From Cylindrotheca closterium (Eukaryota; Bacillariophyta; Bacillariophyceae; Bacillariales; Bacillariaceae), in the NCBI GenBank assembly GCA_933822405.4, contig CAKOGP040000158.1, positions 25,926-89,925 on the forward strand: a stretch of 64,000 nucleotides of DNA. Reading direction: 5' to 3'. The translations under genes and the position numbers were made by a program. The stretch's first letter is position 1; each line of letters begins with the position of its first letter. Below are positions 1-64,000 of this stretch, piece after piece. A model generated the notes under the pieces. It saw only the letters and a list, made by a program, of their open reading frames with translations. It made no database searches and was not told where the DNA came from.

Positions 1-161
1 CGAATAATTGAGGCCTCCGAATGAATGAGTACAACGGTTGTCATTCTTAGAGATCCAGTCAGGCATTCCGTAACTAGAATGAACGCAATTCACTTTCAAA
101 CGTCATTTTTTCTTCCTGAAACAAAGGGAAAAACGGAACCAACTGATAACAACGACAGACA

Positions 162-1556
162 ATGATCCGATCTCTTTCAGCCTTCAGCTTGCAGTCATTA
201 TTCTCATTGTGTCTCTTTGTATTGATGGTCACTACTGTCGAGACTGCTGCTACGGATCAATATGCCACGATCAATCTAGCCCAAAGCAGTGATACGTGCA
301 GCTTCAGTGGTCAAGTCTTCCAGCGAGGGGAAAGCTATGGAGACAGCTTTGTTACACGATGCGGTTCGGCTGCTGATTTCCCTTGCTACTGCAATCCCGA
401 CTTGAGTCCACCCATTGAATGCAACTACTGCAGTTTTGCCTTGCAAGGAGGAGGTCTATCGTGCGCTCGCGATGAAGAAATGGTCCGCTTTACCGATTTG
501 AAAGGGGTGGATCAAACCTGCAGCTGTCAAGCGTCAGGTGGAATGAATCCATCCGCCGAGTGCACGATTGGTATGGTGGATGACAGCACTAGCGACAACA
601 ACAACAACGACGACAACGATAGCGTGTCTGGAAATAATAATGATCAAACTGTCGATAACGACAACAATACAGACAATGACACTGATAATGTGGTTATTGA
701 TGATGGCAACAATAAGGACGATCTCAACGATTCCTCTTGTCTTGTCATTTTGCCAAGTGGCGCCGAGAAGATTGTTCCCAATGGCAACTATATTTACGAA
801 GGAGAAAAGGCAAACATCTGCGGAGACGACTATCCCTGCTTTTGCAACGAGGGACAAGTGGAATGCCCTTACTGTACCTTCAACGCCATTGATGATGACG
901 TCGTCTGTGCCAGAGACAAGGAAAGTGTCATCTTTGAAGGATCAGACTTCAATGTTCGCTCTTGCACTTGCCAGCTGAACGTGAACTCTACTGATGGTAA
1001 CGCCTTTTCTTCCGACTGTGTCGAATTGACATCAGCTCCAAGTGTAGCGCCAACTGCAGAACCGACAGCCGACCCCTTCTTGATTGCCGATATGGACTGC
1101 GAAATCAAAGATGGAAAAGGAAATATTGTCCGGATTGAGCACGGAGCATCCTTTGGATCCCTTGTTCAAGGCAAATGTGGGTCTGCCGAAGACTGGCCTA
1201 GCTTTTGCAACAAGCAATCATCGCCAACGTTTAGTCGCAACTCACTTCAAGACGATGTGGAATATCCGTATTGTGTTTTCGACAATACCTATTCGGGGGA
1301 CACTGTTTGCGCCAGAGACAATGAAGAAGTCACCTTTTTGGACAACAATGGTTTCCTCTTGGCCTGCCGGTGTCGGGCGCCCATTGGATATGGACAAGGG
1401 GGCATGACTACATGCCGAGACGCTTCCGAGCAGGAAACGTCCTTCACTTGGTCGCCAACAGAAGCTCCCAAGGTCGACGTGGCATCAGCCACCACCATGC
1501 CGTTGATGGCTGTCGCAACAGTTACAATCATGATTAGTCTGCTGCAAGTGGCATAG
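162..1556 (+). CDS. secreted Cys-rich protein, three tandem Cys-rich domains, GPI-like C-terminus
   Basis: Single-exon ORF of 464 aa. Residues 1-29 form a hydrophobic signal peptide. Three homologous Cys-rich domains follow (about 46-134, 193-287 and 313-420). Each has the order Cys..Gly-x-G-x-x-x-G..Cys-Gly..P-x-x-C-x-C/F-C-N..YC-x-F..CARD-x-E-x-V-x-F..C-x-C, so about 8-10 cysteines that could pair as disulphides. An Asn/Asp-rich linker (about 140-190) separates domains 1 and 2, and a short Ser/Ala/Pro-Thr linker separates 2 and 3. The C-terminus (residues 446-464) is hydrophobic with no charged tail, as in GPI-anchor signals. I know no named family for the domain. A cell-surface or extracellular role is inferred only from the signal sequence and cysteines. 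Confidence 0.85.
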   Translation: MIRSLSAFSLQSLFSLCLFVLMVTTVETAATDQYATINLAQSSDTCSFSGQVFQRGESYGDSFVTRCGSAADFPCYCNPDLSPPIECNYCSFALQGGGLSCARDEEMVRFTDLKGVDQTCSCQASGGMNPSAECTIGMVDDSTSDNNNNDDNDSVSGNNNDQTVDNDNNTDNDTDNVVIDDGNNKDDLNDSSCLVILPSGAEKIVPNGNYIYEGEKANICGDDYPCFCNEGQVECPYCTFNAIDDDVVCARDKESVIFEGSDFNVRSCTCQLNVNSTDGNAFSSDCVELTSAPSVAPTAEPTADPFLIADMDCEIKDGKGNIVRIEHGASFGSLVQGKCGSAEDWPSFCNKQSSPTFSRNSLQDDVEYPYCVFDNTYSGDTVCARDNEEVTFLDNNGFLLACRCRAPIGYGQGGMTTCRDASEQETSFTWSPTEAPKVDVASATTMPLMAVATVTIMISLLQVA

Positions 1557-1694
1557 TTGCTGAGATGGCTCCCTTCCCAATATATGTATTTCTGTTCTAT
1601 AGAATTAAGTATACTGGGATTGGAACCATTCCATCTTTGTATCAACTACATTTAGCTTTTGCGAGCAAATTTTCAATCACCGCCTTAGTAGTTT

Positions 1695-4433
1695 CTAATC
1701 GTCACCTCCTGATGGCATAGGTGGGTTCCATGGTGCATCCACAAGTTTGTGACGAAGCATTTCTAGATCCAAATCCTCAAACCATTTGTGATTCAAGATG
1801 TCTCTCTCTTTCCCGGCCAATCCACCCAGTCTTTGAGTGGGATCCTTCTCCAAAAGCCCGTTGATCAGATCCATGGCATCAGCGGAAGCCTTCTCACAGG
1901 GGTAAGGCTCCTCCTTGGCGATCATTTGGAACAGTGTACCAGTGTCAACTCCTTCGTAGTAAAAAGGATTCTCTCCCGCAATCATTTCGTAGATTGTGAC
2001 ACCCAAGGCCCAGTGGTCCACACCGGCTCCGTGTCCTTGGGACAAGACGATTTCGGGAGCTACGTAGTTCGGCGTTCCACAAAAGGTGTACGTCTTGTCC
2101 TTGCAAAACTTGGCAAAACCGAAATCGATGATATTTGGGTATCCATCTCGATCGATGAGAATGTTCTCGGGCTTCAAATCACGGAACAGAATGTTCTTGT
2201 AGTGCATATAGGCGAGGGTATCGGCAATGATAAGCGAGTAGAATTTGGTGTCTTCCTCGCTTATCCCCGAAAGCCATTCTCCGTCGTCCTGCTCCTTGTG
2301 CACCACATTCCATAGCTCTCCTCCCTTGACAACTGTCATGAGCATCATCGACTCTGTTTCTGTTTCATGACAACTGACCAAATCGACAATAAATGGATGC
2401 TCCAGCGTAGAAATTACCTCCATTTCTCGTTTGATGGTATCTCTCATATTCGCGTGCTCCGGGTTATCCAAATTCTGAACCTTCAGAGCAAATTCTTCCT
2501 TGTATTCATCATCTCCCAGTCCCCATATATCAGCCTTGACTAACCAAACCTCGCCAAAGGCTCCTTCTCCTAACATTTTTTCTCGATCCAACTCTTCCAT
2601 GGAGATTTTCTTGCTCTGGAAGGTCTCCTTCATGGTCGAACGACGCTTCAGAATGGCTGAGCTACGGAATTCATAGTCATCCTTCTTAAAATCAGTCGTG
2701 ATTGTCTTGGTATCCATCAAGAGACGGCATTCCTTCAATGTGAGCACGCCACAAACCACATCAGTCGAACAAGTAACAGTCTCTTCAGCAGTAATGAATC
2801 CTTCACTGTTCGATTGACCTTGGGCATCGGCCAGCAACTGTTCGTCCCCAAAGTAGCCTCCAGCACCGATGTCCGTACTCATAATGTTGACAGTCCCTTC
2901 GTGAATAAGGTAGAGGGCAGCTTCGGTCTCCTTGCCCTTTTCTTGAATGTTTTCTCCGGCTTCGAACTCGCGATCGATAATGACGTCGACCAACTTGTCC
3001 AAAACTTCGCCTTCGAGACCTGCGTCCTTGATGGTCTTGACACCTTCCTATAGTAAGAGACAAGGAGGGCGACGAGGTGAGTCAAGAAAGCGAGACGCAA
3101 GACAATAGCGAGCGTATATGAACATTCAGCAGTTTTTCATTCCTAGTCTACGTACCAATTTGACACGATCTTGAGATCGCATGATGACTTGCGAAAAGCT
3201 TCCCAAAACCTTCTCAAAGGTGAATCGATCTATGACGAAACAGGAACCCGATTGCATTCCAACGACATTGGCTGCTCGTGGTTCACTGAGAAGCAGCGCT
3301 CGTTCTCCAAAGTAATCACCGGGTGACAAGGTCACGTCTTCGTAAGCAGTTCCACCGACTGAAATATCTGTCACCTTCATGAGACCCTCCTTGAGAATGT
3401 AAAACAAGTCACCTTCTTCTCCCTTGGTGACGACGACTTCATCTTTTTCGAAATTGCGTGGAACCATACAGTCGCACAGCCTCGTCAAGTCGGAATGTTT
3501 GAAATCCTTCAAGAATCCAATCTTCTTCAACAGTCCCATCTTTTCATTTTCTGATTCCTTGGCCTTGGTCTCCATGACGTATCGGAATGTCTTCTGGTCG
3601 ACTCTGAAGAGAACGGTGGGATTCTCTTGGGCAATGACCGATGCTGCTCGTGGCGAGGTGTATAGCAAAGATAATTCTCCAAACGATTTACCCGCCTCTG
3701 ACTTTCCTACCCCCTTGCCATTGACTTCAAATCGAACGGCACCTTCGGCAATGACGTAAAAGTAATCACCTGTATCCCCTTGATTAATGATCTTTTGCCC
3801 TTCATGGACTTGCATCTTTTCAAAGGCCTGGGTGAGCTTAGTCTCGTCGGACTCGTTGAGATTTTCAAAGACAAAGTTCTGTCGCAAGGCTTCTTGTAGC
3901 AGTTTGGCGTCGGCGTCTGATTTGGGATAGGTTGGTGGAACGAATTGGTCCAAATTGACTCGAGCTGCCGTAATACTGTGTTGTTTGACTGGGGCTCCTC
4001 GTTTCGTTGTTCGCTTGGCAGATGTGCTAGCTGAAGCTTCTTCCTCTTCCTGATTCTTTTTTCGTAACTCGTGTCGCTTCTTACTGTTTTCGGCTCGTTT
4101 TTTCTTGGCTTCTTCCGCTTGATAGGCTTTGGCTGACTTGTTGCTATTGGTCGAACCAGCAAAGCTGAATGGTATAGTGCCATTATCATTTTCGCTAAAC
4201 TTTTTCATTCGGTCCGCCAATGACGATGTGACGACAACCTTTTTCGCGGTCATTTTGGGTGAAAATTGTTCCACCCTTTCCAAGGCCTTCGCTTTTCGTA
4301 TCTTGTAGCCAACATTCGTTGCAGTGCTGCTGCTGGCACTTGGCACCGCTAGACGAGCAATGTCTGGCAGTTCCGTATTGGAAGATGCCCGTTTCTCCCA
4401 CATGGCAAAAGCTGGATTCTTGGATTTGCTCAT
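1695..4433 (-). CDS. cyclic-nucleotide-dependent protein kinase (PKG-like, AGC family)
   Basis: Two exons on the minus strand: 4433-3156 and 3047-1695. The 108-nt intron has donor GTACGT and acceptor TATAG, in phase 0, and the joined product is 876 aa. Residues 1-170 are basic and low-complexity. Two good cyclic-nucleotide-binding domains follow (about 180-295 and 302-420), with phosphate-binding cassettes FGELSLLYTSPRAA and FGERALLLSEPRAA. A third, degenerate one (about 428-540) has FGDEQLL without the PRAA arginine. The kinase domain spans about 580-835 with glycine loop GEGAFGEV, FALK lysine, catalytic FRDLKPEN, IDFGFAKF and activation loop FCGTPNYVAPE. It ends with an AGC-type tail (WF..PWNPP). 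The family phosphorylates Ser/Thr targets on cGMP or cAMP binding. Whether the ligand is cGMP or cAMP cannot be read from the sequence. The internal leucine at the exon 2 ORF edge is a TTG codon, not a start. Confidence 0.93.
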
Positions 4434-5129
4434 GTTTGTGTGTGACTGTTTAACTTATTGCTATGTTCTGAGATGATTCTTTAGAAAATGACTTTTTGGA
4501 TACTGAATCCGGTTGTGACAGTTATCTGAACAGCAGTATGGATTTGAATATGACACTTCAGTTACTCGTCTAATAGATGGGTGAGTTGTATGAGGATGTA
4601 TGCGGTAGTAGAATTCAAGGTTTGGAAGCCGACCAAATCAGAGTGACAAAGCTTTTGCGGTGTTTTGGAAGCCGACCAAATCAGAGTGACTAAGCTTTTG
4701 CGGTGTTTTTTTTTATATGTTGCAAAATGCCTGAAATTGAAAAGATCCAGTGACTATCCGGACTACCTCGACTAGAATTTGGATCTTGCATAGTCCCATT
4801 GGCTCATCGTCAGTCACATGGGAAAATTTCAAGGTTGTCATCGAGCCGGCCTTGCTGAATGGCAGTTGGGCTGTAAATTGTCTCTAAATAAGTCACACGT
4901 TTTCGTCGAGGCGCCAGCGGAGCCGCCGATTTTGGGCGAAAACAAACGATTCATGGTGCATAAGACTGATTTCAATGAATTGATGCGTTGCTTCCAGGCT
5001 TCCCTTCTTCGTCAACTTGCTGCAGGCTACGATACAAAGACAAACAAACAAACCTCTTTTGCTCTGCGTTATCATTGCACCACCAGTGACATACACTCGG
5101 CTGAATAGCAAGGGAATACCGAGATCAAC
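4434..5129. other. intergenic, divergent promoter region
   Basis: This stretch separates the minus-strand kinase from the plus-strand receptor-like gene and should hold both promoters. Short ORFs on both strands have no coding character. The only structure I see is the 43-bp tandem duplication listed separately. Confidence 0.6.
4621..4706. repeat. 43-bp tandem duplication
   Basis: Two adjacent 43-nt copies beginning TTTGGAAGCCGACC and differing at a single base (GACAAAG versus GACTAAG) lie in the upstream region of the neighbouring gene. The near identity indicates a recent duplication. Confidence 0.9.
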
Positions 5130-8100
5130 ATGAGTTTTCTGTACAGTAGGGCAGGACAAGCGGATCCAACCAGCAAACAAGAAGCTCAAACTGATTACGA
5201 TGATGAAATTTCGAATGGGAGCCCTAGTCCTGAACAATCTGGTTCCTCTGTGTCTTCTGCTTCCACTTCGGCTTCTGAAGAGAAAAGAAGAACAGACGAA
5301 AGGCAACGCCGAAAAGAAATCATGGCCATCTATCGAAATGCTGATTGGAACGCTGAAGAGAAATATCGAAAGGTTCAACAACTAATGAAGGAGGACGAAA
5401 AGGAAGTTGTTCAACAAAAGGGAGACAGAATTCGACGCAAGACTATTGGATCCATTTATGCTGACAAATCCTTGACGCCACAGGAAAAGTTGGGCGAAAT
5501 CAATGAGTTGAACGAGGCATATGAGAATCACTTCAGTGACCCGGCTGATAAACCAAAAGAAAAAGATGTTCAGAAACAGGACTCAGGGTCACAACTGCAA
5601 GAAGCCGTCCCAATGGCGGACGCGCCGCCAGGCGAATTCGACGCTGAAACGACCAAGAGATTTGCAGAGCAGGATAGACAACGGCGAAAGCTCATTCAAT
5701 CAGTGTATGGCAATTCCCAGTTGACTCCCCAAGAACGATTGGACAAGATTTACAAAGTCGATGAAGCGTATAAGAAAGAAAGGGCAATGCTTGAACAAGA
5801 GCAACAACTCAAGCAACTCAAGAAGTTTCAAGACCCCGAGGTTGAAAAGGAGCAAGAGAGGCAGCGACGCAAGTCCATCCAGTCCGTCTTTGATACCTCT
5901 GGTCTCACGCCACAACAAAAGTTGGCTCAGATTGCAGAAATCAATGACCAGCACCAAAAAGAGCTAGAGAAGAAAAAACAGGAGAAGGAATCGGAGGAAG
6001 GAATGGAAGTTGTGGATCTTGGCACTCCTGGAGCGAAGTCAGTGACAGTTCGAGAGGTCGAAGACGATGGAAGCCCATCAACGTCCAAGCGAAAGCTCAT
6101 TCAAGAGGTCTACAAGGACAGGACCCTCACTGCTGCCCAGCGGCACCAAAAGATCCGGGATATCATGGAAAGACAAGAAGAAACTCAACAGTCCTCGGCA
6201 TCCAGATCTCCAAGGTCCTCAACTCGTTCTTCAAGAAGCGGTCAATCACCCACACTGCCACCAGGTGCGCCAATGCCCTCTGTTCAGTCAGGGGACGTTC
6301 CCATCAACACTTTGGGTAAAGAAGCGGCAGACGCAAGATCCCGGTCTCGGTCTCCGTCTGGAAGTCGTAGTGGCAGCCGCTCTCGTTCCTATTCAGGCTC
6401 AAGATCTCGCTCTGGAAGTTACAGTGGCAGCCGCTCTCGATCTTATTCCAGAAGTGGGAGTCGCTCGTATTCAAGAAGTCCTTCTGGCTCTCGATCCTAT
6501 TCTGGCTCGGGGAGTCGGAGTCGATCTGGAAGCCGTTCCCGATCCGGAAGTTTCAGCGGCAGCCGATCCCGATCTGGAAGCTACAGCGACAGCAGAAGCA
6601 GAAGTGGCAGTTATTCAAGAAGCGGCAGTCGAAGCTACTCGGACAGTCGCAGCAGAAGTGGGAGTGGCACCCCCATACAACAGCAACCCTTGGATGAAAG
6701 TTACAACTCTCAAGGAAGTGGTGGGAGTCTGAACCAGCTCAGTAAGGAAGGCAGTGACGATGGTTCTGGATCTGATGCAGGTGATCCAAGACGCCGCCGA
6801 ATCTGCCTTGCCTGTATTTGCATCCTTTTGATTATCGCCATTGTCGTGCCGGTAGTCCTTCTGACCGGGGGAGGCGATGATACCCCTGGTCTCCAAGGCG
6901 TTGCTCCTGTCGTACCGCCCTCCGAAGCACCAACTGCAATTGGCGCTCCGCCATCGGCTCAGGCTACTCCTTCGCCAACAGCATTTCCGCTTCTTTACGA
7001 CCCACCGGACGATGCCCAGTGCTTCGCTATCAGTGAAGGAAATCCCATTTCAGGAGAAGATAATTTGGAACCTGTATTCTTTGAAGTTACTAAGGAAGTT
7101 GACTTTACGTCGAGCCCAGATCAAGATGTCAATGAATTGATTGAGCTATTGGAAGCAGCTTTGCAAAGAATTCTCGGACCAGCTATTGCGCTTTGTCCAG
7201 ATGCCGAAGCCCAAGTACTATCGCGGATTCAAGACCAAGCATTTCTGTCTATTGGTATCTTTGGCGCACCTAGTGGCCTCCGAGGTGGCAATGGCCGCCG
7301 AAGTCTCCAAGAAAGAGATGAAAGCGAGTTTGTTGTCCGAAATGTTGATATGAACTCAAAACTCGAGGATACCAGTACCTGTAACACCACCCCTGGTGCT
7401 GGAGAGGAGTGTATTGTGGTGTCGACGCTTGTCACTTTATTCCTAGGAGGCGATGAAGAAACACAAACCCTACTTGACCGTGTCCAAGAAGCCTTCAATG
7501 CAGGATTAAGTCTTGAGAACCTTGGCTTGGCTGAGCCCTTCACAGACATTCGACTCCGTGGCGTTTCTCCAACGGATGGGTCTGAAGCTCCTTCACTTAC
7601 ACCAAGCTTGGCTCCTTCGGGAGTTCCATCGTCTTCTTCTGCTCCAAGTATTACCGCTACCCCGGTGCCAACAGTACTTGGTGCTCCTAGTGTACCAACA
7701 CCAGGAGGACCAGGAGGACCAGGACAACCTACGCCGGATGGAGGAAAGGGGAATGCAGCAGCAAAGCGACAAGCCTTGGTGAAACCTGCTCTTGCTACAA
7801 TTGGAAATTTGAACAAACTGAATCAGAACGCGCTTGAGTGGATCCTGAATGAGGATTGGTGGCTGCCAGATGCTCCACTCGCTGCAAGCTCAGAAGTCTG
7901 GGTCCATCGGTACGTCATGCGGGTTGTCTATCAAGAGACGGGCGGTAATAACTGGCTAAAAAGAGATGGCTGGTTGGGAGGATCCTCAATTTGCCGAGGG
8001 TGGTATGGCATCGCATGTGTCAACAGAGACACTAATCTTATTACTGGATTGAATCTAGGTAAATGTGATTGAACGGCTTTCGTTATGTTTTGCTCTCATT

Positions 8101-8360
8101 TGACTAACAGTAAAGGTCTCCTTCATTCACTACCAGACGGAAACCAGCTAAACGGACGAATTCCCACAGAGTTGGGGCTGCTAAAGCCGCTTCGGGACCT
8201 CAGTCTTGCAACAAATTATCTTAATGGCGCTATTCCAAGTGAGATTGGAAAGCTGACAAGCTTGAGGACTATGAACTTTGTGGAAACAAATCTACAAGGC
8301 CCTATTCCGAATGAAGTCGCAGAGTTGCAAGCGGTAAAGCAAGTCAGTTTTTCCAATTGA
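5130..8360 (+). CDS. receptor-like membrane protein A: RK-IY repeats, RS-rich region, TM, LRR ectodomain
   Basis: Exons 5130-8058 and 8137-8360 are joined by a 78-nt phase-1 intron (donor GTAAAT, acceptor CCAG), giving 1050 aa. Residues 55-350 hold five ~35-aa repeats of the form RRKxIxxIYxxxxLTPQEKL. Residues 356-512 are an Arg-Ser repeat tract. A membrane span lies at 557-580 after RRRR. By the positive-inside rule the N-terminus is cytosolic and the rest is outside. An uncharacterised domain (630-812, with LEAALQRIL) is shared with genes B, C and D. Then come a Pro/Ser/Thr stalk, a plant-type LRR N-cap (about 893-965, W..GWLG..C..WYGIAC) and only about three LRRs. Paralogues B and D have more LRRs and a C-terminal cap, so A looks 3'-truncated. 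There is no kinase domain. A receptor or adhesion role is inferred from the architecture. Confidence 0.88.
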
Positions 8361-8889
8361 TAAAATGTTGATCGATATGACAGCACAGTAGAACTAAAAT
8401 GTAATAAATATTCATGTCATTTAACTTTTGCAGCATTCGAGTAAGCATGTCCTTCGCCTTGTGCTCGAAATCATGAACAAGACAAAGTCCTTGATATTAC
8501 GAAGAGGATTGGACTTTTACAACTGTTTTCATACAAATGATACCATTTCATACTCTAGGAATGAGCCAAGCAGGTTTCGACTTGCATAAGCTCTTTTTTT
8601 CGATCTCAATCGGAGCCAATAGTCCTATGGCTATTGTTGTTCCTTGCGAATTGTTGAATTGTTGCCTTCGGTGCAAATCATTACTAAAAATACTATATTT
8701 AGCCGCTTAGACATCTGCGCGTGCGCGAAATGGATTTCATCCTAAGTGTCTTTCGTGCGTCGGTGCACCAACGGACACAGTTTTGTGGTCGCAGAGTGGG
8801 ACCTACGTTTCCAACGCTCACAACTTCCCAAAAGATTGATTCGCTTCAAATCGTAAAAAGACAACACAACAGTAATATCAACAACAACA
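8361..8889. other. intergenic between receptor-like genes A and B
   Basis: There is no convincing gene here. A splice-acceptor-like TTTTGCAG near 8433 is followed by a short open stretch without LRR character. It may be decayed 3' sequence of gene A, but that is a guess. The last ~150 bases precede gene B and probably hold its promoter and leader. Confidence 0.5.
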
Positions 8890-11701
8890 ATGTCGGAATC
8901 TGTGGATACAGCCAAAGCGGCAGCAAAGCTAGAGGCAATTGAGGCCATTAATCGGGAACCGTCTTTCACAGCTGAAGTGAAGTCGGCGCTCATCGAAGCC
9001 TACTTGCAAGAAGATATCAGTGTGGAAGGAGCTCAATCCACGCAATTGAGTTTCATTGTTGGATCGAAAGCAGCTGCACCGCGGGAAGACCGGAACGAAA
9101 GTGACATTTCGACAAAGAGAGATTTGATTGCTGCAATTTATCAAGACAATACCCTTAGTCCGAAAGAGAAGCACTTGCAAGTTCAGGCATTGGTTGGACC
9201 CGACCAACCAAACTTTGTCCAAAATGGCACCGCCAATGCGCGTGGAAGAGCCGTTCAAGCAATCTACAAGGATGATACCTTGAGCCCAAGAGAAAAACTG
9301 GAGCGTGTCCACGTGCTAATGGAAGCAAATGCGGCTCCTGCCAGAAACACAACTTCGAGACTTGCCTCGGCACTGGCAAGGCGACGCCGACCACGCCCTG
9401 CAGTAGAGATTGTGAGTGTGTCCCCCGATCACATTTCCAGCTCGGTTACTGGAGACTCTGTCTCGCAATTGGAACAAGATAGCTACTTTAAAGACGAATT
9501 CAGTAAAGGGAGCCGAAGCCATCCAAGCGATGATGGAACGCGAACATATGGCAGGTCGGAAGCATCAACAAAGCAATCAAACTCATTGGTCGTTGATACA
9601 GATACCCTCAGTGATATTTCTGACGGCCAAGACAACAACAAGCGTCTTTACGTTATGCTTTTTTGTGCTGTCGTCTTCTTTTGGGCTATCGTCGGTCCTC
9701 TCTTGGGATCATACTGGGACGATATCACAGGAAATGGTGATAAGGGAACCGTCTTTGAGATTTCTACTCTCAGTCCCACGGCTTTCACTACACAAGAGCC
9801 AACGGCAATGGTGCACTTCCCTCCAAGTACAAACCAATGCTTGAGAATCAGTCAAGGCAACAGTGTCTTTGGTCAAGAAGAAATGGCTATCAAGTCCTTC
9901 AGACTTGATGTGGACGTGACTCTGAATCTTGCCACCAGTGACGCCTCATCATTGATGGACACAGTTGCAGAAGCCATGCAACGGATCTTGGCCCCAACTC
10001 TCGCTGGATGCCCCAAGAACTTGTTGGTATCAGCCCAAGGCGTACGTGGGAGAGATCGACGAAGGCTAATTAAAGATTATGTTGTTGGAAGCGCCAAGGT
10101 CGAGGCCGTTCCTGGTAGCGACAATGGCAACTGTGCCCAAAACTACAATGCCTGTTTTCGAATGAAGGTTGCGTTGGAGCTCTACATGAAGGGGTACGAG
10201 AGTAACTTGCGAGTCATCAATCACATCAACGGTATCTTCGGACGAAAGGACTTGTTCAACGTATTGGAACTTTCAGCTCCATTTGAAGATGTTGAGGTAA
10301 TCAACGTTCTTGCAACAGCCGAGACTACTGATGTTCCCACCAGCGAGCCATCTTTGCCTCCCACTGGCAAACCAACAGGAGCTGTTACCTTGACTCCCAC
10401 AAGATCTCCAACATTGTCTCCAACAGGCAACACCCGTATACCCACCCGTTGGCCAACAAACAGACCAACTCCTGCTCCTCAAACTCCTCCTCCCACCATG
10501 TCACGAAGGAGCCACATTGAGCAGTCTTTGAGAAACATTCCCTTGACCAATGTTGACGCTTACGATTGGCTCTTCAATGCCGATTATTGGGTGCCTAGTA
10601 CATTGACTGCCAGCACTGACGCAGGAGTTTGGATCGATCGCTACGTCCTGATGACGCTGTACTACACCAGTCAGGGACCAACATGGGGAATTCGCAATGG
10701 TTGGGGAGCGTCCATCAATCACTGCAGTTGGGTTGGAGTTTCTTGTCACTCCTCCAACAACCGAGTTTCCGGTGTCGAGTTGCGTGGAAATTTGATGATT
10801 GGTTCCTTCCCTCGAGAACTCATGGCATTGACCAAGCTGACAGCTTTGGATCTATCGCAGAACACTTTTGCTGGATCTCTTCCAACAGAAATTGGGCTCA
10901 TGACTGACCTTCGAACCCTAAATCTCAGTACGTTCGGTTGTATTCTTTGTTTGCTTGTCATTCGTAAAGCACTTCAGCTAACCTGTATATTACGCATCAA
11001 ATTTTATTGTTTCACAGACAGCATGGGGCTCACTGGGTCTATTCCTGACCGTATTGGTAACCTCTCCAACTTGAGATTGTTGGATATGTCCAATAATGCG
11101 ATGGAAGCCACGATTCCAACCCAAGTTGCTCGAATGACCAGTCTTCGAAGCTTTTTGATGCGTACGTTATCTTGATGGATGGCAATCAAGCATTCACACT
11201 ATACATTGGGGCCAGCTTTGTCTAACTTTCTCCTTCATAAATTGCACTTATCCTCACAGCGAACAATCTATTATTTGGAGAACTCCCAACTCAATTCCGC
11301 CAGTGCTCGAACATGGAATACTTTGATCTCTGTAAGTTGGACTTATGTTGGGCAATCATGTATTATTATTGTTTGCCACAATTGTAATGCAATTCGATGC
11401 CAAACTGACACTCATTCTTATTTTCTTCTTCATAGCCAATAACCAAATGAGTGGATCCATTCCTCGACGCATCATGGCCATGACCAATTTGGTCTTCTTG
11501 GGACTTGCCAACAACAACTTTCAGAACAACATTCCCTCCGAAGTTGTAGATCTGACCAAGCTTCAAATTTTGAGATTGGATGGCAACGAATTGAGTGGAT
11601 TCATTCCTGCCTTGCCACTAGGATTGGTTGATTGTACATTGGCCGGAAACAGCTTTTCAGAAGATATTTACTCGCTTCTTCGAGGATGCCGAGTAGAATA
11701 A
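8890..11701 (+). CDS. receptor-like membrane protein B: RK-IY repeats, TM, LRR ectodomain
   Basis: Four exons: 8890-10927, 11018-11161, 11260-11331 and 11436-11701. All introns are GT-AG and phase 1, and the product is 839 aa. The cytosolic N-terminus has two good RK-IY repeats (about 74-104 and 116-146, with IYQDNTLSPKEK and IYKDDTLSPREK). The membrane span is at 252-272. The shared ectodomain (316-473) has EAMQRILAPTLAGC. A Pro/Thr stalk is followed by an LRR N-cap (about 550-622, C-S-W-V-G-V-S-C) and about seven LRRs with NxxxGSIP/LP. The internal exons are 144 and 72 nt, exactly two and one 24-residue LRR units. The first intron (90 nt) has no in-frame stop, so its retention would keep the frame. 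Gene A lies upstream in the same orientation, so the pair probably arose by tandem duplication. Confidence 0.9.
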
Positions 11702-12826
11702 GCATATTGGGGGCTGCCGCTATCATTTCTAGAAACTACACATCACCAATGGTTAGAAGCAATCGATGAGAACGATTAGCTAGGTTAGTCTAGCTCTTTT
11801 AAATAGATATTATAATGCATTTTGTATGTTCAATTTTCAAGTAGATTGCTCCAAAGGTGTGGCCTTATATCTAACAATACGTGATTTCCAATCGGATGGC
11901 ATGAATATACCGGTACGCCTCATCGTGAGCAAATAATAACAATAAGTGATGGACGATGATGATTTCATATATGTGGATCGATCAAAATATTTGAAAGACA
12001 CTACGATGAGATGAAGGATAGCACCCACAATGATGCAATGCCAAGACTTGTCAAAAATGATAGTCTATCCCATTGTATAAATCTCTTGGATGACTCTTTT
12101 CACATGCCTTTTCATTTCAATATATGACAATACCCATCAAAAAGTCATTCACAATATAATTCGCCAAGATATGATGACTATTATTTGAAACGTCGGCGGT
12201 TTATGCAATCAATAATTCACAAATAATTTGGACAATTCAAATTCAACTCGACTTTGCCATGCCATTGCTGTCGCAATCAATTGCGAAGGATACAGTTTCC
12301 TTGCCTGTGCAATGACTAGAATACGAACTATACAATGGGCCGGTCATTGGCAACGCAACACCGCATACTGCGTATAAAATACAATATGGTATAATATGTA
12401 TCTCATCATCGCGCAGTCGATCTCGCGTCCTATGCATTTTTGAAACTACTACTCCTGTTCACCACATCTCTGTTTCCCATTTATCAATATGGCGCATCCG
12501 ATGATTGATTGATTGATTCATTCTGACATGGGATAGAGGTTGAAAAAAGTGCGATCTATAACATTATTAGCATTCTGGATGCGTGATGGGATGCTCTCGG
12601 ACTGCTGTATTATTGGAACCATTTGTGCATTTTGAATATGGTCATGAGTCCATCTTGATGGGGCAGCAATATGATACGTCAAAGCCTCCCCACAGTTGCC
12701 AGGAGTATATCACAAACTGTCCTTGAGTTGCTTTCTCTTTCCGGCGTCTAAATCTTCATTGATGATGCACCGAATACTGAATATACACTCATATCCAAGG
12801 CCCATTCCACAAGCTCATTATTGCTC
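11702..12826. other. intergenic, no gene seen
   Basis: AT-rich DNA between convergent genes. Short ORFs on either strand lack coding character. It contains one TACCGGTA palindrome (11918-11925) and a short GATT run near 12505. I see nothing else. Confidence 0.6.
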
Positions 12827-13339
12827 TTACTGCGCCTTCTTTACTCGTTCCAACCATTTTGGCCAGAATTCAACAAATTGCTTTAGCCCTTCCGTTGCCG
12901 TTTCAACTCCTCCTGCATAACTGATTCGAAATCGTCGATCCCCAATTTGTGGCAAACTTTCAAAGTCGGTCCCCGGTGTGAATGCCACGTGACATTCTTC
13001 CAACAGAGCTTGACACATGGCCACACTTCCATGGCCAGGAGCCACATTCTCGTCGCCTAGATCCACATAGACATAGAATCCACCATCTGGCGGTGCTACA
13101 TTCTTCTTTCCCTCTTGCGAAAACTCTGGAATTTGTTGCAAGTAATCCAGGATAATGGTCCGACTCTTTTGATACTTTTGCACGTGTTGTTCCAATTCTG
13201 CAATCGTCTCGGATTCCCAGCATTTCAGGGCAGCCGTTTGAGAAATGGTGGGTGCATTGATAAACATATTCTGCTGAAGTGTATTAATAGGATCAATCAT
13301 GTGGTCAGGAATCACCATCCAACCCAGTCGCCATCCGGA

Positions 13340-13384
<45 letters not shown>

Positions 13385-14205
13385 CGGAGAAAAGCGATGA
13401 GTTACAAGCGAGACGAAATAATAATGCCAACAGTAAAAGCATCATACAATTACTCACTTGAATAGTACTTGGAAAAGCTGTTAATGACGAACGCATTGGA
13501 AGAATAGGTAATGGCGGTTGCTTCAGGCATTCCATAGCTGATACCATGGTAGATCTCATCCGATAGAAAATGAATACCCTCCTCATCACATAATTGACAC
13601 AGATCCTTCAATTCCTCTGGTGATAGCATAGCTCCTGTTGGATTGGATGGACTACTCAATATCAACCCCTTGAGAGGAGGCTGACCTTTCTCCTTTCGTG
13701 TGTCAATGGCTTGCTTCAATTCCTTGGCCGTCAACTTGAATTCCGAGTTGATTTCCACACTCGCAAGATTGCAACCGAGTGCCTGAAGAATGTTGCGATA
13801 ACATGGATACCCACTGGATGCAATAGCGACAGTATCACCAGCATCAAAACAGCCAGTAAATGCCAAAAGAAAGGCTCCGCTGGAACCCGTCGTAATGACA
13901 ATATTTTCAATCTTGATGTTGTTTGCCCCGTATTTCGTCAAGTAAAAGTCGGCAATCTTTTGTCGGAGTGCCAACAGTCCAAAGGCATCCGTGTATCCCA
14001 TGGTTTGTTCGCCAGCAAGTGCGGCTTGGGCAGCGCTTGCCACTAGAGCAGGTGCCCCTGATTCGGGTTGTCCCACTTCCAAATGCCAGACCTTGTGTCC
14101 TTGCGCTTGCAATTCGTTGGCTCGTTTCAAAACGTCCATCACTTTGAACGATTCCACGGAGGACGATCGCTGGGACGCTGATGTTGGTGGTGACTGTGTT
14201 GACAT
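12827..14205 (-). CDS. class I/II PLP-dependent aminotransferase
   Basis: Two exons on the minus strand, 14205-13458 and 13341-12827, with a 116-nt phase-1 intron. The joined product is 420 aa, usual for fold-type I aminotransferases. Visible motifs are GYTDAFGLLALR (substrate and dimer region), SSPSNPTGA (Asn contacting PLP), SDEIYHG (Asp and Tyr contacting PLP), SFSKYYSMSGWRLGW (Schiff-base lysine at about residue 246, the junction lying three residues later) and RFRISYAGG (Arg binding the substrate carboxylate). The best fit is the aspartate/alanine/aromatic subgroup (bacterial AspC/PatA-like). The amino-acid substrate cannot be fixed by eye. No targeting peptide is evident, so it is probably cytosolic. 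Confidence 0.92.
13347..13383. repeat. (AT)n microsatellite at a 3' splice site
   Basis: An uninterrupted AT dinucleotide run of about 37 nt inside the aminotransferase intron. It stops only four nucleotides before the coding exon on the minus strand and occupies the place where a polypyrimidine tract is expected. Confidence 0.95.
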
Positions 14206-14764
14206 GTTCTACTGTATATGGTTTATTGTAAGTGTGAAGAAGTAGTACATAAAAGGGTTGCCTTGTTGACAACAGAGAAAATGACGGGCACTCTAGATAT
14301 ATACATGCGATAATATTTTATAATAAAAGGTGTCAGCACGCATATTCCACGTGGAGTCTATAGGTACCGGTAGGTCTGCTCAAACGATCGAGTGGTCTGC
14401 TGTGAGTAAAAGGCTGGCCAACCAACAAAAGCATAGGCAAGCATCTTCATTCTACTTCAAGGCATGCGTTCGAAGGTTTTATTAATTGTAAAGATTACGC
14501 ATTCTTTTTGCGGGCATTTGCTGTCACTGTTGTAGCTGAGACGATGGTACAGTACTTTCAACTTGAAAGGTACTAGCTTATATACCGCAGTACTATATCT
14601 TGACCATGTCAGACTTCAAATAATATAATAATATGCCATCTGTAAAATGTAATAATCTAAATCTTCTAAAGTATTATAATATCTTCCTAACCTAAAGGTA
14701 TATATGTATGTTGGCTTGTCGACCAACTCTTTTTATTTTTCTTCGTTTTCTCGTTGGTGGGATT

Positions 14765-14817
<53 letters not shown>

Positions 14818-14875
14818 CACTCGTTCCATGCCATGACCTTATTTCACTAAGGCATGACATTATATCTTCTCACTT
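14206..14875. other. intergenic, upstream of the aminotransferase
   Basis: No gene seen. It holds one TACCGGTA palindrome (14365-14372) and the GATT microsatellite at its left-to-right end. The promoter of the minus-strand aminotransferase should lie in the first few hundred bases. Confidence 0.6.
14766..14817. repeat. (GATT)n microsatellite
   Basis: About twelve perfect tetranucleotide units. Confidence 0.95.
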
Positions 14876-15568
14876 TTAAGACATCCATTGAGTAGGATGA
14901 GTTGTATCACTATCGCGACGCTTCAAATCGGAGACCACGTCTGGAAATTTTAGGCATTCCTTGGGCAAACCGTTCAAATGGACCAGATGGGTACTCAATT
15001 GTTGGCACATGACGTGATCAAGCTTCTTGGAAGGTTCGGAATGGAGCAACATTTCAGTGGGACCTGTATTGTGAGCGATAATGTAGAGTCGAGTGTTGAG
15101 ATCAAAGAATGGTGAGAACAATGGCGAGTGTGATCGATCATACAGGTACTCCAGCCAGCCAGCAGCACCAAACAAACTTACGCATATAGTCTTCCTGTCG
15201 GGTCGCAACATGATCCAACATGTGGTATGGGTCGGCAACAACACAGGTGAAAAAAAAAGGTTTTGTGAGTCGTTGAATCCAAAATAAGTCGGAGGTGGTT
15301 TCCTTTTACTCGGCGGGTGGTGACGCCAGTATATATACTGACACGACAACGACGGGCGGAAATCATCAAATAGTAGTAGTCCTGCAATCCTCAATGGCGC
15401 TTCGGAAAGTGGGACCACTCATTATACATCCATATGAAGATGATTTGACGTCTTGTGATCAAACATTCAAGTATGAGAACGCACCATCAAAAGATCGTTT
15501 TCGTTTTGTTCACTGAATCGACGAGCAAGGTTGACGGCCTTGGTGTGTTGAAAGTTGAGCTTATCCAT
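14876..15568 (-). CDS. possible four-exon gene, 118-aa unknown protein
   Basis: A single open frame can be assembled on the minus strand from 15568-15485, 15381-15310, 15194-15182 and 15063-14876. All junctions are GT-AG: GTGCGT, GTAAAA and GTAAGT donors, and GCAG, ACAG and ACAG acceptors. Phases agree throughout (84, 72, 13 and 188 nt, 119 codons with stop). The third exon would be a 13-nt micro-exon encoding EDYM plus one base. The intron before it ends in a long pyrimidine run. The product starts MDKLNFQHTKAV and ends in a polar tail. I recognise no family. A resemblance of YYYLMIS..IYTGVTT to the GIY-YIG core is weak and unsupported by the rest. The model is my own and needs transcript support. 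Confidence 0.4.
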
Positions 15569-16118
15569 AGTATTGATTGATTGGGAGTTTGTTTGTTTGC
15601 TTGTCGGCTGTATGTTTGTTTGTCTTCTTATTCTTTCTTTTGCTTTTGTGAGACTCTGGTTGACAACACCTGAAGACAGAAGTGTTCTCTTCTGGCATTC
15701 TTTTGCATCAACATCAGAACTCTTGTGGATATATTATATATACGATTCGTGATTTTGGTGTTCGGATCTCACCTTGCGTTTGGTCAGAGGAGTCAAATAG
15801 TTTTTACGAATGACCGACTGACTGGATCACTTACGTCAGTTTAAGTCTGTCCATTGGTCCGTGAAAATGCCAAGATTTCCTGACGATCGTGCGCGGTGAT
15901 GGCTGATGCATGGTATGGATGCGGCGATGACCTGTTTTTCCATCACCTTTCGTCGCATCCTAACCTTCTCATTGGCACTATCGCTTCAATCAGTTTGACA
16001 AGTACCTTTGCCCATAGTCGATAAAGGAATTGTTCAATCCATAATAGAGCCGAGAAACAACGTCAAAACACTTGATTTTAAATTTGATTTGATTTGATTT
16101 GATTGGAAAAAAAGACAG
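15569..16118. other. intergenic, promoter region of the PheRS gene
   Basis: No gene seen. There are low-complexity TTTG-type runs near 15590-15640 and a short (ATTTG)n run at about 16080-16104, just before the start codon. Confidence 0.55.
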
Positions 16119-18194
16119 ATGAGATTTCTACCAACTATTGTTCTCGTGGCGTGCACCACTTCATTGCAATCTGGCGCCGCCTTTGCCTTTCAATCCACTC
16201 CACTGCGATCCAATTTCGCCTCAACAACAACAACAACAACAAAGCAACATAATGATTGTTATCAACGAAGAAGCCATCAACATCATCAGCCACTGTTCAT
16301 GTCTTCTACCGAAGAGGTTTCCATTGCAGACATTCAAGCGGAACTCGAACAAGTCCAAGCAGACTTCACCAGCAAACTGGAAGCGTGTGAAAGTCTGGCG
16401 GCTGCTGAAGACTTGAGAAGAGAATATCTCAGCAAGAAGGGACCCGTCAACAAGAGTATGGTGTACATGCGATCGTTGCCAAACGAAGAGAAGCCCAAAC
16501 TCGGTGCTGTCGTCAACGCGGTCAAGGCCAATATGGATACCCTCATGGTAGAAGCTAAGGAACGTCTTGAATTTGCGGATATTGAAGAACAAATGAAGGC
16601 GGAAGCAATCGATGTCACTTTGCCTGGTATCGATCCCTATGGCAACGTTGGCCGTAGGCATCCACTGAGTATGACCATGGAAAAGGCCATTGATATTTTC
16701 ACTTCAATTGGTTACGATACAGTTACCAGTTGTGAGGAAAGTCCTGAAATTGAAACTGACTATTACTGTTTCGAGGCTCTAAACTGTCCAAAGGATCACC
16801 CCGCCCGTGACATGCAAGATACCTTTTACTTGACGGAGGATCGTGAACTGATGCTTCGCACGCACACCTCGGCCGTTCAAATTCGTCAATTGGAAAAGAG
16901 AAAGCCACCTCTACGTATTGTTGCCCCTGGACGTGTCTACCGACGTGATGACATTGATGCCACCCACTCTCTCATGTTCCATCAAGTCGAGATCTTGGCT
17001 TTGGAGAAATCAGGTGAATTGGATCTGGGACATCTCAAAGGAACCGTCGAGCACTTTTTGAAGGAAATGTTAGGACCTGCCATCAAGACCCGATTTCGAG
17101 GATCATTCTTTCCTTTCACAGAACCTAGCATGGAAGTGGATGTCTTTTTCCGCGGTAGATGGATGGAAGTTTTGGGATGCGGGATGGTGGATCCCCGCGT
17201 ATTGGAAAAGGCTGGTATTGATCCTGAGGAATACACTGGTTTTGCCGCTGGATTTGGTGTGGAACGTTTTGCCATGATTATTCATGACATTAAGGATTTG
17301 CGAGAGTTTGTCAAGTCGGATGTTCGATTCATCGAACAATTCCCATACTTTTACGATGATGGTAAGAGAGAGAGATAGAGTATACGTGTTGAAACTTTTG
17401 CGAATGGTTTGGGGTCATTCTATTATAATGTCAAACGCTTGTTTGCGCTCGTTCGCTTGCCATTTCTGATTGAATCAAACTGACTGACTCACTGTCTAAT
17501 CTCCTTCACAGGCATGGAATCCTTCTTGCGAGGAGAGAAACCTGAGAAAGAAGAGGATTTGCGAACTGATCAACTTCCACTGGAAATCATCGAAGAATAC
17601 GAAGACCTCAAAACTGCCAAGTACCCACCCAGAGAAGAGCCAGCGGCAGAAAAGAGCGAAAAGAAGACGAAGAAATCGGCTCCGGCACCAGCTGGTCCTG
17701 TTGACATTTCCAAGTTGGATATTCGTGTCGGCGTTATCAAAAAGGTTTGGGAACACGAGGAGGCTGACAAGTTGTACTGTGAAGAAATAGATCTGGGTGA
17801 AGAAGGCGGTCCTCGCCAAATAGCTTCTGGATTAAAGGCACACTACTCCTTGGAGGAAATGGAAGGACGCAAGGTCCTTGTATTGGCCAACTTGAAGAGT
17901 CGCAAGCTGGTGGGATTCCCTTCGCATGGAATGGTGCTATGCGCATCTTCCGAAGATGGCAAAGTCGAGTTTGTAGAGCCACCAGAAGGTGCCGAAATTG
18001 GAGAGCGAGTCATGGTGGAAGGCTTTGATGGAGAACCAGCAACCGAGAATCAAGTCATCAAGAAAAAGATGTTGGATGCCATCTTCCCCGACTTGGCTAC
18101 CGATGATTCGGGTGTTGCCACCTACCAAGGGAAGCCACTCTCAACCAGTGCTGGTGTTTGTACTTCTGGTGTCAAGAACTCTCCTATTGCATAG
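16119..18194 (+). CDS. pheS: plastid phenylalanyl-tRNA synthetase alpha subunit fused to EMAPII-type tRNA-binding domain
   Basis: Exons 16119-17361 and 17512-18194, with a 150-nt phase-1 intron (GTAAGA, CACAG), give 641 aa. Residues 1-24 are a signal peptide ending in SGAAFA followed by Phe (ASAFAP-like). A Ser/Thr-rich transit peptide runs to about 60, the bipartite signal of complex plastids. Then comes the bacterial PheS N-terminal coiled coil (65-160) and the class II catalytic core (180-412), with motif 2 GRVYRRDDIDATHSLMFHQVE shortened here to its key residues R-x-D and H-x-x-x-F-H-Q, and motif 3 GFAAGFGVERFAM. After a charged linker, residues 478-641 match the EMAPII/TyrRS C-terminal tRNA-binding domain (VDISKLDIRVG, NLKSRKLVGFPSHGM). 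A standard PheS ends near residue 412. The enzyme charges tRNA-Phe with a beta subunit, which diatom plastid genomes are known to encode. Confidence 0.93.
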
Positions 18195-18687
18195 GTAGAT
18201 TGCACACTATATCGCATAGATGAACTAACATTCCTTTTCATTTTGTGTCTCGCTTTGCGTAACGCAAAATGGCTGCTACTCCCTCACCTATGTAGTCCTG
18301 TTAAGTAAATCTAATCTTGGTTTACAATAAAGCCAACGTAGCATGGTGTTCTGCTCTTCGCTTCAGGTTGAGATCCTAATGCCAGAAGTAGAACGAAACA
18401 CGAACATGAAGATATCAGAGTTGGGGCTTCAGCAAATTAACCCTTCTGAAACCAACACAAAACTCAAAACTTGTGCATCATTTCACGAAATCATTGAATC
18501 ACTGTATTGTTCTCTATTTCTCCTCTTGAGGATGCCCTATTCTACCATTGCACTAGACTACTGCGTCTACTGTTATTTTCCAAACTAGTTCTGATGCTGG
18601 CACTATTACTACAGTCTACTACTACTATATACACATCACAAGTTACAATTGCTCCAATAATTCAACTTTTGAATCATCCTGAATCCT
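18195..18687. other. intergenic between convergent genes
   Basis: This should contain the 3' UTRs of the flanking convergent genes. No gene seen. Confidence 0.6.
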
Positions 18688-20754
18688 TCACTCTGTTCGC
18701 GTCACAGGAGGAGGAGTTGCACTCTTACTAACACCAATGGCTTTGCCCACTCCCTTGGTAACGTCTAGAGCTCCTTTGCCTACCGTCTTGGTTACATCCA
18801 TTGCACCTTTACCAACAGTTTTTGTGGCATCTATAGCCCCCTTACCGACTGTCTTTGTTGCGTCAACAGCACCTTTTCCGACAGTCTTGGTAGCATCGAT
18901 CGCTCCTTTGGTAGTCCCCATGGCTCCTTTGCCAACGGTTTTGCCTGCCGTTTTGGTGGCATCCATACCAAGCTTTACGCCTTTTCCCATCGTTTCGCCG
19001 ACATTGGCACTGTCCACCACAATCTTGTCAAAGGCCCCCTTGAGCTTTTGCTGCGACATGCGTTTACGGGCACGCCGTTCTTCCAGTGTCCCACTTTTTC
19101 TACTCCCACTCTTGGAGCTAGTTGGACTGTCGGGCGTCGCTTCCAACCCAATCGTTTTCTTCATACGGCTGTTCAAGACTTCCAATTTGCTAGTGGCATC
19201 CTTCTTTTTGGATCTTCGTTGCGACCCCGTGCCGCCACCTACATCCGCCTCCGATCTTTGTTTCCTTAGCTTGGGCACTCGTCGACTTTTCCGTTTGGTA
19301 CGCGGACTCTTGCTGGCACTGGTGACGGATAGCTCATCATCTTCGTCGTCCGATCGTCGCTCCCCGTCGACATTCATGGACGACATGGTTTTTTTCAGCT
19401 GTTTGGATCTTCGTTTGTTCAATCTTCCAGCACTGCTACTACTTCGACTCCGTTTTTCCTCCTTGTTTTTTTTCTTTTTGGATTTGACGGATGATAATAA
19501 TCCATTACCATTACCATTACCATTACCATCACTATTGTCATTGTCATTATCATCATGATTTTCGGTTGCTCCAACACTGTTGCTCCGTCTTCGTTTCGCC
19601 TCCTTGGACTTTTTCCTGCTTCTGGTATGTGACCTGGTCGTCGCTACAGATCGATCGTCCTCCGAAAGATCGTCGTTGTCGTCGTGTTCGTGCAAGAGAT
19701 GCGATGTGGACAGCGCTTTTTGCAATTTGCTTTTGCGGGATTTGCTTTTTCGTTTCGAGGGTGTGTCAGTACTAGCGGTGGTATTGTTTGTTTCGCCGAG
19801 GAATTTGCCCAGCGATTGTCGGGTGACTTCCGGAGAGAGCGCATCTTCGGGTATGGCTGGAATATCCGCCACATCTTTCAAGGTTTTCCGGGGCGTTTGC
19901 GGCGTATTTCGAGTTTTGAAGGCCTTTAATTTTGCCATGGCAATGGGATTTGTAAATGCGATGTCCATGACACTTGAATATTGATCCTTGAAGGCATTGA
20001 TGTCACCACCACCCGGTGACTGTGGTGGCTGTATTAGGCTTGTTTTCTTTTTCGTATCCGTCTCGTCTTCCGATGCATTATTAGTATTGTCTTTCTTTGA
20101 ATTGTTATGATGTTTGAGCGTAAACGTCTTTTTGGCTTTTGATATGGCGTCCTCCACAGCTTGTCCGACAAAGTCTTTTCTGGCTTCTGGTGCAAAGAAG
20201 GCGGCGTCATTAAGGGATGAGGACCGCTTGTGATGACCAAACATATGAATAGGATTCAAATGCTCCACATTATCGACTATCATACTCTTGATCCGACTGT
20301 CCTTGCCAAACATGTTTGGTAAAATAGTTTTGCTCGTCTTATTGCTTTTATGCTCCTCCTCCTCCTCCTCCTCCTCAGCTTCGTCCTTCTTTTCTTCCTG
20401 ATGTTGCGGTACTGCTTCTTGCTGGACTAAACAGTGATAGAATTCCCACTGTTTCACATCATCGTTCTCGGCATCGTTATCATCGTTCTCATCGTTCTCA
20501 TCATTGTCATTATTATCATTATCTGATGATGACAGTTTCTCAAAGCTGGTCCACTTGGAACTCCTTCCAATGCTACTACTACTACTGCCATGAGAGCTTG
20601 TGCTGCTGCTGCTGCTGCTGCTGCTGTTGTTGTTGTTGTTGTTGAGCGCCATATCATCGTCACCGTCATCCCATGACCAAACTGCCATTAGATTTTTGTT
20701 CAAGTTGTGGGTGACAAAGGTTGGATTTTCGTTTTGAGCAATGATGGACTGCAT
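18688..20754 (-). CDS. low-complexity basic/acidic protein with C-terminal 11-residue repeats
   Basis: I take the start at 20754 (MQSIIAQNENP), giving 688 aa. The 48 codons further upstream in the frame are a Thr/Tyr/Ile-rich translation of CA/TA-repeat DNA and look like leader. From the N-terminus there are an Asn/Ser homopolymer tract, Asp/Glu-rich runs, and long Lys/Arg/Ser-rich segments (KSRKSK, SRKKSKEAKRRR) that could act as nuclear-localisation or phosphorylation sites. The last ~100 residues hold about six to eight copies of an 11-mer, consensus TVGKGAxDATK. Eleven-residue periodicity with Lys/Thr/Gly is typical of amphipathic 11/3 helices in synuclein, perilipin and LEA proteins, so membrane or lipid-droplet association is possible. 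I know of no orthologue. Confidence 0.75.
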   Translation of the reverse strand: MQSIIAQNENPTFVTHNLNKNLMAVWSWDDGDDDMALNNNNNNSSSSSSSSTSSHGSSSSSIGRSSKWTSFEKLSSSDNDNNDNDENDENDDNDAENDDVKQWEFYHCLVQQEAVPQHQEEKKDEAEEEEEEEEHKSNKTSKTILPNMFGKDSRIKSMIVDNVEHLNPIHMFGHHKRSSSLNDAAFFAPEARKDFVGQAVEDAISKAKKTFTLKHHNNSKKDNTNNASEDETDTKKKTSLIQPPQSPGGGDINAFKDQYSSVMDIAFTNPIAMAKLKAFKTRNTPQTPRKTLKDVADIPAIPEDALSPEVTRQSLGKFLGETNNTTASTDTPSKRKSKSRKSKLQKALSTSHLLHEHDDNDDLSEDDRSVATTRSHTRSRKKSKEAKRRRSNSVGATENHDDNDNDNSDGNGNGNGNGLLSSVKSKKKKNKEEKRSRSSSSAGRLNKRRSKQLKKTMSSMNVDGERRSDDEDDELSVTSASKSPRTKRKSRRVPKLRKQRSEADVGGGTGSQRRSKKKDATSKLEVLNSRMKKTIGLEATPDSPTSSKSGSRKSGTLEERRARKRMSQQKLKGAFDKIVVDSANVGETMGKGVKLGMDATKTAGKTVGKGAMGTTKGAIDATKTVGKGAVDATKTVGKGAIDATKTVGKGAMDVTKTVGKGALDVTKGVGKAIGVSKSATPPPVTRTE

Positions 20755-21651
20755 GGTGGTGGTATGTATGTATATATATGTATATATATGTAGTGTCCTA
20801 TTCTTCTTCTGCCATACATATATAAAGATATATCTGTTGAATGCTGTTGTGATTGTTGTGAATGTGGTTGTGGTTGTTGTGTATCCAGTCAGAGTCACCT
20901 ATGATTGATAAAAGGAATATTATAACGTATTTTGTAGGCCAGACAAAATACAATCCCGGTTATACTGTCGTATCAATGAGCGAAAAGGCAGTGTTCGAAT
21001 TGAAATTTGTTCTCTGTTTCCCAATAACAATTCCTATTTTGCTTTGTATTAGCGCCGATGAAAGCTATAATGATAGGTGATGCCGATATTGATGATGATG
21101 CTGATGATGATGATTGTAAAATAACCGGGACTATTATTCGTACCAAAAGAAACATGAGAAGCGGCTTGCTTCCATTTTTTGTCCATCATTTTGCCGTTTG
21201 ACAAATCTGGCATGACATTTACGATCAATTGTGACAGAATCCTTTAATCGAGAACTATCTGAAGACGGTTCATTGTTTATCAACTTGGACATGCGCGCTT
21301 GTTCTTTTTTCTCTACAATGAGGGACGAAGCGAGCTATTTGTTCCCATTAAATACAAACGAATTCTAATTAGACAGCCTTCCGTGACTGAAACACATCAT
21401 ATATGCCCTCAGGACTGAAACCCCACGAGGTACTGTATTCTAGAAATACCGGTATCATGTCTTACATCGACGACTGCCGTATATTTTATGTGATCCTGTG
21501 TTGTCCTACACCATACCGGTAGGTCCTAGCTAGCCTCTTAAGAGATTATAATAGTCACACTCATTTTATAACATGCCATTTCAATATTATTATCAAGATA
21601 TCTAACACACCACAAAGTACTTGTATAGGTATAGGTATTATAGTACCTATT
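20755..21651. other. intergenic, upstream of the 11-mer repeat protein gene
   Basis: No gene seen. It starts with TA/CA-type simple repeats and contains two TACCGGTA palindromes 67 bp apart (21447-21454 and 21514-21521). Confidence 0.6.
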
Positions 21652-22893
21652 TTAAAACCAACTCAGAATGTTTTGCCACCAACTTGATTCCCAGGTACTC
21701 CGCTTCCATGTAAACCTCAAGACTTGATTGGACCACTTTCCTATCTTTCGTTTCTTCTTGATCAGATCTTTATTTGGTTTGGTATCTCTGGATGGTGATT
21801 GACCCACGAAAGGTTCCAAGCAATGCATGCCGGATGGACATGGAAGACTGTCGGGCATTTCGTAGAGTGGGGAGACCTTTTGCTCATTCATCAAATCTTC
21901 TGTCGTGTAGCCATGCAAGGTTTTATCCAGTTTGACCTTTAATCGAAAGTGAGGATCCGTTTGTCCATAATGTCCGACAAAGTCTTCATCGCAACCTCCC
22001 AACATCCAGTAGTGTGCTCTCTTGATCAGCATGACGGCTGGATGATTCTTGAAACCAGCTTCTCGCCATCGCTTAAAGTACAAATATACTGGTTCTTGAA
22101 CCGTAGTTCCATTCTGCTGCGGTTTGTAGTCCAGCAAATTGGTCACAAAATCCATAGTGTCCGACTTGACTTCAATGTCGGCATCGTTCATAAAGATCCA
22201 TTCGGTATTGGCCATGTAAAATCCCAAATTTCGGGCCCCGCCAATGTTCCAGGCCAAGTCTTGATCAATTTTGTACACCACAACATCCAATCCTTCTATA
22301 AATTCGCGATTGACCGCAAACAAATCGGCGGCCGCATGTCCCAAGGTACTTCCATCGTCCACAATGACAAATTGAATTTGATCCAAAGCAGCCTGTGAGA
22401 AATTCCTCCACGCCTGAACCTGATGCGCCAGTTGTTTGTGATTGTTGTAATACAACAGCATATAGGTTAATCTCTTTTGGGTTTCGGGTCGTTCCATGTG
22501 CAACAACTTGGAGGAAGCCGTACAGTTGGGATTTTCGTCCAAGTCATGCGTCTGTTCGTTCCAAATGCCCACCGCACAGTAGGTTTGTTCCGTTATTCCT
22601 GCTGCTGCTGCTGCTGCTGCTGCTGTTATTATTCCTCCTTCGTCATTGCCGTGCAAATTCCCCATTAACGCGACTGACGACGGCAATTCGTAGGAAGGAT
22701 CTCCCGAATTGATCAAAAAGATGGCAATGCCCACAAAGAAAATCACCAATAAGAATTGTTTCGTTTTTAGAGTAGTAGCATGAGCAGTAGCATAAGCAGT
22801 ATTGCAGGCTCTGGATGATTGCATCGATAATCGATCTCGTCGTCGTGTGGACTGTACCGGTATGGTTTTATTCTGATGTGAATGTGCTTGCAT
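21652..22893 (-). CDS. type II membrane glycosyltransferase, GT-A fold (GT2/GT27-like)
   Basis: Single exon of 413 aa. A basic cytosolic N-terminus is followed by a signal anchor at 46-62 and a luminal catalytic domain. Catalytic features are FVIVDDGST (178-183, nucleotide-sugar binding), NIGGARNLG, the metal-binding FMNDAD (236-239) acting as DxD, and GGCDEDFVGHYGQTD (299-313), which matches the GGxDEDFxGxGxED signature of the galactosyltransferase C-terminal region. The protein ends in a basic tail. It probably transfers a sugar in the Golgi or ER, but donor and acceptor are not readable. A polyalanine stretch (about 91-98) comes from a GCT/GCA repeat. It is divergent from, and head-to-head with, the GT90 gene. 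Confidence 0.88.
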   Translation of the reverse strand: MQAHSHQNKTIPVQSTRRRDRLSMQSSRACNTAYATAHATTLKTKQFLLVIFFVGIAIFLINSGDPSYELPSSVALMGNLHGNDEGGIITAAAAAAAAGITEQTYCAVGIWNEQTHDLDENPNCTASSKLLHMERPETQKRLTYMLLYYNNHKQLAHQVQAWRNFSQAALDQIQFVIVDDGSTLGHAAADLFAVNREFIEGLDVVVYKIDQDLAWNIGGARNLGFYMANTEWIFMNDADIEVKSDTMDFVTNLLDYKPQQNGTTVQEPVYLYFKRWREAGFKNHPAVMLIKRAHYWMLGGCDEDFVGHYGQTDPHFRLKVKLDKTLHGYTTEDLMNEQKVSPLYEMPDSLPCPSGMHCLEPFVGQSPSRDTKPNKDLIKKKRKIGKWSNQVLRFTWKRSTWESSWWQNILSWF

Positions 22894-22900
22894 CCTTATT

Positions 22901-22949
22901 GTGTGTGTGTTTGTGTGCGTGTGTGTGTGTGTGTGTGCGTGTGCGTGTA
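22901..22949. repeat. (GT)n microsatellite
   Basis: Nearly perfect GT dinucleotide run with occasional GC interruptions. Confidence 0.95.
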
Positions 22950-22953
22950 TCTA

Positions 22954-23023
22954 TTGTTGTTGTTGTGGTTGTTGTTGTGGTTGTTGTTGTGGTTGTTGTT
23001 GTGGTTGTTGTTGTGGTTGTTGG
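22954..23023. repeat. 12-bp minisatellite (GTTGTTGTTGTG)n
   Basis: About five to six tandem units of a 12-nt sequence, directly following the GT run. Confidence 0.9.
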
Positions 23024-23349
23024 GTTGGATTGGGTTTGGTTGAGGCAGTAATATATTAACAATATTGCTCAATATTTTTCCAATGATGACCGCATCGCAT
23101 CATTGTCATAGCGAGGTGCTGTAAGAGTATCCGGGTCCCTTCTCCAAATCGCGCAACGTGGACTGTGCCTCATCACTGTCCAGTGCAGTACACGTACCAG
23201 TATTATAGCACGGAGTATAGTCCTAACAGTTCAAACAGTATGTTTCTAATATATATTTTAAAAAAGTCTCTTTGGTCCAAGGTGTTCAAAGTTGATGTGG
23301 TAGTGACGCTTAGCTTATCGTCGATGCTGTCTTCTTCTTCTTCCTACTA

Positions 23350-23600
23350 CTGCTGCTCCTGCTGCTCCTGCTGCTCCCGCTGCTCCTGATGCTCCTGATG
23401 CTCCTGCTGCTCCTGATGCTCCTGATGCTCCTGCTGCTCCTGCTGCTCCTGCTGCTCCTGCTGCTCCTGCTGCTCCTGATGCTCCTGATGCTCCTGATGC
23501 TCCTGATGCTCCTGATGCTCCTGCTGCTCCTCCTCCTCCTCCTCCTCCTCCTCCTCCTCCTCCTCCTCCTCCTCCTACTACTACTACTACTACTACTACT
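23350..23600. repeat. 9-bp minisatellite (CTGCTGCTC / CTGATGCTC)n, then (CTC)n and (CTA)n
   Basis: Tandem 9-nt units with a CTG/CTGATG alternation run to about 23528. They pass into pure CTC triplets (about 23525-23573) and then CTA triplets (about 23574-23600). The order suggests stepwise slippage expansion from one ancestral triplet tract. Confidence 0.92.
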
Positions 23601-23880
23601 ATATAGTTGGCAACAACGCTGTTTCCTGAACTCCTTGTCGGGGTATTTGAAGGTAGTGAGAGAAAGGGAGGGAGTCGCAGTCAGTAAGAGAGTCTGAAGT
23701 CAGTCGGTCGGTCGTTGGAGCTCGACCAAAACAGCTAAGAGCTCGTATTATATATCCTGTCACCATATAGGCTGCGAGCAATTTTCAGCCGACTATTGCA
23801 GTAATCCATAGCGATGAAAAAAGAGTCAAGACAGCAGAACTCTGGTGCAAATAAGATCGTCCAAATCCTGCTAAGGCAGC

Positions 23881-25026
23881 ATGGAGGATCTACTCGACGC
23901 TGATCCTGTTAATAGGGACAGCCAAGCTACCAGTAAAACGAGCGAGTTGTTTAAAAAATCATTGGGCCTTGTGGTAGTCTTGTGTTTTGCCGTCAGTTTC
24001 AAATCAGGTCAAAGTCAGCGTGTCCTTGATGCAGTAAACCATGCTGAAATCAAGAGCACAAATCAAATTCGTCTGGAAACTAGACGCTATCAGCTCGGAA
24101 ATCTCACCAAGCGACCACACATTGGCATTATCGAGGTACACCCCAATGGCAATTTTTCCATCATCAACAGTCCAGAAAAGGGTTTTGTTCATCACGAGTT
24201 CCTTGATTGTCTTAAAACGCGTCTACGAAGTGCAGTTGAGGCCTATGGTGAATTTCAGGAAGGTCGATCATCATTATTCTTTGATTTCGACGCGGTCGAT
24301 TTTCCAGCCACGGAAGGCTATTACAAACACCTAAGCTGTGACTACCTGAACAAAGTAGCCTGCTGCTACACAAATTTGACCATGATTGGTATAGCTAACA
24401 ATCCGTGTTGCAACTGCTCCCTTCCTTTGCCTATACATCCAAACCAACGGGAAGAGGACTTGGACAATGCCTTGGCATTTCAAGATCCGTTCAATTGGAC
24501 CAGGAAAATGGACAAGGCGGTTTGGCATGGTGCCCCCCACGGACACCATGAGCATGCTGCTTGGTTATCTCAAGAGTACCACCTACCTGTACCGTACAAG
24601 CCGGGCGTTGAGACACCTAGGCGGCGAATTGTACAGTGGGCAACTCGCAGCGAGGCACAAGGCCTACTAGATGCTTCGTTCAGCAAAATTGAATGGAAAG
24701 AAATTTTGAAATACAAGTACCTTGTCACTGTGTCTGGGAACTCGTATGCTGGGGCACTGAAGCCGGCGCTGCTGAGTAATTCATGTGTACTCAGGCAGGA
24801 TACAATAGCAAGAGAATGGTTCGAAGACGAACTTGAAGAATGGGTGCATTTTGTTCCAGTGAAATATGACCTCAGCGACTTATTTGAAAAAATAGAGTGG
24901 GCAAAAGAGCATGACTCCGAGTGCGAGGCAATTGCAAAGAACGGTCGAACATTTGCCTTGAAGCATTTTGAAAAGGGTGCTGTGGATAAGTTTTTGCATT
25001 CGGCAATACAGAAAACAAAGAAATGA
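23881..25026 (+). CDS. CAP10 / GT90-family glycosyltransferase (POGLUT-like)
   Basis: Single exon of 381 aa. A membrane anchor lies at about 26-41 after a cytosolic N-terminus, so it is a type II protein. The luminal part carries GT90/CAP10 features: RKMDKAVWHGAPHG (209-221), RRRIVQWATRSE, LDASFSKIEWKEILKYKYLVTVSGNSYAG (split here into W-K-E, Y-K-Y and GNSYAG), the sugar-nucleotide region ALLSNSCVLRQ, and W-V-H-F-V-P-V-K-Y-D-L-S-D-L followed by KIEWAKEHD. The family includes protein O-glucosyl- and xylosyltransferases and fungal capsule xylosyltransferase. The acceptor is unknown here. A Cys-rich insert (153-178) is unusual for the family. Confidence 0.9.
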   Translation: MEDLLDADPVNRDSQATSKTSELFKKSLGLVVVLCFAVSFKSGQSQRVLDAVNHAEIKSTNQIRLETRRYQLGNLTKRPHIGIIEVHPNGNFSIINSPEKGFVHHEFLDCLKTRLRSAVEAYGEFQEGRSSLFFDFDAVDFPATEGYYKHLSCDYLNKVACCYTNLTMIGIANNPCCNCSLPLPIHPNQREEDLDNALAFQDPFNWTRKMDKAVWHGAPHGHHEHAAWLSQEYHLPVPYKPGVETPRRRIVQWATRSEAQGLLDASFSKIEWKEILKYKYLVTVSGNSYAGALKPALLSNSCVLRQDTIAREWFEDELEEWVHFVPVKYDLSDLFEKIEWAKEHDSECEAIAKNGRTFALKHFEKGAVDKFLHSAIQKTKK

Positions 25027-26329
25027 AGCAACACGATGTTTGTTTTCTCCCCAATATCTCAACAACTATATAAACTGTGGATAGAGATCGCACGAATAGA
25101 TAGATTAGTGACATGGTGAAAATAAGATCTCGCAGTTTGCTTTTTTTGTCGTATAGCACTCTCCTTCAGCAACATAATTCCCAAAACTATTGTGTCACAT
25201 CAATGATGATTACCCGAAAACGTTTCACCTTTCACTATTGTTGACTGTTTGATTGATTCCAGCCGAATAGGGATGCAAACAAAATGCCCGCAGACCTAAC
25301 GCCAGCCTCGCTGTTTCCTCACCCTCAATGCATGGCAGGCTCCCACCTCCGACGTTTAGTGGACAAAATTGGAGTGGAAGGACAGACACATGAAATAAAT
25401 CACGAATTTTCACAAATTAAGTGCAAATATTATAGTACTACTGTAACGTGAAGAGGTATTAGACTATGTACGACATAAGAGTCACTATCTGTAGTCAGAA
25501 GTTGGAAGCTGAAGCCAAAACGCTTGAAGTCAAACTAAAAGAACCGTCAGCTCCAATTTATATGATATGACTGTGAATGTACTAGATCTTAGTACGGGAA
25601 GCAACAAGAGGCCAAGCATGATGTCCTCCTCCCGCCCTGCCTAGTATAGTACTACTAGTATTTGAAACAGAGCAGCACAGTATGTCCAAACAAAGCATTA
25701 TCCAGCGGACATCAAGTGTGGGGAACATGAATATCAAACTAGACAAGAAAATGTTAGGGTTGACTTCCATTGTTTTCGTTACACCATTTGCATTTGCATA
25801 GGTACTATGATAGGTATTATGTGCCCTTGAACAGCATGAGAAAACAGAACCATTTTTTTCTGCTTACTACTATAGGCTACTCTAGGCAATCGATCATCAA
25901 TCCTTTGACTTCAAGGAGGATATATCATCACCGCTGCGATCTTGACGTAACTCCAGAAAAAGGATGACAATAAGATATTACGTTACACTGCTGTCGTCCG
26001 CGGTGCTGGAATTCCTCGAAGTGCCCGTTGTTCTTCCAAGTGCTGCTGCGGACTGCTGATGAATGATCATTGCAAAGGACGAACGAACTTGGGGTAAGAT
26101 CGAAATAATAGATAATGCATGGCATTCTTTGTGAATGGGAAAAACAAACAGGAATGCTTACGGTGAGGCTGGATCCACACCAGTGACCTCGGGGATGGGT
26201 GGTGGTCTGGAGACGATGGCTGCAGTACCGGATCGAGATTGTTTGTTGGTTGATGAGTTTTCAATCATTGATGTAAGGAATTTCTAGACTTGCTGCATGA
26301 AGACAGAAGTGATATCAGTAGCCACTTAC
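25027..26329. other. 3' flank of GT90 gene and possible 3' exons of the disrupted gene
   Basis: No independent gene. After a good donor at 26329 on the minus strand, possible terminal exons of the transposon-disrupted gene lie near 26230-26160 (Pro-rich, open with a GTAAGC donor) and 26067-25975. Several acceptors are possible and I cannot choose between them. Confidence 0.4.
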
Positions 26330-26545
26330 CTTGTTCCCTGTAGCAAAAGGTTCCTTCCTTTGCACTGAAATCGTAAACGGGGTCTAGTACTGCGGAGGAG
26401 CTGTTTGCGCAATAATTGAATCCAGGTGGTTTGCGCCCGGTGGTCTCCTGCAAATCCCATTCCAAGGAACCACCGTCATACAAGCAAGTACATTTGCCCT
26501 CATCCGCGTCACCAACATCGAAAGAGTAGAAATCCTCGCTAGCAC
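26330..26545 (-). pseudogene. downstream part of transposon-split secreted-protein gene
   Basis: This minus-strand coding stretch continues in frame from the 5' part at 37974-37709 once the transposon and one AT copy are removed. It begins CASEDFYSF, is Cys-rich (GKCTCLYDGG, GFNYCANSS, GTFCYREQ) and ends at a GTAAGT donor in phase 1. The joined exon would be 484 nt. The stop/ATG arrangement on this side alone offers no plausible start, so the gene is interrupted in this haplotype. Function is unknown; the product is probably secreted. Confidence 0.85.
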
Positions 26546-26547
26546 AT
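26546..26547. repeat. target-site duplication AT (left copy)
   Basis: Matches the AT at 37707-37708 immediately outside the right terminal repeat. Exactly one AT is needed to restore the reading frame of the host exon. Confidence 0.85.
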
Positions 26548-26555
26548 CAGGGACC
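26548..26555 (+). repeat. left terminal inverted repeat CAGGGACC
   Basis: Exact 8-bp inverse of the right end. Similarity decays beyond eight bases. Confidence 0.88.
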
Positions 26556-27197
26556 CTAATATTTCTACTTTAAATTGTCCCAAATTTTGGCTGTAAATGC
26601 TGGACCCCTACCCTTTCTTTGGACTGCAAACAATTGCTAGACTTGCATTATAGGCTAAAGGAAGAATAAAATGCCGAAGCTTATTTTGAGTTCGAATTTC
26701 CAAAGCATTTGACATAAATTACAGTGTTTATCTTGAAACATTATTCCAAATTATAATTGCATTGTTTTACAGCCTTTTCTCCTTGTTTTGCCCTGAAAAA
26801 ACAAGACATAGTTTTGGTATTTATGGTTAAACATTTCTTTCAGGAAAATATTGGCAATTTAAATGCCGTTATATTCTCTTTTCAATTCCAATTCTCCCAA
26901 AATTAATTGTTGTCTTTATATCTAGACCCAAAATGTTGGAAATAGTTTGGAAAACAAGAAAGTATGTTGATTGAATTATTTGCATATGCTTGTACATTTA
27001 CCATAGTTTCCATTGTGAAAATTACATTTCGCTTTTGCATGTGACACTTTCTGCGTGGATTCAAGCCTGAAAATTAAGTCTCAATCACCATACCCAAAAA
27101 ACATTTTAGCTACCAACCTATAGATTGTATTTGGAACTTCAAAACTCAATTGAAATAGCATACGATATTTTCAAAACTATGCTGTACTATTTGGAAT
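26556..27197. other. left subterminal region of the transposon
   Basis: AT-rich, without ORFs of coding character. It holds CTGAAAAAACAA and GGAAAATATTGG words that recur at the right end, as expected for transposase-binding subterminal repeats. Confidence 0.5.
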
Positions 27198-28507
27198 TTA
27201 AATTTGGACCTGTTGCATTGCTTGGGGTGTCACCACTTCTCCCCTCTCTTGAACTATTGGCGTTGTATTGCCATGGGAGCCTGCAAGATCCGACCAGTTA
27301 TTTCTCAATGGGCGATTCCGAGCTCTCCTTGTTGTTTGAATCACCTCATCTCCACTAATTAGGAATGCCGTCTCAAACTCTTCCCCCAGTGTTGGGTTCC
27401 TACGCTGCTCCTCCAAGGTATCCCACAACTGATCATACAGATCGCAACCAGCTTGGCTCCACCCTTCCGACCTTTTTGAACCTCTTGAGTTGCTTGTGTA
27501 TTTGAAGCCAATGAATGTGGTATCATTATCTTCTTGCTCCCCCACGCTTGATGTAGTACTAGCCTCCTCGGAAGCTCCAGCAGAAGCAGTGGGACCACCT
27601 TTCCCTTCCATTTTTTTCTCCGCTATGCTCTTCCATACTTTATATCCATTGTCATAAGCAAGCACCATAAATGCCTCTAGACATTCTGGAAAGAAACTGG
27701 ATAATGTTTTTACCACACACTCCTCTTTAAATGCTTTACCATAAATAGCTTTTCCAAAATTCCTCAAGAATTTAATGTAGATCACTCTATTTTGTCGTAG
27801 CCCTGTAATCTTACCAGTAACTCGGTCTTGGGAATACAGCTCCTGGGGTCTTGGAGGATCCACACTGCCTGGGTCCATGAACATCTCTGATAGAGAAATA
27901 GATAGATAGGGTCAGGGCCGTGTAGTACAAGTTAGAAAACAGGATGGAATCATCCACGCCCTGTACTCACCAATCACCAAATTTTTCAAAGTGTTGCTCA
28001 GTGTCTGTCTCTTTTGGTTCAATGCCTTTCGGTACTCCTTTCTTCCATGGGACTGCCACCATGCCATTAATTCTCATTGACTTGCATCCAGAGCTAGTTC
28101 CTTTATTACATGAATATAAATGGGTCCATTCACAACCAACTCGCTCATACACATAATGAACAGTTGATAACGAAACAATATTGTGCAAACAGCTCTCCTT
28201 AGGGTTATATTCCACTTGACATAGTTGCAAGTCTGATCACGAAAAGGTAAACGTCTTACCACTGGCCTTGGCCCTTGATGTGGAACATTGTCTTCTTCAT
28301 TGGAATTGTTTGGAGAATTCCGTACCATGGTATTTGAGGACTGAAATTATGAAAAAAGTCCAGCTCCCTCCAAAATGCTTGTCCCTTGGTATTCTGGGTC
28401 CCAGTACCACCTCTACCTACTGATGGGTAGTTGGAAATGTGTAGGTTTCCTACCAAAGAAAGTACCAGGCATCTGGTCATTGCTCGACTGTGTAGCTTGT
28501 CTACCAC
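27198..28507 (-). CDS. transposon-borne multi-exon gene of unknown function (exon model incomplete)
   Basis: The best-supported part is the last exon, 27886-27198 (acceptor CTATCAG), encoding about 228 aa. It has a basic amphipathic N-terminal half (RVIYIKFLRNFGKAIYGKAF), a Ser/Thr/Glu-rich middle and a C-terminal ARNRPLRNNWSDLAG. A preceding exon about 28232-27978 (Cys-rich, VSLSTVHYVYERVGCEWTHL) joins in phase through donor GTGATT. Further exon-like open segments extend to about 28507 (SYPSVGRGGTG-type, KGQAFWRELDFF), but their junctions do not resolve into one frame by eye. The gene may be an accessory protein of the element. I recognise no domain. Confidence 0.45.
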
Positions 28508-29511
28508 ACCTACCTAAAATAATCCTGTCGCGTGCAATCTTCGTTCTTTGTTCGTTCTTTGTTCTACTGCGCCGTTTTTCTCAAAATCTCAACTTGAAAT
28601 TTGATTAGGTGGACCAATAATCAAACGACTAAGTGGATCGGCAATTTTTGCTCCATTTGATCGAAAATAAACAAATGATTCATCTGATTTAAAAAAATTA
28701 TTGATTCATCTGAACCAAAAAAAGATCCACGTCATTGGAGAAAACAAAGAAGACCAAGAAATAATCTTCCCCATAAATGTGTATTCGGCGAATTGAGCAA
28801 AATGCGAATTTTGCTTTTGAGCCCAACAAAACAACTCCGCCGAAAAATCACATTTCAATCACAACTCAAAAGAGTTCAATAATCATCCATCCACCCACTG
28901 ACTATTCATGCTAGAACACCACTGAGGGCAACATAGAAATAAGGCTAATGCTAAAGTGATTATGGTGTTTACAGCTGCCTGTTTTTACTGCTCTGCCTAA
29001 TGTTATCTTTGCTCCTGCAAACAGAGGTTTCTGATGGCCTTGCGGTCGCCAGCACATCCGTTTTCCATTGTTTCTTGGCATGTGCTGCTCCTCCTTTGTT
29101 GCTGCCTTCATAACCCCAACCAATATTTTAAGAGTTCTTAAACAATTTCTTTGCTCTGTTTCCAATTTTGTTACAGCCTCAGCGCCTTCATCTCTGTCCA
29201 GACTCTTTGAATTTTTTTTTTGGTTGCCATCCGGGTTACTTTTCTCCAGGATGTCACCAAAGTAAGTGCAAGATCCATGTTTTTACGTAAAACTGTCCAA
29301 AGACCACTTGCTTTGGGGTGATCCTCCAACAGGAAACTTCCAATGAAACGCATATAAGGTAGAATATCTATTTAACATAAAAGAATATTACCTTCTCGCC
29401 AAAAACATGTTCTGTTAATTATATTTTTAAATAGAAGCCCTTCATTACACAACATCCAAAAACACAGAAGCAACAATTCACACGCACATCATCAAACACT
29501 TCAGCACCACC
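28508..29511. other. internal spacer of the transposon, possible short minus-strand gene
   Basis: The 28508-28910 part is AT-rich and non-coding, with a repeated TGATTCATCTGA word. On the minus strand, 29353-28911 holds a segment beginning MRFIGSFLLEDHPKASG that continues in another frame (EAVTKLETEQRNC), so it is either a spliced short gene or a decayed one. The last ~150 bases should be the leader of the 1163-aa ORF. Confidence 0.35.
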
Positions 29512-32500
29512 ATGAAGACAGTCCATTCTTCACGGTCACACACCAAACCTTGCTTGAAGAAAGGTCCCCAAGCCAACAAAAGAAAGTACAACAAGGGGCA
29601 TGCAGCATCCTTATCTGTGAAAAAGAAGAGGACCAGCACCATGGAAGAACCTAAAAGAAAGAAACCGGAGAGTGTTGACCTTTGCAGGGAATATGATATT
29701 CTCCAGCCCAAGCTACAGCTATTCCAAGAGGCGACCCCAGAGGAGCTGTTGGCCTCCCTGATTGCATCTACAGGCCTCACTTTTGCAAGGGAAACAAAAA
29801 GCCACAACCGATCCACTGCAGTATACATTTTCTTTTTCAGCAATTCATTTGGTGTCCCACCACACGAACTGTTCAACAACAAGCTGAATGGATACTTTAT
29901 AAAAAAGAGTGGAAAAACTTTCTGTGGTTTCTCTCTGGAACCAGTTAACAAACAGGATCTTGAACCTCACATTGGGAAAATGCAACAATATAACCTGGCT
30001 TTGTCAGAAGAGCGTCTTCGTGTTGTGACAAATGTGCTTTCTGATTCCCCCTCACCACAGCCAAAATCAATTGCAACATTGTCTAGGGATGCTTGGGACA
30101 TGCTGATCAGTAGTTCCACAATCTACCACTGTTTGCGGTATGCCCTTGATTGCATCAACACCAGGACAAGTATTCCATTTAGAACATCATTCAAATTTGG
30201 TATTCAAATGACAGAAGATTGCCACTCTATTGATCAATACCGCAACAGGGCAATTAATTTGATTTTGGTACTATCCAAATCTGTTGGAACTGACGATCAT
30301 ATCTTGGATCAAGAGCTATCAAAGATGCTTCAGGATCAGAAGTCGTCCCCTAAGCAGTTTGCAACACTTGTGGACCAACTTGGCCAAGATCTTCAAGTTC
30401 AGGAAGTGGATCTGCTGGCCTCCCATTACAAAGTCCTCCAGGATTTTGTCGCCACTTTCAAAGAGAATGTTACAGGACGGACTTTATCAAAAATGGCACT
30501 CACCCATGGTGGCAAAGAAAAGGGGAAGTACTTTGATCTATGGCTGCCTGTCCTTGCTGTTGGCTTCTACACCACAGTGATATTTCCAAGGAATGGGAAA
30601 GCAATCTCCCAACTCAAACTTGACCTTAAAGATATTATTTGCCCTGGGTCCAGCAAGAAACCTAAAGCAAAACCAAAACCAAATGGTCACAGTTCCAAAG
30701 ATTCAAAAAAAGGGCCACCATCTGGAGGGAAACCTAAACAATCAAACAAACCATTAACATCAAAAGATCTATCCTCAGGAGTTACCAAACCCCAATCTGC
30801 TGCACAATCTGAACCAAAATCTGACAGGACCTTGGAATCAGAGTCAGATTCATGCTCTTCATCTTCATCAGAGGACCAAAGTACTGGGGTGTTGGAGGAG
30901 GATGCTGAATTTGAGAATCAAGTGCCATTTGATGTTCAATACCGTGTTCCAACAGGTGATGAGTGGAAAGACTATAAAACAAAGTTTCATATGGAATGCT
31001 GGCTGCATATCCAGAACCCATACTTCAACATAAAGTTGGATCTTTCAATGCAAGAAACCTATTGCACATCAAAATTTTCTAAATACAGGCATGGAAGACG
31101 GGTCAAGTGTGGGACCACAAATTATAATCCCACATCAGCAACTGCCACAAAAGGGTTTTTCTTAATTCCCGAATATGCACCAGTCACAATATCTGGAGAG
31201 ATCCAGGTATCTCAAGCAATGTCCAGGGTTTGGAGATCCATGGCCTCTATTCCCTCTTGGAATCCATTGTTTCCCACCAATGACCCCTCATTGCCTAATG
31301 TGGATCTATCACTTCTGATTAATGGTGCTATCTTCATGCACAGACAGAAATCCAAGAACTACAACCAAAAACGTTCCACAGAAGCCCTTCAAATTCCATT
31401 TGGACTAGTCAATCGTATGCGTCAATGGTGCGGATTTGAACTCCTGGAGTCATGCAGGGAGCTTAATTGTAAACAGAAGACAATGTTTATAACAGACCTT
31501 GGATGCTTATGTGAAAACATATTTGCTCATATGCAAAGGTTCCAGGAAATGGCAGGGAAAAAACCACTCTGTCCAAATCTTAACCGGGATCAGAGATATG
31601 CTGCCAACTTTCGTAAGAAGCTTAGACTACCGAGGGAATCTAAAATGGGGAAGGAGGCAGCCTTTGTCACCTTCCAACCTATTGGGCCAAATTTGATGCC
31701 ACACAACCATGATCACACAGACAGATTGAATCCTAGTGAAGAAGGGTATCATGAGACTGGATGCCATTCACAAGTTGTGACATCAAATGGCATTGACATG
31801 TATCTGTTTCAGGTCATCATTGCCAGTCGCAATTGGATATCAATAGATTGTAAAAATGGGATCCATCTTTACAATCCAGTGGTATGGGATGATGATGAAG
31901 ATGATGAGGATGATCCAATTGAAGCATGCAATGAAAATGTTGGAGATCAACATGGTCATGGTTATAGTGATGCAGACAGAGAATACAGTGAAGGAGACGA
32001 GGTGGATACAGATCAAGATGATGGAGATCAAGAAGAAGTGGAGACTGATGAATACACTGGAGAAGATGAGCAGGAAGGACCAATGGAGGAATATTGTTCA
32101 CTTGGAGATCAATTCCAAGCATACTCTAAGCAATGTTTGGAGGGGGGTCTAGCACTTCATCAATGCCATGAGAAGGATGGTGATCTCATAAATTTTTGCT
32201 GCCCATATGTTCCTGTTGATCTGCTGGTCCCTCTGGTGCAACTCTACCATTCTGAAGTCTATCATGGTCACTTTGAAGACAAAAGGACAGCAGTACAGCC
32301 CTACTCCAGCACATCCCTTGGGAGAAGAAAGACTGCATTCCCACATGCAGAATATTTAATGTGCGGACCTGGAAACCTGCACAAGCATGAGATCAACCTG
32401 ATGAATGCAATTAGGGCTGCACTTGGCTCCAGATTGGTTGGGGATTCCTGGTACATTGACTGTGGATGCATATGGACAGTGAATGGGATGTACCATCAGC

Positions 32501-33003
32501 CATCCCACATTAATCACAGGAAGGCGCTGAAGCCAGGGCATCAGGCTTTCATTGGACACATGGGTCTGACTCCAGAAGGTTCATTGCTAAGGCTTGGCTT
32601 CCTGTCCAAAGAGGCAACAGACCACATTGGCCAGGGGACTAATGTTCCATCCAAAGTTCAAGTTGTAGAGGGTGTCCTGTTCCTGCATATCCCATTTGGT
32701 TCTCTTCTACTTATAGATGCTCGTCAGTTTCATGGGGGACACTATGGATCCGACAATCAAAAGAGATTCCATTGCATACTCTCGAACTTCCAATGGGTTG
32801 AGAACAACGATGCTGACGAGCTGTGTCTACTTTCCCAGAGACTTGAATCCGGAAACATCAAAGCACCAAAAACAGGCCTTGATGATATAGAGCATGAAAT
32901 GAAAGAGTGTGTCGAAGCACAAAACCAGTCAAGGAAGGATTACATTGCTGCTTATCTGCTTGCCAGGAGTCAGCATAGGTCTGATGATGGCACTGTCATC
33001 TAA
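29512..33003 (+). CDS. transposon-borne 1163-aa protein, possible C-terminal DSBH (2OG-oxygenase-like) domain
   Basis: Single uninterrupted ORF. The N-terminal ~40 residues are strongly basic (nuclear-localisation-like). Residues 50-390 are a probable helical domain without a family I recognise. A Lys/Ser/Pro and acidic linker follows (380-465), then a second globular region, an acidic Asp/Glu-rich insert (about 790-865) and a C-terminal domain (900-1110). That last part has GHMGLTPEGSLLRLGF (H1016), a hydrophobic strand FLHIPFGSLLLIDA, QFHGGHYG (H1074 and H1077) and KRFHCIL (R1085). The order strand, His-Gly-Gly, then Arg before a strand resembles the distal half of 2OG-Fe(II) dioxygenases. 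The first ligand pair HxD is not evident (H-M-G instead), so activity is uncertain. Confidence 0.7.
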   Translation: MKTVHSSRSHTKPCLKKGPQANKRKYNKGHAASLSVKKKRTSTMEEPKRKKPESVDLCREYDILQPKLQLFQEATPEELLASLIASTGLTFARETKSHNRSTAVYIFFFSNSFGVPPHELFNNKLNGYFIKKSGKTFCGFSLEPVNKQDLEPHIGKMQQYNLALSEERLRVVTNVLSDSPSPQPKSIATLSRDAWDMLISSSTIYHCLRYALDCINTRTSIPFRTSFKFGIQMTEDCHSIDQYRNRAINLILVLSKSVGTDDHILDQELSKMLQDQKSSPKQFATLVDQLGQDLQVQEVDLLASHYKVLQDFVATFKENVTGRTLSKMALTHGGKEKGKYFDLWLPVLAVGFYTTVIFPRNGKAISQLKLDLKDIICPGSSKKPKAKPKPNGHSSKDSKKGPPSGGKPKQSNKPLTSKDLSSGVTKPQSAAQSEPKSDRTLESESDSCSSSSSEDQSTGVLEEDAEFENQVPFDVQYRVPTGDEWKDYKTKFHMECWLHIQNPYFNIKLDLSMQETYCTSKFSKYRHGRRVKCGTTNYNPTSATATKGFFLIPEYAPVTISGEIQVSQAMSRVWRSMASIPSWNPLFPTNDPSLPNVDLSLLINGAIFMHRQKSKNYNQKRSTEALQIPFGLVNRMRQWCGFELLESCRELNCKQKTMFITDLGCLCENIFAHMQRFQEMAGKKPLCPNLNRDQRYAANFRKKLRLPRESKMGKEAAFVTFQPIGPNLMPHNHDHTDRLNPSEEGYHETGCHSQVVTSNGIDMYLFQVIIASRNWISIDCKNGIHLYNPVVWDDDEDDEDDPIEACNENVGDQHGHGYSDADREYSEGDEVDTDQDDGDQEEVETDEYTGEDEQEGPMEEYCSLGDQFQAYSKQCLEGGLALHQCHEKDGDLINFCCPYVPVDLLVPLVQLYHSEVYHGHFEDKRTAVQPYSSTSLGRRKTAFPHAEYLMCGPGNLHKHEINLMNAIRAALGSRLVGDSWYIDCGCIWTVNGMYHQPSHINHRKALKPGHQAFIGHMGLTPEGSLLRLGFLSKEATDHIGQGTNVPSKVQVVEGVLFLHIPFGSLLLIDARQFHGGHYGSDNQKRFHCILSNFQWVENNDADELCLLSQRLESGNIKAPKTGLDDIEHEMKECVEAQNQSRKDYIAAYLLARSQHRSDDGTVI

Positions 33004-33103
33004 ATTAAATATTGGAATATTGGTAACATATAGATACTGATAACTACCCAAAATCTAAACTAAATTTTGATACCAACATATTATAAAGATATTAATGGCT
33101 ATC

Positions 33104-36100
33104 CTACATAGCACTCTCACGTCTTGCTCTTCCCCGACCATAGTCAGGAGATGTTTGGCTCATAACTTTCAGGAAGCTAGGAGATTCCAGAAACAGTCCT
33201 GGCCAGTCATCTATCGCTGTCCAAATTATATCAAAACTGGTGGGGGAAGTTAAATTGCCTTTTCGGGTGAAAGCATTACCCTGAAGATGGGCACCGAGGT
33301 CAACACAATAGATGCGATGGTCAATGATATCCAATGGGAAGGATTGGAAGACTGCCTGATGAAAGCAGCTGCTACCCATGGAAACTACCTCTTGCTCCAT
33401 CTTCCAGTGTGAAAAGAGTAAGGAATGGTTGTCACGGGCTGTGCAAGTTGGATCTCTCTGTGAGCCAACTTGCAAAAGGCATCTCATGGTTCCCAATGAT
33501 GGCTCCAGGCCACATGGGGAACTGCCACTAGCCTCTTTGTCACTAGCCTCTTTGTCAAACCAGATGGCACCTAGACGGCATGGGCTCCCAATGTCCTCTG
33601 ACGATCCTGCAAGAGATGGCGACTCCCTGACTTGGGCATGAACATAGTCATTCCATGCACCACCCTGTCTGTAGTTGTCATGTGCTCTGCATACCTCATC
33701 AAAAATTTTGGCCTCAGTGTAGATGGGAATTAGCCTTGGCCTGTTTTCAAATTTCTTCATAAACCAATCAACTGCTGCTGCTGATAGAGGTGGAGTGGCT
33801 ACAGCCTGAGTTTTGGAACCCAAAAGTTTGGTAAACATCCCAGTCTTTGTGCAAAGAGTGAACTTCTCAGAGGAGGATGGAATCCAGTCACCCAAGCAGG
33901 AAGCTTGGCACTCTAAAATCTTTTTGTTTGGAGACTGAAAGAAGCTGGAGACATGGCCGAGGAGTGAAGCTTCATACACCCGGTCACATATCTGTTTGCA
34001 GTGAATGATGGCAGACCGGTTTTGTGCTGTAAGACTAGGTAGCTTTGCCCAAATCTTTAGATTCCTTTCACCAGTGGAGGAGTTGAATCCATCAGATGAA
34101 CCAAACCTAATGAGATCCTCCAGGAAGTGTGACAATTCCACAAATTTCCTAATCTTCCATCCCTTGGTCCCTTCCCCCCGATTAACCCCATGAACCAGTA
34201 CTCTTAACATCATTGATAGAGAAAAGGAATAAAGTTCACAGATTCTGCTGGCTTCTGAGTTGTTTTGGGCACCCAGATGTGGTGGGTTTTTTAAAAAGGA
34301 ATGGAATGTTAAGATGCTTTCCACAAGGTAGGTGAACTCTGGCATTGTAAGGGCAATGGACCTTTGACTCCCCGGGATATTTCTTGGATTGTTGGCCACA
34401 GAAGGTTTCCATAACTTGTTTACTCTGTCAGCTGAGGGATGCCATGGCTTGCAATTATCTTTCATATTGTGAAGATTACAATCTATAAGAGTTGGGGTAT
34501 AGTCAATATCAGGCAGCCTTCCATTCTTGTGAGGCTCTGCATGTTCCTTCCAAACAGGCTTGATCCTTTCTTTGAGTACCCTACGTAGAATTCTTTGATG
34601 ATGTGAAGGTAATAGTGGATCCAAATCCTTGTGGACATAGGTCAATCCTACAAAATCTAAGTATTCTTTGATTTGGACCCACTCAAGTGTCTCAGAAGTC
34701 TCTGGTTCATCAGGGTAGTTGCCACTGTCTTCTTCTGTATTGATATCATGTTCCTCCCCATCTCCATCATCATCAGAATCACTGTCTGGAGAATCAGCAT
34801 ACTCAAGTGTGGTTTCAGTAACAACAGGTGGAGGTGTTGTAGGATGGGTTGTGCTTGCCCCACTGATGATGTTCTTGCTCATAGAACGTGCCTGTCGTCT
34901 CCTTCTTTCAGCATCAAATTTGGGGTCAAACCTTTCCTTCAAGAGTCCCTGTCCTACCTCTGTTTGAAGTATAATAGAGAGCAGAAAGAATTGACCAAGA
35001 CGTTCTGATGAACTCAAATTGGTTAGTTTGGTATATCCTTGCCTGAAGGTGACTCTGGGGTAGTTCTCCCTCTCCCTGCTCCTGTTTTTATTGATCCCAA
35101 AAAGAGACTGAACATAACAGTCAATCTTAGTCAATGATGATTCTGTCATGGGGCCAAAGAGAACCTCTAGTATCATTGGAATGAGGCCCTCCTCAATTGT
35201 GTGCATGGGATCAGTGCTGGTTGCCTCCAGTATGCCATTCTCTGTGGGACCAAAATCAATTCCATTGAAGGCATTGAGAAGGCTGTGGCATCCTAGGACT
35301 TTGTGCAGTATGAGATCACAGATCAGCATACGTCTTTGTTTGGTCCGGACAAGAAGGGTTCTATCCTTCTTTGCTGCATGGCTATCAACATATTTTCGCC
35401 AGCCTTCAAAATTAGGGGACTCTGGGATAACATTTTGAAATTGAGATGCCTGGGCAACAAAGGAATAGTATTGACGACCATAGGATGGGCCAAGAGACCC
35501 CTGAGAGAGTTTGTCCACAAATTGTGCAATGAGAGGAATGCATTTGTGTAGTGGCTTATCCGCTTCTACAGCAGGGCAGAGACATCTGCGAGACATTCTA
35601 GGGGATGTTTCAGATTGATCTGCAACCCTTTGGGCTAGCATATCATTGCTCAGATTGTCACCAATCATTGATGCTAGTGGGGGTATGATGCGGAAGGAAC
35701 CACAAAAGGCACCACGTCTGAATAACATTTGGGGTCTATGGGTTTGGAGAGTCTTCAGAGGTTCTAGAAGAAGAGAAAGACAGTGGTGGTAGTCTCTCAA
35801 TGCCAGGCTACGCTTGTTTGTGGTGGTGGTTGGAGAGTGTTGGTGCTTGAGCCATTTTAGACTTGGGACATATCCAAGCAAGATCCAGTTCTCTGCGATT
35901 TCTCTGGAGCCCTGGCTGAGATTAGCAGAGGTAACTGCAAATGGTTCAAGTCCATTCTTCTCTATCCTGTCAATGCCAGTCTTGTCCATGTATGCCACAA
36001 GTGGATGAAGAAGATAATCACCACTATCCAAGTCAAGCTTGTACATTTCCAGGGCCTTCTTGTACCATTCGCCAGAGACAAAGTCAGGGATGGTGGGTGG

Positions 36101-37177
36101 TTCCTCCAGGGCCCCATCCATGGTATTGATAAATGGGGACACATCCTTGTCTTGAGGTGTCCTGATGCTGAGGTTACCATAATCAGCAAAAACATTGCTC
36201 ATAAGATGATCCTGAAGCCGTGCCTGAAAATCAAATCTATGGATCCTTGTCCTCAGACCAGATTCAAGATTCACATCAAGAACAGTGGGGGGGGATGCTC
36301 CAACAGTTTTCTCTATGCGTTTGAGAAGTGATTCCCTCTTTGTAATGTAAGGACTTCCAAGATGGAACCCAGCATATGTCCAATTTGCTTCTTGAAGAAT
36401 CCCAATAATCCTGTCTGGAAGGTAGAGGGGAGATCCAGCTTGGTAGCATTCGAAATGGATTTTGGCTAAGACTTTGTCTGCAGGAAGGAATTGGTTTGAA
36501 AATTGCCTTTGCTGTTCTTCCATTGGAAAGTTGTACACCTTACCGATTTCCGAGTTTAATTTGCAACCCATAATGGTGGTAGTGGTGGTCCTAGGATAGT
36601 CTTTCCTATTGGATGCATTCGGCAGGGGCAAGGGTGCATGCACTGCAAGGCTGCTGTTTTCCAAAGGTGGGCAAGTTGAGTTGCATTCAATGAGAAGGTT
36701 TGGTGGGAATGGTTGTCCAAGGTGGAGCCTCTCCATTTCTCCAGCAAAGTCAGTAAGTTCTGGATCAAAGTTGACATCATCCACATCTCTAGCTGCTATT
36801 GGTGGGGGGGGTTCTGGAACAGGAACAGGGGAACGAACACTGCGCCTTCGTTTGGAACTCCTGCAAGCTGCTGCAGCCAGGGAGGAGGACCACTTTCTCT
36901 TCTCCCTAGTATGGGGAGCTTCCTGCAGTGAAGATTTTGGCTCATCAGATTGGAACTCGATTTCTGAGGGCAGTACTGGGGGATTGTAAACTTGTTGGCA
37001 AACATATTCCGAGGGGTTGATGGGGTTCTGATTGAGCTGCTGCCTCTGCTGCCTCCTGCCATTATGTCTATCAATTGCACCTGGACACCAACTGGAATTG
37101 TTTTGATGCTGGATAAGAGCATTCACTCTGCGGAATTCATCACCACAGTCCTTACATTGGTAGGGGTTGGAGGTCAT
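33104..37177 (-). CDS. transposon-borne 1357-aa C2HC zinc-finger protein, probable transposase
   Basis: Single ORF. The N-terminus has a zinc finger (residues 6-33, CKDCGDEF..ALIQHQ..WC; C2HC pattern). A disordered Pro/Ser-rich region (40-190) with basic runs follows, then a large domain. Around 398 lies AYMDKTGIDRIEKNGLEPF, followed by ENWILLGYVPSL. This D-K-T ... LGY(V/I)P arrangement is what I recall from Plavaka-type and similar giant transposases, where the Asp belongs to the catalytic core. Later segments include ATSTDPMHTIEEGLIPMIL (a second candidate acidic cluster, H-T-x-E-E), an acidic stretch (about 780-810) and a Trp-rich C-terminus. The reading is inferred from size, finger and position in the element; I cannot verify the DDE/D triad. 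Confidence 0.7.
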   Translation of the reverse strand: MTSNPYQCKDCGDEFRRVNALIQHQNNSSWCPGAIDRHNGRRQQRQQLNQNPINPSEYVCQQVYNPPVLPSEIEFQSDEPKSSLQEAPHTREKRKWSSSLAAAACRSSKRRRSVRSPVPVPEPPPPIAARDVDDVNFDPELTDFAGEMERLHLGQPFPPNLLIECNSTCPPLENSSLAVHAPLPLPNASNRKDYPRTTTTTIMGCKLNSEIGKVYNFPMEEQQRQFSNQFLPADKVLAKIHFECYQAGSPLYLPDRIIGILQEANWTYAGFHLGSPYITKRESLLKRIEKTVGASPPTVLDVNLESGLRTRIHRFDFQARLQDHLMSNVFADYGNLSIRTPQDKDVSPFINTMDGALEEPPTIPDFVSGEWYKKALEMYKLDLDSGDYLLHPLVAYMDKTGIDRIEKNGLEPFAVTSANLSQGSREIAENWILLGYVPSLKWLKHQHSPTTTTNKRSLALRDYHHCLSLLLEPLKTLQTHRPQMLFRRGAFCGSFRIIPPLASMIGDNLSNDMLAQRVADQSETSPRMSRRCLCPAVEADKPLHKCIPLIAQFVDKLSQGSLGPSYGRQYYSFVAQASQFQNVIPESPNFEGWRKYVDSHAAKKDRTLLVRTKQRRMLICDLILHKVLGCHSLLNAFNGIDFGPTENGILEATSTDPMHTIEEGLIPMILEVLFGPMTESSLTKIDCYVQSLFGINKNRSRERENYPRVTFRQGYTKLTNLSSSERLGQFFLLSIILQTEVGQGLLKERFDPKFDAERRRRQARSMSKNIISGASTTHPTTPPPVVTETTLEYADSPDSDSDDDGDGEEHDINTEEDSGNYPDEPETSETLEWVQIKEYLDFVGLTYVHKDLDPLLPSHHQRILRRVLKERIKPVWKEHAEPHKNGRLPDIDYTPTLIDCNLHNMKDNCKPWHPSADRVNKLWKPSVANNPRNIPGSQRSIALTMPEFTYLVESILTFHSFLKNPPHLGAQNNSEASRICELYSFSLSMMLRVLVHGVNRGEGTKGWKIRKFVELSHFLEDLIRFGSSDGFNSSTGERNLKIWAKLPSLTAQNRSAIIHCKQICDRVYEASLLGHVSSFFQSPNKKILECQASCLGDWIPSSSEKFTLCTKTGMFTKLLGSKTQAVATPPLSAAAVDWFMKKFENRPRLIPIYTEAKIFDEVCRAHDNYRQGGAWNDYVHAQVRESPSLAGSSEDIGSPCRLGAIWFDKEASDKEASGSSPCGLEPSLGTMRCLLQVGSQRDPTCTARDNHSLLFSHWKMEQEVVSMGSSCFHQAVFQSFPLDIIDHRIYCVDLGAHLQGNAFTRKGNLTSPTSFDIIWTAIDDWPGLFLESPSFLKVMSQTSPDYGRGRARRESAM

Positions 37178-37386
37178 ATTGAGTGTGAGAGAAGTGGAGA
37201 ATAAAGATAGAAAAGCAATAAAAATAAATTTGGAAAAGAAATGCCTGAAGTGTGTTGTCGAAATAGGTGGCAGTCATTCAGTGTCATAATGCCTCAAATA
37301 AAATGTACGAAATTAGTTTTAGTTGACAGCAGGAGCCTTTACTTTATATTATAATGTCATTTATTGCAAAACATTATTGCAGGGGG

Positions 37387-37630
37387 GGAGTGTAAAGTAT
37401 AGTTCTGAAAAAACAATGAATGAAAACATGAAACATATTGCAGAAAAAAAGTAGCAAATATAAACATGGAAATGCCCAGAATAAAATGTTGGGTATTAAT
37501 TCGATTTACGGGTGCCAGTAAAAATGTCAATTTTACACACAATTATTGACAATACTTATTTCAAAAAAGGAGTGCGGAATATTGCCCTAAGAAAACAAAG
37601 GATGGAAACATGGAAAATATTGTAAAACAG
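37387..37630. repeat. right subterminal repeats of the transposon
   Basis: Two diverged copies of a ~60-nt unit, beginning GGAGTG at 37387 and 37569, share AAAACAA.GAATGGAAACATG.AAATATTG in approximate form. No coding content is seen between the finger protein start and the right terminal repeat (37178-37698). Confidence 0.55.
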
Positions 37631-37698
37631 AATTGTCATTTATTTCAATATAAATTTGCAGAAATTGAGTGGCCAAATGTCCAATCCTGGAATTTTCT

Positions 37699-37706
37699 GG
37701 TCCCTG
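37699..37706 (-). repeat. right terminal inverted repeat GGTCCCTG
   Basis: Exact inverse of the left end. Confidence 0.88.
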
Positions 37707-37708
37707 AT
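37707..37708. repeat. target-site duplication AT (right copy)
   Basis: Second copy of the host dinucleotide, in the Ala-Cys codon pair of the interrupted exon. Confidence 0.85.
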
Positions 37709-37974
37709 GCATCCACTATATCGGACAGTAGAAAGCCTTGAAGCCTTCCTGGGGTGGAAAGACACAGCTCATGACATTCCGTGGCACTCTTCGGCTCCAA
37801 TGTTTCGCACAAATCATAACCTTGGCCGCCATGATTATTACTACTATAACCTAGCAGTACTGGTACGCAAAACCCTTCACCAAGATATTCGGTTCCCGGA
37901 GGGGCTTCGGGGGCTGCACTCCTTGCGAGAGAAACAGTGCTAGCCAGCAACAACGCAAATACTAGAAACTTCAT
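37709..37974 (-). pseudogene. 5' part of transposon-split gene, signal peptide of secreted Cys-rich protein
   Basis: Begins MKFLVFALLLASTVSLARSA, a classical signal peptide with probable cleavage before APEA. It continues Cys-rich (FCVPVLLGY, YDLCETLEP, ATECHELCLSTPG) to ..SDIVDA, where the transposon starts. Reading through the element gives a stop after about 20 foreign residues. The downstream half is at 26545-26330. The spacing C-x-x-C in CHELC resembles PAN/apple or EGF-like extracellular modules, but I would not assign a family. The whole gene is a recently broken host gene, not an old pseudogene, since no other lesion is seen. Confidence 0.85.
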
Positions 37975-38983
37975 CTCTTACAATGGTTTTCAAAGCAACG
38001 AGTCAAAATTGTAGTATGCGAGAATTCGATTGCCATTATTCTGCAATACATGATGGTGCGTCAGAAAACTCCGCTCTCGACAGGTTCTTGCTACCACAAG
38101 CTACCTGGTACCAGCTATTGTTCGAGAGGCCTTGGCGACTTCGTATCAGATAGCTTCACATTTAAATGAAGAAGGTGGAAGCAAGGCGTTGTTCCACTTT
38201 CTTGTAACTATTCCTACGTACTGAAGTCCATTTGTCAACGTCAAATGAATCACTGTGTTCAATAATTAGTGAGGACTCAAACGCCTTCCTTCTGAATGAT
38301 TGAATATCCAAGATTTTATGTAATCGATGCCAACATATAAGAAGCGGCGTAATCAAAATAAGGTGGAGTGCGTAGTTGCATCTGCTATGTGCCATGCAGG
38401 TTCGTACCGGTAGACACGTGTCGTTGAACGTAGACGTACACGTGTACGGTGTACATACTACCTGGTACGCACTGCTCATTTTTCTTGGTGAAAAACGCGA
38501 TTAAGTCAGTCAGTCAGTCGCCTGCCACAATGACCATCACATGATTGGGGGAGTTTGGTTTGGGAATGGTGTTGGGGAACGTTTCTCTCTCACTCCCTTT
38601 TCATGCGACTTCATACTGATATATGTGATACACATCACACCATGTATGCCGGTATCTTTTATGGATACCGGTATCCATAAAATGGGGTGATCAACATACT
38701 GTACAGTTAGCAGTATAGTTAAAAGCATGAAATATTATTTTAAAAATAAAATCATAAAAAAATTATGATACTAGTAGGACTACACCACTGATACCATTCG
38801 TGTAGTACAGGTAGTAAGAAATTCGTAGCCGAGGGAAGTAACCACCACCCACGTACTAGCAATCGGTTCTTGAAATTGGGCAGTCAGTCCAGTGATATTA
38901 TTGATTGACTGCCTTGAAATTGTTGTTTGTTTGTTTGTTTGTTTGTTCCATCATCCTATCATCCCAATGTTTCATTTCCACAC
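37975..38983. other. intergenic, promoter of the disrupted gene and 3' flank of the PRXL2-like gene
   Basis: No gene seen; a 105-aa minus-strand ORF here lacks support. It contains TACCGGTA at 38405-38412 and 38666-38673, the second inside the longer palindrome GGATACCGGTATCC, and a short (TTTG)n run near 38925-38946. Confidence 0.6.
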
Positions 38984-40424
38984 TTATCCCACGGTTCGAA
39001 TGGACATGTCCAAAGCCTGGTGATGTCGATGAGAAGTATGATTCTTATCACCCTCACTTTTTCTCGATTCGGGCATGCCAGTACTTCGACTGCTGCCTTC
39101 TTCTTCGTCTTGTTCTGCTGACAGTGTTGGTGACGAAAAATCATCTCGTCGGACACTTCGAAGTCCCTTCACGATATCAGCCACGGGCAATTCAAGACCC
39201 GTCTCCTCTTCGTATTTGTAGGCCGCAATCCCATGTTTGTGATAAATGATGATTCCGCCTTGCAAAAATCCTTCGCCCATCAAGTTTCCCTGAATTTGAT
39301 TTCGTTTCAATCGCTTGGAGGTATCCGAAAATGGATTCAGTATTTTCAAGGCAGCCCCCAAACCCGCCCTGCGGTTGCCCAGAGCCTTGTAGGCAGCCTT
39401 GTCAATATCCAAATACAGAGGAAAGGGAAAGTACTTGTCGTGAAATGCTTGAAGCTTTTCACCACCACTCTTGTCACAGAATTCCTTGACCACACCGACA
39501 ATCGTAAAACCTTTGGTCTCGTCCGGATAGTTTTGGAATAGAAATTTGAGATAGAGGGCTTGTTCGCGACACAATAAGCAGCCTGATAGATGATATCAAA
39601 AGGAAAGGAAGGTGGGGCATGAGTTAAAATTTTAATTCAATACAATCCAATACAATGCAATATTATCCAATGAGTCAAGAACATATTTGAATCATACCTG
39701 GTCGACGAATGACAAATACAAGACATCCACTAGTGCCACTATGTCGAAAGACCAAATCCCTAGCTTGTACTTTTTCTCCCAGTGTGGGATCTCCGGATTT
39801 GTGCAATCGAATTTCTTGCACCTTTGCCGTACCGAAGGATTCCAGCAAAATGGTTGGATTCATATAGGGTGGTGGCAGCGAGCGCTGGGATCGTTCGCTA
39901 ACTTCCAAGAAGGCATCTTTCATTTCACCACTATCACGACTACTGCCATTGGAACCATCCACAGGATCAGAAGCATCAGCATCAGCATCAGCTACTCGTT
40001 CTTGTTGACATGCATTTCCCACACATTCATCATTCTCTTCGTCTTCCGTTCGCAATTCTTTCATTTGCAATTTTACAGCCTCACGTGCGGCCGAAGCAAA
40101 CTCTTGTGACATTTGGGATTGCGTCTTTTGACGAACCCGAAGGTTAAGATCAATCTCTTTGGTGGGGTCCACTTCAATGGTCAATACCGGAGGACCAATA
40201 ATCTCTCCAAGTTCATCCGAATCGTCCGTATTTGGTGTTGCGCCGCCACAACCATTCATCCATTCGTTTCCATTGCTGCCACCACCACTGATCTTTCTCC
40301 ATCGATCTCGAAAGGTAGATTTTCTGGATTTGGATAATGAGACAACGGCGTCTCCGTCGTTTGGTTCCATCGAATTGTCTTCTTCCTCTTTTTCTGTTGA
40401 TTTGGAACGCCTTGATCTTCCCAT
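38984..40424 (-). CDS. PRXL2/FAM213-like thioredoxin-fold redox protein
   Basis: Exons 40424-39698 and 39582-38984, with a 115-nt phase-1 intron (GTATGA, ATCAG), give 441 aa. Residues 1-190 are low-complexity and basic, then acidic, with no domain recognised. The thioredoxin-like domain (about 195-400) starts with a strand LVFVIRRPGCLLCREQA, whose CxxC (C244, C247) matches the redox site of peroxiredoxin-like 2 (AhpC/TSA_2) proteins. It is followed by FTIVGVVKE, a second Cys (EFCDKSGG), YFPFPLYLDIDKAAYKALG and GGIIIYHKHG. The family uses thiols for peroxide or disulphide reduction. The substrate is not known. The intron falls inside the Gly codon directly before the active-site Cys. No targeting peptide is clear. 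Confidence 0.88.
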
Positions 40425-41809
40425 TATATGTACAGTATTTGTTTGTCTTTTTGTTTACGTTTGATTTGTGAAGAAGAGACTAGTAATATCCCTTCTCTTT
40501 CTATGACAGGGGCAGCAGTAGCAATGAAGTGAGTGAACCTCAAAAAATAGTAAAATAAGTGCAGTCCACTTTACGTAATCGTTTCGTTATTGGTCTTGAT
40601 TCTTTCGCTTAGTATAATACCGGTACCTGGTACCGGTATATACTCGTGGCACAAATCTGGTGCTTCCGTGGCAGGAATTTGAGTGGTGCCGCATGGCTGT
40701 GGATGACCTTTTTCCGCTGACTCATCATTCGCCACCAAACGAAATGGGAACCCATACTCGAATAACACCACGTGTACACTCGCGCGTGCAACTTCATATA
40801 AGAAAAAGCCCTCACCAGCTTTTCAATCTATGCGTCATCTGACCACGTGTTCCAAATATGGACAGATCCTTATGTAAATCATGCTTCTTCGAAAATTTTG
40901 AATTCCTGTTTTCGGTACTGTGACACTGAGCCGTCTCGAATGAACACAGAGTTCCCACTATACAGAACACGACATCCATTTTCTTGACCCACAACTTCAA
41001 CGCGCCTGTCTATTTTTCGATGTCACCACGTGTTGTTTTAATACCACATAGAGACATGTACAGTAGTTCGTCCCGTTGCAATAAGGAGGCCATAAAAGAG
41101 AGACACGTGTGTGATGTTTGGTGTCATTGCACAGTTGTTTTGAGGTACGCGGTATCTTGAATCTGCCCTCTGGCGTCACCGACTCCAATTCTTTGACATG
41201 CATGGTATAATATCACACACCTACCACCTACCTACGCAGTGCATCACCATTCGTTCCAAAATCAAGTTTTAACGATATAAGCAATCGTCACTGGAAATCA
41301 AACACCAAAAAGAATCTGCATCTTTATTGTTGTTTGATCTGATGAAATAAGCACGAATGATGCCATCATCATGCACCATCATCATCGTCGCGGTGATGGC
41401 ATCATCATGCATGCATCCGTGCAATAGTCCATGATTGAATCGAAAGCGTGTCGGAAGGAACCACCCGATTCTGCACTTCATCATTCCAAGGAAGGGGAAA
41501 AAAAAAACTGTGGGATGCTGCTGGTACTATATATGTACTACAGTACTGTATTGATTTGACATAGACTGTTCCGATGCGATGCGCGATGTGCTATCAACAA
41601 CAACCAAGGCAATATAAAATGGATTGGGATGCATTGGCAGTTGGTGGCGCCTAACATATAAAAAGGTTTGCAACGCATCCAAAGCGAGCCGCATCCACAA
41701 TAAGAGCTCCATGCACAAAGCAGAGCCTGATGGATGAAGGATGCTGCATTATTGCATTGATGCGGAAGGGCCCACGCGCCATGCTGCTCGTATAACGTGA
41801 GGAAGCATA
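40425..41809. other. intergenic, no gene seen
   Basis: Many short ORFs but none with coding character. It contains a close pair of TACCGGTA palindromes (40618-40625 and 40631-40638) 194 bp upstream of the PRXL2-like start, and ATGATGGCATCATCATG-type repeats near 41355-41415. Some of the right half may be decayed DUF285 sequence linked to the pseudogene that follows. Confidence 0.5.
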
Positions 41810-42260
41810 TCATCCCACGATCATGACAATAAGTCTTTTAATTGAAGGATGATGCACGGTCGAACATAAAATCTCCTGCCTATACTTGTGACAGCATCCA
41901 GAGACGACATCCCATGATGAAAATATCTTGATTGATGAAATCGGAGGAACATGCATGTATATCTCATGTTCGTAACCTTTGGACGTATCCCACCATGATG
42001 ATTTATATCTTGTTTGCACAATGGTGCACGGCCGAAAACTCACACCATGTCGGTGGCAGAAGATGTATATCCCATGACGATAGCAGGTCTCCACTGAAGA
42101 CTGAAGCGGCAACCAAGGAAGACATGATTTTGGATGTATCCCATGGTGATATAGTATTCCAATTATTATTCAAGGATGATGCTTCAGCGAACATGGAATA
42201 CATATCTGCGACGGAAGAGACATCCCATCATGGCAGGTCTTGGTTGACAGAAGTCGACCG
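41810..42260 (-). pseudogene. decayed BspA-like (DUF285) repeat protein
   Basis: On the minus strand the sequence reads as DUF285 repeats. WDVSSVADMYSMFAEAS, ISPWDTSKIMSS, DLLSSWDI, SSWWDTSK and IFSSWDVVSG are spread over two frames with at least one in-frame TGA (a TCA to TGA change in a Ser codon) and frameshifts. The repeat unit S-W-D-(T/V)-S-x-(V/I)-x-x-M-x-x-M-F is the same as in the intact gene C 3 kb away. This is probably a dead relative of gene C's C-terminal domain. Confidence 0.75.
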
Positions 42261-42480
42261 AGTGAAAGTATAAGTCATGTTTGTATAATGAAAGCAACAT
42301 CCCAGTTCAGAATATGATCTTGAACATGCAGTGACTCCAAGCTCCTTGTTACGCCTGTACAAAAACACCAGTCATCCCTGCTAGTCGGTCCATCATATTG
42401 CGCCTTGACGGATACCTTATTGAGCTGTGATAAAGCAATACCACCACAGCAGCAATAATGCCTGTCCTAAGAATTCGTCT

Positions 42481-42850
42481 TCATCCCTTCTTCTTTTGCT
42501 CAGCTTGACGCTTCGCTTCTTCTTCGGCTATTGCTGCCCTAGTTATATTCTCTTTGAATACAGTATCCTTTTCCAAGTCCTCAAGACGACGTTCCAATAT
42601 GGGACTGCATGGGGGAGACCATCAAATACGTTTCCACCCTCCGCACTGCTTCATAAACCATATATATGCATTTCGAGCAACGCTACTTTTATGCGTTGTT
42701 CCAGAGGCAATACTGCTCCTAACTGCTGACAAAGCTGGAGTTAGGATGTTGGCTGCTGCCTGCTGTCTGCTGCTTGCCCGGTCTAGTAGGCGATGCTCCT
42801 GGTTCCCAGGCTTTACTGTTGTTTGCTGGATCTTCAGCCTTCTTTCATGT
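42481..42850 (-). CDS. possible small protein gene, C-terminal exon plus upstream exon, start unresolved
   Basis: The minus strand from 42604 to 42481 reads PILERRLEDLEKDTVF followed by ENITRAAIAEEEAKRQ and a Lys-rich end, a clear charged-helix C-terminus, preceded by acceptor CCATGCAG. A candidate upstream exon (about 42850-42659, donor GTTTAT, phase 2) is open and reads LLDRASSRQQAAANI..LTPALSAVRSS, like a mitochondrial presequence. No ATG is found in that frame, so another exon or an error is needed. The intron would be only 54 nt. Function unknown. Confidence 0.3.
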
Positions 42851-43167
42851 CACTGTCATTTAATTGTCTCCCTCCGCAGGCATCGAGATTTTCAGCGAAT
42901 AAAGCTGTGATGATCATCACAACATGTATATGACATATATATTGGCGACATGATGAGTTGGGAGCGGACCGCGGTTAGGATTTAAACTCCCGCTTCTACA
43001 ACTTTTTGATAAATAAAAAAGTAGCAAAGGGCGCATTTCTACTAAGAGCGATCAACGTTGTTCTTCGTTTTTTCTAATTTTGAAAAAGACTCGAAGAACG
43101 TTTTGGAGAAGGTTTTGCTGCACGATCACAGCTGCATACATATTCTCTTTTTCGCATATTCCCTACA

Positions 43168-46100
43168 ATGTCCTTCCTGCCACAAGATTTATCGGCACTA
43201 TCATATACAATAGACAACACAGACACAATGCAAGCAACAGCCATGATGGATGATTCTAATGAAGGAACAGCTTCTAACGTCTCCGATAACAATCCTTCGC
43301 TTGGTAAAGGCGATGTCATCATTGGGGATCTGTCTTCATCGGATGCTTTTGTCCCAGATATCGTAGCTGAGATTGTTGGAGATTTGTCATCTTCAGCAAG
43401 ATCAACGGCATCGCCAGATCGGAAATCCAAAAGTCGTGGATCAAGAAGCAGTCAATCCAAACGCAAACCTGCAAGACAGTCCTCAAAATCTCGTTCCAAT
43501 TCGATTGAGGATGATCTTGATTTATTGAACGATCAGTCACGCGGTCGAAAATCTGGTCACTCTTCCTCAGATCGATCCACTCGCACTCACCACCGATCCT
43601 CTAAATCTCGTTCCAATTCAATTGAGGATGATCTTGCTTTGAGCGAACGGTCACACGATCGTAGAACTGGCCATTCTTCCCCCCATCGATCCGGTCGCAG
43701 TCCCCATCGATCTACTCGCAGTCCCCATCGATCTACTCGCAGCAGCTCATCCAAGACTCCTGGTGCCTCCAAGTCCTCCAAGCAAAGAACCACCGCACGA
43801 TCACAGGTGGCTGTTCCTGGTGCTACAAGTATCTCAGACTCGAGCGATGGCAAATCAGCTAGCCACAGGAAAGCATCCAAGTTGGAGAGCACACGTGCAC
43901 CAAGACGTCATCGTGATTCCAAAAAGTCAAATGAAAAACTGAAGATCACAACTTCATCCAAAGTCTCAACTCCTGGGGCTACAAGTGTCTCGAACGATAG
44001 CCACTCAGCAAGCAACAGAAAATCATCCAAGTTTCGATCCAACCGATCAGAGACTTCAGCTCCAGGGGCTAAAAATGTGTCAGGCTCTAGCCAATCAAGG
44101 AACGGGAAATCATCCAAGTCCGCAGGGGGAAAGGAAGGAGGCAAGGGTGCCAAAAGGTCTGCCGGTGGATTTCATGTCGTATCACAAGGCTCGGTATCGC
44201 GTGAGACTCGAAAGGCGGCAAGAAATCAGCGACCAAATAGTCCAATTGCTCCATTAGCCACTCCGTTGGATGAAAAGGATATCAATATCGCGGGGACTTC
44301 CGCCGAAGAAGATAACGAAATAGAACTTGGCAGCGAGCAAGCTCTGAAAGCAAGGAAAGATGAAGAAAGCGATGATGACAGTACCATTGTTGCTGCCCCG
44401 GCAATCCCACCCAAATTGTGCTGCGGAAAGTACAGGATTGCTGCGTTCTGCTGCGGAAAGTGCGGGATTATTGCCTGTGTGCTCCTTTTGTTGATTGCTG
44501 GAGGAATTACAGCATGGCAGCTTCTGAGTAACGATGGAAATACAGAAACTTCTCGCGGTATCGAATCTACCAAAATATCTACATCCAGCTCCCCAAGCGC
44601 AAGCCCTTCCAAGCAGGAAGGTACTACTGGTGTCGACGGCTTGACATCACAAGAGATCTGCGATGCAATCGCCATTGGCAGGCCTGTCGTGGGACAGGAA
44701 AACGCAGCGCTTCAAGAGTACGACTTATTGGTGGACGTTGTATTGGATTCCGAGACTGAAGAATTGCCGCCGCATACCCTGGAGCTTGAAGAAGCGATTC
44801 AGCGTGTTATGATGCCTTCTTTAGCTGGCTGCATTGGTCAAGGTAGGGACATTGAAAGTCCTATAGTCAATTTATTGGTCGATGCTGAACCTAGTATCGA
44901 TGCTGTTTGCTTACCACATTCGGAGATTCCTTGCCATCGCTATGTGATTCATCTTGACATGTATGTTGAACGGATCGTAGCTTCCTCTGACTTTTCGGAA
45001 GAGATTATGGAAAAGTTTCGCGAACAACCATTGGTAGCACTTTTAGAGTTGGTTTCACCCTTCAAGAACATCACCGTTGTTGATATTGTGCCCGACATTG
45101 ATTTTTCTACTGATTCGACAAGTCCATCTGGTGAGTACAGGAGGACGGTGTGTGTTTTAGTTTCTGTCCCGCTCACTAATCTTTGCAACAATCATGTTTC
45201 TTTCCACAATAGAATCGCCGTCTACAGATCCAACAGGAGCGCCAGCTACGTACCCAACAACGGAACCTCCCACAAGGTCGCCGACAAAGGCGCCGTCCAT
45301 TAATCCGACAAGATCACCTGTCACATATCCAACAACGGAGGACCCCACAGCAACACCGAGCATAGCTCCATCACGAGTTCCTAGCAGCATTCCGACTTCT
45401 ATCCCAACATTGTTTCCGGTAGTTGGCCTGACTCTACGCCCTAGCACGCTTGAATCCAGTATCCCCACAAGTGTATCAACCAGTACATCACCAAGTAAAT
45501 CGCCGAGTGCTTCATTGGGTGCATCATCCAGTCCATCATTGGATGTTTCATCCAGTTCGTCGCCGAGTGCATCACCGAGTGTATCATCCAGTGCATCATC
45601 CAGTGTCTCCCCAAGTGCATTGTCCAGTGCCTCGCCGAGCGTCTTATCGAGTGCATCACCGTCAACTAATCCATCATCCAGGCCCTCAATGTCGCCAACA
45701 TTTCAGATTTCGTCGACACCTTCCTTTCGGCCGTCTGTCAAAGCTTCCCTTTCGCCATCAAGTGAACCTTCTTCTCAACCTTCACGGTTGCCATCCTCTG
45801 AACCCTCGAACGCCCCATCGACTTTAGAACCTTCTGCACCACCTTTGGCTGGACCAAAGGTTTGTTTTGTAACTTCCGCAGAGCTCTCTTTTGCAGTGGG
45901 CAACTGGTTCTCGTCCGCTGAGTTGCGAGCATCCGTCGAAGCCCAATATGGACTGATGAGGGACTGGTGTTTTGGTCCCGGGGTTACTAGCATGCAGGCC
46001 CTCTTCATTGAGAGGTCTACTTTCAATGAAGACATCGGGAACTGGGATACCTCTTTTGTCACTACTATAAATGAGATGTTCAAGGACGCATCATCGTTCA

Positions 46101-46615
46101 ACCAAGACATATCATCGTGGGATACATCCTCCATCACGAGCATGCAAGATACTTTCAACCGCGCATCGGCGTTCAACCAAGACATTTCATCATGGGATGT
46201 TTCTTCCGTCACTCAGATGAGGAGCATGTTCCAATCTGCAACGTCGTTCAATCAAGACATATCATCATGGGATACGTCAAACGTCATTGTCATGCGACAG
46301 GTGTTCGCCGGGGCAGAATCCTTCAATCAAGATTTGTCATCATGGGATACTTCAAGAGCCACAAACATGCAAGAGATGTTCTTTAAAAGTGGCTTCAATC
46401 ACGATTTGTCATCATGGGATCTTTCTTCCATCAGAAATATGAAAAATATGTTTTGGAGAGCATCGGCCTTCAGTCAGAACTTATGTGCATGGGGCCCAAA
46501 GCTTGCTGCCGAGACGGTGGTTTCAGGCATGTTTGCGAACACCAACTGTCCATCAAAGTCCGCTCCAAACCTTCTGGTGAATCCCCGGGGTCCATTTTGC
46601 CATTTGTGTGTCTAA
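43168..46615 (+). CDS. receptor-like membrane protein C with BspA-like (DUF285) ectodomain
   Basis: Exons 43168-45130 and 45213-46615, with an 82-nt phase-1 intron (GTGAGT, AATAG), give 1121 aa. The cytosolic region (1-425) is Ser/Arg/Lys-rich. It has duplicated SKSRSNSIEDDL segments and a repeated PGA motif (TPGAS, VPGATS, TPGATS, APGAKN). A Cys-rich juxtamembrane stretch (CCGKYRIAAFCCGKCG) precedes the span at 433-452. The shared ectodomain (497-642) has LEEAIQRVMMPSLAGC. A long Ser/Thr/Pro stalk (655-865) follows. Instead of LRRs, the end (about 890-1110) carries six DUF285 repeats, FNQDISSWDTS..M..MF, the BspA-like surface repeat. Domain order and the intron at the stalk match genes A, B and D. 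It is probably a cell-surface protein; the ligand is unknown. Confidence 0.9.
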
Positions 46616-47922
46616 TATATTATAAACGTTTCTACATTAGTATATTTTAAAAATTCACCATTAGCCTGTGTTGTGTGAAAAATTGTTTGATACTTGTCAA
46701 GAAGGTGATGATGACAAGAGTAATCGAAGATTACCCGGCGCCGCCTCCACTCCTGGGCTTGAATCGCATGATGTAGTCTTTGTCTGGAGAGATCGCGCAC
46801 GTATGCTACCATGGAAACTGTGGCAAAAGCCCGATGCTACATACGAGAAGCGAGTAGGTTTGGCACAGTAGCGAGGTACTAGGTTAGTGACTGGTTTGCA
46901 CCGAGGTCGAATCATAGGATTCGAAAAGGACAATCAATAGGATTGACAGACAAACCCGGACCAAATGGGGTACCGAGCTATGGTGCAAATGAGAGAGAGG
47001 GTGGTGAGGGCGGGAAAAGCAAAAAGAGCTGACGGTCTTGACCGAGCAGCTAAACTCCTTCTATCGCCTCCATCATCCCACAAGCTCCCATTGCGAACAA
47101 TGTCTTCTCCAAATCTTCCGTCCTCTTCGTCGACACTCTTCGCTCCGTCCGCCAACCGTGTACTTCACTGAAGCGACGCGCCGTAATCGACACGACGGAA
47201 ATTGAGACTAAGGAAGAGCTAGAAACGCCCATACGCCTCCCGTCTTGCCGATCTACGATCAAGCTGATATCCAGCATATTCAATAATATGTTTTCAGACG
47301 ATGATTATAGTCCTATACAGTAGAATATTCATTATTCTCCAAGATCTCTCATGGCGAGCTCGAATTTCACAAATTTCTTTACAGTTATTGGAGACCGTTC
47401 ATCTAACGGACGCATCCGCTAATTGAATCAAGGTTCACTTTGTCCAGAAATGTCCCTTGACAAACGTTGATCTCACTACTAACGAACAGGCCCAAGACCG
47501 GAATGAAACACAGTTGGTTAAATAGTTTCCACACATATGAAAGTGACTAGCGCTTTTTTGTGAAACAATGTTCTTCCATAAGTGGAAAAATGTTCTCGAA
47601 TCGCACGTACTTATGGGCGTGGAGAAGACTCTCATGAGGAGAAAAAGGTGCGTGCATTCTTCAATTTGAGGCTTGGGGGATCAAAAAGATGTGTTCTTCA
47701 AGGACCATAGGTAGAAAAGGTACGGCATCAGATGAAAGGGCACGCGCAACCCATCATGCAATAATCTTCTTGCAAACGCCACAACATTTGAAAGTGGATC
47801 GCAATCAAATATAAAATAATCATATCCATCATATTTTTTTCTCATTGGGTTTCAATTTGCCTAGTCCTATTGGCAGAATATATTATAGTACACACAAAGG
47901 ACAATCTCGCAAAAGACAAAAG
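46616..47922. other. intergenic between receptor-like genes C and D
   Basis: Several short ORFs on both strands, none convincing. No repeat or RNA gene seen. The AT-rich last ~150 bases are likely promoter and leader of gene D. Confidence 0.5.
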
Positions 47923-50900
47923 ATGGACGAAGCGCAACAAGAAGCCATTGGCTACATTATCACCGGCAGCGATCCAGAAGAGGACGAGGAGGAAGAAGCA
48001 GAAAAACCACGTTCTTCTCACAAAAAACAGAGCTCGACCGCGCATTCTTCTCCCATCAGACGAAGCAGTCGTCCTCGCAGTCGTCCTCGCAGTCGTCCTC
48101 GCAGTCATAAGCCTACTGGAAGAACAGGCAACGATGATGCCAATCGAAGACCTCGTAGCAGCCGTGGCTCTACCGCAGCAACCCCAGCACCATCAGCACC
48201 ATCTCTTGGGATTGCCATTGGAGCCATTGCTTCATCCGGAGATCACAAAAGCAGACACAAGAAGGATGGACGTCCACGTCGTCAGTCTTCTACGGACAGT
48301 TTGGATGCCAGCAAAAGATCTACTCACTCTAACCACTCTGGCTCTGCTCTTGTTCCTGGAGCGGTCGCTTCCTCGGGAGAACACAAGAGCCGCAAAAAGG
48401 ATGGACGTCCACATCGACAGTCTTCTGTGGACAGTCTCAAAGACAGTCATCGATCTTCCACCTCGTCACCAACTCGATCTTCTAGAGGCCATCGAAGCAG
48501 TCGTGATTCCAAAACAAAGGAAAAGGAAAAGGAACGACGCAGCACCATGAGAGCCCCTCTCGCTCCAGGTGCCGTGTCGAGTACAGCAGAAGATCGGTCC
48601 GCCCGCAAGTCTTCTCGGCATTCGACTCATCCTACTGCCTCCAATTCTTCCAAACAGCAAGACAAGGAGGATCGAGATGTCAAACGTAAATCGCGCCATC
48701 ACAAGGCAGCTCATACTCCTGGTGCTCTGTCGGCAGGTCCTGGAGATTCCAAGAGCTCCAAAGCCAAGGCCAAGGCCAAGTCATCCCACCACGACGACAG
48801 TGAATTGTTTTCCGCGCCAGCCACCACTGGTGGTGACTTGAATTCCGAAGGAGAATTTAACGTCATTGCCGAAATGGTAAATGACGATGAAGAAGAGGAA
48901 CGGGCCAAGATGGAAAAACACTTGCAAGTGCCATCCGGTGGCGGTGATGCTGCTGCTGCTGCTGCTGCCGGGGCGGGTGACATGAACCACATGGCCAGCA
49001 TGGCCAATATGCCACGACAAAAGAAACAAGGATTGTCGGCCAAACGAGTTTGCGTCCTACTCGTGGCTATACTATTGATTGGTGGAGGTATTGTGGGGAT
49101 CTTGTTTGGGATTGGCGTTCTTTCCACTGGAGGCGGCGACAACAAGGCTGCCGACCAAGCTCTACTAGAAGAGACAACAACTCCCACCGACTTGAACTCC
49201 AATGCTCCTTCTACACTGGCACGAACCACTGAAATGCCCAGTAGTGCTCCTACCTATTTGGTCTATGAGAGACCCAGTTTGGAGGATTGCAATTTGATCC
49301 AACAGGGCGAATCCTTGCCCAATCAATCTTTGACAACCATGGACCGCAATTATGCCCTCAACTTGGAAGCCGACTTGACCGTTGCTACGAATCCGGAGTT
49401 GCTATACGAATCCATGCAAGAGTCCATTCAGCAAACCATCATGCCCAAATTGGCGGGATGCACTGACTTGTTCGTCCAACAACAACGTCAAGGGCAGCGA
49501 GGAAGAAACTTGGCAACGACGACTATTCATGACCCTAGCAAGTATTGGATTCGCAATGGTCTAGTCATTACACTTCTGGATCAAGGAACTTGCGAAAGCG
49601 ATGCGGTGGCGTGCATCAAGGTCGAAGTGGACGTTACCATTTTTGTACAAGACGACTCCTCCTCCCACAGCAATCTGTACTTAATTCGAAGAATATCGGA
49701 TGCCTTTATGGAATCTGGTGACTTGGTAAAAGAACTAGGTTTGGGGTCTCCCTTTCAAGAAATGCGGTTCATTGGATTGCGGACATTAGATCCCACCGAA
49801 CAACCCAGTCCATCTCCGTCCCAAGTGCCAAGTCAGATACCAACTTCGATGCCTACCAACACGGCGTCCTCCAGCCCCAGCTCGGCTCCTGTTGACTTTC
49901 CAACGACCCCACTACCCACTTCTGCGGATACGACGCCGGTGCCTACTTCTGCGGATGCTACACCGGTGCCCACAATGGATGCATCTCAAGCGCCATCGTC
50001 CACTCCTACCACACCGGCACCCACCAAGGCTCCGACACCACCTCCCACGCCCTTTCCTTCCGCTGCTCCGGCTCCAGGTGTGACTTCTCGACCAACCATC
50101 ATGCCATCGGAAACACCCAGTAATATTCCAAGCAGTATGCCCAGTAGTCTTCCCAGTGGTCTTCCCAGTCTCGATCCTTCTTCTCAGCCTACCAGTGGAC
50201 CAACCAGTAGACCAACTCTGGTGCCTACTAATAGTCCGACATCCGAGCCCACCTTTGGACCAACCCATACGCCGACCAATAATCCAACGGATACTCCCAC
50301 AACTCCGCCTACCAGTGTTCCTACCTACGGACCCACGCAATCTCCTTCGGAGCGGCCCTTTGATCGGAGCATGGACATTGGTGACATTTTGGCCAACTAT
50401 GGAATTTCTCCAGTGGACTCGACGGCTTTGAATTGGTTGATCAATACGGATACTTGGACAACCGAAGGCTCGGATTACCTATGGGTTGAACGATATGCCA
50501 TGGCAGTGGTCGTTCAAAAGGCCACCAAGTCTAGTTGGAGACTATCGGGTCAAGCGGTATGCAATTGGACAGGAGTTACCTGTTCCAATGGTGTCGTCAC
50601 CAAAATAGATTGGAAGGATAAAGGTCTAAGTGGAAGCATGGCAATGGAACTTGGGCTCCTAACCACTTTGAAGACTTTTGAAACTCGTAAGTACAGGCAG
50701 TTGTTTTTTGTCCATGATGAATGATGATGGGCGCAAGCAATGATAGATGTGAATGTATTATTGTATGGGGATCTAACTAGAATTTGTTTTTCTTTCTCAA
50801 CAACCGAAACAGGGAACGATAAGATTGCGGAAAATGGAAAAATACCAGCTGCCTTCACACAATTAACCAATTTGGAGTATCTGTTCATGAGTAAGTGGAA

Positions 50901-51643
50901 GCTAGACGGTTCATTAATTGGATTGATGCATTTCTTGTGGTGTGCCTTGGGTTGTATTTCCACCATGCTAACGTCTGTTTTTAATATTGTCGGTACTGCA
51001 GGAAACAGTGGAGTGAATCAAATTGGGTCGGAGATTTTGGGTATGAGTAATCTCAAGAATATTCTGCTGCGAGGAAATCGGTTCTATTCCGCCATTCCCA
51101 CCCATCTCTATTCCATGACTAAGTTGACTTCGTTGAACTTGAAGGAATGTAGCTTGAAGAATCAGATTCCAGCGCAAATTGGACAACTCACTGCCTTGAC
51201 TGTGTTGGATATTTGTAAGTTCCCGCTCACTCTTGATTGATTGATTGATTCATTCATTCATTTGATATGGAAGCGCAATGATCTAACCCATCAATTTGTC
51301 TTGTGTGTGCGTAGCTGTAAACAACTTGAAGGGACCATTGCCTGCGGCCTTGACTCAAGCTTCAAACTTACGACGACTTGTGGCAGGGCAAAATCCATGG
51401 TCAACTACACTTCCCACTTGGATTGGTCAAATGAAAAAGCTTGAACAGCTATACCTTGCTTACTCTAGTATGCAAGGAAATATCCCCACCCAAATTGCGC
51501 AAATGACATCTTTGACATTCCTTACCTTTACCACCAATCGATTCAATGGTAGCATCCCTCCACTTCCCCCAACTTTGCAGAGCTGCAGCATGAATGGCAA
51601 TCAGTTTAGCAACACTGCGAACAAAGGACCATGTTCTGTTTAG
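47923..51643 (+). CDS. receptor-like membrane protein D with LRR ectodomain
   Basis: Exons 47923-50686, 50813-50890, 51002-51214 and 51315-51643, all introns phase 1, give 1127 aa. I take the ATG at 47923 (MDEAQQEAIGY). An in-frame ATG at 47845 would add 26 residues that look like leader. The cytosolic region (1-370) is Arg/Ser/Lys-rich with a duplicated ~33-aa segment (HKSRHKKDGRPRRQSS / HKSRKKDGRPHRQSS) and PGA motifs (VPGAVA, APGAVS, TPGALS). The span is at 375-397. The shared ectodomain (456-619) has SIQQTIMPKLAGC. A Pro/Thr/Ser stalk of about 180 residues follows, then an LRR N-cap (WTGVTC) and about eight LRRs ending in a cap (PPLPPTLQSCSMNGNQFS) like that of gene B. Exon 2 encodes 26 residues, about one repeat. 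No kinase domain. Confidence 0.9.
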
Positions 51644-52194
51644 GGAAATGGAAATTACCCATACCAATCTATCTAGAAATTATACACATACACAGCATAT
51701 TATTATGTAGAGTAAGGATAGCCACTGTAGTTTTCAGACAACAGAGTAATGCTGTAGCGAGCGAGTGACACATGGAAGTGTCTTTTACTGTTTTTGGATT
51801 ATTACAGTATTGCCATCTCGACGTCTGACTCATTCGATCAAGCAGCTATGGTTTGTGACGTCAGATCAAATACAGTATGATAGAACGAACGAAGACAGAA
51901 CTGAAGGCATCCTTCGGTTCTGAACCAACAGCTGCGAACCATGATATGATTATAAAATATCTACTGGAAATACAGAACTGCAACGATCGCAGTTTGACAC
52001 ATCGAAAGAGAAGTTTGACGATATTAGAGCCATTCAAAGAGAAACTAAGATCATATAGTCAGTGAAAAATAGAGAGCAGCAAAAGCTAGAAGCATACGAA
52101 AGACAAACCGTGCGCTGCAATCTTTTCGCCATCATATTTCGAAATCTGAAGAAAAGAACAAGGCATCGTGCAGCTAAATCCAAATCAACATCAG
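51644..52194. other. intergenic, no gene seen
   Basis: 3' flank of gene D and 5' region of the DHH gene. A 62-codon ORF at 51877 has no support. Confidence 0.5.
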
Positions 52195-54045
52195 ATGAAG
52201 ACACTCGCAGTCTGGTACCTCTTTCACTGTTCTACAGTGACTGCTTTCCTCTCAACGAATCCATCGCTGGCTTCACGGATACAAGCTCCAAGCACATCAG
52301 AAGCAGGTCCACTTGCGTCAAAATCAGAAGCCGCTTCCCACCGAACTTCGATACGTTTTCCATCATCATCGCCATCATCATCGTCATCATCACTCTGCAG
52401 TGTCAGTCCCAAAACAACTGCAGCCGATGCAAAGGCCAACACGAAACAAAAAAAGAAGAACATTCGCGGCAAACCCAAAGCCAACAAGGATGCTGGACCC
52501 AAAATGAGAATTGAAGAACCCTGCAATGTGGTCTTCACTCACACGAATGCTGATTTTGATACACTTGCTGCAGCGGTTGCTTTGTCGCTTTTATGGAGTC
52601 AAAAGACGTTTCCAGAGCGTCCCACTCATGTCGTGTTGCCGCGTGGGGTTCATCCTGTAGTCCAACGTTTCTTGGCCTTTCACAAACATTTATTGCCCCT
52701 TCGAGGTTTCAAAACCATTCTACCAGAGGACGTCCACGCTATTGGAGTAGTCGATGCCCAAAGCGCATCACGGATCGGAAGAGGAAAATCTTGGTTGGAG
52801 AGTGCCCGCTCCATTCACGTCTTTGATCATCACGATACCAATAAGGATCCATCAGAAACAACAAGCAGTAATGATTCTTCGAAACCATCACAATCCAAGA
52901 AAAAGGAAGGCGAAGCGACTACTGCTCCTGCTCCTGCTCCTACTGATACTTCCAATTCTTTGATTGATATGGCAACTGAAGTGGTGATTGATATGGTGGG
53001 TTCGACTACTACTTTGCTGGTGGAACGCTTGCGGGATGCCGGAATCAGACCACAGCCCCACGAAGCGACGCTTTTTGTCTTGGGGATTCGGGCAGATACC
53101 GGTGGTCTGGTGTATGAATCCACGACGCTGAGAGATGCCGCTGCTCTGCTATGGTGCCTAGAACAAGGAGCTTCTCAGACAGCCATTAGTGAATTTGCCA
53201 TTTCACGAATTGGCGAAGAACAGCGATATGTCTTGAATCTTGCTCTGCAGAAAACAGAAACGACCATTTTTCGAGGTCTACGCGTATCGACGGTCTTGGT
53301 GGGCGAAGATGATGATGGCGAACATCACGAATATATCGCTGGTCTGGCACAAGTTTGTGAAGAGCTGCTGGATTTGACCGATTCGGATGTCTTTCTTCTT
53401 GGTGCTACCCATCAATCGGGAAAGGGCGGCAGTAAGGATAAGGCACAGTGGGTATCACTGATTGGACGAGCTTCTCCGCGGGCTGTCGGAGTTGATCTTA
53501 ATCAAATTATGCGAAAGTATGGCGGAGGAGGTCATCCCAAGGCAGCCGCAGCAGCAGTTCGATGCGAAGGTCCATCTGACGGAGAGACTTCCGCCAGGGG
53601 GACTCTTGAGGCCGCAACCAAAATGGTGGAGTCACAAATTCCAGAGCAGCTAGTGGCGTCATCTTTCATGGCACCGATGCAAGTTTTGGTAACAGTGTCA
53701 GCGGAAGATTCTGTTGCTTCTGCTCGCCAAGTATTTGAAGAGAGACGCCTCAAGTCAGCACCAGTCATTGACTCAATCACAAATCAATTCAAGGGGTCCC
53801 TGAAGCTCAATGATTTGGTCAAAGCTATTCGATCGGGAAGATCAGAAGACAAAGTTCGAGGAATCTTGCGATCATCAGTTGACACAGTTTTGCCAGAAAC
53901 TTCAATAGCAGATTTGGAAGAGCTGATGGTGGACAAGGGAGTCGGTCGAATTCCAGTGGTAGACGAGGAAGGTGTGTTGGTAGGGCTGGTGACAAGAACC
54001 GACCTTTTGAGACAACACAAGCTATACGATGCTGCTAATTTCTAG
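52195..54045 (+). CDS. DHH-DHHA1 phosphoesterase with CBS pair, plastid-type presequence
   Basis: I start at ATG 52195 (MKTLAVWYLF), giving 616 aa. The nine codons upstream begin with GTG and are excluded. Residues 1-18 form a signal peptide ending VTAF-L, an ASAFAP-like motif, followed by a Ser-rich transit peptide to about 100. The DHH domain (110-290) has motif I HTNADFD and DHH motif VFDHHD (209-214), with a Lys/Ser/Pro insert after it. DHHA1 (about 300-460) ends in KYGGGGHPKAAAA. Two CBS motifs follow (470-610, GRIPVVDEEG..GLVTRTD). Bacterial homologues often carry the same order plus a poly(A) polymerase/CCA-transferase domain, which is absent here. DHH proteins are Mn-dependent phosphoesterases or nanoRNases; CBS pairs bind adenosyl ligands, suggesting nucleotide control. 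Confidence 0.88.
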   Translation: MKTLAVWYLFHCSTVTAFLSTNPSLASRIQAPSTSEAGPLASKSEAASHRTSIRFPSSSPSSSSSSLCSVSPKTTAADAKANTKQKKKNIRGKPKANKDAGPKMRIEEPCNVVFTHTNADFDTLAAAVALSLLWSQKTFPERPTHVVLPRGVHPVVQRFLAFHKHLLPLRGFKTILPEDVHAIGVVDAQSASRIGRGKSWLESARSIHVFDHHDTNKDPSETTSSNDSSKPSQSKKKEGEATTAPAPAPTDTSNSLIDMATEVVIDMVGSTTTLLVERLRDAGIRPQPHEATLFVLGIRADTGGLVYESTTLRDAAALLWCLEQGASQTAISEFAISRIGEEQRYVLNLALQKTETTIFRGLRVSTVLVGEDDDGEHHEYIAGLAQVCEELLDLTDSDVFLLGATHQSGKGGSKDKAQWVSLIGRASPRAVGVDLNQIMRKYGGGGHPKAAAAAVRCEGPSDGETSARGTLEAATKMVESQIPEQLVASSFMAPMQVLVTVSAEDSVASARQVFEERRLKSAPVIDSITNQFKGSLKLNDLVKAIRSGRSEDKVRGILRSSVDTVLPETSIADLEELMVDKGVGRIPVVDEEGVLVGLVTRTDLLRQHKLYDAANF

Positions 54046-54074
54046 AAGAAAAAAATTAGTTCCTTCTTGCTACT

Positions 54075-56220
54075 TTATGATTCAGTTTCCTCATTGCGCG
54101 GTGCTTTCGAGACAAGCCAAGAAAAGAATTTTCTTGATTTTCGTCTCAGGCCCTCTCTTGGCTTTGTGGCTTGCGAACCAATGCCGTCCATTCCTGCAAC
54201 TTTCTCTTGTTTTGCGTTGGCTCCTGACAATAAAAGGGAAACAGCTCGTCGAGAGGCAACAAATGGAAGACTCGCTTGGAAAATATCAAAATTAGGATCT
54301 CCTGACAATGCAATCCCTTCCAACAATCCCAGTCCACGGGTGACGAGCGCAAAGAAGGGTGGGACTTGGAAGGGATACTTGAAGAAAATTTCATTCAGTT
54401 CCGATGATATCTCCATAAACTTGCGCTTTCGATTTTTCATATCCGATCCTGCTTCAAGCAAACCTCCATTCAAGACCTTGATCAAGATTGGTTTGATTTC
54501 CTCGGTATCAAAATCCTGTGGCAAAAAACCAAGATCCTTACTATCCTGGTCCACCAACTTGTCAAAATCGCGATAAAGCAAGTGCACAAGCGCCTTAGTC
54601 ATAGATCGTCGTTCTTCCGGTTCGACCTTGACGCAAAGACCAAAGTCCAATAGACAAAGAATACCTTTATCCGCAGTTACCAATATGTTCCCGGCTGCAT
54701 GAACAGGTAGCGTCAGAGAAATATCGTTTTAAATAGTGCACGCATACAGTATTCCGTTTCTTGACTACTTACGATGTGGGTCACTATGGAAGGTTCCAAT
54801 GTCCAAGAGTTGCGTCAAGAACAAATCCACTCCAACTGGAATCAGCTTTTGAATAATGGGAGCTGGACTATGTGCCAACGGAATTCCATCGATCCATTCC
54901 GTCGTCAGTACTCGCTGAGTGGAATAGTCCACGAATACATTTGGAATTTTCACCTTGTGATTCAAGCCTCTAGTTGCAAACTCATGTTGAAAGAGCATCT
55001 GATTCTTGGCTTCGTTCTCGTAATCCAGCTCCGAATAGGATCCATGAGAGAAAGAATCAAAGAACGCTCTATGATAGGGAGGCTGCTTGGTAAAAGTGGA
55101 AGTGAAAGTGTCGACAGTGCTCCCATACATTTGTAACAGAAACAAGTCAAGACTGAAGGATTCCAGCATTCCTGGTCTCTGAATCTTGATGGCAACCGTT
55201 TGATTGCTTTTTTCGCCGCCCTGTTGTAGCTTTGCCTTGTACACTTGTCCCAAAGAGGCCGAAGCCACCAATTCAAATTCTTTCAAGTCATTTACCTTGT
55301 CCTCACCCAGTTCGTTTCGTACTATTTCGAGAGCTTCGTCGTGTGTGATTGTGAGCTTGACCGAATCGTGCAGAGTTTGGAGTTCCTTCAACAGCAACGG
55401 ATGCGCGATATCCGGACGAATTGCCAATTGCTGCCCAGCTATAAGGTATAGTTTTGTATTGCAAAACATAAATAATAGATCAAAGGATGAGACATCTGTC
55501 GTATATATCGCCTGATGGAGATCATGAATACCCACAGAATGCCCACAAAACACAAACACACATACCTTTGATCCAAGCAGGTCCCAAATAGGTAAGAGCA
55601 TCCTTCAACTCCTTTGCCAAAGTACGAATGACCTGTTCTTCCAGCTGGGCATCAACACCGTGCAGATTCCGCTTTGATGCAAAAGGTGAATATTTATACC
55701 CCACGTACCGAGCCCAAATGGGGCCTAGCTGTATCGCCACTTGGCCCAATCGTCGAACAATTGAAATGGGTCGTTGCTTCCAATAATTTTGAATGACTTC
55801 TCGACTATATACCCGTGGCAAGGTTGGGGGATCTTTTCCTATCCATCCCTGCTTGGCATTTCCTTCTATGAGCACGGCAGTCACAAACACCACAGAGAGT
55901 GCAGCAATGGTCCTGCTCTGACGTTGTCGTGCAATCGCTGATGGGCTAATTTCTGGAACTACTGGTGGTGCAGAAGAAGTGGACCACCTTATTTGTTGGT
56001 TGCCCCAACACCGCAGTGGTCGCTTGCATCCTGCAGTTCTCGTAACTCTTGACGAATCTCCAAGACTAAGGCCACGGCTACTAGAAGAAACAAGTCGTCT
56101 CGTTCCATCAATTCGTCGTTTCATTTCTTTGCTTCTTCTTATTCTTGCTGCCGAACAATAAGATGAACGAGCCAGCATTATGATATTGTTTTGTATTCTT
56201 CTTCCTGCTTGAAACGCCAT
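54075..56220 (-). CDS. ABC1/UbiB-family atypical kinase (ADCK/COQ8-like), mitochondrial-type N-terminus
   Basis: Three exons on the minus strand: 56220-55566, 55438-54773 and 54694-54075. The introns are 127 and 78 nt, both phase 1, and the product is 646 aa. The N-terminus is Arg/Ser-rich without acidic residues (mitochondrial presequence-like), followed by a membrane segment at about 105-120 (TIAALSVVFVTAVLI). Family motifs are KxGQ (GPAWIKAGQQLAIRPDI, 213-228), the Ala-rich loop VASASLGQVYKAK, AIK lysine 303, the ExD-type LDYENEAKNQ, TEWIDGIPL, catalytic HSDPHPGN (437-443) and LLDFGLC (DFG 457-459). The intron 2 junction splits the codon right after DPH. Family members support ubiquinone or plastoquinone biosynthesis and lipid homeostasis. 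It ends 29 bp from the convergent DHH gene. Confidence 0.93.
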
Positions 56221-57059
56221 GTATATAAGTCTTTCGATCTGTTTTACCTATCAGGATGTACTGCGTATTGCTTGTATACATGAGCTGATGATGTTCGAAA
56301 TATAGAATAATAATGACGAAGTATGATGTTCCATACGCATGACGTATGTTGCTATGGCTTTCGTTTAGTCAAACGAGTCAACGATGAGGTCACCACATTA
56401 CCGATATATCGATCACCTGTGCAGTAGTAGGTACCGGTACTTTTTCAAATTGCTATGGTCTACTGTATATTGCTCCTTTATTGCTACCAAATACATAACA
56501 TTGTTAGATGTGCATTTTCAGGTTTTCTGAAACTTCTTGCACAGTGTCTTGTCTTCTACTCGACTGCCCTTCCAGTCCTTAGTTTGGCGATTCCTAAAGC
56601 AGTACCAAGTGACTTTGCAGGCCAAACGGGAGTACCTTGCTACCTCGTAGCATACACTACAGTGATTCAAGATCTGCTTGAAAGCACTTGAGCAGCAACC
56701 AAAATGGAATACTTTCCACATCATCGTATCAAACACAAATAATAATAATGGAGACATTAATCGTTAGTATGCTACTCTGTGGGCATTCGATTGCCGGTGA
56801 AATATTCGGCTGTAAAGGTCAAGTACTGTGAAGCGGTGAGTCAACAACAAGTTTGAATCTTGCCATGATGCATCTTGATTGTTGTAAGAAATACGATTGC
56901 CAAAAGCAACAATAATATTTAAATCATGAGTTTGCATTCCTGGAGCGAGAAAGAAATCAGGCAATCCCCTTCCTGATATCATCAAAACTTTGATCATCAG
57001 GTCCAATATCTTTGTCGGTGTTCTGACCACAACGCAGCCTTCCTGCAGCAATTCAAACA
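56221..57059. other. promoter of the ABC1 gene and repeat-rich spacer
   Basis: No gene seen. It contains TACCGGTA (56432-56439), about 210 bp upstream of the ABC1 start codon. Confidence 0.5.
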
Positions 57060-57745
57060 AGGTCATTCCATCATCGTTCGTCTTGCTTCCTTGAAGTGTC
57101 TCTTGTGAATGCAACCAATCCTGAAGACCTGGTGTTGCTCTCCATGCCTTTCCTATTCAATTCACCACCATGAAGGCTTAGTCCTTATGGCCGAAAGAAT
57201 AGGAGCTGGGCCAGTTTGGGAGTGCTTCTAAATTCAGTAGTATATCAGGCACAAAGTTATTCGTCATGATGGCCGATACAAGGGCTTTCTGAACTTCTTT
57301 TTCTTCAACAACCTCTTGTCAGAATTTTCAAAATATAATCAATACATTTCCCCAACACAGTTCAGCCCCTGCGTTCTTTTGGGTGTGGAAGAAATGTTCC
57401 CCTAGAGTACAATCACCAGATTCTAGGAATGCAAAGAACATGTCTTGCCTTATTCCTTGATTGTCACTTGGATTCACTCTTAGCAAAAAAACCTTAATTG
57501 CCTCATCCAGGTCACCATGTTCTTGTTGTGCATACGCCAAAATGGCCACTGCTAGGAGATACGGATGGTGTTCAATATGTCCCATTCAATAGTATCTTGA
57601 TGCTCAAATTTGGGCTATATTAGCTTGATGCAAGTGACGGCCTTATCATAAGCTTCTTTTGCTTCTTGTGGCTTTTTAGGAGCTACTGCAGGTGCAGAAA
57701 GATGTATCCCCAATTGGCAAAGGCATCTGCATTAAGAAAGGAAAT
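57060..57745 (-). pseudogene. TPR-like gene remnant with in-frame stops
   Basis: The minus strand reads continuously in protein-like sequence: APKKPQEAKEAYDKAV, HPYLLAVAILAYAQQEHGDL, FFAFLESGDC, EKEVQKALVSAIMTNNFV and WRATPGLQDWL. TGA, TAA and TAG codons interrupt it in the same frame, and there is at least one frameshift. Helical content and Ala/Tyr/Leu spacing suggest tetratricopeptide-like helices. It is a dead copy, perhaps a captured host fragment beside the retroelement debris. Confidence 0.6.
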
Positions 57746-57747
57746 AT

Positions 57748-58660
57748 TTGAACGGCTCTCCTAAGATGATAGACTTGCTCAAGGTGATGGAACTCGTGAA
57801 TGGTTATCGCAAGAGGACACTGCAAGCCCAACTGCTGTGCAAGAAGCAATCACCACACAAAGGTAGAGATATAATGACAATGGATGTCCCTAATGCTTTC
57901 ATTCAAACTTATATGCCTGAAGATAAGGAAGGAGAAGATTGCATCTACATAAATATCACTGGCATGATGGTCCAGGTATTGATTGACATGGCCTGGAGTA
58001 TTGCAAATACGTTGTACTAGAGAACGGAAAGCAAGTAATCTATGTGCAGGTACTACATGCTATATATGGGATGTTGCAATCAGGCCTCCTATTCTATAAT
58101 CAGTTTCAAAGTGATTTGGAGGCAAAGGGATTTGTTTTCAATCCATACCTATGATCAGCACGTTGCCAACAAAGCTATTGATGAAAAACAACAAACTATC
58201 AGGTTTGATGTTGACAATATTATGTCAAGTCACATGGACACAAAGGTGAATGACGAGTTCGCTAAACGGCTGAATATGAGATATGGTTTGATCAATGAGT
58301 GCACAATTGTCAGAGGAAAGATACACAGATCTCTTCGAATGATGTTGGATTTCTTGGTGAAAGGAAAACTCAAGATCCAAATGGACGACTATGTCAAGAA
58401 CATGTTGGAGGATTTACCAATCAAGTTCAGCAAGGATTCAAAGCAGGAAACACCAGCTGGTAACAGTTTACTGGAAGCTGGCAAAGGGAAGTTACAGTGC
58501 TGGTTACCGTAAAATCTTACATAATGCTGTTGCAAGGGGACTTTATGTCTCTAAGAGAGCTGGTTTAAATATCCATCTAACGGTTTCTATTCTTGCCTTG
58601 AGAGTTCAAGAACCCACAGAGTAGGATTGGAAGAAGTGTGTTTGTATGATATTGTACATT
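57748..58660 (+). mobile_element. degenerate copia-type reverse transcriptase fragment
   Basis: RVT_2-like text is readable in shifting frames: MTMDVPNAFIQTYMP, then KYVVLENGKQVIYVQVLHAI, YGMLQSGLLFYNQF, a frameshift after FVFNPY, RFDVDNIMSSHMDTK and ARGLYVSKRA. The YVDD catalytic box corresponds to DVDN here, so the copy is inactive by residue change as well as by frameshifts. No LTRs were found. Confidence 0.85.
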
Positions 58661-58689
58661 GTTGTATTGTCTGACACTTTCTGCTGAAT

Positions 58690-59830
58690 CAGTACAAGTC
58701 ATGAAATGGATGAATGCAGAGAGTTTGTTCTGAGTACTGAAGGCACTCATGGTGATAGATCACAACCTGCTTATTTCTAACACCGTTCCTTGTCCTCTGG
58801 ATTGTTTGCTGCTGTCTCAGCTGCTTTGTCACTGTACAGTTGGTTGGCATCAACTTTTTTGCTTCTTCCGGTTCATTATCAGACACTTCCATTTCTGCCT
58901 TAAAAAACACAGCATCTTTGGTTTCATCATTCTCTTCTATCAGGCCTTGCGGTTTCTCTTGATTGCCATTTTGCGCTCCTTGATCTTTGGCCTGTGCCTC
59001 CACTAGGGCCCCTGAGTTTCTGCTCCTTGTTCTTCTTGATCATCTGGTAGATCTGTCTTGCGCTCATCCGCCTCTGACAAATCATCCACATCAATAGGTA
59101 CTAAAGGATTCTGTCCTGTGTCCGGCAGGTTGACAGCAATTGATTCAGGCAAGATTAGTGGATCCTGCTTCTTTTACAGCAGGCAAAATTATATCATCCG
59201 CAGAGATTGGTTGACCGGGACGCAATTCTTACTTGAGCATCTTCAATTTGCAATATGGCTGGTGCTGTTTGAGACCTTGTTCTTGGACTCTCTTGATAAC
59301 ATTCTTTTCAGTGATAGGCATTGCCCACCTGTCTATTGATTTCTTTGCCAGTTTCCAAAGAGATGAAGTTGTATTGTCCGGTCAAATTTCTTGGGTCCAA
59401 AATGATTGCTCAAATATACCTTTTCAGTCACCTTTAATTGAACATATTTGCCACACCTGTATTTTCAATAATGTTCTAAGTGGAGAGTTCATTTTCAGTT
59501 CTCTTGGCTGATCCAAAAGCAACTCCAGTCTTAATGATGGATCATACCATCATTCTTGGGTAGTCAACGCATTGCATGTCAACCAACTGTCGTTTTGCAT
59601 GGTCTGTACAGACCTTTCTATCTCTGGAATGTGGTCAGCCACTCCACAACAGATCAGTCAAGCTGGCAACAGATCTTTCTCTGCTTCTCCAAATTTGTTG
59701 TCTGCATGGATCTTGGTGATTTGCAAACCAGAGGCAGTTTAGACTTTGAAGACGTCCTTGAGCTCTTCAACAATGGAGCCTTTGGATCTACAGTCCAAAC
59801 CAAGATCAGACTGGATATCGTGGAAATTCC
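58690..59830 (-). mobile_element. degenerate copia-type integrase and linker fragment, inverted
   Basis: On the minus strand the integrase core is visible (ITKIHADNKFGEAEKDL, with the Asp of the DDE site; ADHIPEIERSVQTMQN in shifted frames). The post-integrase linker follows (GQYNFISLETGKEINR, MPITEKNVIKRVQEQG) and a charged stretch (AVNLPDTGQNPLVPID). Several stops and frame changes are present. It lies back-to-back with the reverse transcriptase fragment on the other strand. Confidence 0.78.
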
Positions 59831-61859
59831 GTAGCCGTGGTAGAGATCGCTGTGATCGATCGAGTCGGATACCAGTTTGACTTAATCGACTACACATCCA
59901 ACCAAAATTATACTACAAGAGGCAAGGCCTCCATCTTTACGATAAGACCTGGTTTTGATTACAAATCTTGATATTTTAATATGTATTATTGCTTAATCTA
60001 CATAGACTAGTGGTATACGCAACAACAGTTGCAAATTTTGGTCTAGAATACATGGAATTTCGAATCATTCAATCAGGGCTCCTGAAATGTTGGGAACGGG
60101 TCAATAGAAAACCAGACCAAGGAATCTCATTTCTGCCGCACCATTGAAGAAAAAAAATCCAAAGTCGATACATATAGGTATATTGGTCACTTTTGTAGTG
60201 GTCCTACCGTGTCTGGTTACCGACACGGCGACTGGGACACATTCCTGGGAAATTCTGGATTGAATGCCAAATTGACCACCCAGGTCAAGTAGCTGCAGCT
60301 CAATCACTTCCACCTTGAAATCTCCCATTCCAACGGTGCCAAACCTTGTTAGATATACCCATGGACAAATAAAACGTGCCAGAATAAAGAAGATTGAGGA
60401 AATGAGGTCAACAATTCGACGATTCCAGAAATTTCAACAAACTTACATTTTTTTTACACCAGTTTGGCCACATGATTCTTGATCTAGGACAAATCATTGC
60501 CTTGGTCCCAAAAAATCTAAACTTTAGGCATCCAAGGGAGACCCTGGTGTGTTGTTGGATGGATAGCTGTTTAAATGGCGGCCAGGGGGACCTCCAGAGC
60601 GGCAGAGAACCGACAGCACAAAGGAAGGAAATCGCAAAATCTTTCCAAATTAAACAAAGAAAGTGAACCAATAATGCTCTGTCGTTGTATCAGATACCAA
60701 TATACCATAATATACCTTGGAGCTCGGCGATCTCTGCATGTGTGGCCTTCTGTGGACCCCAAAGGGCAGGCTGACCGATACAGTTCTAACAACGCTTGTT
60801 GATTGTGGCATGATTGGGGTAAAACCTAAATTGAATCACGGCCCATGGCGTAGTATATATATCAAAAGTGCCTGCCATTGCATCTGAATCCACCTATTCT
60901 TCTTGTGGGGCCCATGCCATGACATAGATGTGTTTTTGACAAATTTTGCCACTTGATGAACTCGATGGAGAATATGCACAAAGAAACCTTGATATCGACC
61001 ACCAGATGATTCCAAGACCTTCAGTATAACGCCAGAAGCAACCTCTGCTGGAATTTTCAAGTACTTGGTGCCTTGAGACTTCGTGGGCTCCCAAAACCAT
61101 AATAATTCTTTGTTTTGGACGTTGATGGTGGGCTTCAGTGGTCATTTTGGGGACCAAAGAAACAAACGAGGCCAGATCACGTCATAGAAAGAGGATAGCT
61201 TATGTAAAGATACAGCTACTGTCAGCTGTGCATCAATTTTCTTGTAGTCGGCGATGACTGCAAGTGCCTCAAAGCTTACCATCGTGGTGAAATCAAATTC
61301 ATCATCCTTTTTGGTGGATTTTGACCATTTGGATTCATCTCACATCTCCACTTTTTTCGATATTATACTAGTGTGATGTGTTAGGAAGCAAATTGTGCGA
61401 AAAAGTGGAGATGCCCGATGTTTTGTTGATGTCAACAAGGGGTCGGAAGGTTGATGATGAAAATGGCGATTTATTGTTCTGATGGATTAGTACAAAATCA
61501 ACAAAATTCTACCAGGGCGCGCGGAAAATTTGAAAGTACTATTTTAGGCTGAATAGGTGACGTGGCCTACCAGTTTTACGTATTTCCACCACATGTTTCA
61601 AAATTTTGATTTGGACTGTACTGATTGGAAAGGACACAGTTTTGTAGTCAATTTGTTGAGAGATGGAGTGGAAAACAGTGGCCAATGCACATAGTAAAAA
61701 TCAATGCAAATTTTCAAGTTCTTGAGCTCTTTGTATGTGCTCTTTGGAATCTGGACAATATTGGTTTCCCGACTCTTGCAAACAGCTGGTATCAAGTTCA
61801 TGCCTTAACTACTGTGCCTGGACAATTGCAAGTTTAATTACCATTGATGACTTGAACAT
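59831..61859. other. repeat-derived DNA without an identified gene
   Basis: The minus strand has protein-like but frame-broken stretches (60400-61160), which are probably further retroelement remains. I cannot assign them. No intact ORF above 90 codons has coding character. Confidence 0.4.
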
Positions 61860-64000
61860 ATTTGTTTTCTGCCATGGGATTGGTTCTCCACTGGCAAATG
61901 GAAATTTCGTGGGAAAAACGCAGTTGCCCCCGACTTTGAACTCCACATTCAAGGTCTTTCAGGTGCTACTGAATCCCTGCGTTGTCTTGAACCAGATGAC
62001 TTGGAACGCACTTTGGGAGTTATGCTTGCTCCTTTGGAAAACCTTAAGGCTCACAATAGGTTCAGATGGTTGCTAAAGCCAAGGATTGGGCAGAACAGCT
62101 GCAACCCAACCTTCTTTACAAACATGATGTCCTCCCCCTCATCAGGTCTACCAGCATGAAGAAATTGGAGTATCCTATGGCGCAAACCACCCTGGACGCC
62201 CAGCAATGGACAGACATTATGTCTCCGGTACTTCAAGTGTGCCTTCTGAAGGCGGGTGTTTGCCGTAATTTCCCCCGGGATGTTGTATTTGCTCCGCTGT
62301 CCTATCAGGGTCTTGGACTTCCACATCCGTTTGGTTGTCAAGTGTTTAAGCATCTTGAGATGTTGCTCCGACATATAGCCAACAGGACCAAAACTGGTGA
62401 CTATATGGAGGCCAACTTCCAAGCCCATCAACTTGAAACAGGGACATCCTTTGGACTCTTGCAACAAGTCTACAACAATACAGAGATCTTAGCTTCAGAT
62501 ACGTGGATGAAAGGAGTATGGCATGAACTCAAAGGTCTGAACATCTATGTCGTCTGTGACTTGCCAGCCCTCTCCCATCGCTGTACAGACGACTCCCTTC
62601 TGATGGATCTCTTCTTCAACTTGGAGGTTGAACAAGAGGAACGTTTATGGCTCAATTGGTGTCAAATGTTCCTCCAGGTATGCACAGTGTCTGACATTGT
62701 GACTGCTGATGGCAGGTTTCATCGCCGCTCCGTGTGGAATGGGCTCAGGGATGAGTGCTGCCGCTCGCCATACCAATGGCCAAGGACAGTTCGCCCAACC
62801 TGGCAACACTGGAATCTGTGGCAGACCACCTTGTCTAGAGCCCTGTTTGCTCCAACGGGCCACATCACCCACTCCAACAGCCATTGGGGCCCTGGACTGA
62901 CCCTCTGGAGGACTGGAATTGGTTGCTGTCACCCACTACAGGCCATTTCCACCGCCATGGGGCAACCTGGAAACACTCTTCCTCTGAGGGCTCCTCCACC
63001 ACGTCACGTCGCTACGCACCAGCCCCGTCAAATCCTTCCTGCCCATGGTGGACCGCACCGCTTCCCTCTGATGTTCTTTGCGCTACGGTTTGCCCCATCA
63101 CAGGCTCTGACAGGGTTCTTCTCACAGGTACTGGCCGTGCCTCTGAACCATCCCCTCCCAACAGCCCATCCATCCTTCAAGCGTGGCAGACGGCTGCCAA
63201 GCTTTGCACAGACTATTACGGGTGGGTTCCAAATGAGATCGAAGCCACCTTAGCTGACACTCTGTTGGAAGGCTGCTTTTGCGTGTGATCAGCGATGGAT
63301 CCTTAAAGAACGAGTTAGGGACCGCGGCAGTTCAACTCCTGGTGAAGCATGGAGGATGCGATTGAATCATCATCTGGTGTCAGACCCCTGGTTGGCCCCA
63401 GGATTAGAGCCCATACCATAGCGAACTCATTGGTCTGTTGGCCGGTAAAATGGCGGTTGATTGGCTCCTTAAGCAATGGTTCCCAAACCTTTCAACTTGC
63501 CCCAAGGTGCGGATCGCTTGCGATGGTCTCTCTGCTATTGAGATGGCTTATGAAGATCGCCCACTGTCTCCAACTGATGCCCAATTTGACTTGGTTTCAT
63601 CCATTCAAGAAGCTATCCTTCGGCCCTCGGTGGATTGGTCGCCCCAGCACGTGTATGGCCATCTCAACAAGTCCAATTTCTTTGACAAACTTTCTTGGTG
63701 GGAGAAACGGAACCTTGAGGTGGACGGAATGGCGGTGGAGTACCACAAGGAACTTGAGACGGCCAATCATCTCATAGCCCCCAATCCTTGTTTCTTCACT
63801 GAACTTGCGGCAGTGTACGTGGTAGACACCAAACAGTCACGCCTTGATCCCCAGTTCATCCAAGAGTGTGTGACTCTTCCTGCACTCCGCTTGCGCTGGA
63901 GGGACAAAGGTACTATCTCCGTCAAAGCCAAGTCTGAGATTGCATGGGACACACTGGGTCGCGCCATGCGATCTCTTCCTGCAGGACTACAAAGGTGGTC
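61860..64000 (+). mobile_element. decayed retroelement with RT C-terminal region and RNase H-like domain, cut by window edge
   Basis: Protein-like text runs through several frames: DWFSTGKWKFRGKNA, LERTLGVMLAPLENL (about 61990-62050), then an open stretch 62066-62880 (KLEYPMAQTTLDAQQWTDIM, GVCRNFPRDVVFAPL, YQGLGLPHPF). It continues in another frame (DPLEDWNWLLSPTTG) to 63288. From 63411 an RNase H-like fold follows, with candidate acidic residues in SELIGLLAG, RIACDGLSA and NLEVDGMA, open to the edge. This order (thumb or 'RT tail', then RNase H) is familiar from protein-coding repeats in diatom and oomycete genomes annotated as reverse transcriptases. At least three frame changes make it non-functional. 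Confidence 0.7.

Follow-up and report, generated by a model that had tools for sequence, protein, structure and literature searches.

A complete DNA transposon of the Plavaka kind lies within the window analyzed here, a 64,000-nucleotide stretch of DNA from the pennate diatom Cylindrotheca closterium. We hold with high confidence that it represents a recent PlavakaB-like insertion, extending from 26545 to 37709 and flanked by a CA duplication, in exon 1 of a two-exon gene encoding a secreted protein (Table 1). The element itself is of a known kind; diatoms are a host group for which we found no description of Plavaka in the portions of the open-licence literature consulted.

Table 1. Positions in the window of the element, its reading frames and the interrupted host gene
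Feature	Position	Strand	Evidence
Plavaka element, PlavakaB-like termini	26545..37709 (11,165 bp)	.	Ends of other copies, two uninserted sites, P0002
Left terminal inverted repeat, CATCAGGGACC	26545..26555	+	Sequence
Right terminal inverted repeat, + strand GGTCCCTGATG	37699..37709	-	Sequence
Left target duplication, CA	26543..26544	.	Sequence and join test against P0002
Right target duplication, CA	37710..37711	.	Sequence and join test against P0002
ORF1, transposase, 1357 aa	33104..37177	-	Pfam Plavaka at residues 362-522
ORF2, 1163 aa, no known family	29512..33003	+	Relatives in genome; motifs at 735, 1073-1087
ORF3, 228 aa, no known family	27198..27884	-	Relatives in genome
Host gene exon 1, first part	37710..37974	-	Sequence, P0002, join test
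Host gene exon 1, second part	26330..26544	-	Sequence, P0002, join test
Host gene intron, GTAAGT...CAG	26220-26329	-	Sequence
Host gene exon 2	26158..26219	-	Matches last residues of P0002

The reading frame of ORF1 contains no internal stop, and its product matched the Pfam Plavaka family (PF18759) with an E-value of 6.6e-11 and a score of 42.4 bits (cut-off 26.3). We searched the C. closterium genome (47.6 Mb in 572 contigs, the window being part of contig C18) and found the Plavaka domain above the Pfam cut-off at nine loci, compared with none in the 14 control genomes. Further transposase loci above this cut-off are located on C524, C74, C149, C43 and C115. Residues D398, D507 and E1037 of ORF1, which we take to be candidate catalytic residues, are conserved in the relatives on contigs C12 and C238. 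The motifs RRCLC at residue 530 (C-x-C, with one residue between) and LHKC at residue 543 are kept or nearly so in the relatives; both follow D507, and the CMCT clade calls for C(2)C and H(3-4)H between the second D and the last E. ORF2 and ORF1 are in facing orientation, ORF3 is close to the left end, and the element is bounded by a perfect 11-bp inverted repeat, CATCAGGGACC...GGTCCCTGATG. No Rfam match was obtained within the window.

An earlier note on this DNA had described an insert of approximately 11.16 kb that interrupts a minus-strand exon running from 37974 to 26330 and followed by a GTAAGT donor, and this is confirmed in the sequence. An intact counterpart is available in P0002, a public C. 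closterium protein of 179 residues that is encoded on a 2,961-bp contig and known from the protein alone. P0002 reads LLSDIVDASEDFYSF and then, after REQ, AIVSRPPPIPEVTGVDPASP, which corresponds to exon 2 of the host gene. Among 1,800 joins tried around both ends, 352 were open to the natural stop, including those that retain one AT or one CA; exact P0002 was obtained from only eight, all of which excise 11,167 bases and which include the CA join and not the AT join. P0002 contains eight cysteines, whereas the AT join would make nine (VDACASED, compared with VDASED in P0002). P0002 is matched across the junction with CA and not with AT as the retained dinucleotide, and the restored exon 1 calculated from the coordinates of the CA join is 478 nt rather than 484 nt. 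That note had also regarded both ends as fixed by restoration of the frame: the AT join is indeed open, but so are the other joins counted above, and frame restoration by itself can mislead about transposon ends. Deletion of AT..AT, deletion of CAT..ATG and retention of both AT were tried as well, and none of these three joins gave an open host frame.

In the inserted allele, the element enters after residue 90 of 179; the frame follows P0002 up to that residue, continues with 19 foreign ones and then reaches a stop. Judged from the sequence, this allele would presumably have lost its function, as the natural knockout proposed in the earlier note implies. No Pfam family covers P0002 up to an E-value of 10, and a search of the genome for a second copy of the host gene returned its own two halves, besides a match on C485 with an E-value of 0.31. 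With an intact public counterpart and exact element ends, the presence, absence and excision of the element become testable by PCR. P0002 might instead be a gene model or transcript in which the element is skipped like an intron, with no empty version of the gene; a join at AG..AG boundaries would encode the same residues, and only the protein is available for comparison. We consider this highly improbable, because the contig that encodes P0002 is too short for an 11-kb element and AG..AG splice borders are unusual.

The position of the ends was examined in other copies of the element. The earlier note had placed the element at 26548–37706, with the ends CAGGGACC and GGTCCCTG and with AT duplicated within a CATG target. 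These two sequences do lie where it placed them, AT does occur outside each, and removal does restore the frame; they are not, however, the ends of the element. CAT was found outside CAGGGACC at all eight ends considered, namely, both ends in the window, one end each on C481, C275, C259 and C374, and both ends on C12, where C259 was counted as a single end because its three tandem copies share one flank. The alignment begins at 26545 for the left end on C481 and extends to 37709 for the right ends on C275 and of the three C259 copies, so that copies go three bases beyond the limits given in the note (CAT before CAGGGACC), an outcome that the note itself had named as refuting its reading. The right end on C12 is TTGATG with a decayed inner repeat, and it was placed by TGATG, where the blastn alignment also stops. 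The motif CATCAGGGACC had 42 matches in the genome, compared with seven for the reversed control; nine of the 42 were already known, and, by eye, one of the other 33 (a left end on C435) runs into the element. This ninth end was left out of the count, since the pattern by which it was found requires CAT.

Sites without the element allowed us to assign these three bases. In the C259 array, two uninserted units read AGTA followed by TTGATTC or CTGATTC, whereas the inserted units read AGTA followed by CATCAGGG; a third uninserted unit departs at the same point into other sequence (TCACC). The right flank of the C275 copy is AAGTGTTTG, and its uninserted relative on C259 is preceded by TGC, not by ATG. 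Because CAT/ATG is lacking from the uninserted counterparts of both the C259 and the C275 site, we regard CAT/ATG as part of the element, which refutes the narrower version at these two sites; the eight ends with CAT and the termini given for PlavakaB in PMC12730594, which include CAT, also speak against it. Moreover, the AT join differs from P0002 by two residues and would therefore require a separate 6-base loss. An AT duplication at 26548–37706 is thus extremely unlikely, and CA takes its place as the target duplication, although a match of 2 bp at a single site has a chance of 1 in 16. The duplication could also be GCA with the right end one base shorter, which yields identical empty DNA; CA is preferred because the 11-bp repeat is then perfect. 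On C12, CC (or CCC) flanks both sides of CATC..GATG. A misassembly, with the element absent from the host gene in nature, finds some support in contigs C481, C487, C259 and C374, which end near or inside copies and indicate a repeat that is hard to assemble, but is extremely unlikely, given that each junction coincides precisely with an end of the inverted repeats, that 2 bp are duplicated there and that the two flanks belong to a single gene.

The insertion at 26545–37709 is best explained by a cut-and-paste transposon of the Plavaka lineage that recently entered exon 1 and duplicated 2 bp (CA). A DDE-type transposase would bind the 11-bp repeats and excise the element as DNA, and the excised element would then be joined to target DNA cut with a 2-bp stagger. 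The products of ORF2 and ORF3 may act as accessory proteins that aid transposition or counter host silencing.

We further compared the element with its relatives elsewhere in the genome, where ORF1, ORF2 and ORF3 each have counterparts. The right-hand 2,374 bp are present on C275 at 99.79% identity, after which that copy turns into other sequence. Because this partial copy is nearly identical, we infer recent movement within an older family. The element is probably young, and its description as complete, apparently young and inside an exon stands, with the C275 copy and the intact P0002 in agreement; the earlier note had assigned it to no superfamily, which the transposase now identifies as Plavaka. 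Identity to the element was lower elsewhere, at 87% for C481 (372 bp), 90–96% for C259 and approximately 66% for C12 where alignable. The C12 relative contains all three ORFs in the same order, and its matches are interrupted by two TGA in one of the three transposase pieces and two TGA in ORF2; C12 and C374 share 98.2% identity over 3,182 bp, and the C374 contig stops inside ORF2. A search of the C. closterium genome yielded no other near-identical copy that is complete, and the copy number is a lower bound because contigs C481, C487, C259 and C374 end near or within copies. At 2958-6967 of C259, three tandem copies of the element's right end occur with an identical flank, beside a satellite-like array, and one 2,005-bp unit agrees with the next at all 2,005 positions; these tandem copies reflect either recent amplification or an assembly artefact.

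In 13 of the 14 alignments of ORF1–3 to their relatives, which represent stretches and not independent elements, third codon positions were the most divergent; the exception, the C275 pair, has only three codon differences. This pattern suggests that ORF1, ORF2 and ORF3 are all under coding constraint. The relative on C238 contains a transposase and ORF3 and has no match to ORF2, with a different long frame at that place. There (491-8249), a 1316-aa Plavaka transposase faces an unrelated 1153-aa frame, whose C-terminal part includes GWHLDKGG, with ARHHGTIIPGNQSRK in a neighboring frame; both appear oxygenase-like by eye. This 1153-aa frame had no Pfam or PDB match. A relationship between it and ORF2 was rejected, as the hhalign probabilities were 0.2 and 0.6%, compared with 0.4 and 0.1% for two controls. 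On C149, a weak relative of ORF2 (E-value 6.7e-4) is located approximately 4 kb from the transposase locus.

The two putative accessory proteins, ORF2 and ORF3, are conserved across related elements and have no known family. ORF3 had no Pfam or NCBIfam match. For ORF2, no Pfam family was found up to an E-value of 1, and all NCBIfam matches were far below cut-off; one of the five members of the ORF2 domain showed a weak Pfam match (Clr2_transil, E-value 0.029). Comparison of an ORF2 profile with PDB sequences gave no match up to an E-value of 10, and comparison of ORF2 with the PDB gave one chance-level match (E-value 0.85). Two AlphaFold2 models had mean pLDDT values of 28.8 and 30.6 and were unusable for judging whether ORF2 adopts the double-stranded beta-helix of Fe(II)/2-oxoglutarate oxygenases. 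In public proteins, a first search recovered only ORF2 itself among the 8,000 candidates scored, and a search with residues 495-800 had P0003 (C. closterium) as the sole other match; the Pfam matches of P0003 were below cut-off and mostly within low-complexity stretches. This relative is detected by tblastn on contig C167, and 28 pattern matches in viral contigs included no relatives.

Two motifs of ORF2 are shared by every relative that covers them: HxDxxNP (735) in the window copy and in four of four relatives, and FHGGHYG...RFH (1073-1087) in the window copy and in two of two. A second HxD candidate reads HVD, HVD and HLD in three relatives and HIN (999-1001) in the window copy. We presume a likeness between these motifs and the HxD...H...R signature of Fe(II)/2-oxoglutarate oxygenases, and judged on motifs only, ORF2 might tentatively be assigned to that type of enzyme, an assignment that we regard as possible and do not favor. 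An anti-silencing role for ORF2 is unlikely. Tet_JBP (PF12851) had no match in ORF2, and none anywhere in the genome up to an E-value of 10.

Comparison with known systems places the element closest to PlavakaB of fungi, which has 5΄-CATCA..TGATG-3΄ termini and duplications of 2 or 3 bp according to Kojima (2025, PMC12730594). The shared features are a Pfam Plavaka-type transposase, the CATCA..TGATG termini and a 2-bp duplication, and it is from its termini and duplication that the element appears PlavakaB-like. In contrast to the fungal families, some of which encode TET/JBP according to the same source, the present element has a diatom host, an ORF2 and ORF3 without known family and no Tet_JBP match; we found no open-licence literature on TET/JBP in diatoms. 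It would follow a similar route if ORF2 were a non-TET 2-oxoglutarate enzyme that, with ORF3 as a helper, reverses host silencing, having been acquired separately and in parallel to the fungal TET/JBP, but we consider this combination improbable. EnSpm/CACTA (CMC), described in PMC12730594 as a related transposase class, shares CA..TG ends with the element but has CAC..GTG and a 3-bp duplication, compared with CATCA..TGATG and 2 bp here. Outside fungi, published accounts report giant gene clusters flanked by Plavaka transposase in Amoebidium (PMC11244446), and, in the green alga Auxenochlorella (PMC12633428), name Plavaka/EnSpm-Plavaka and describe DNA transposon families that, taken together, are polymorphic between haplotypes; these two cases share with ours a Plavaka outside fungi and are likened by description, not by sequence comparison.

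Elsewhere in the window, positions 60300-60622 align with C275 sequence outside the element copy at 68% identity across 330 bases and may represent another repeat. Several long frames were observed at 5130-11175 and 43168-50724, with P/S/T-rich and hydrophobic stretches and, by eye, ends that resemble leucine-rich repeats; they look like a locally expanded family.
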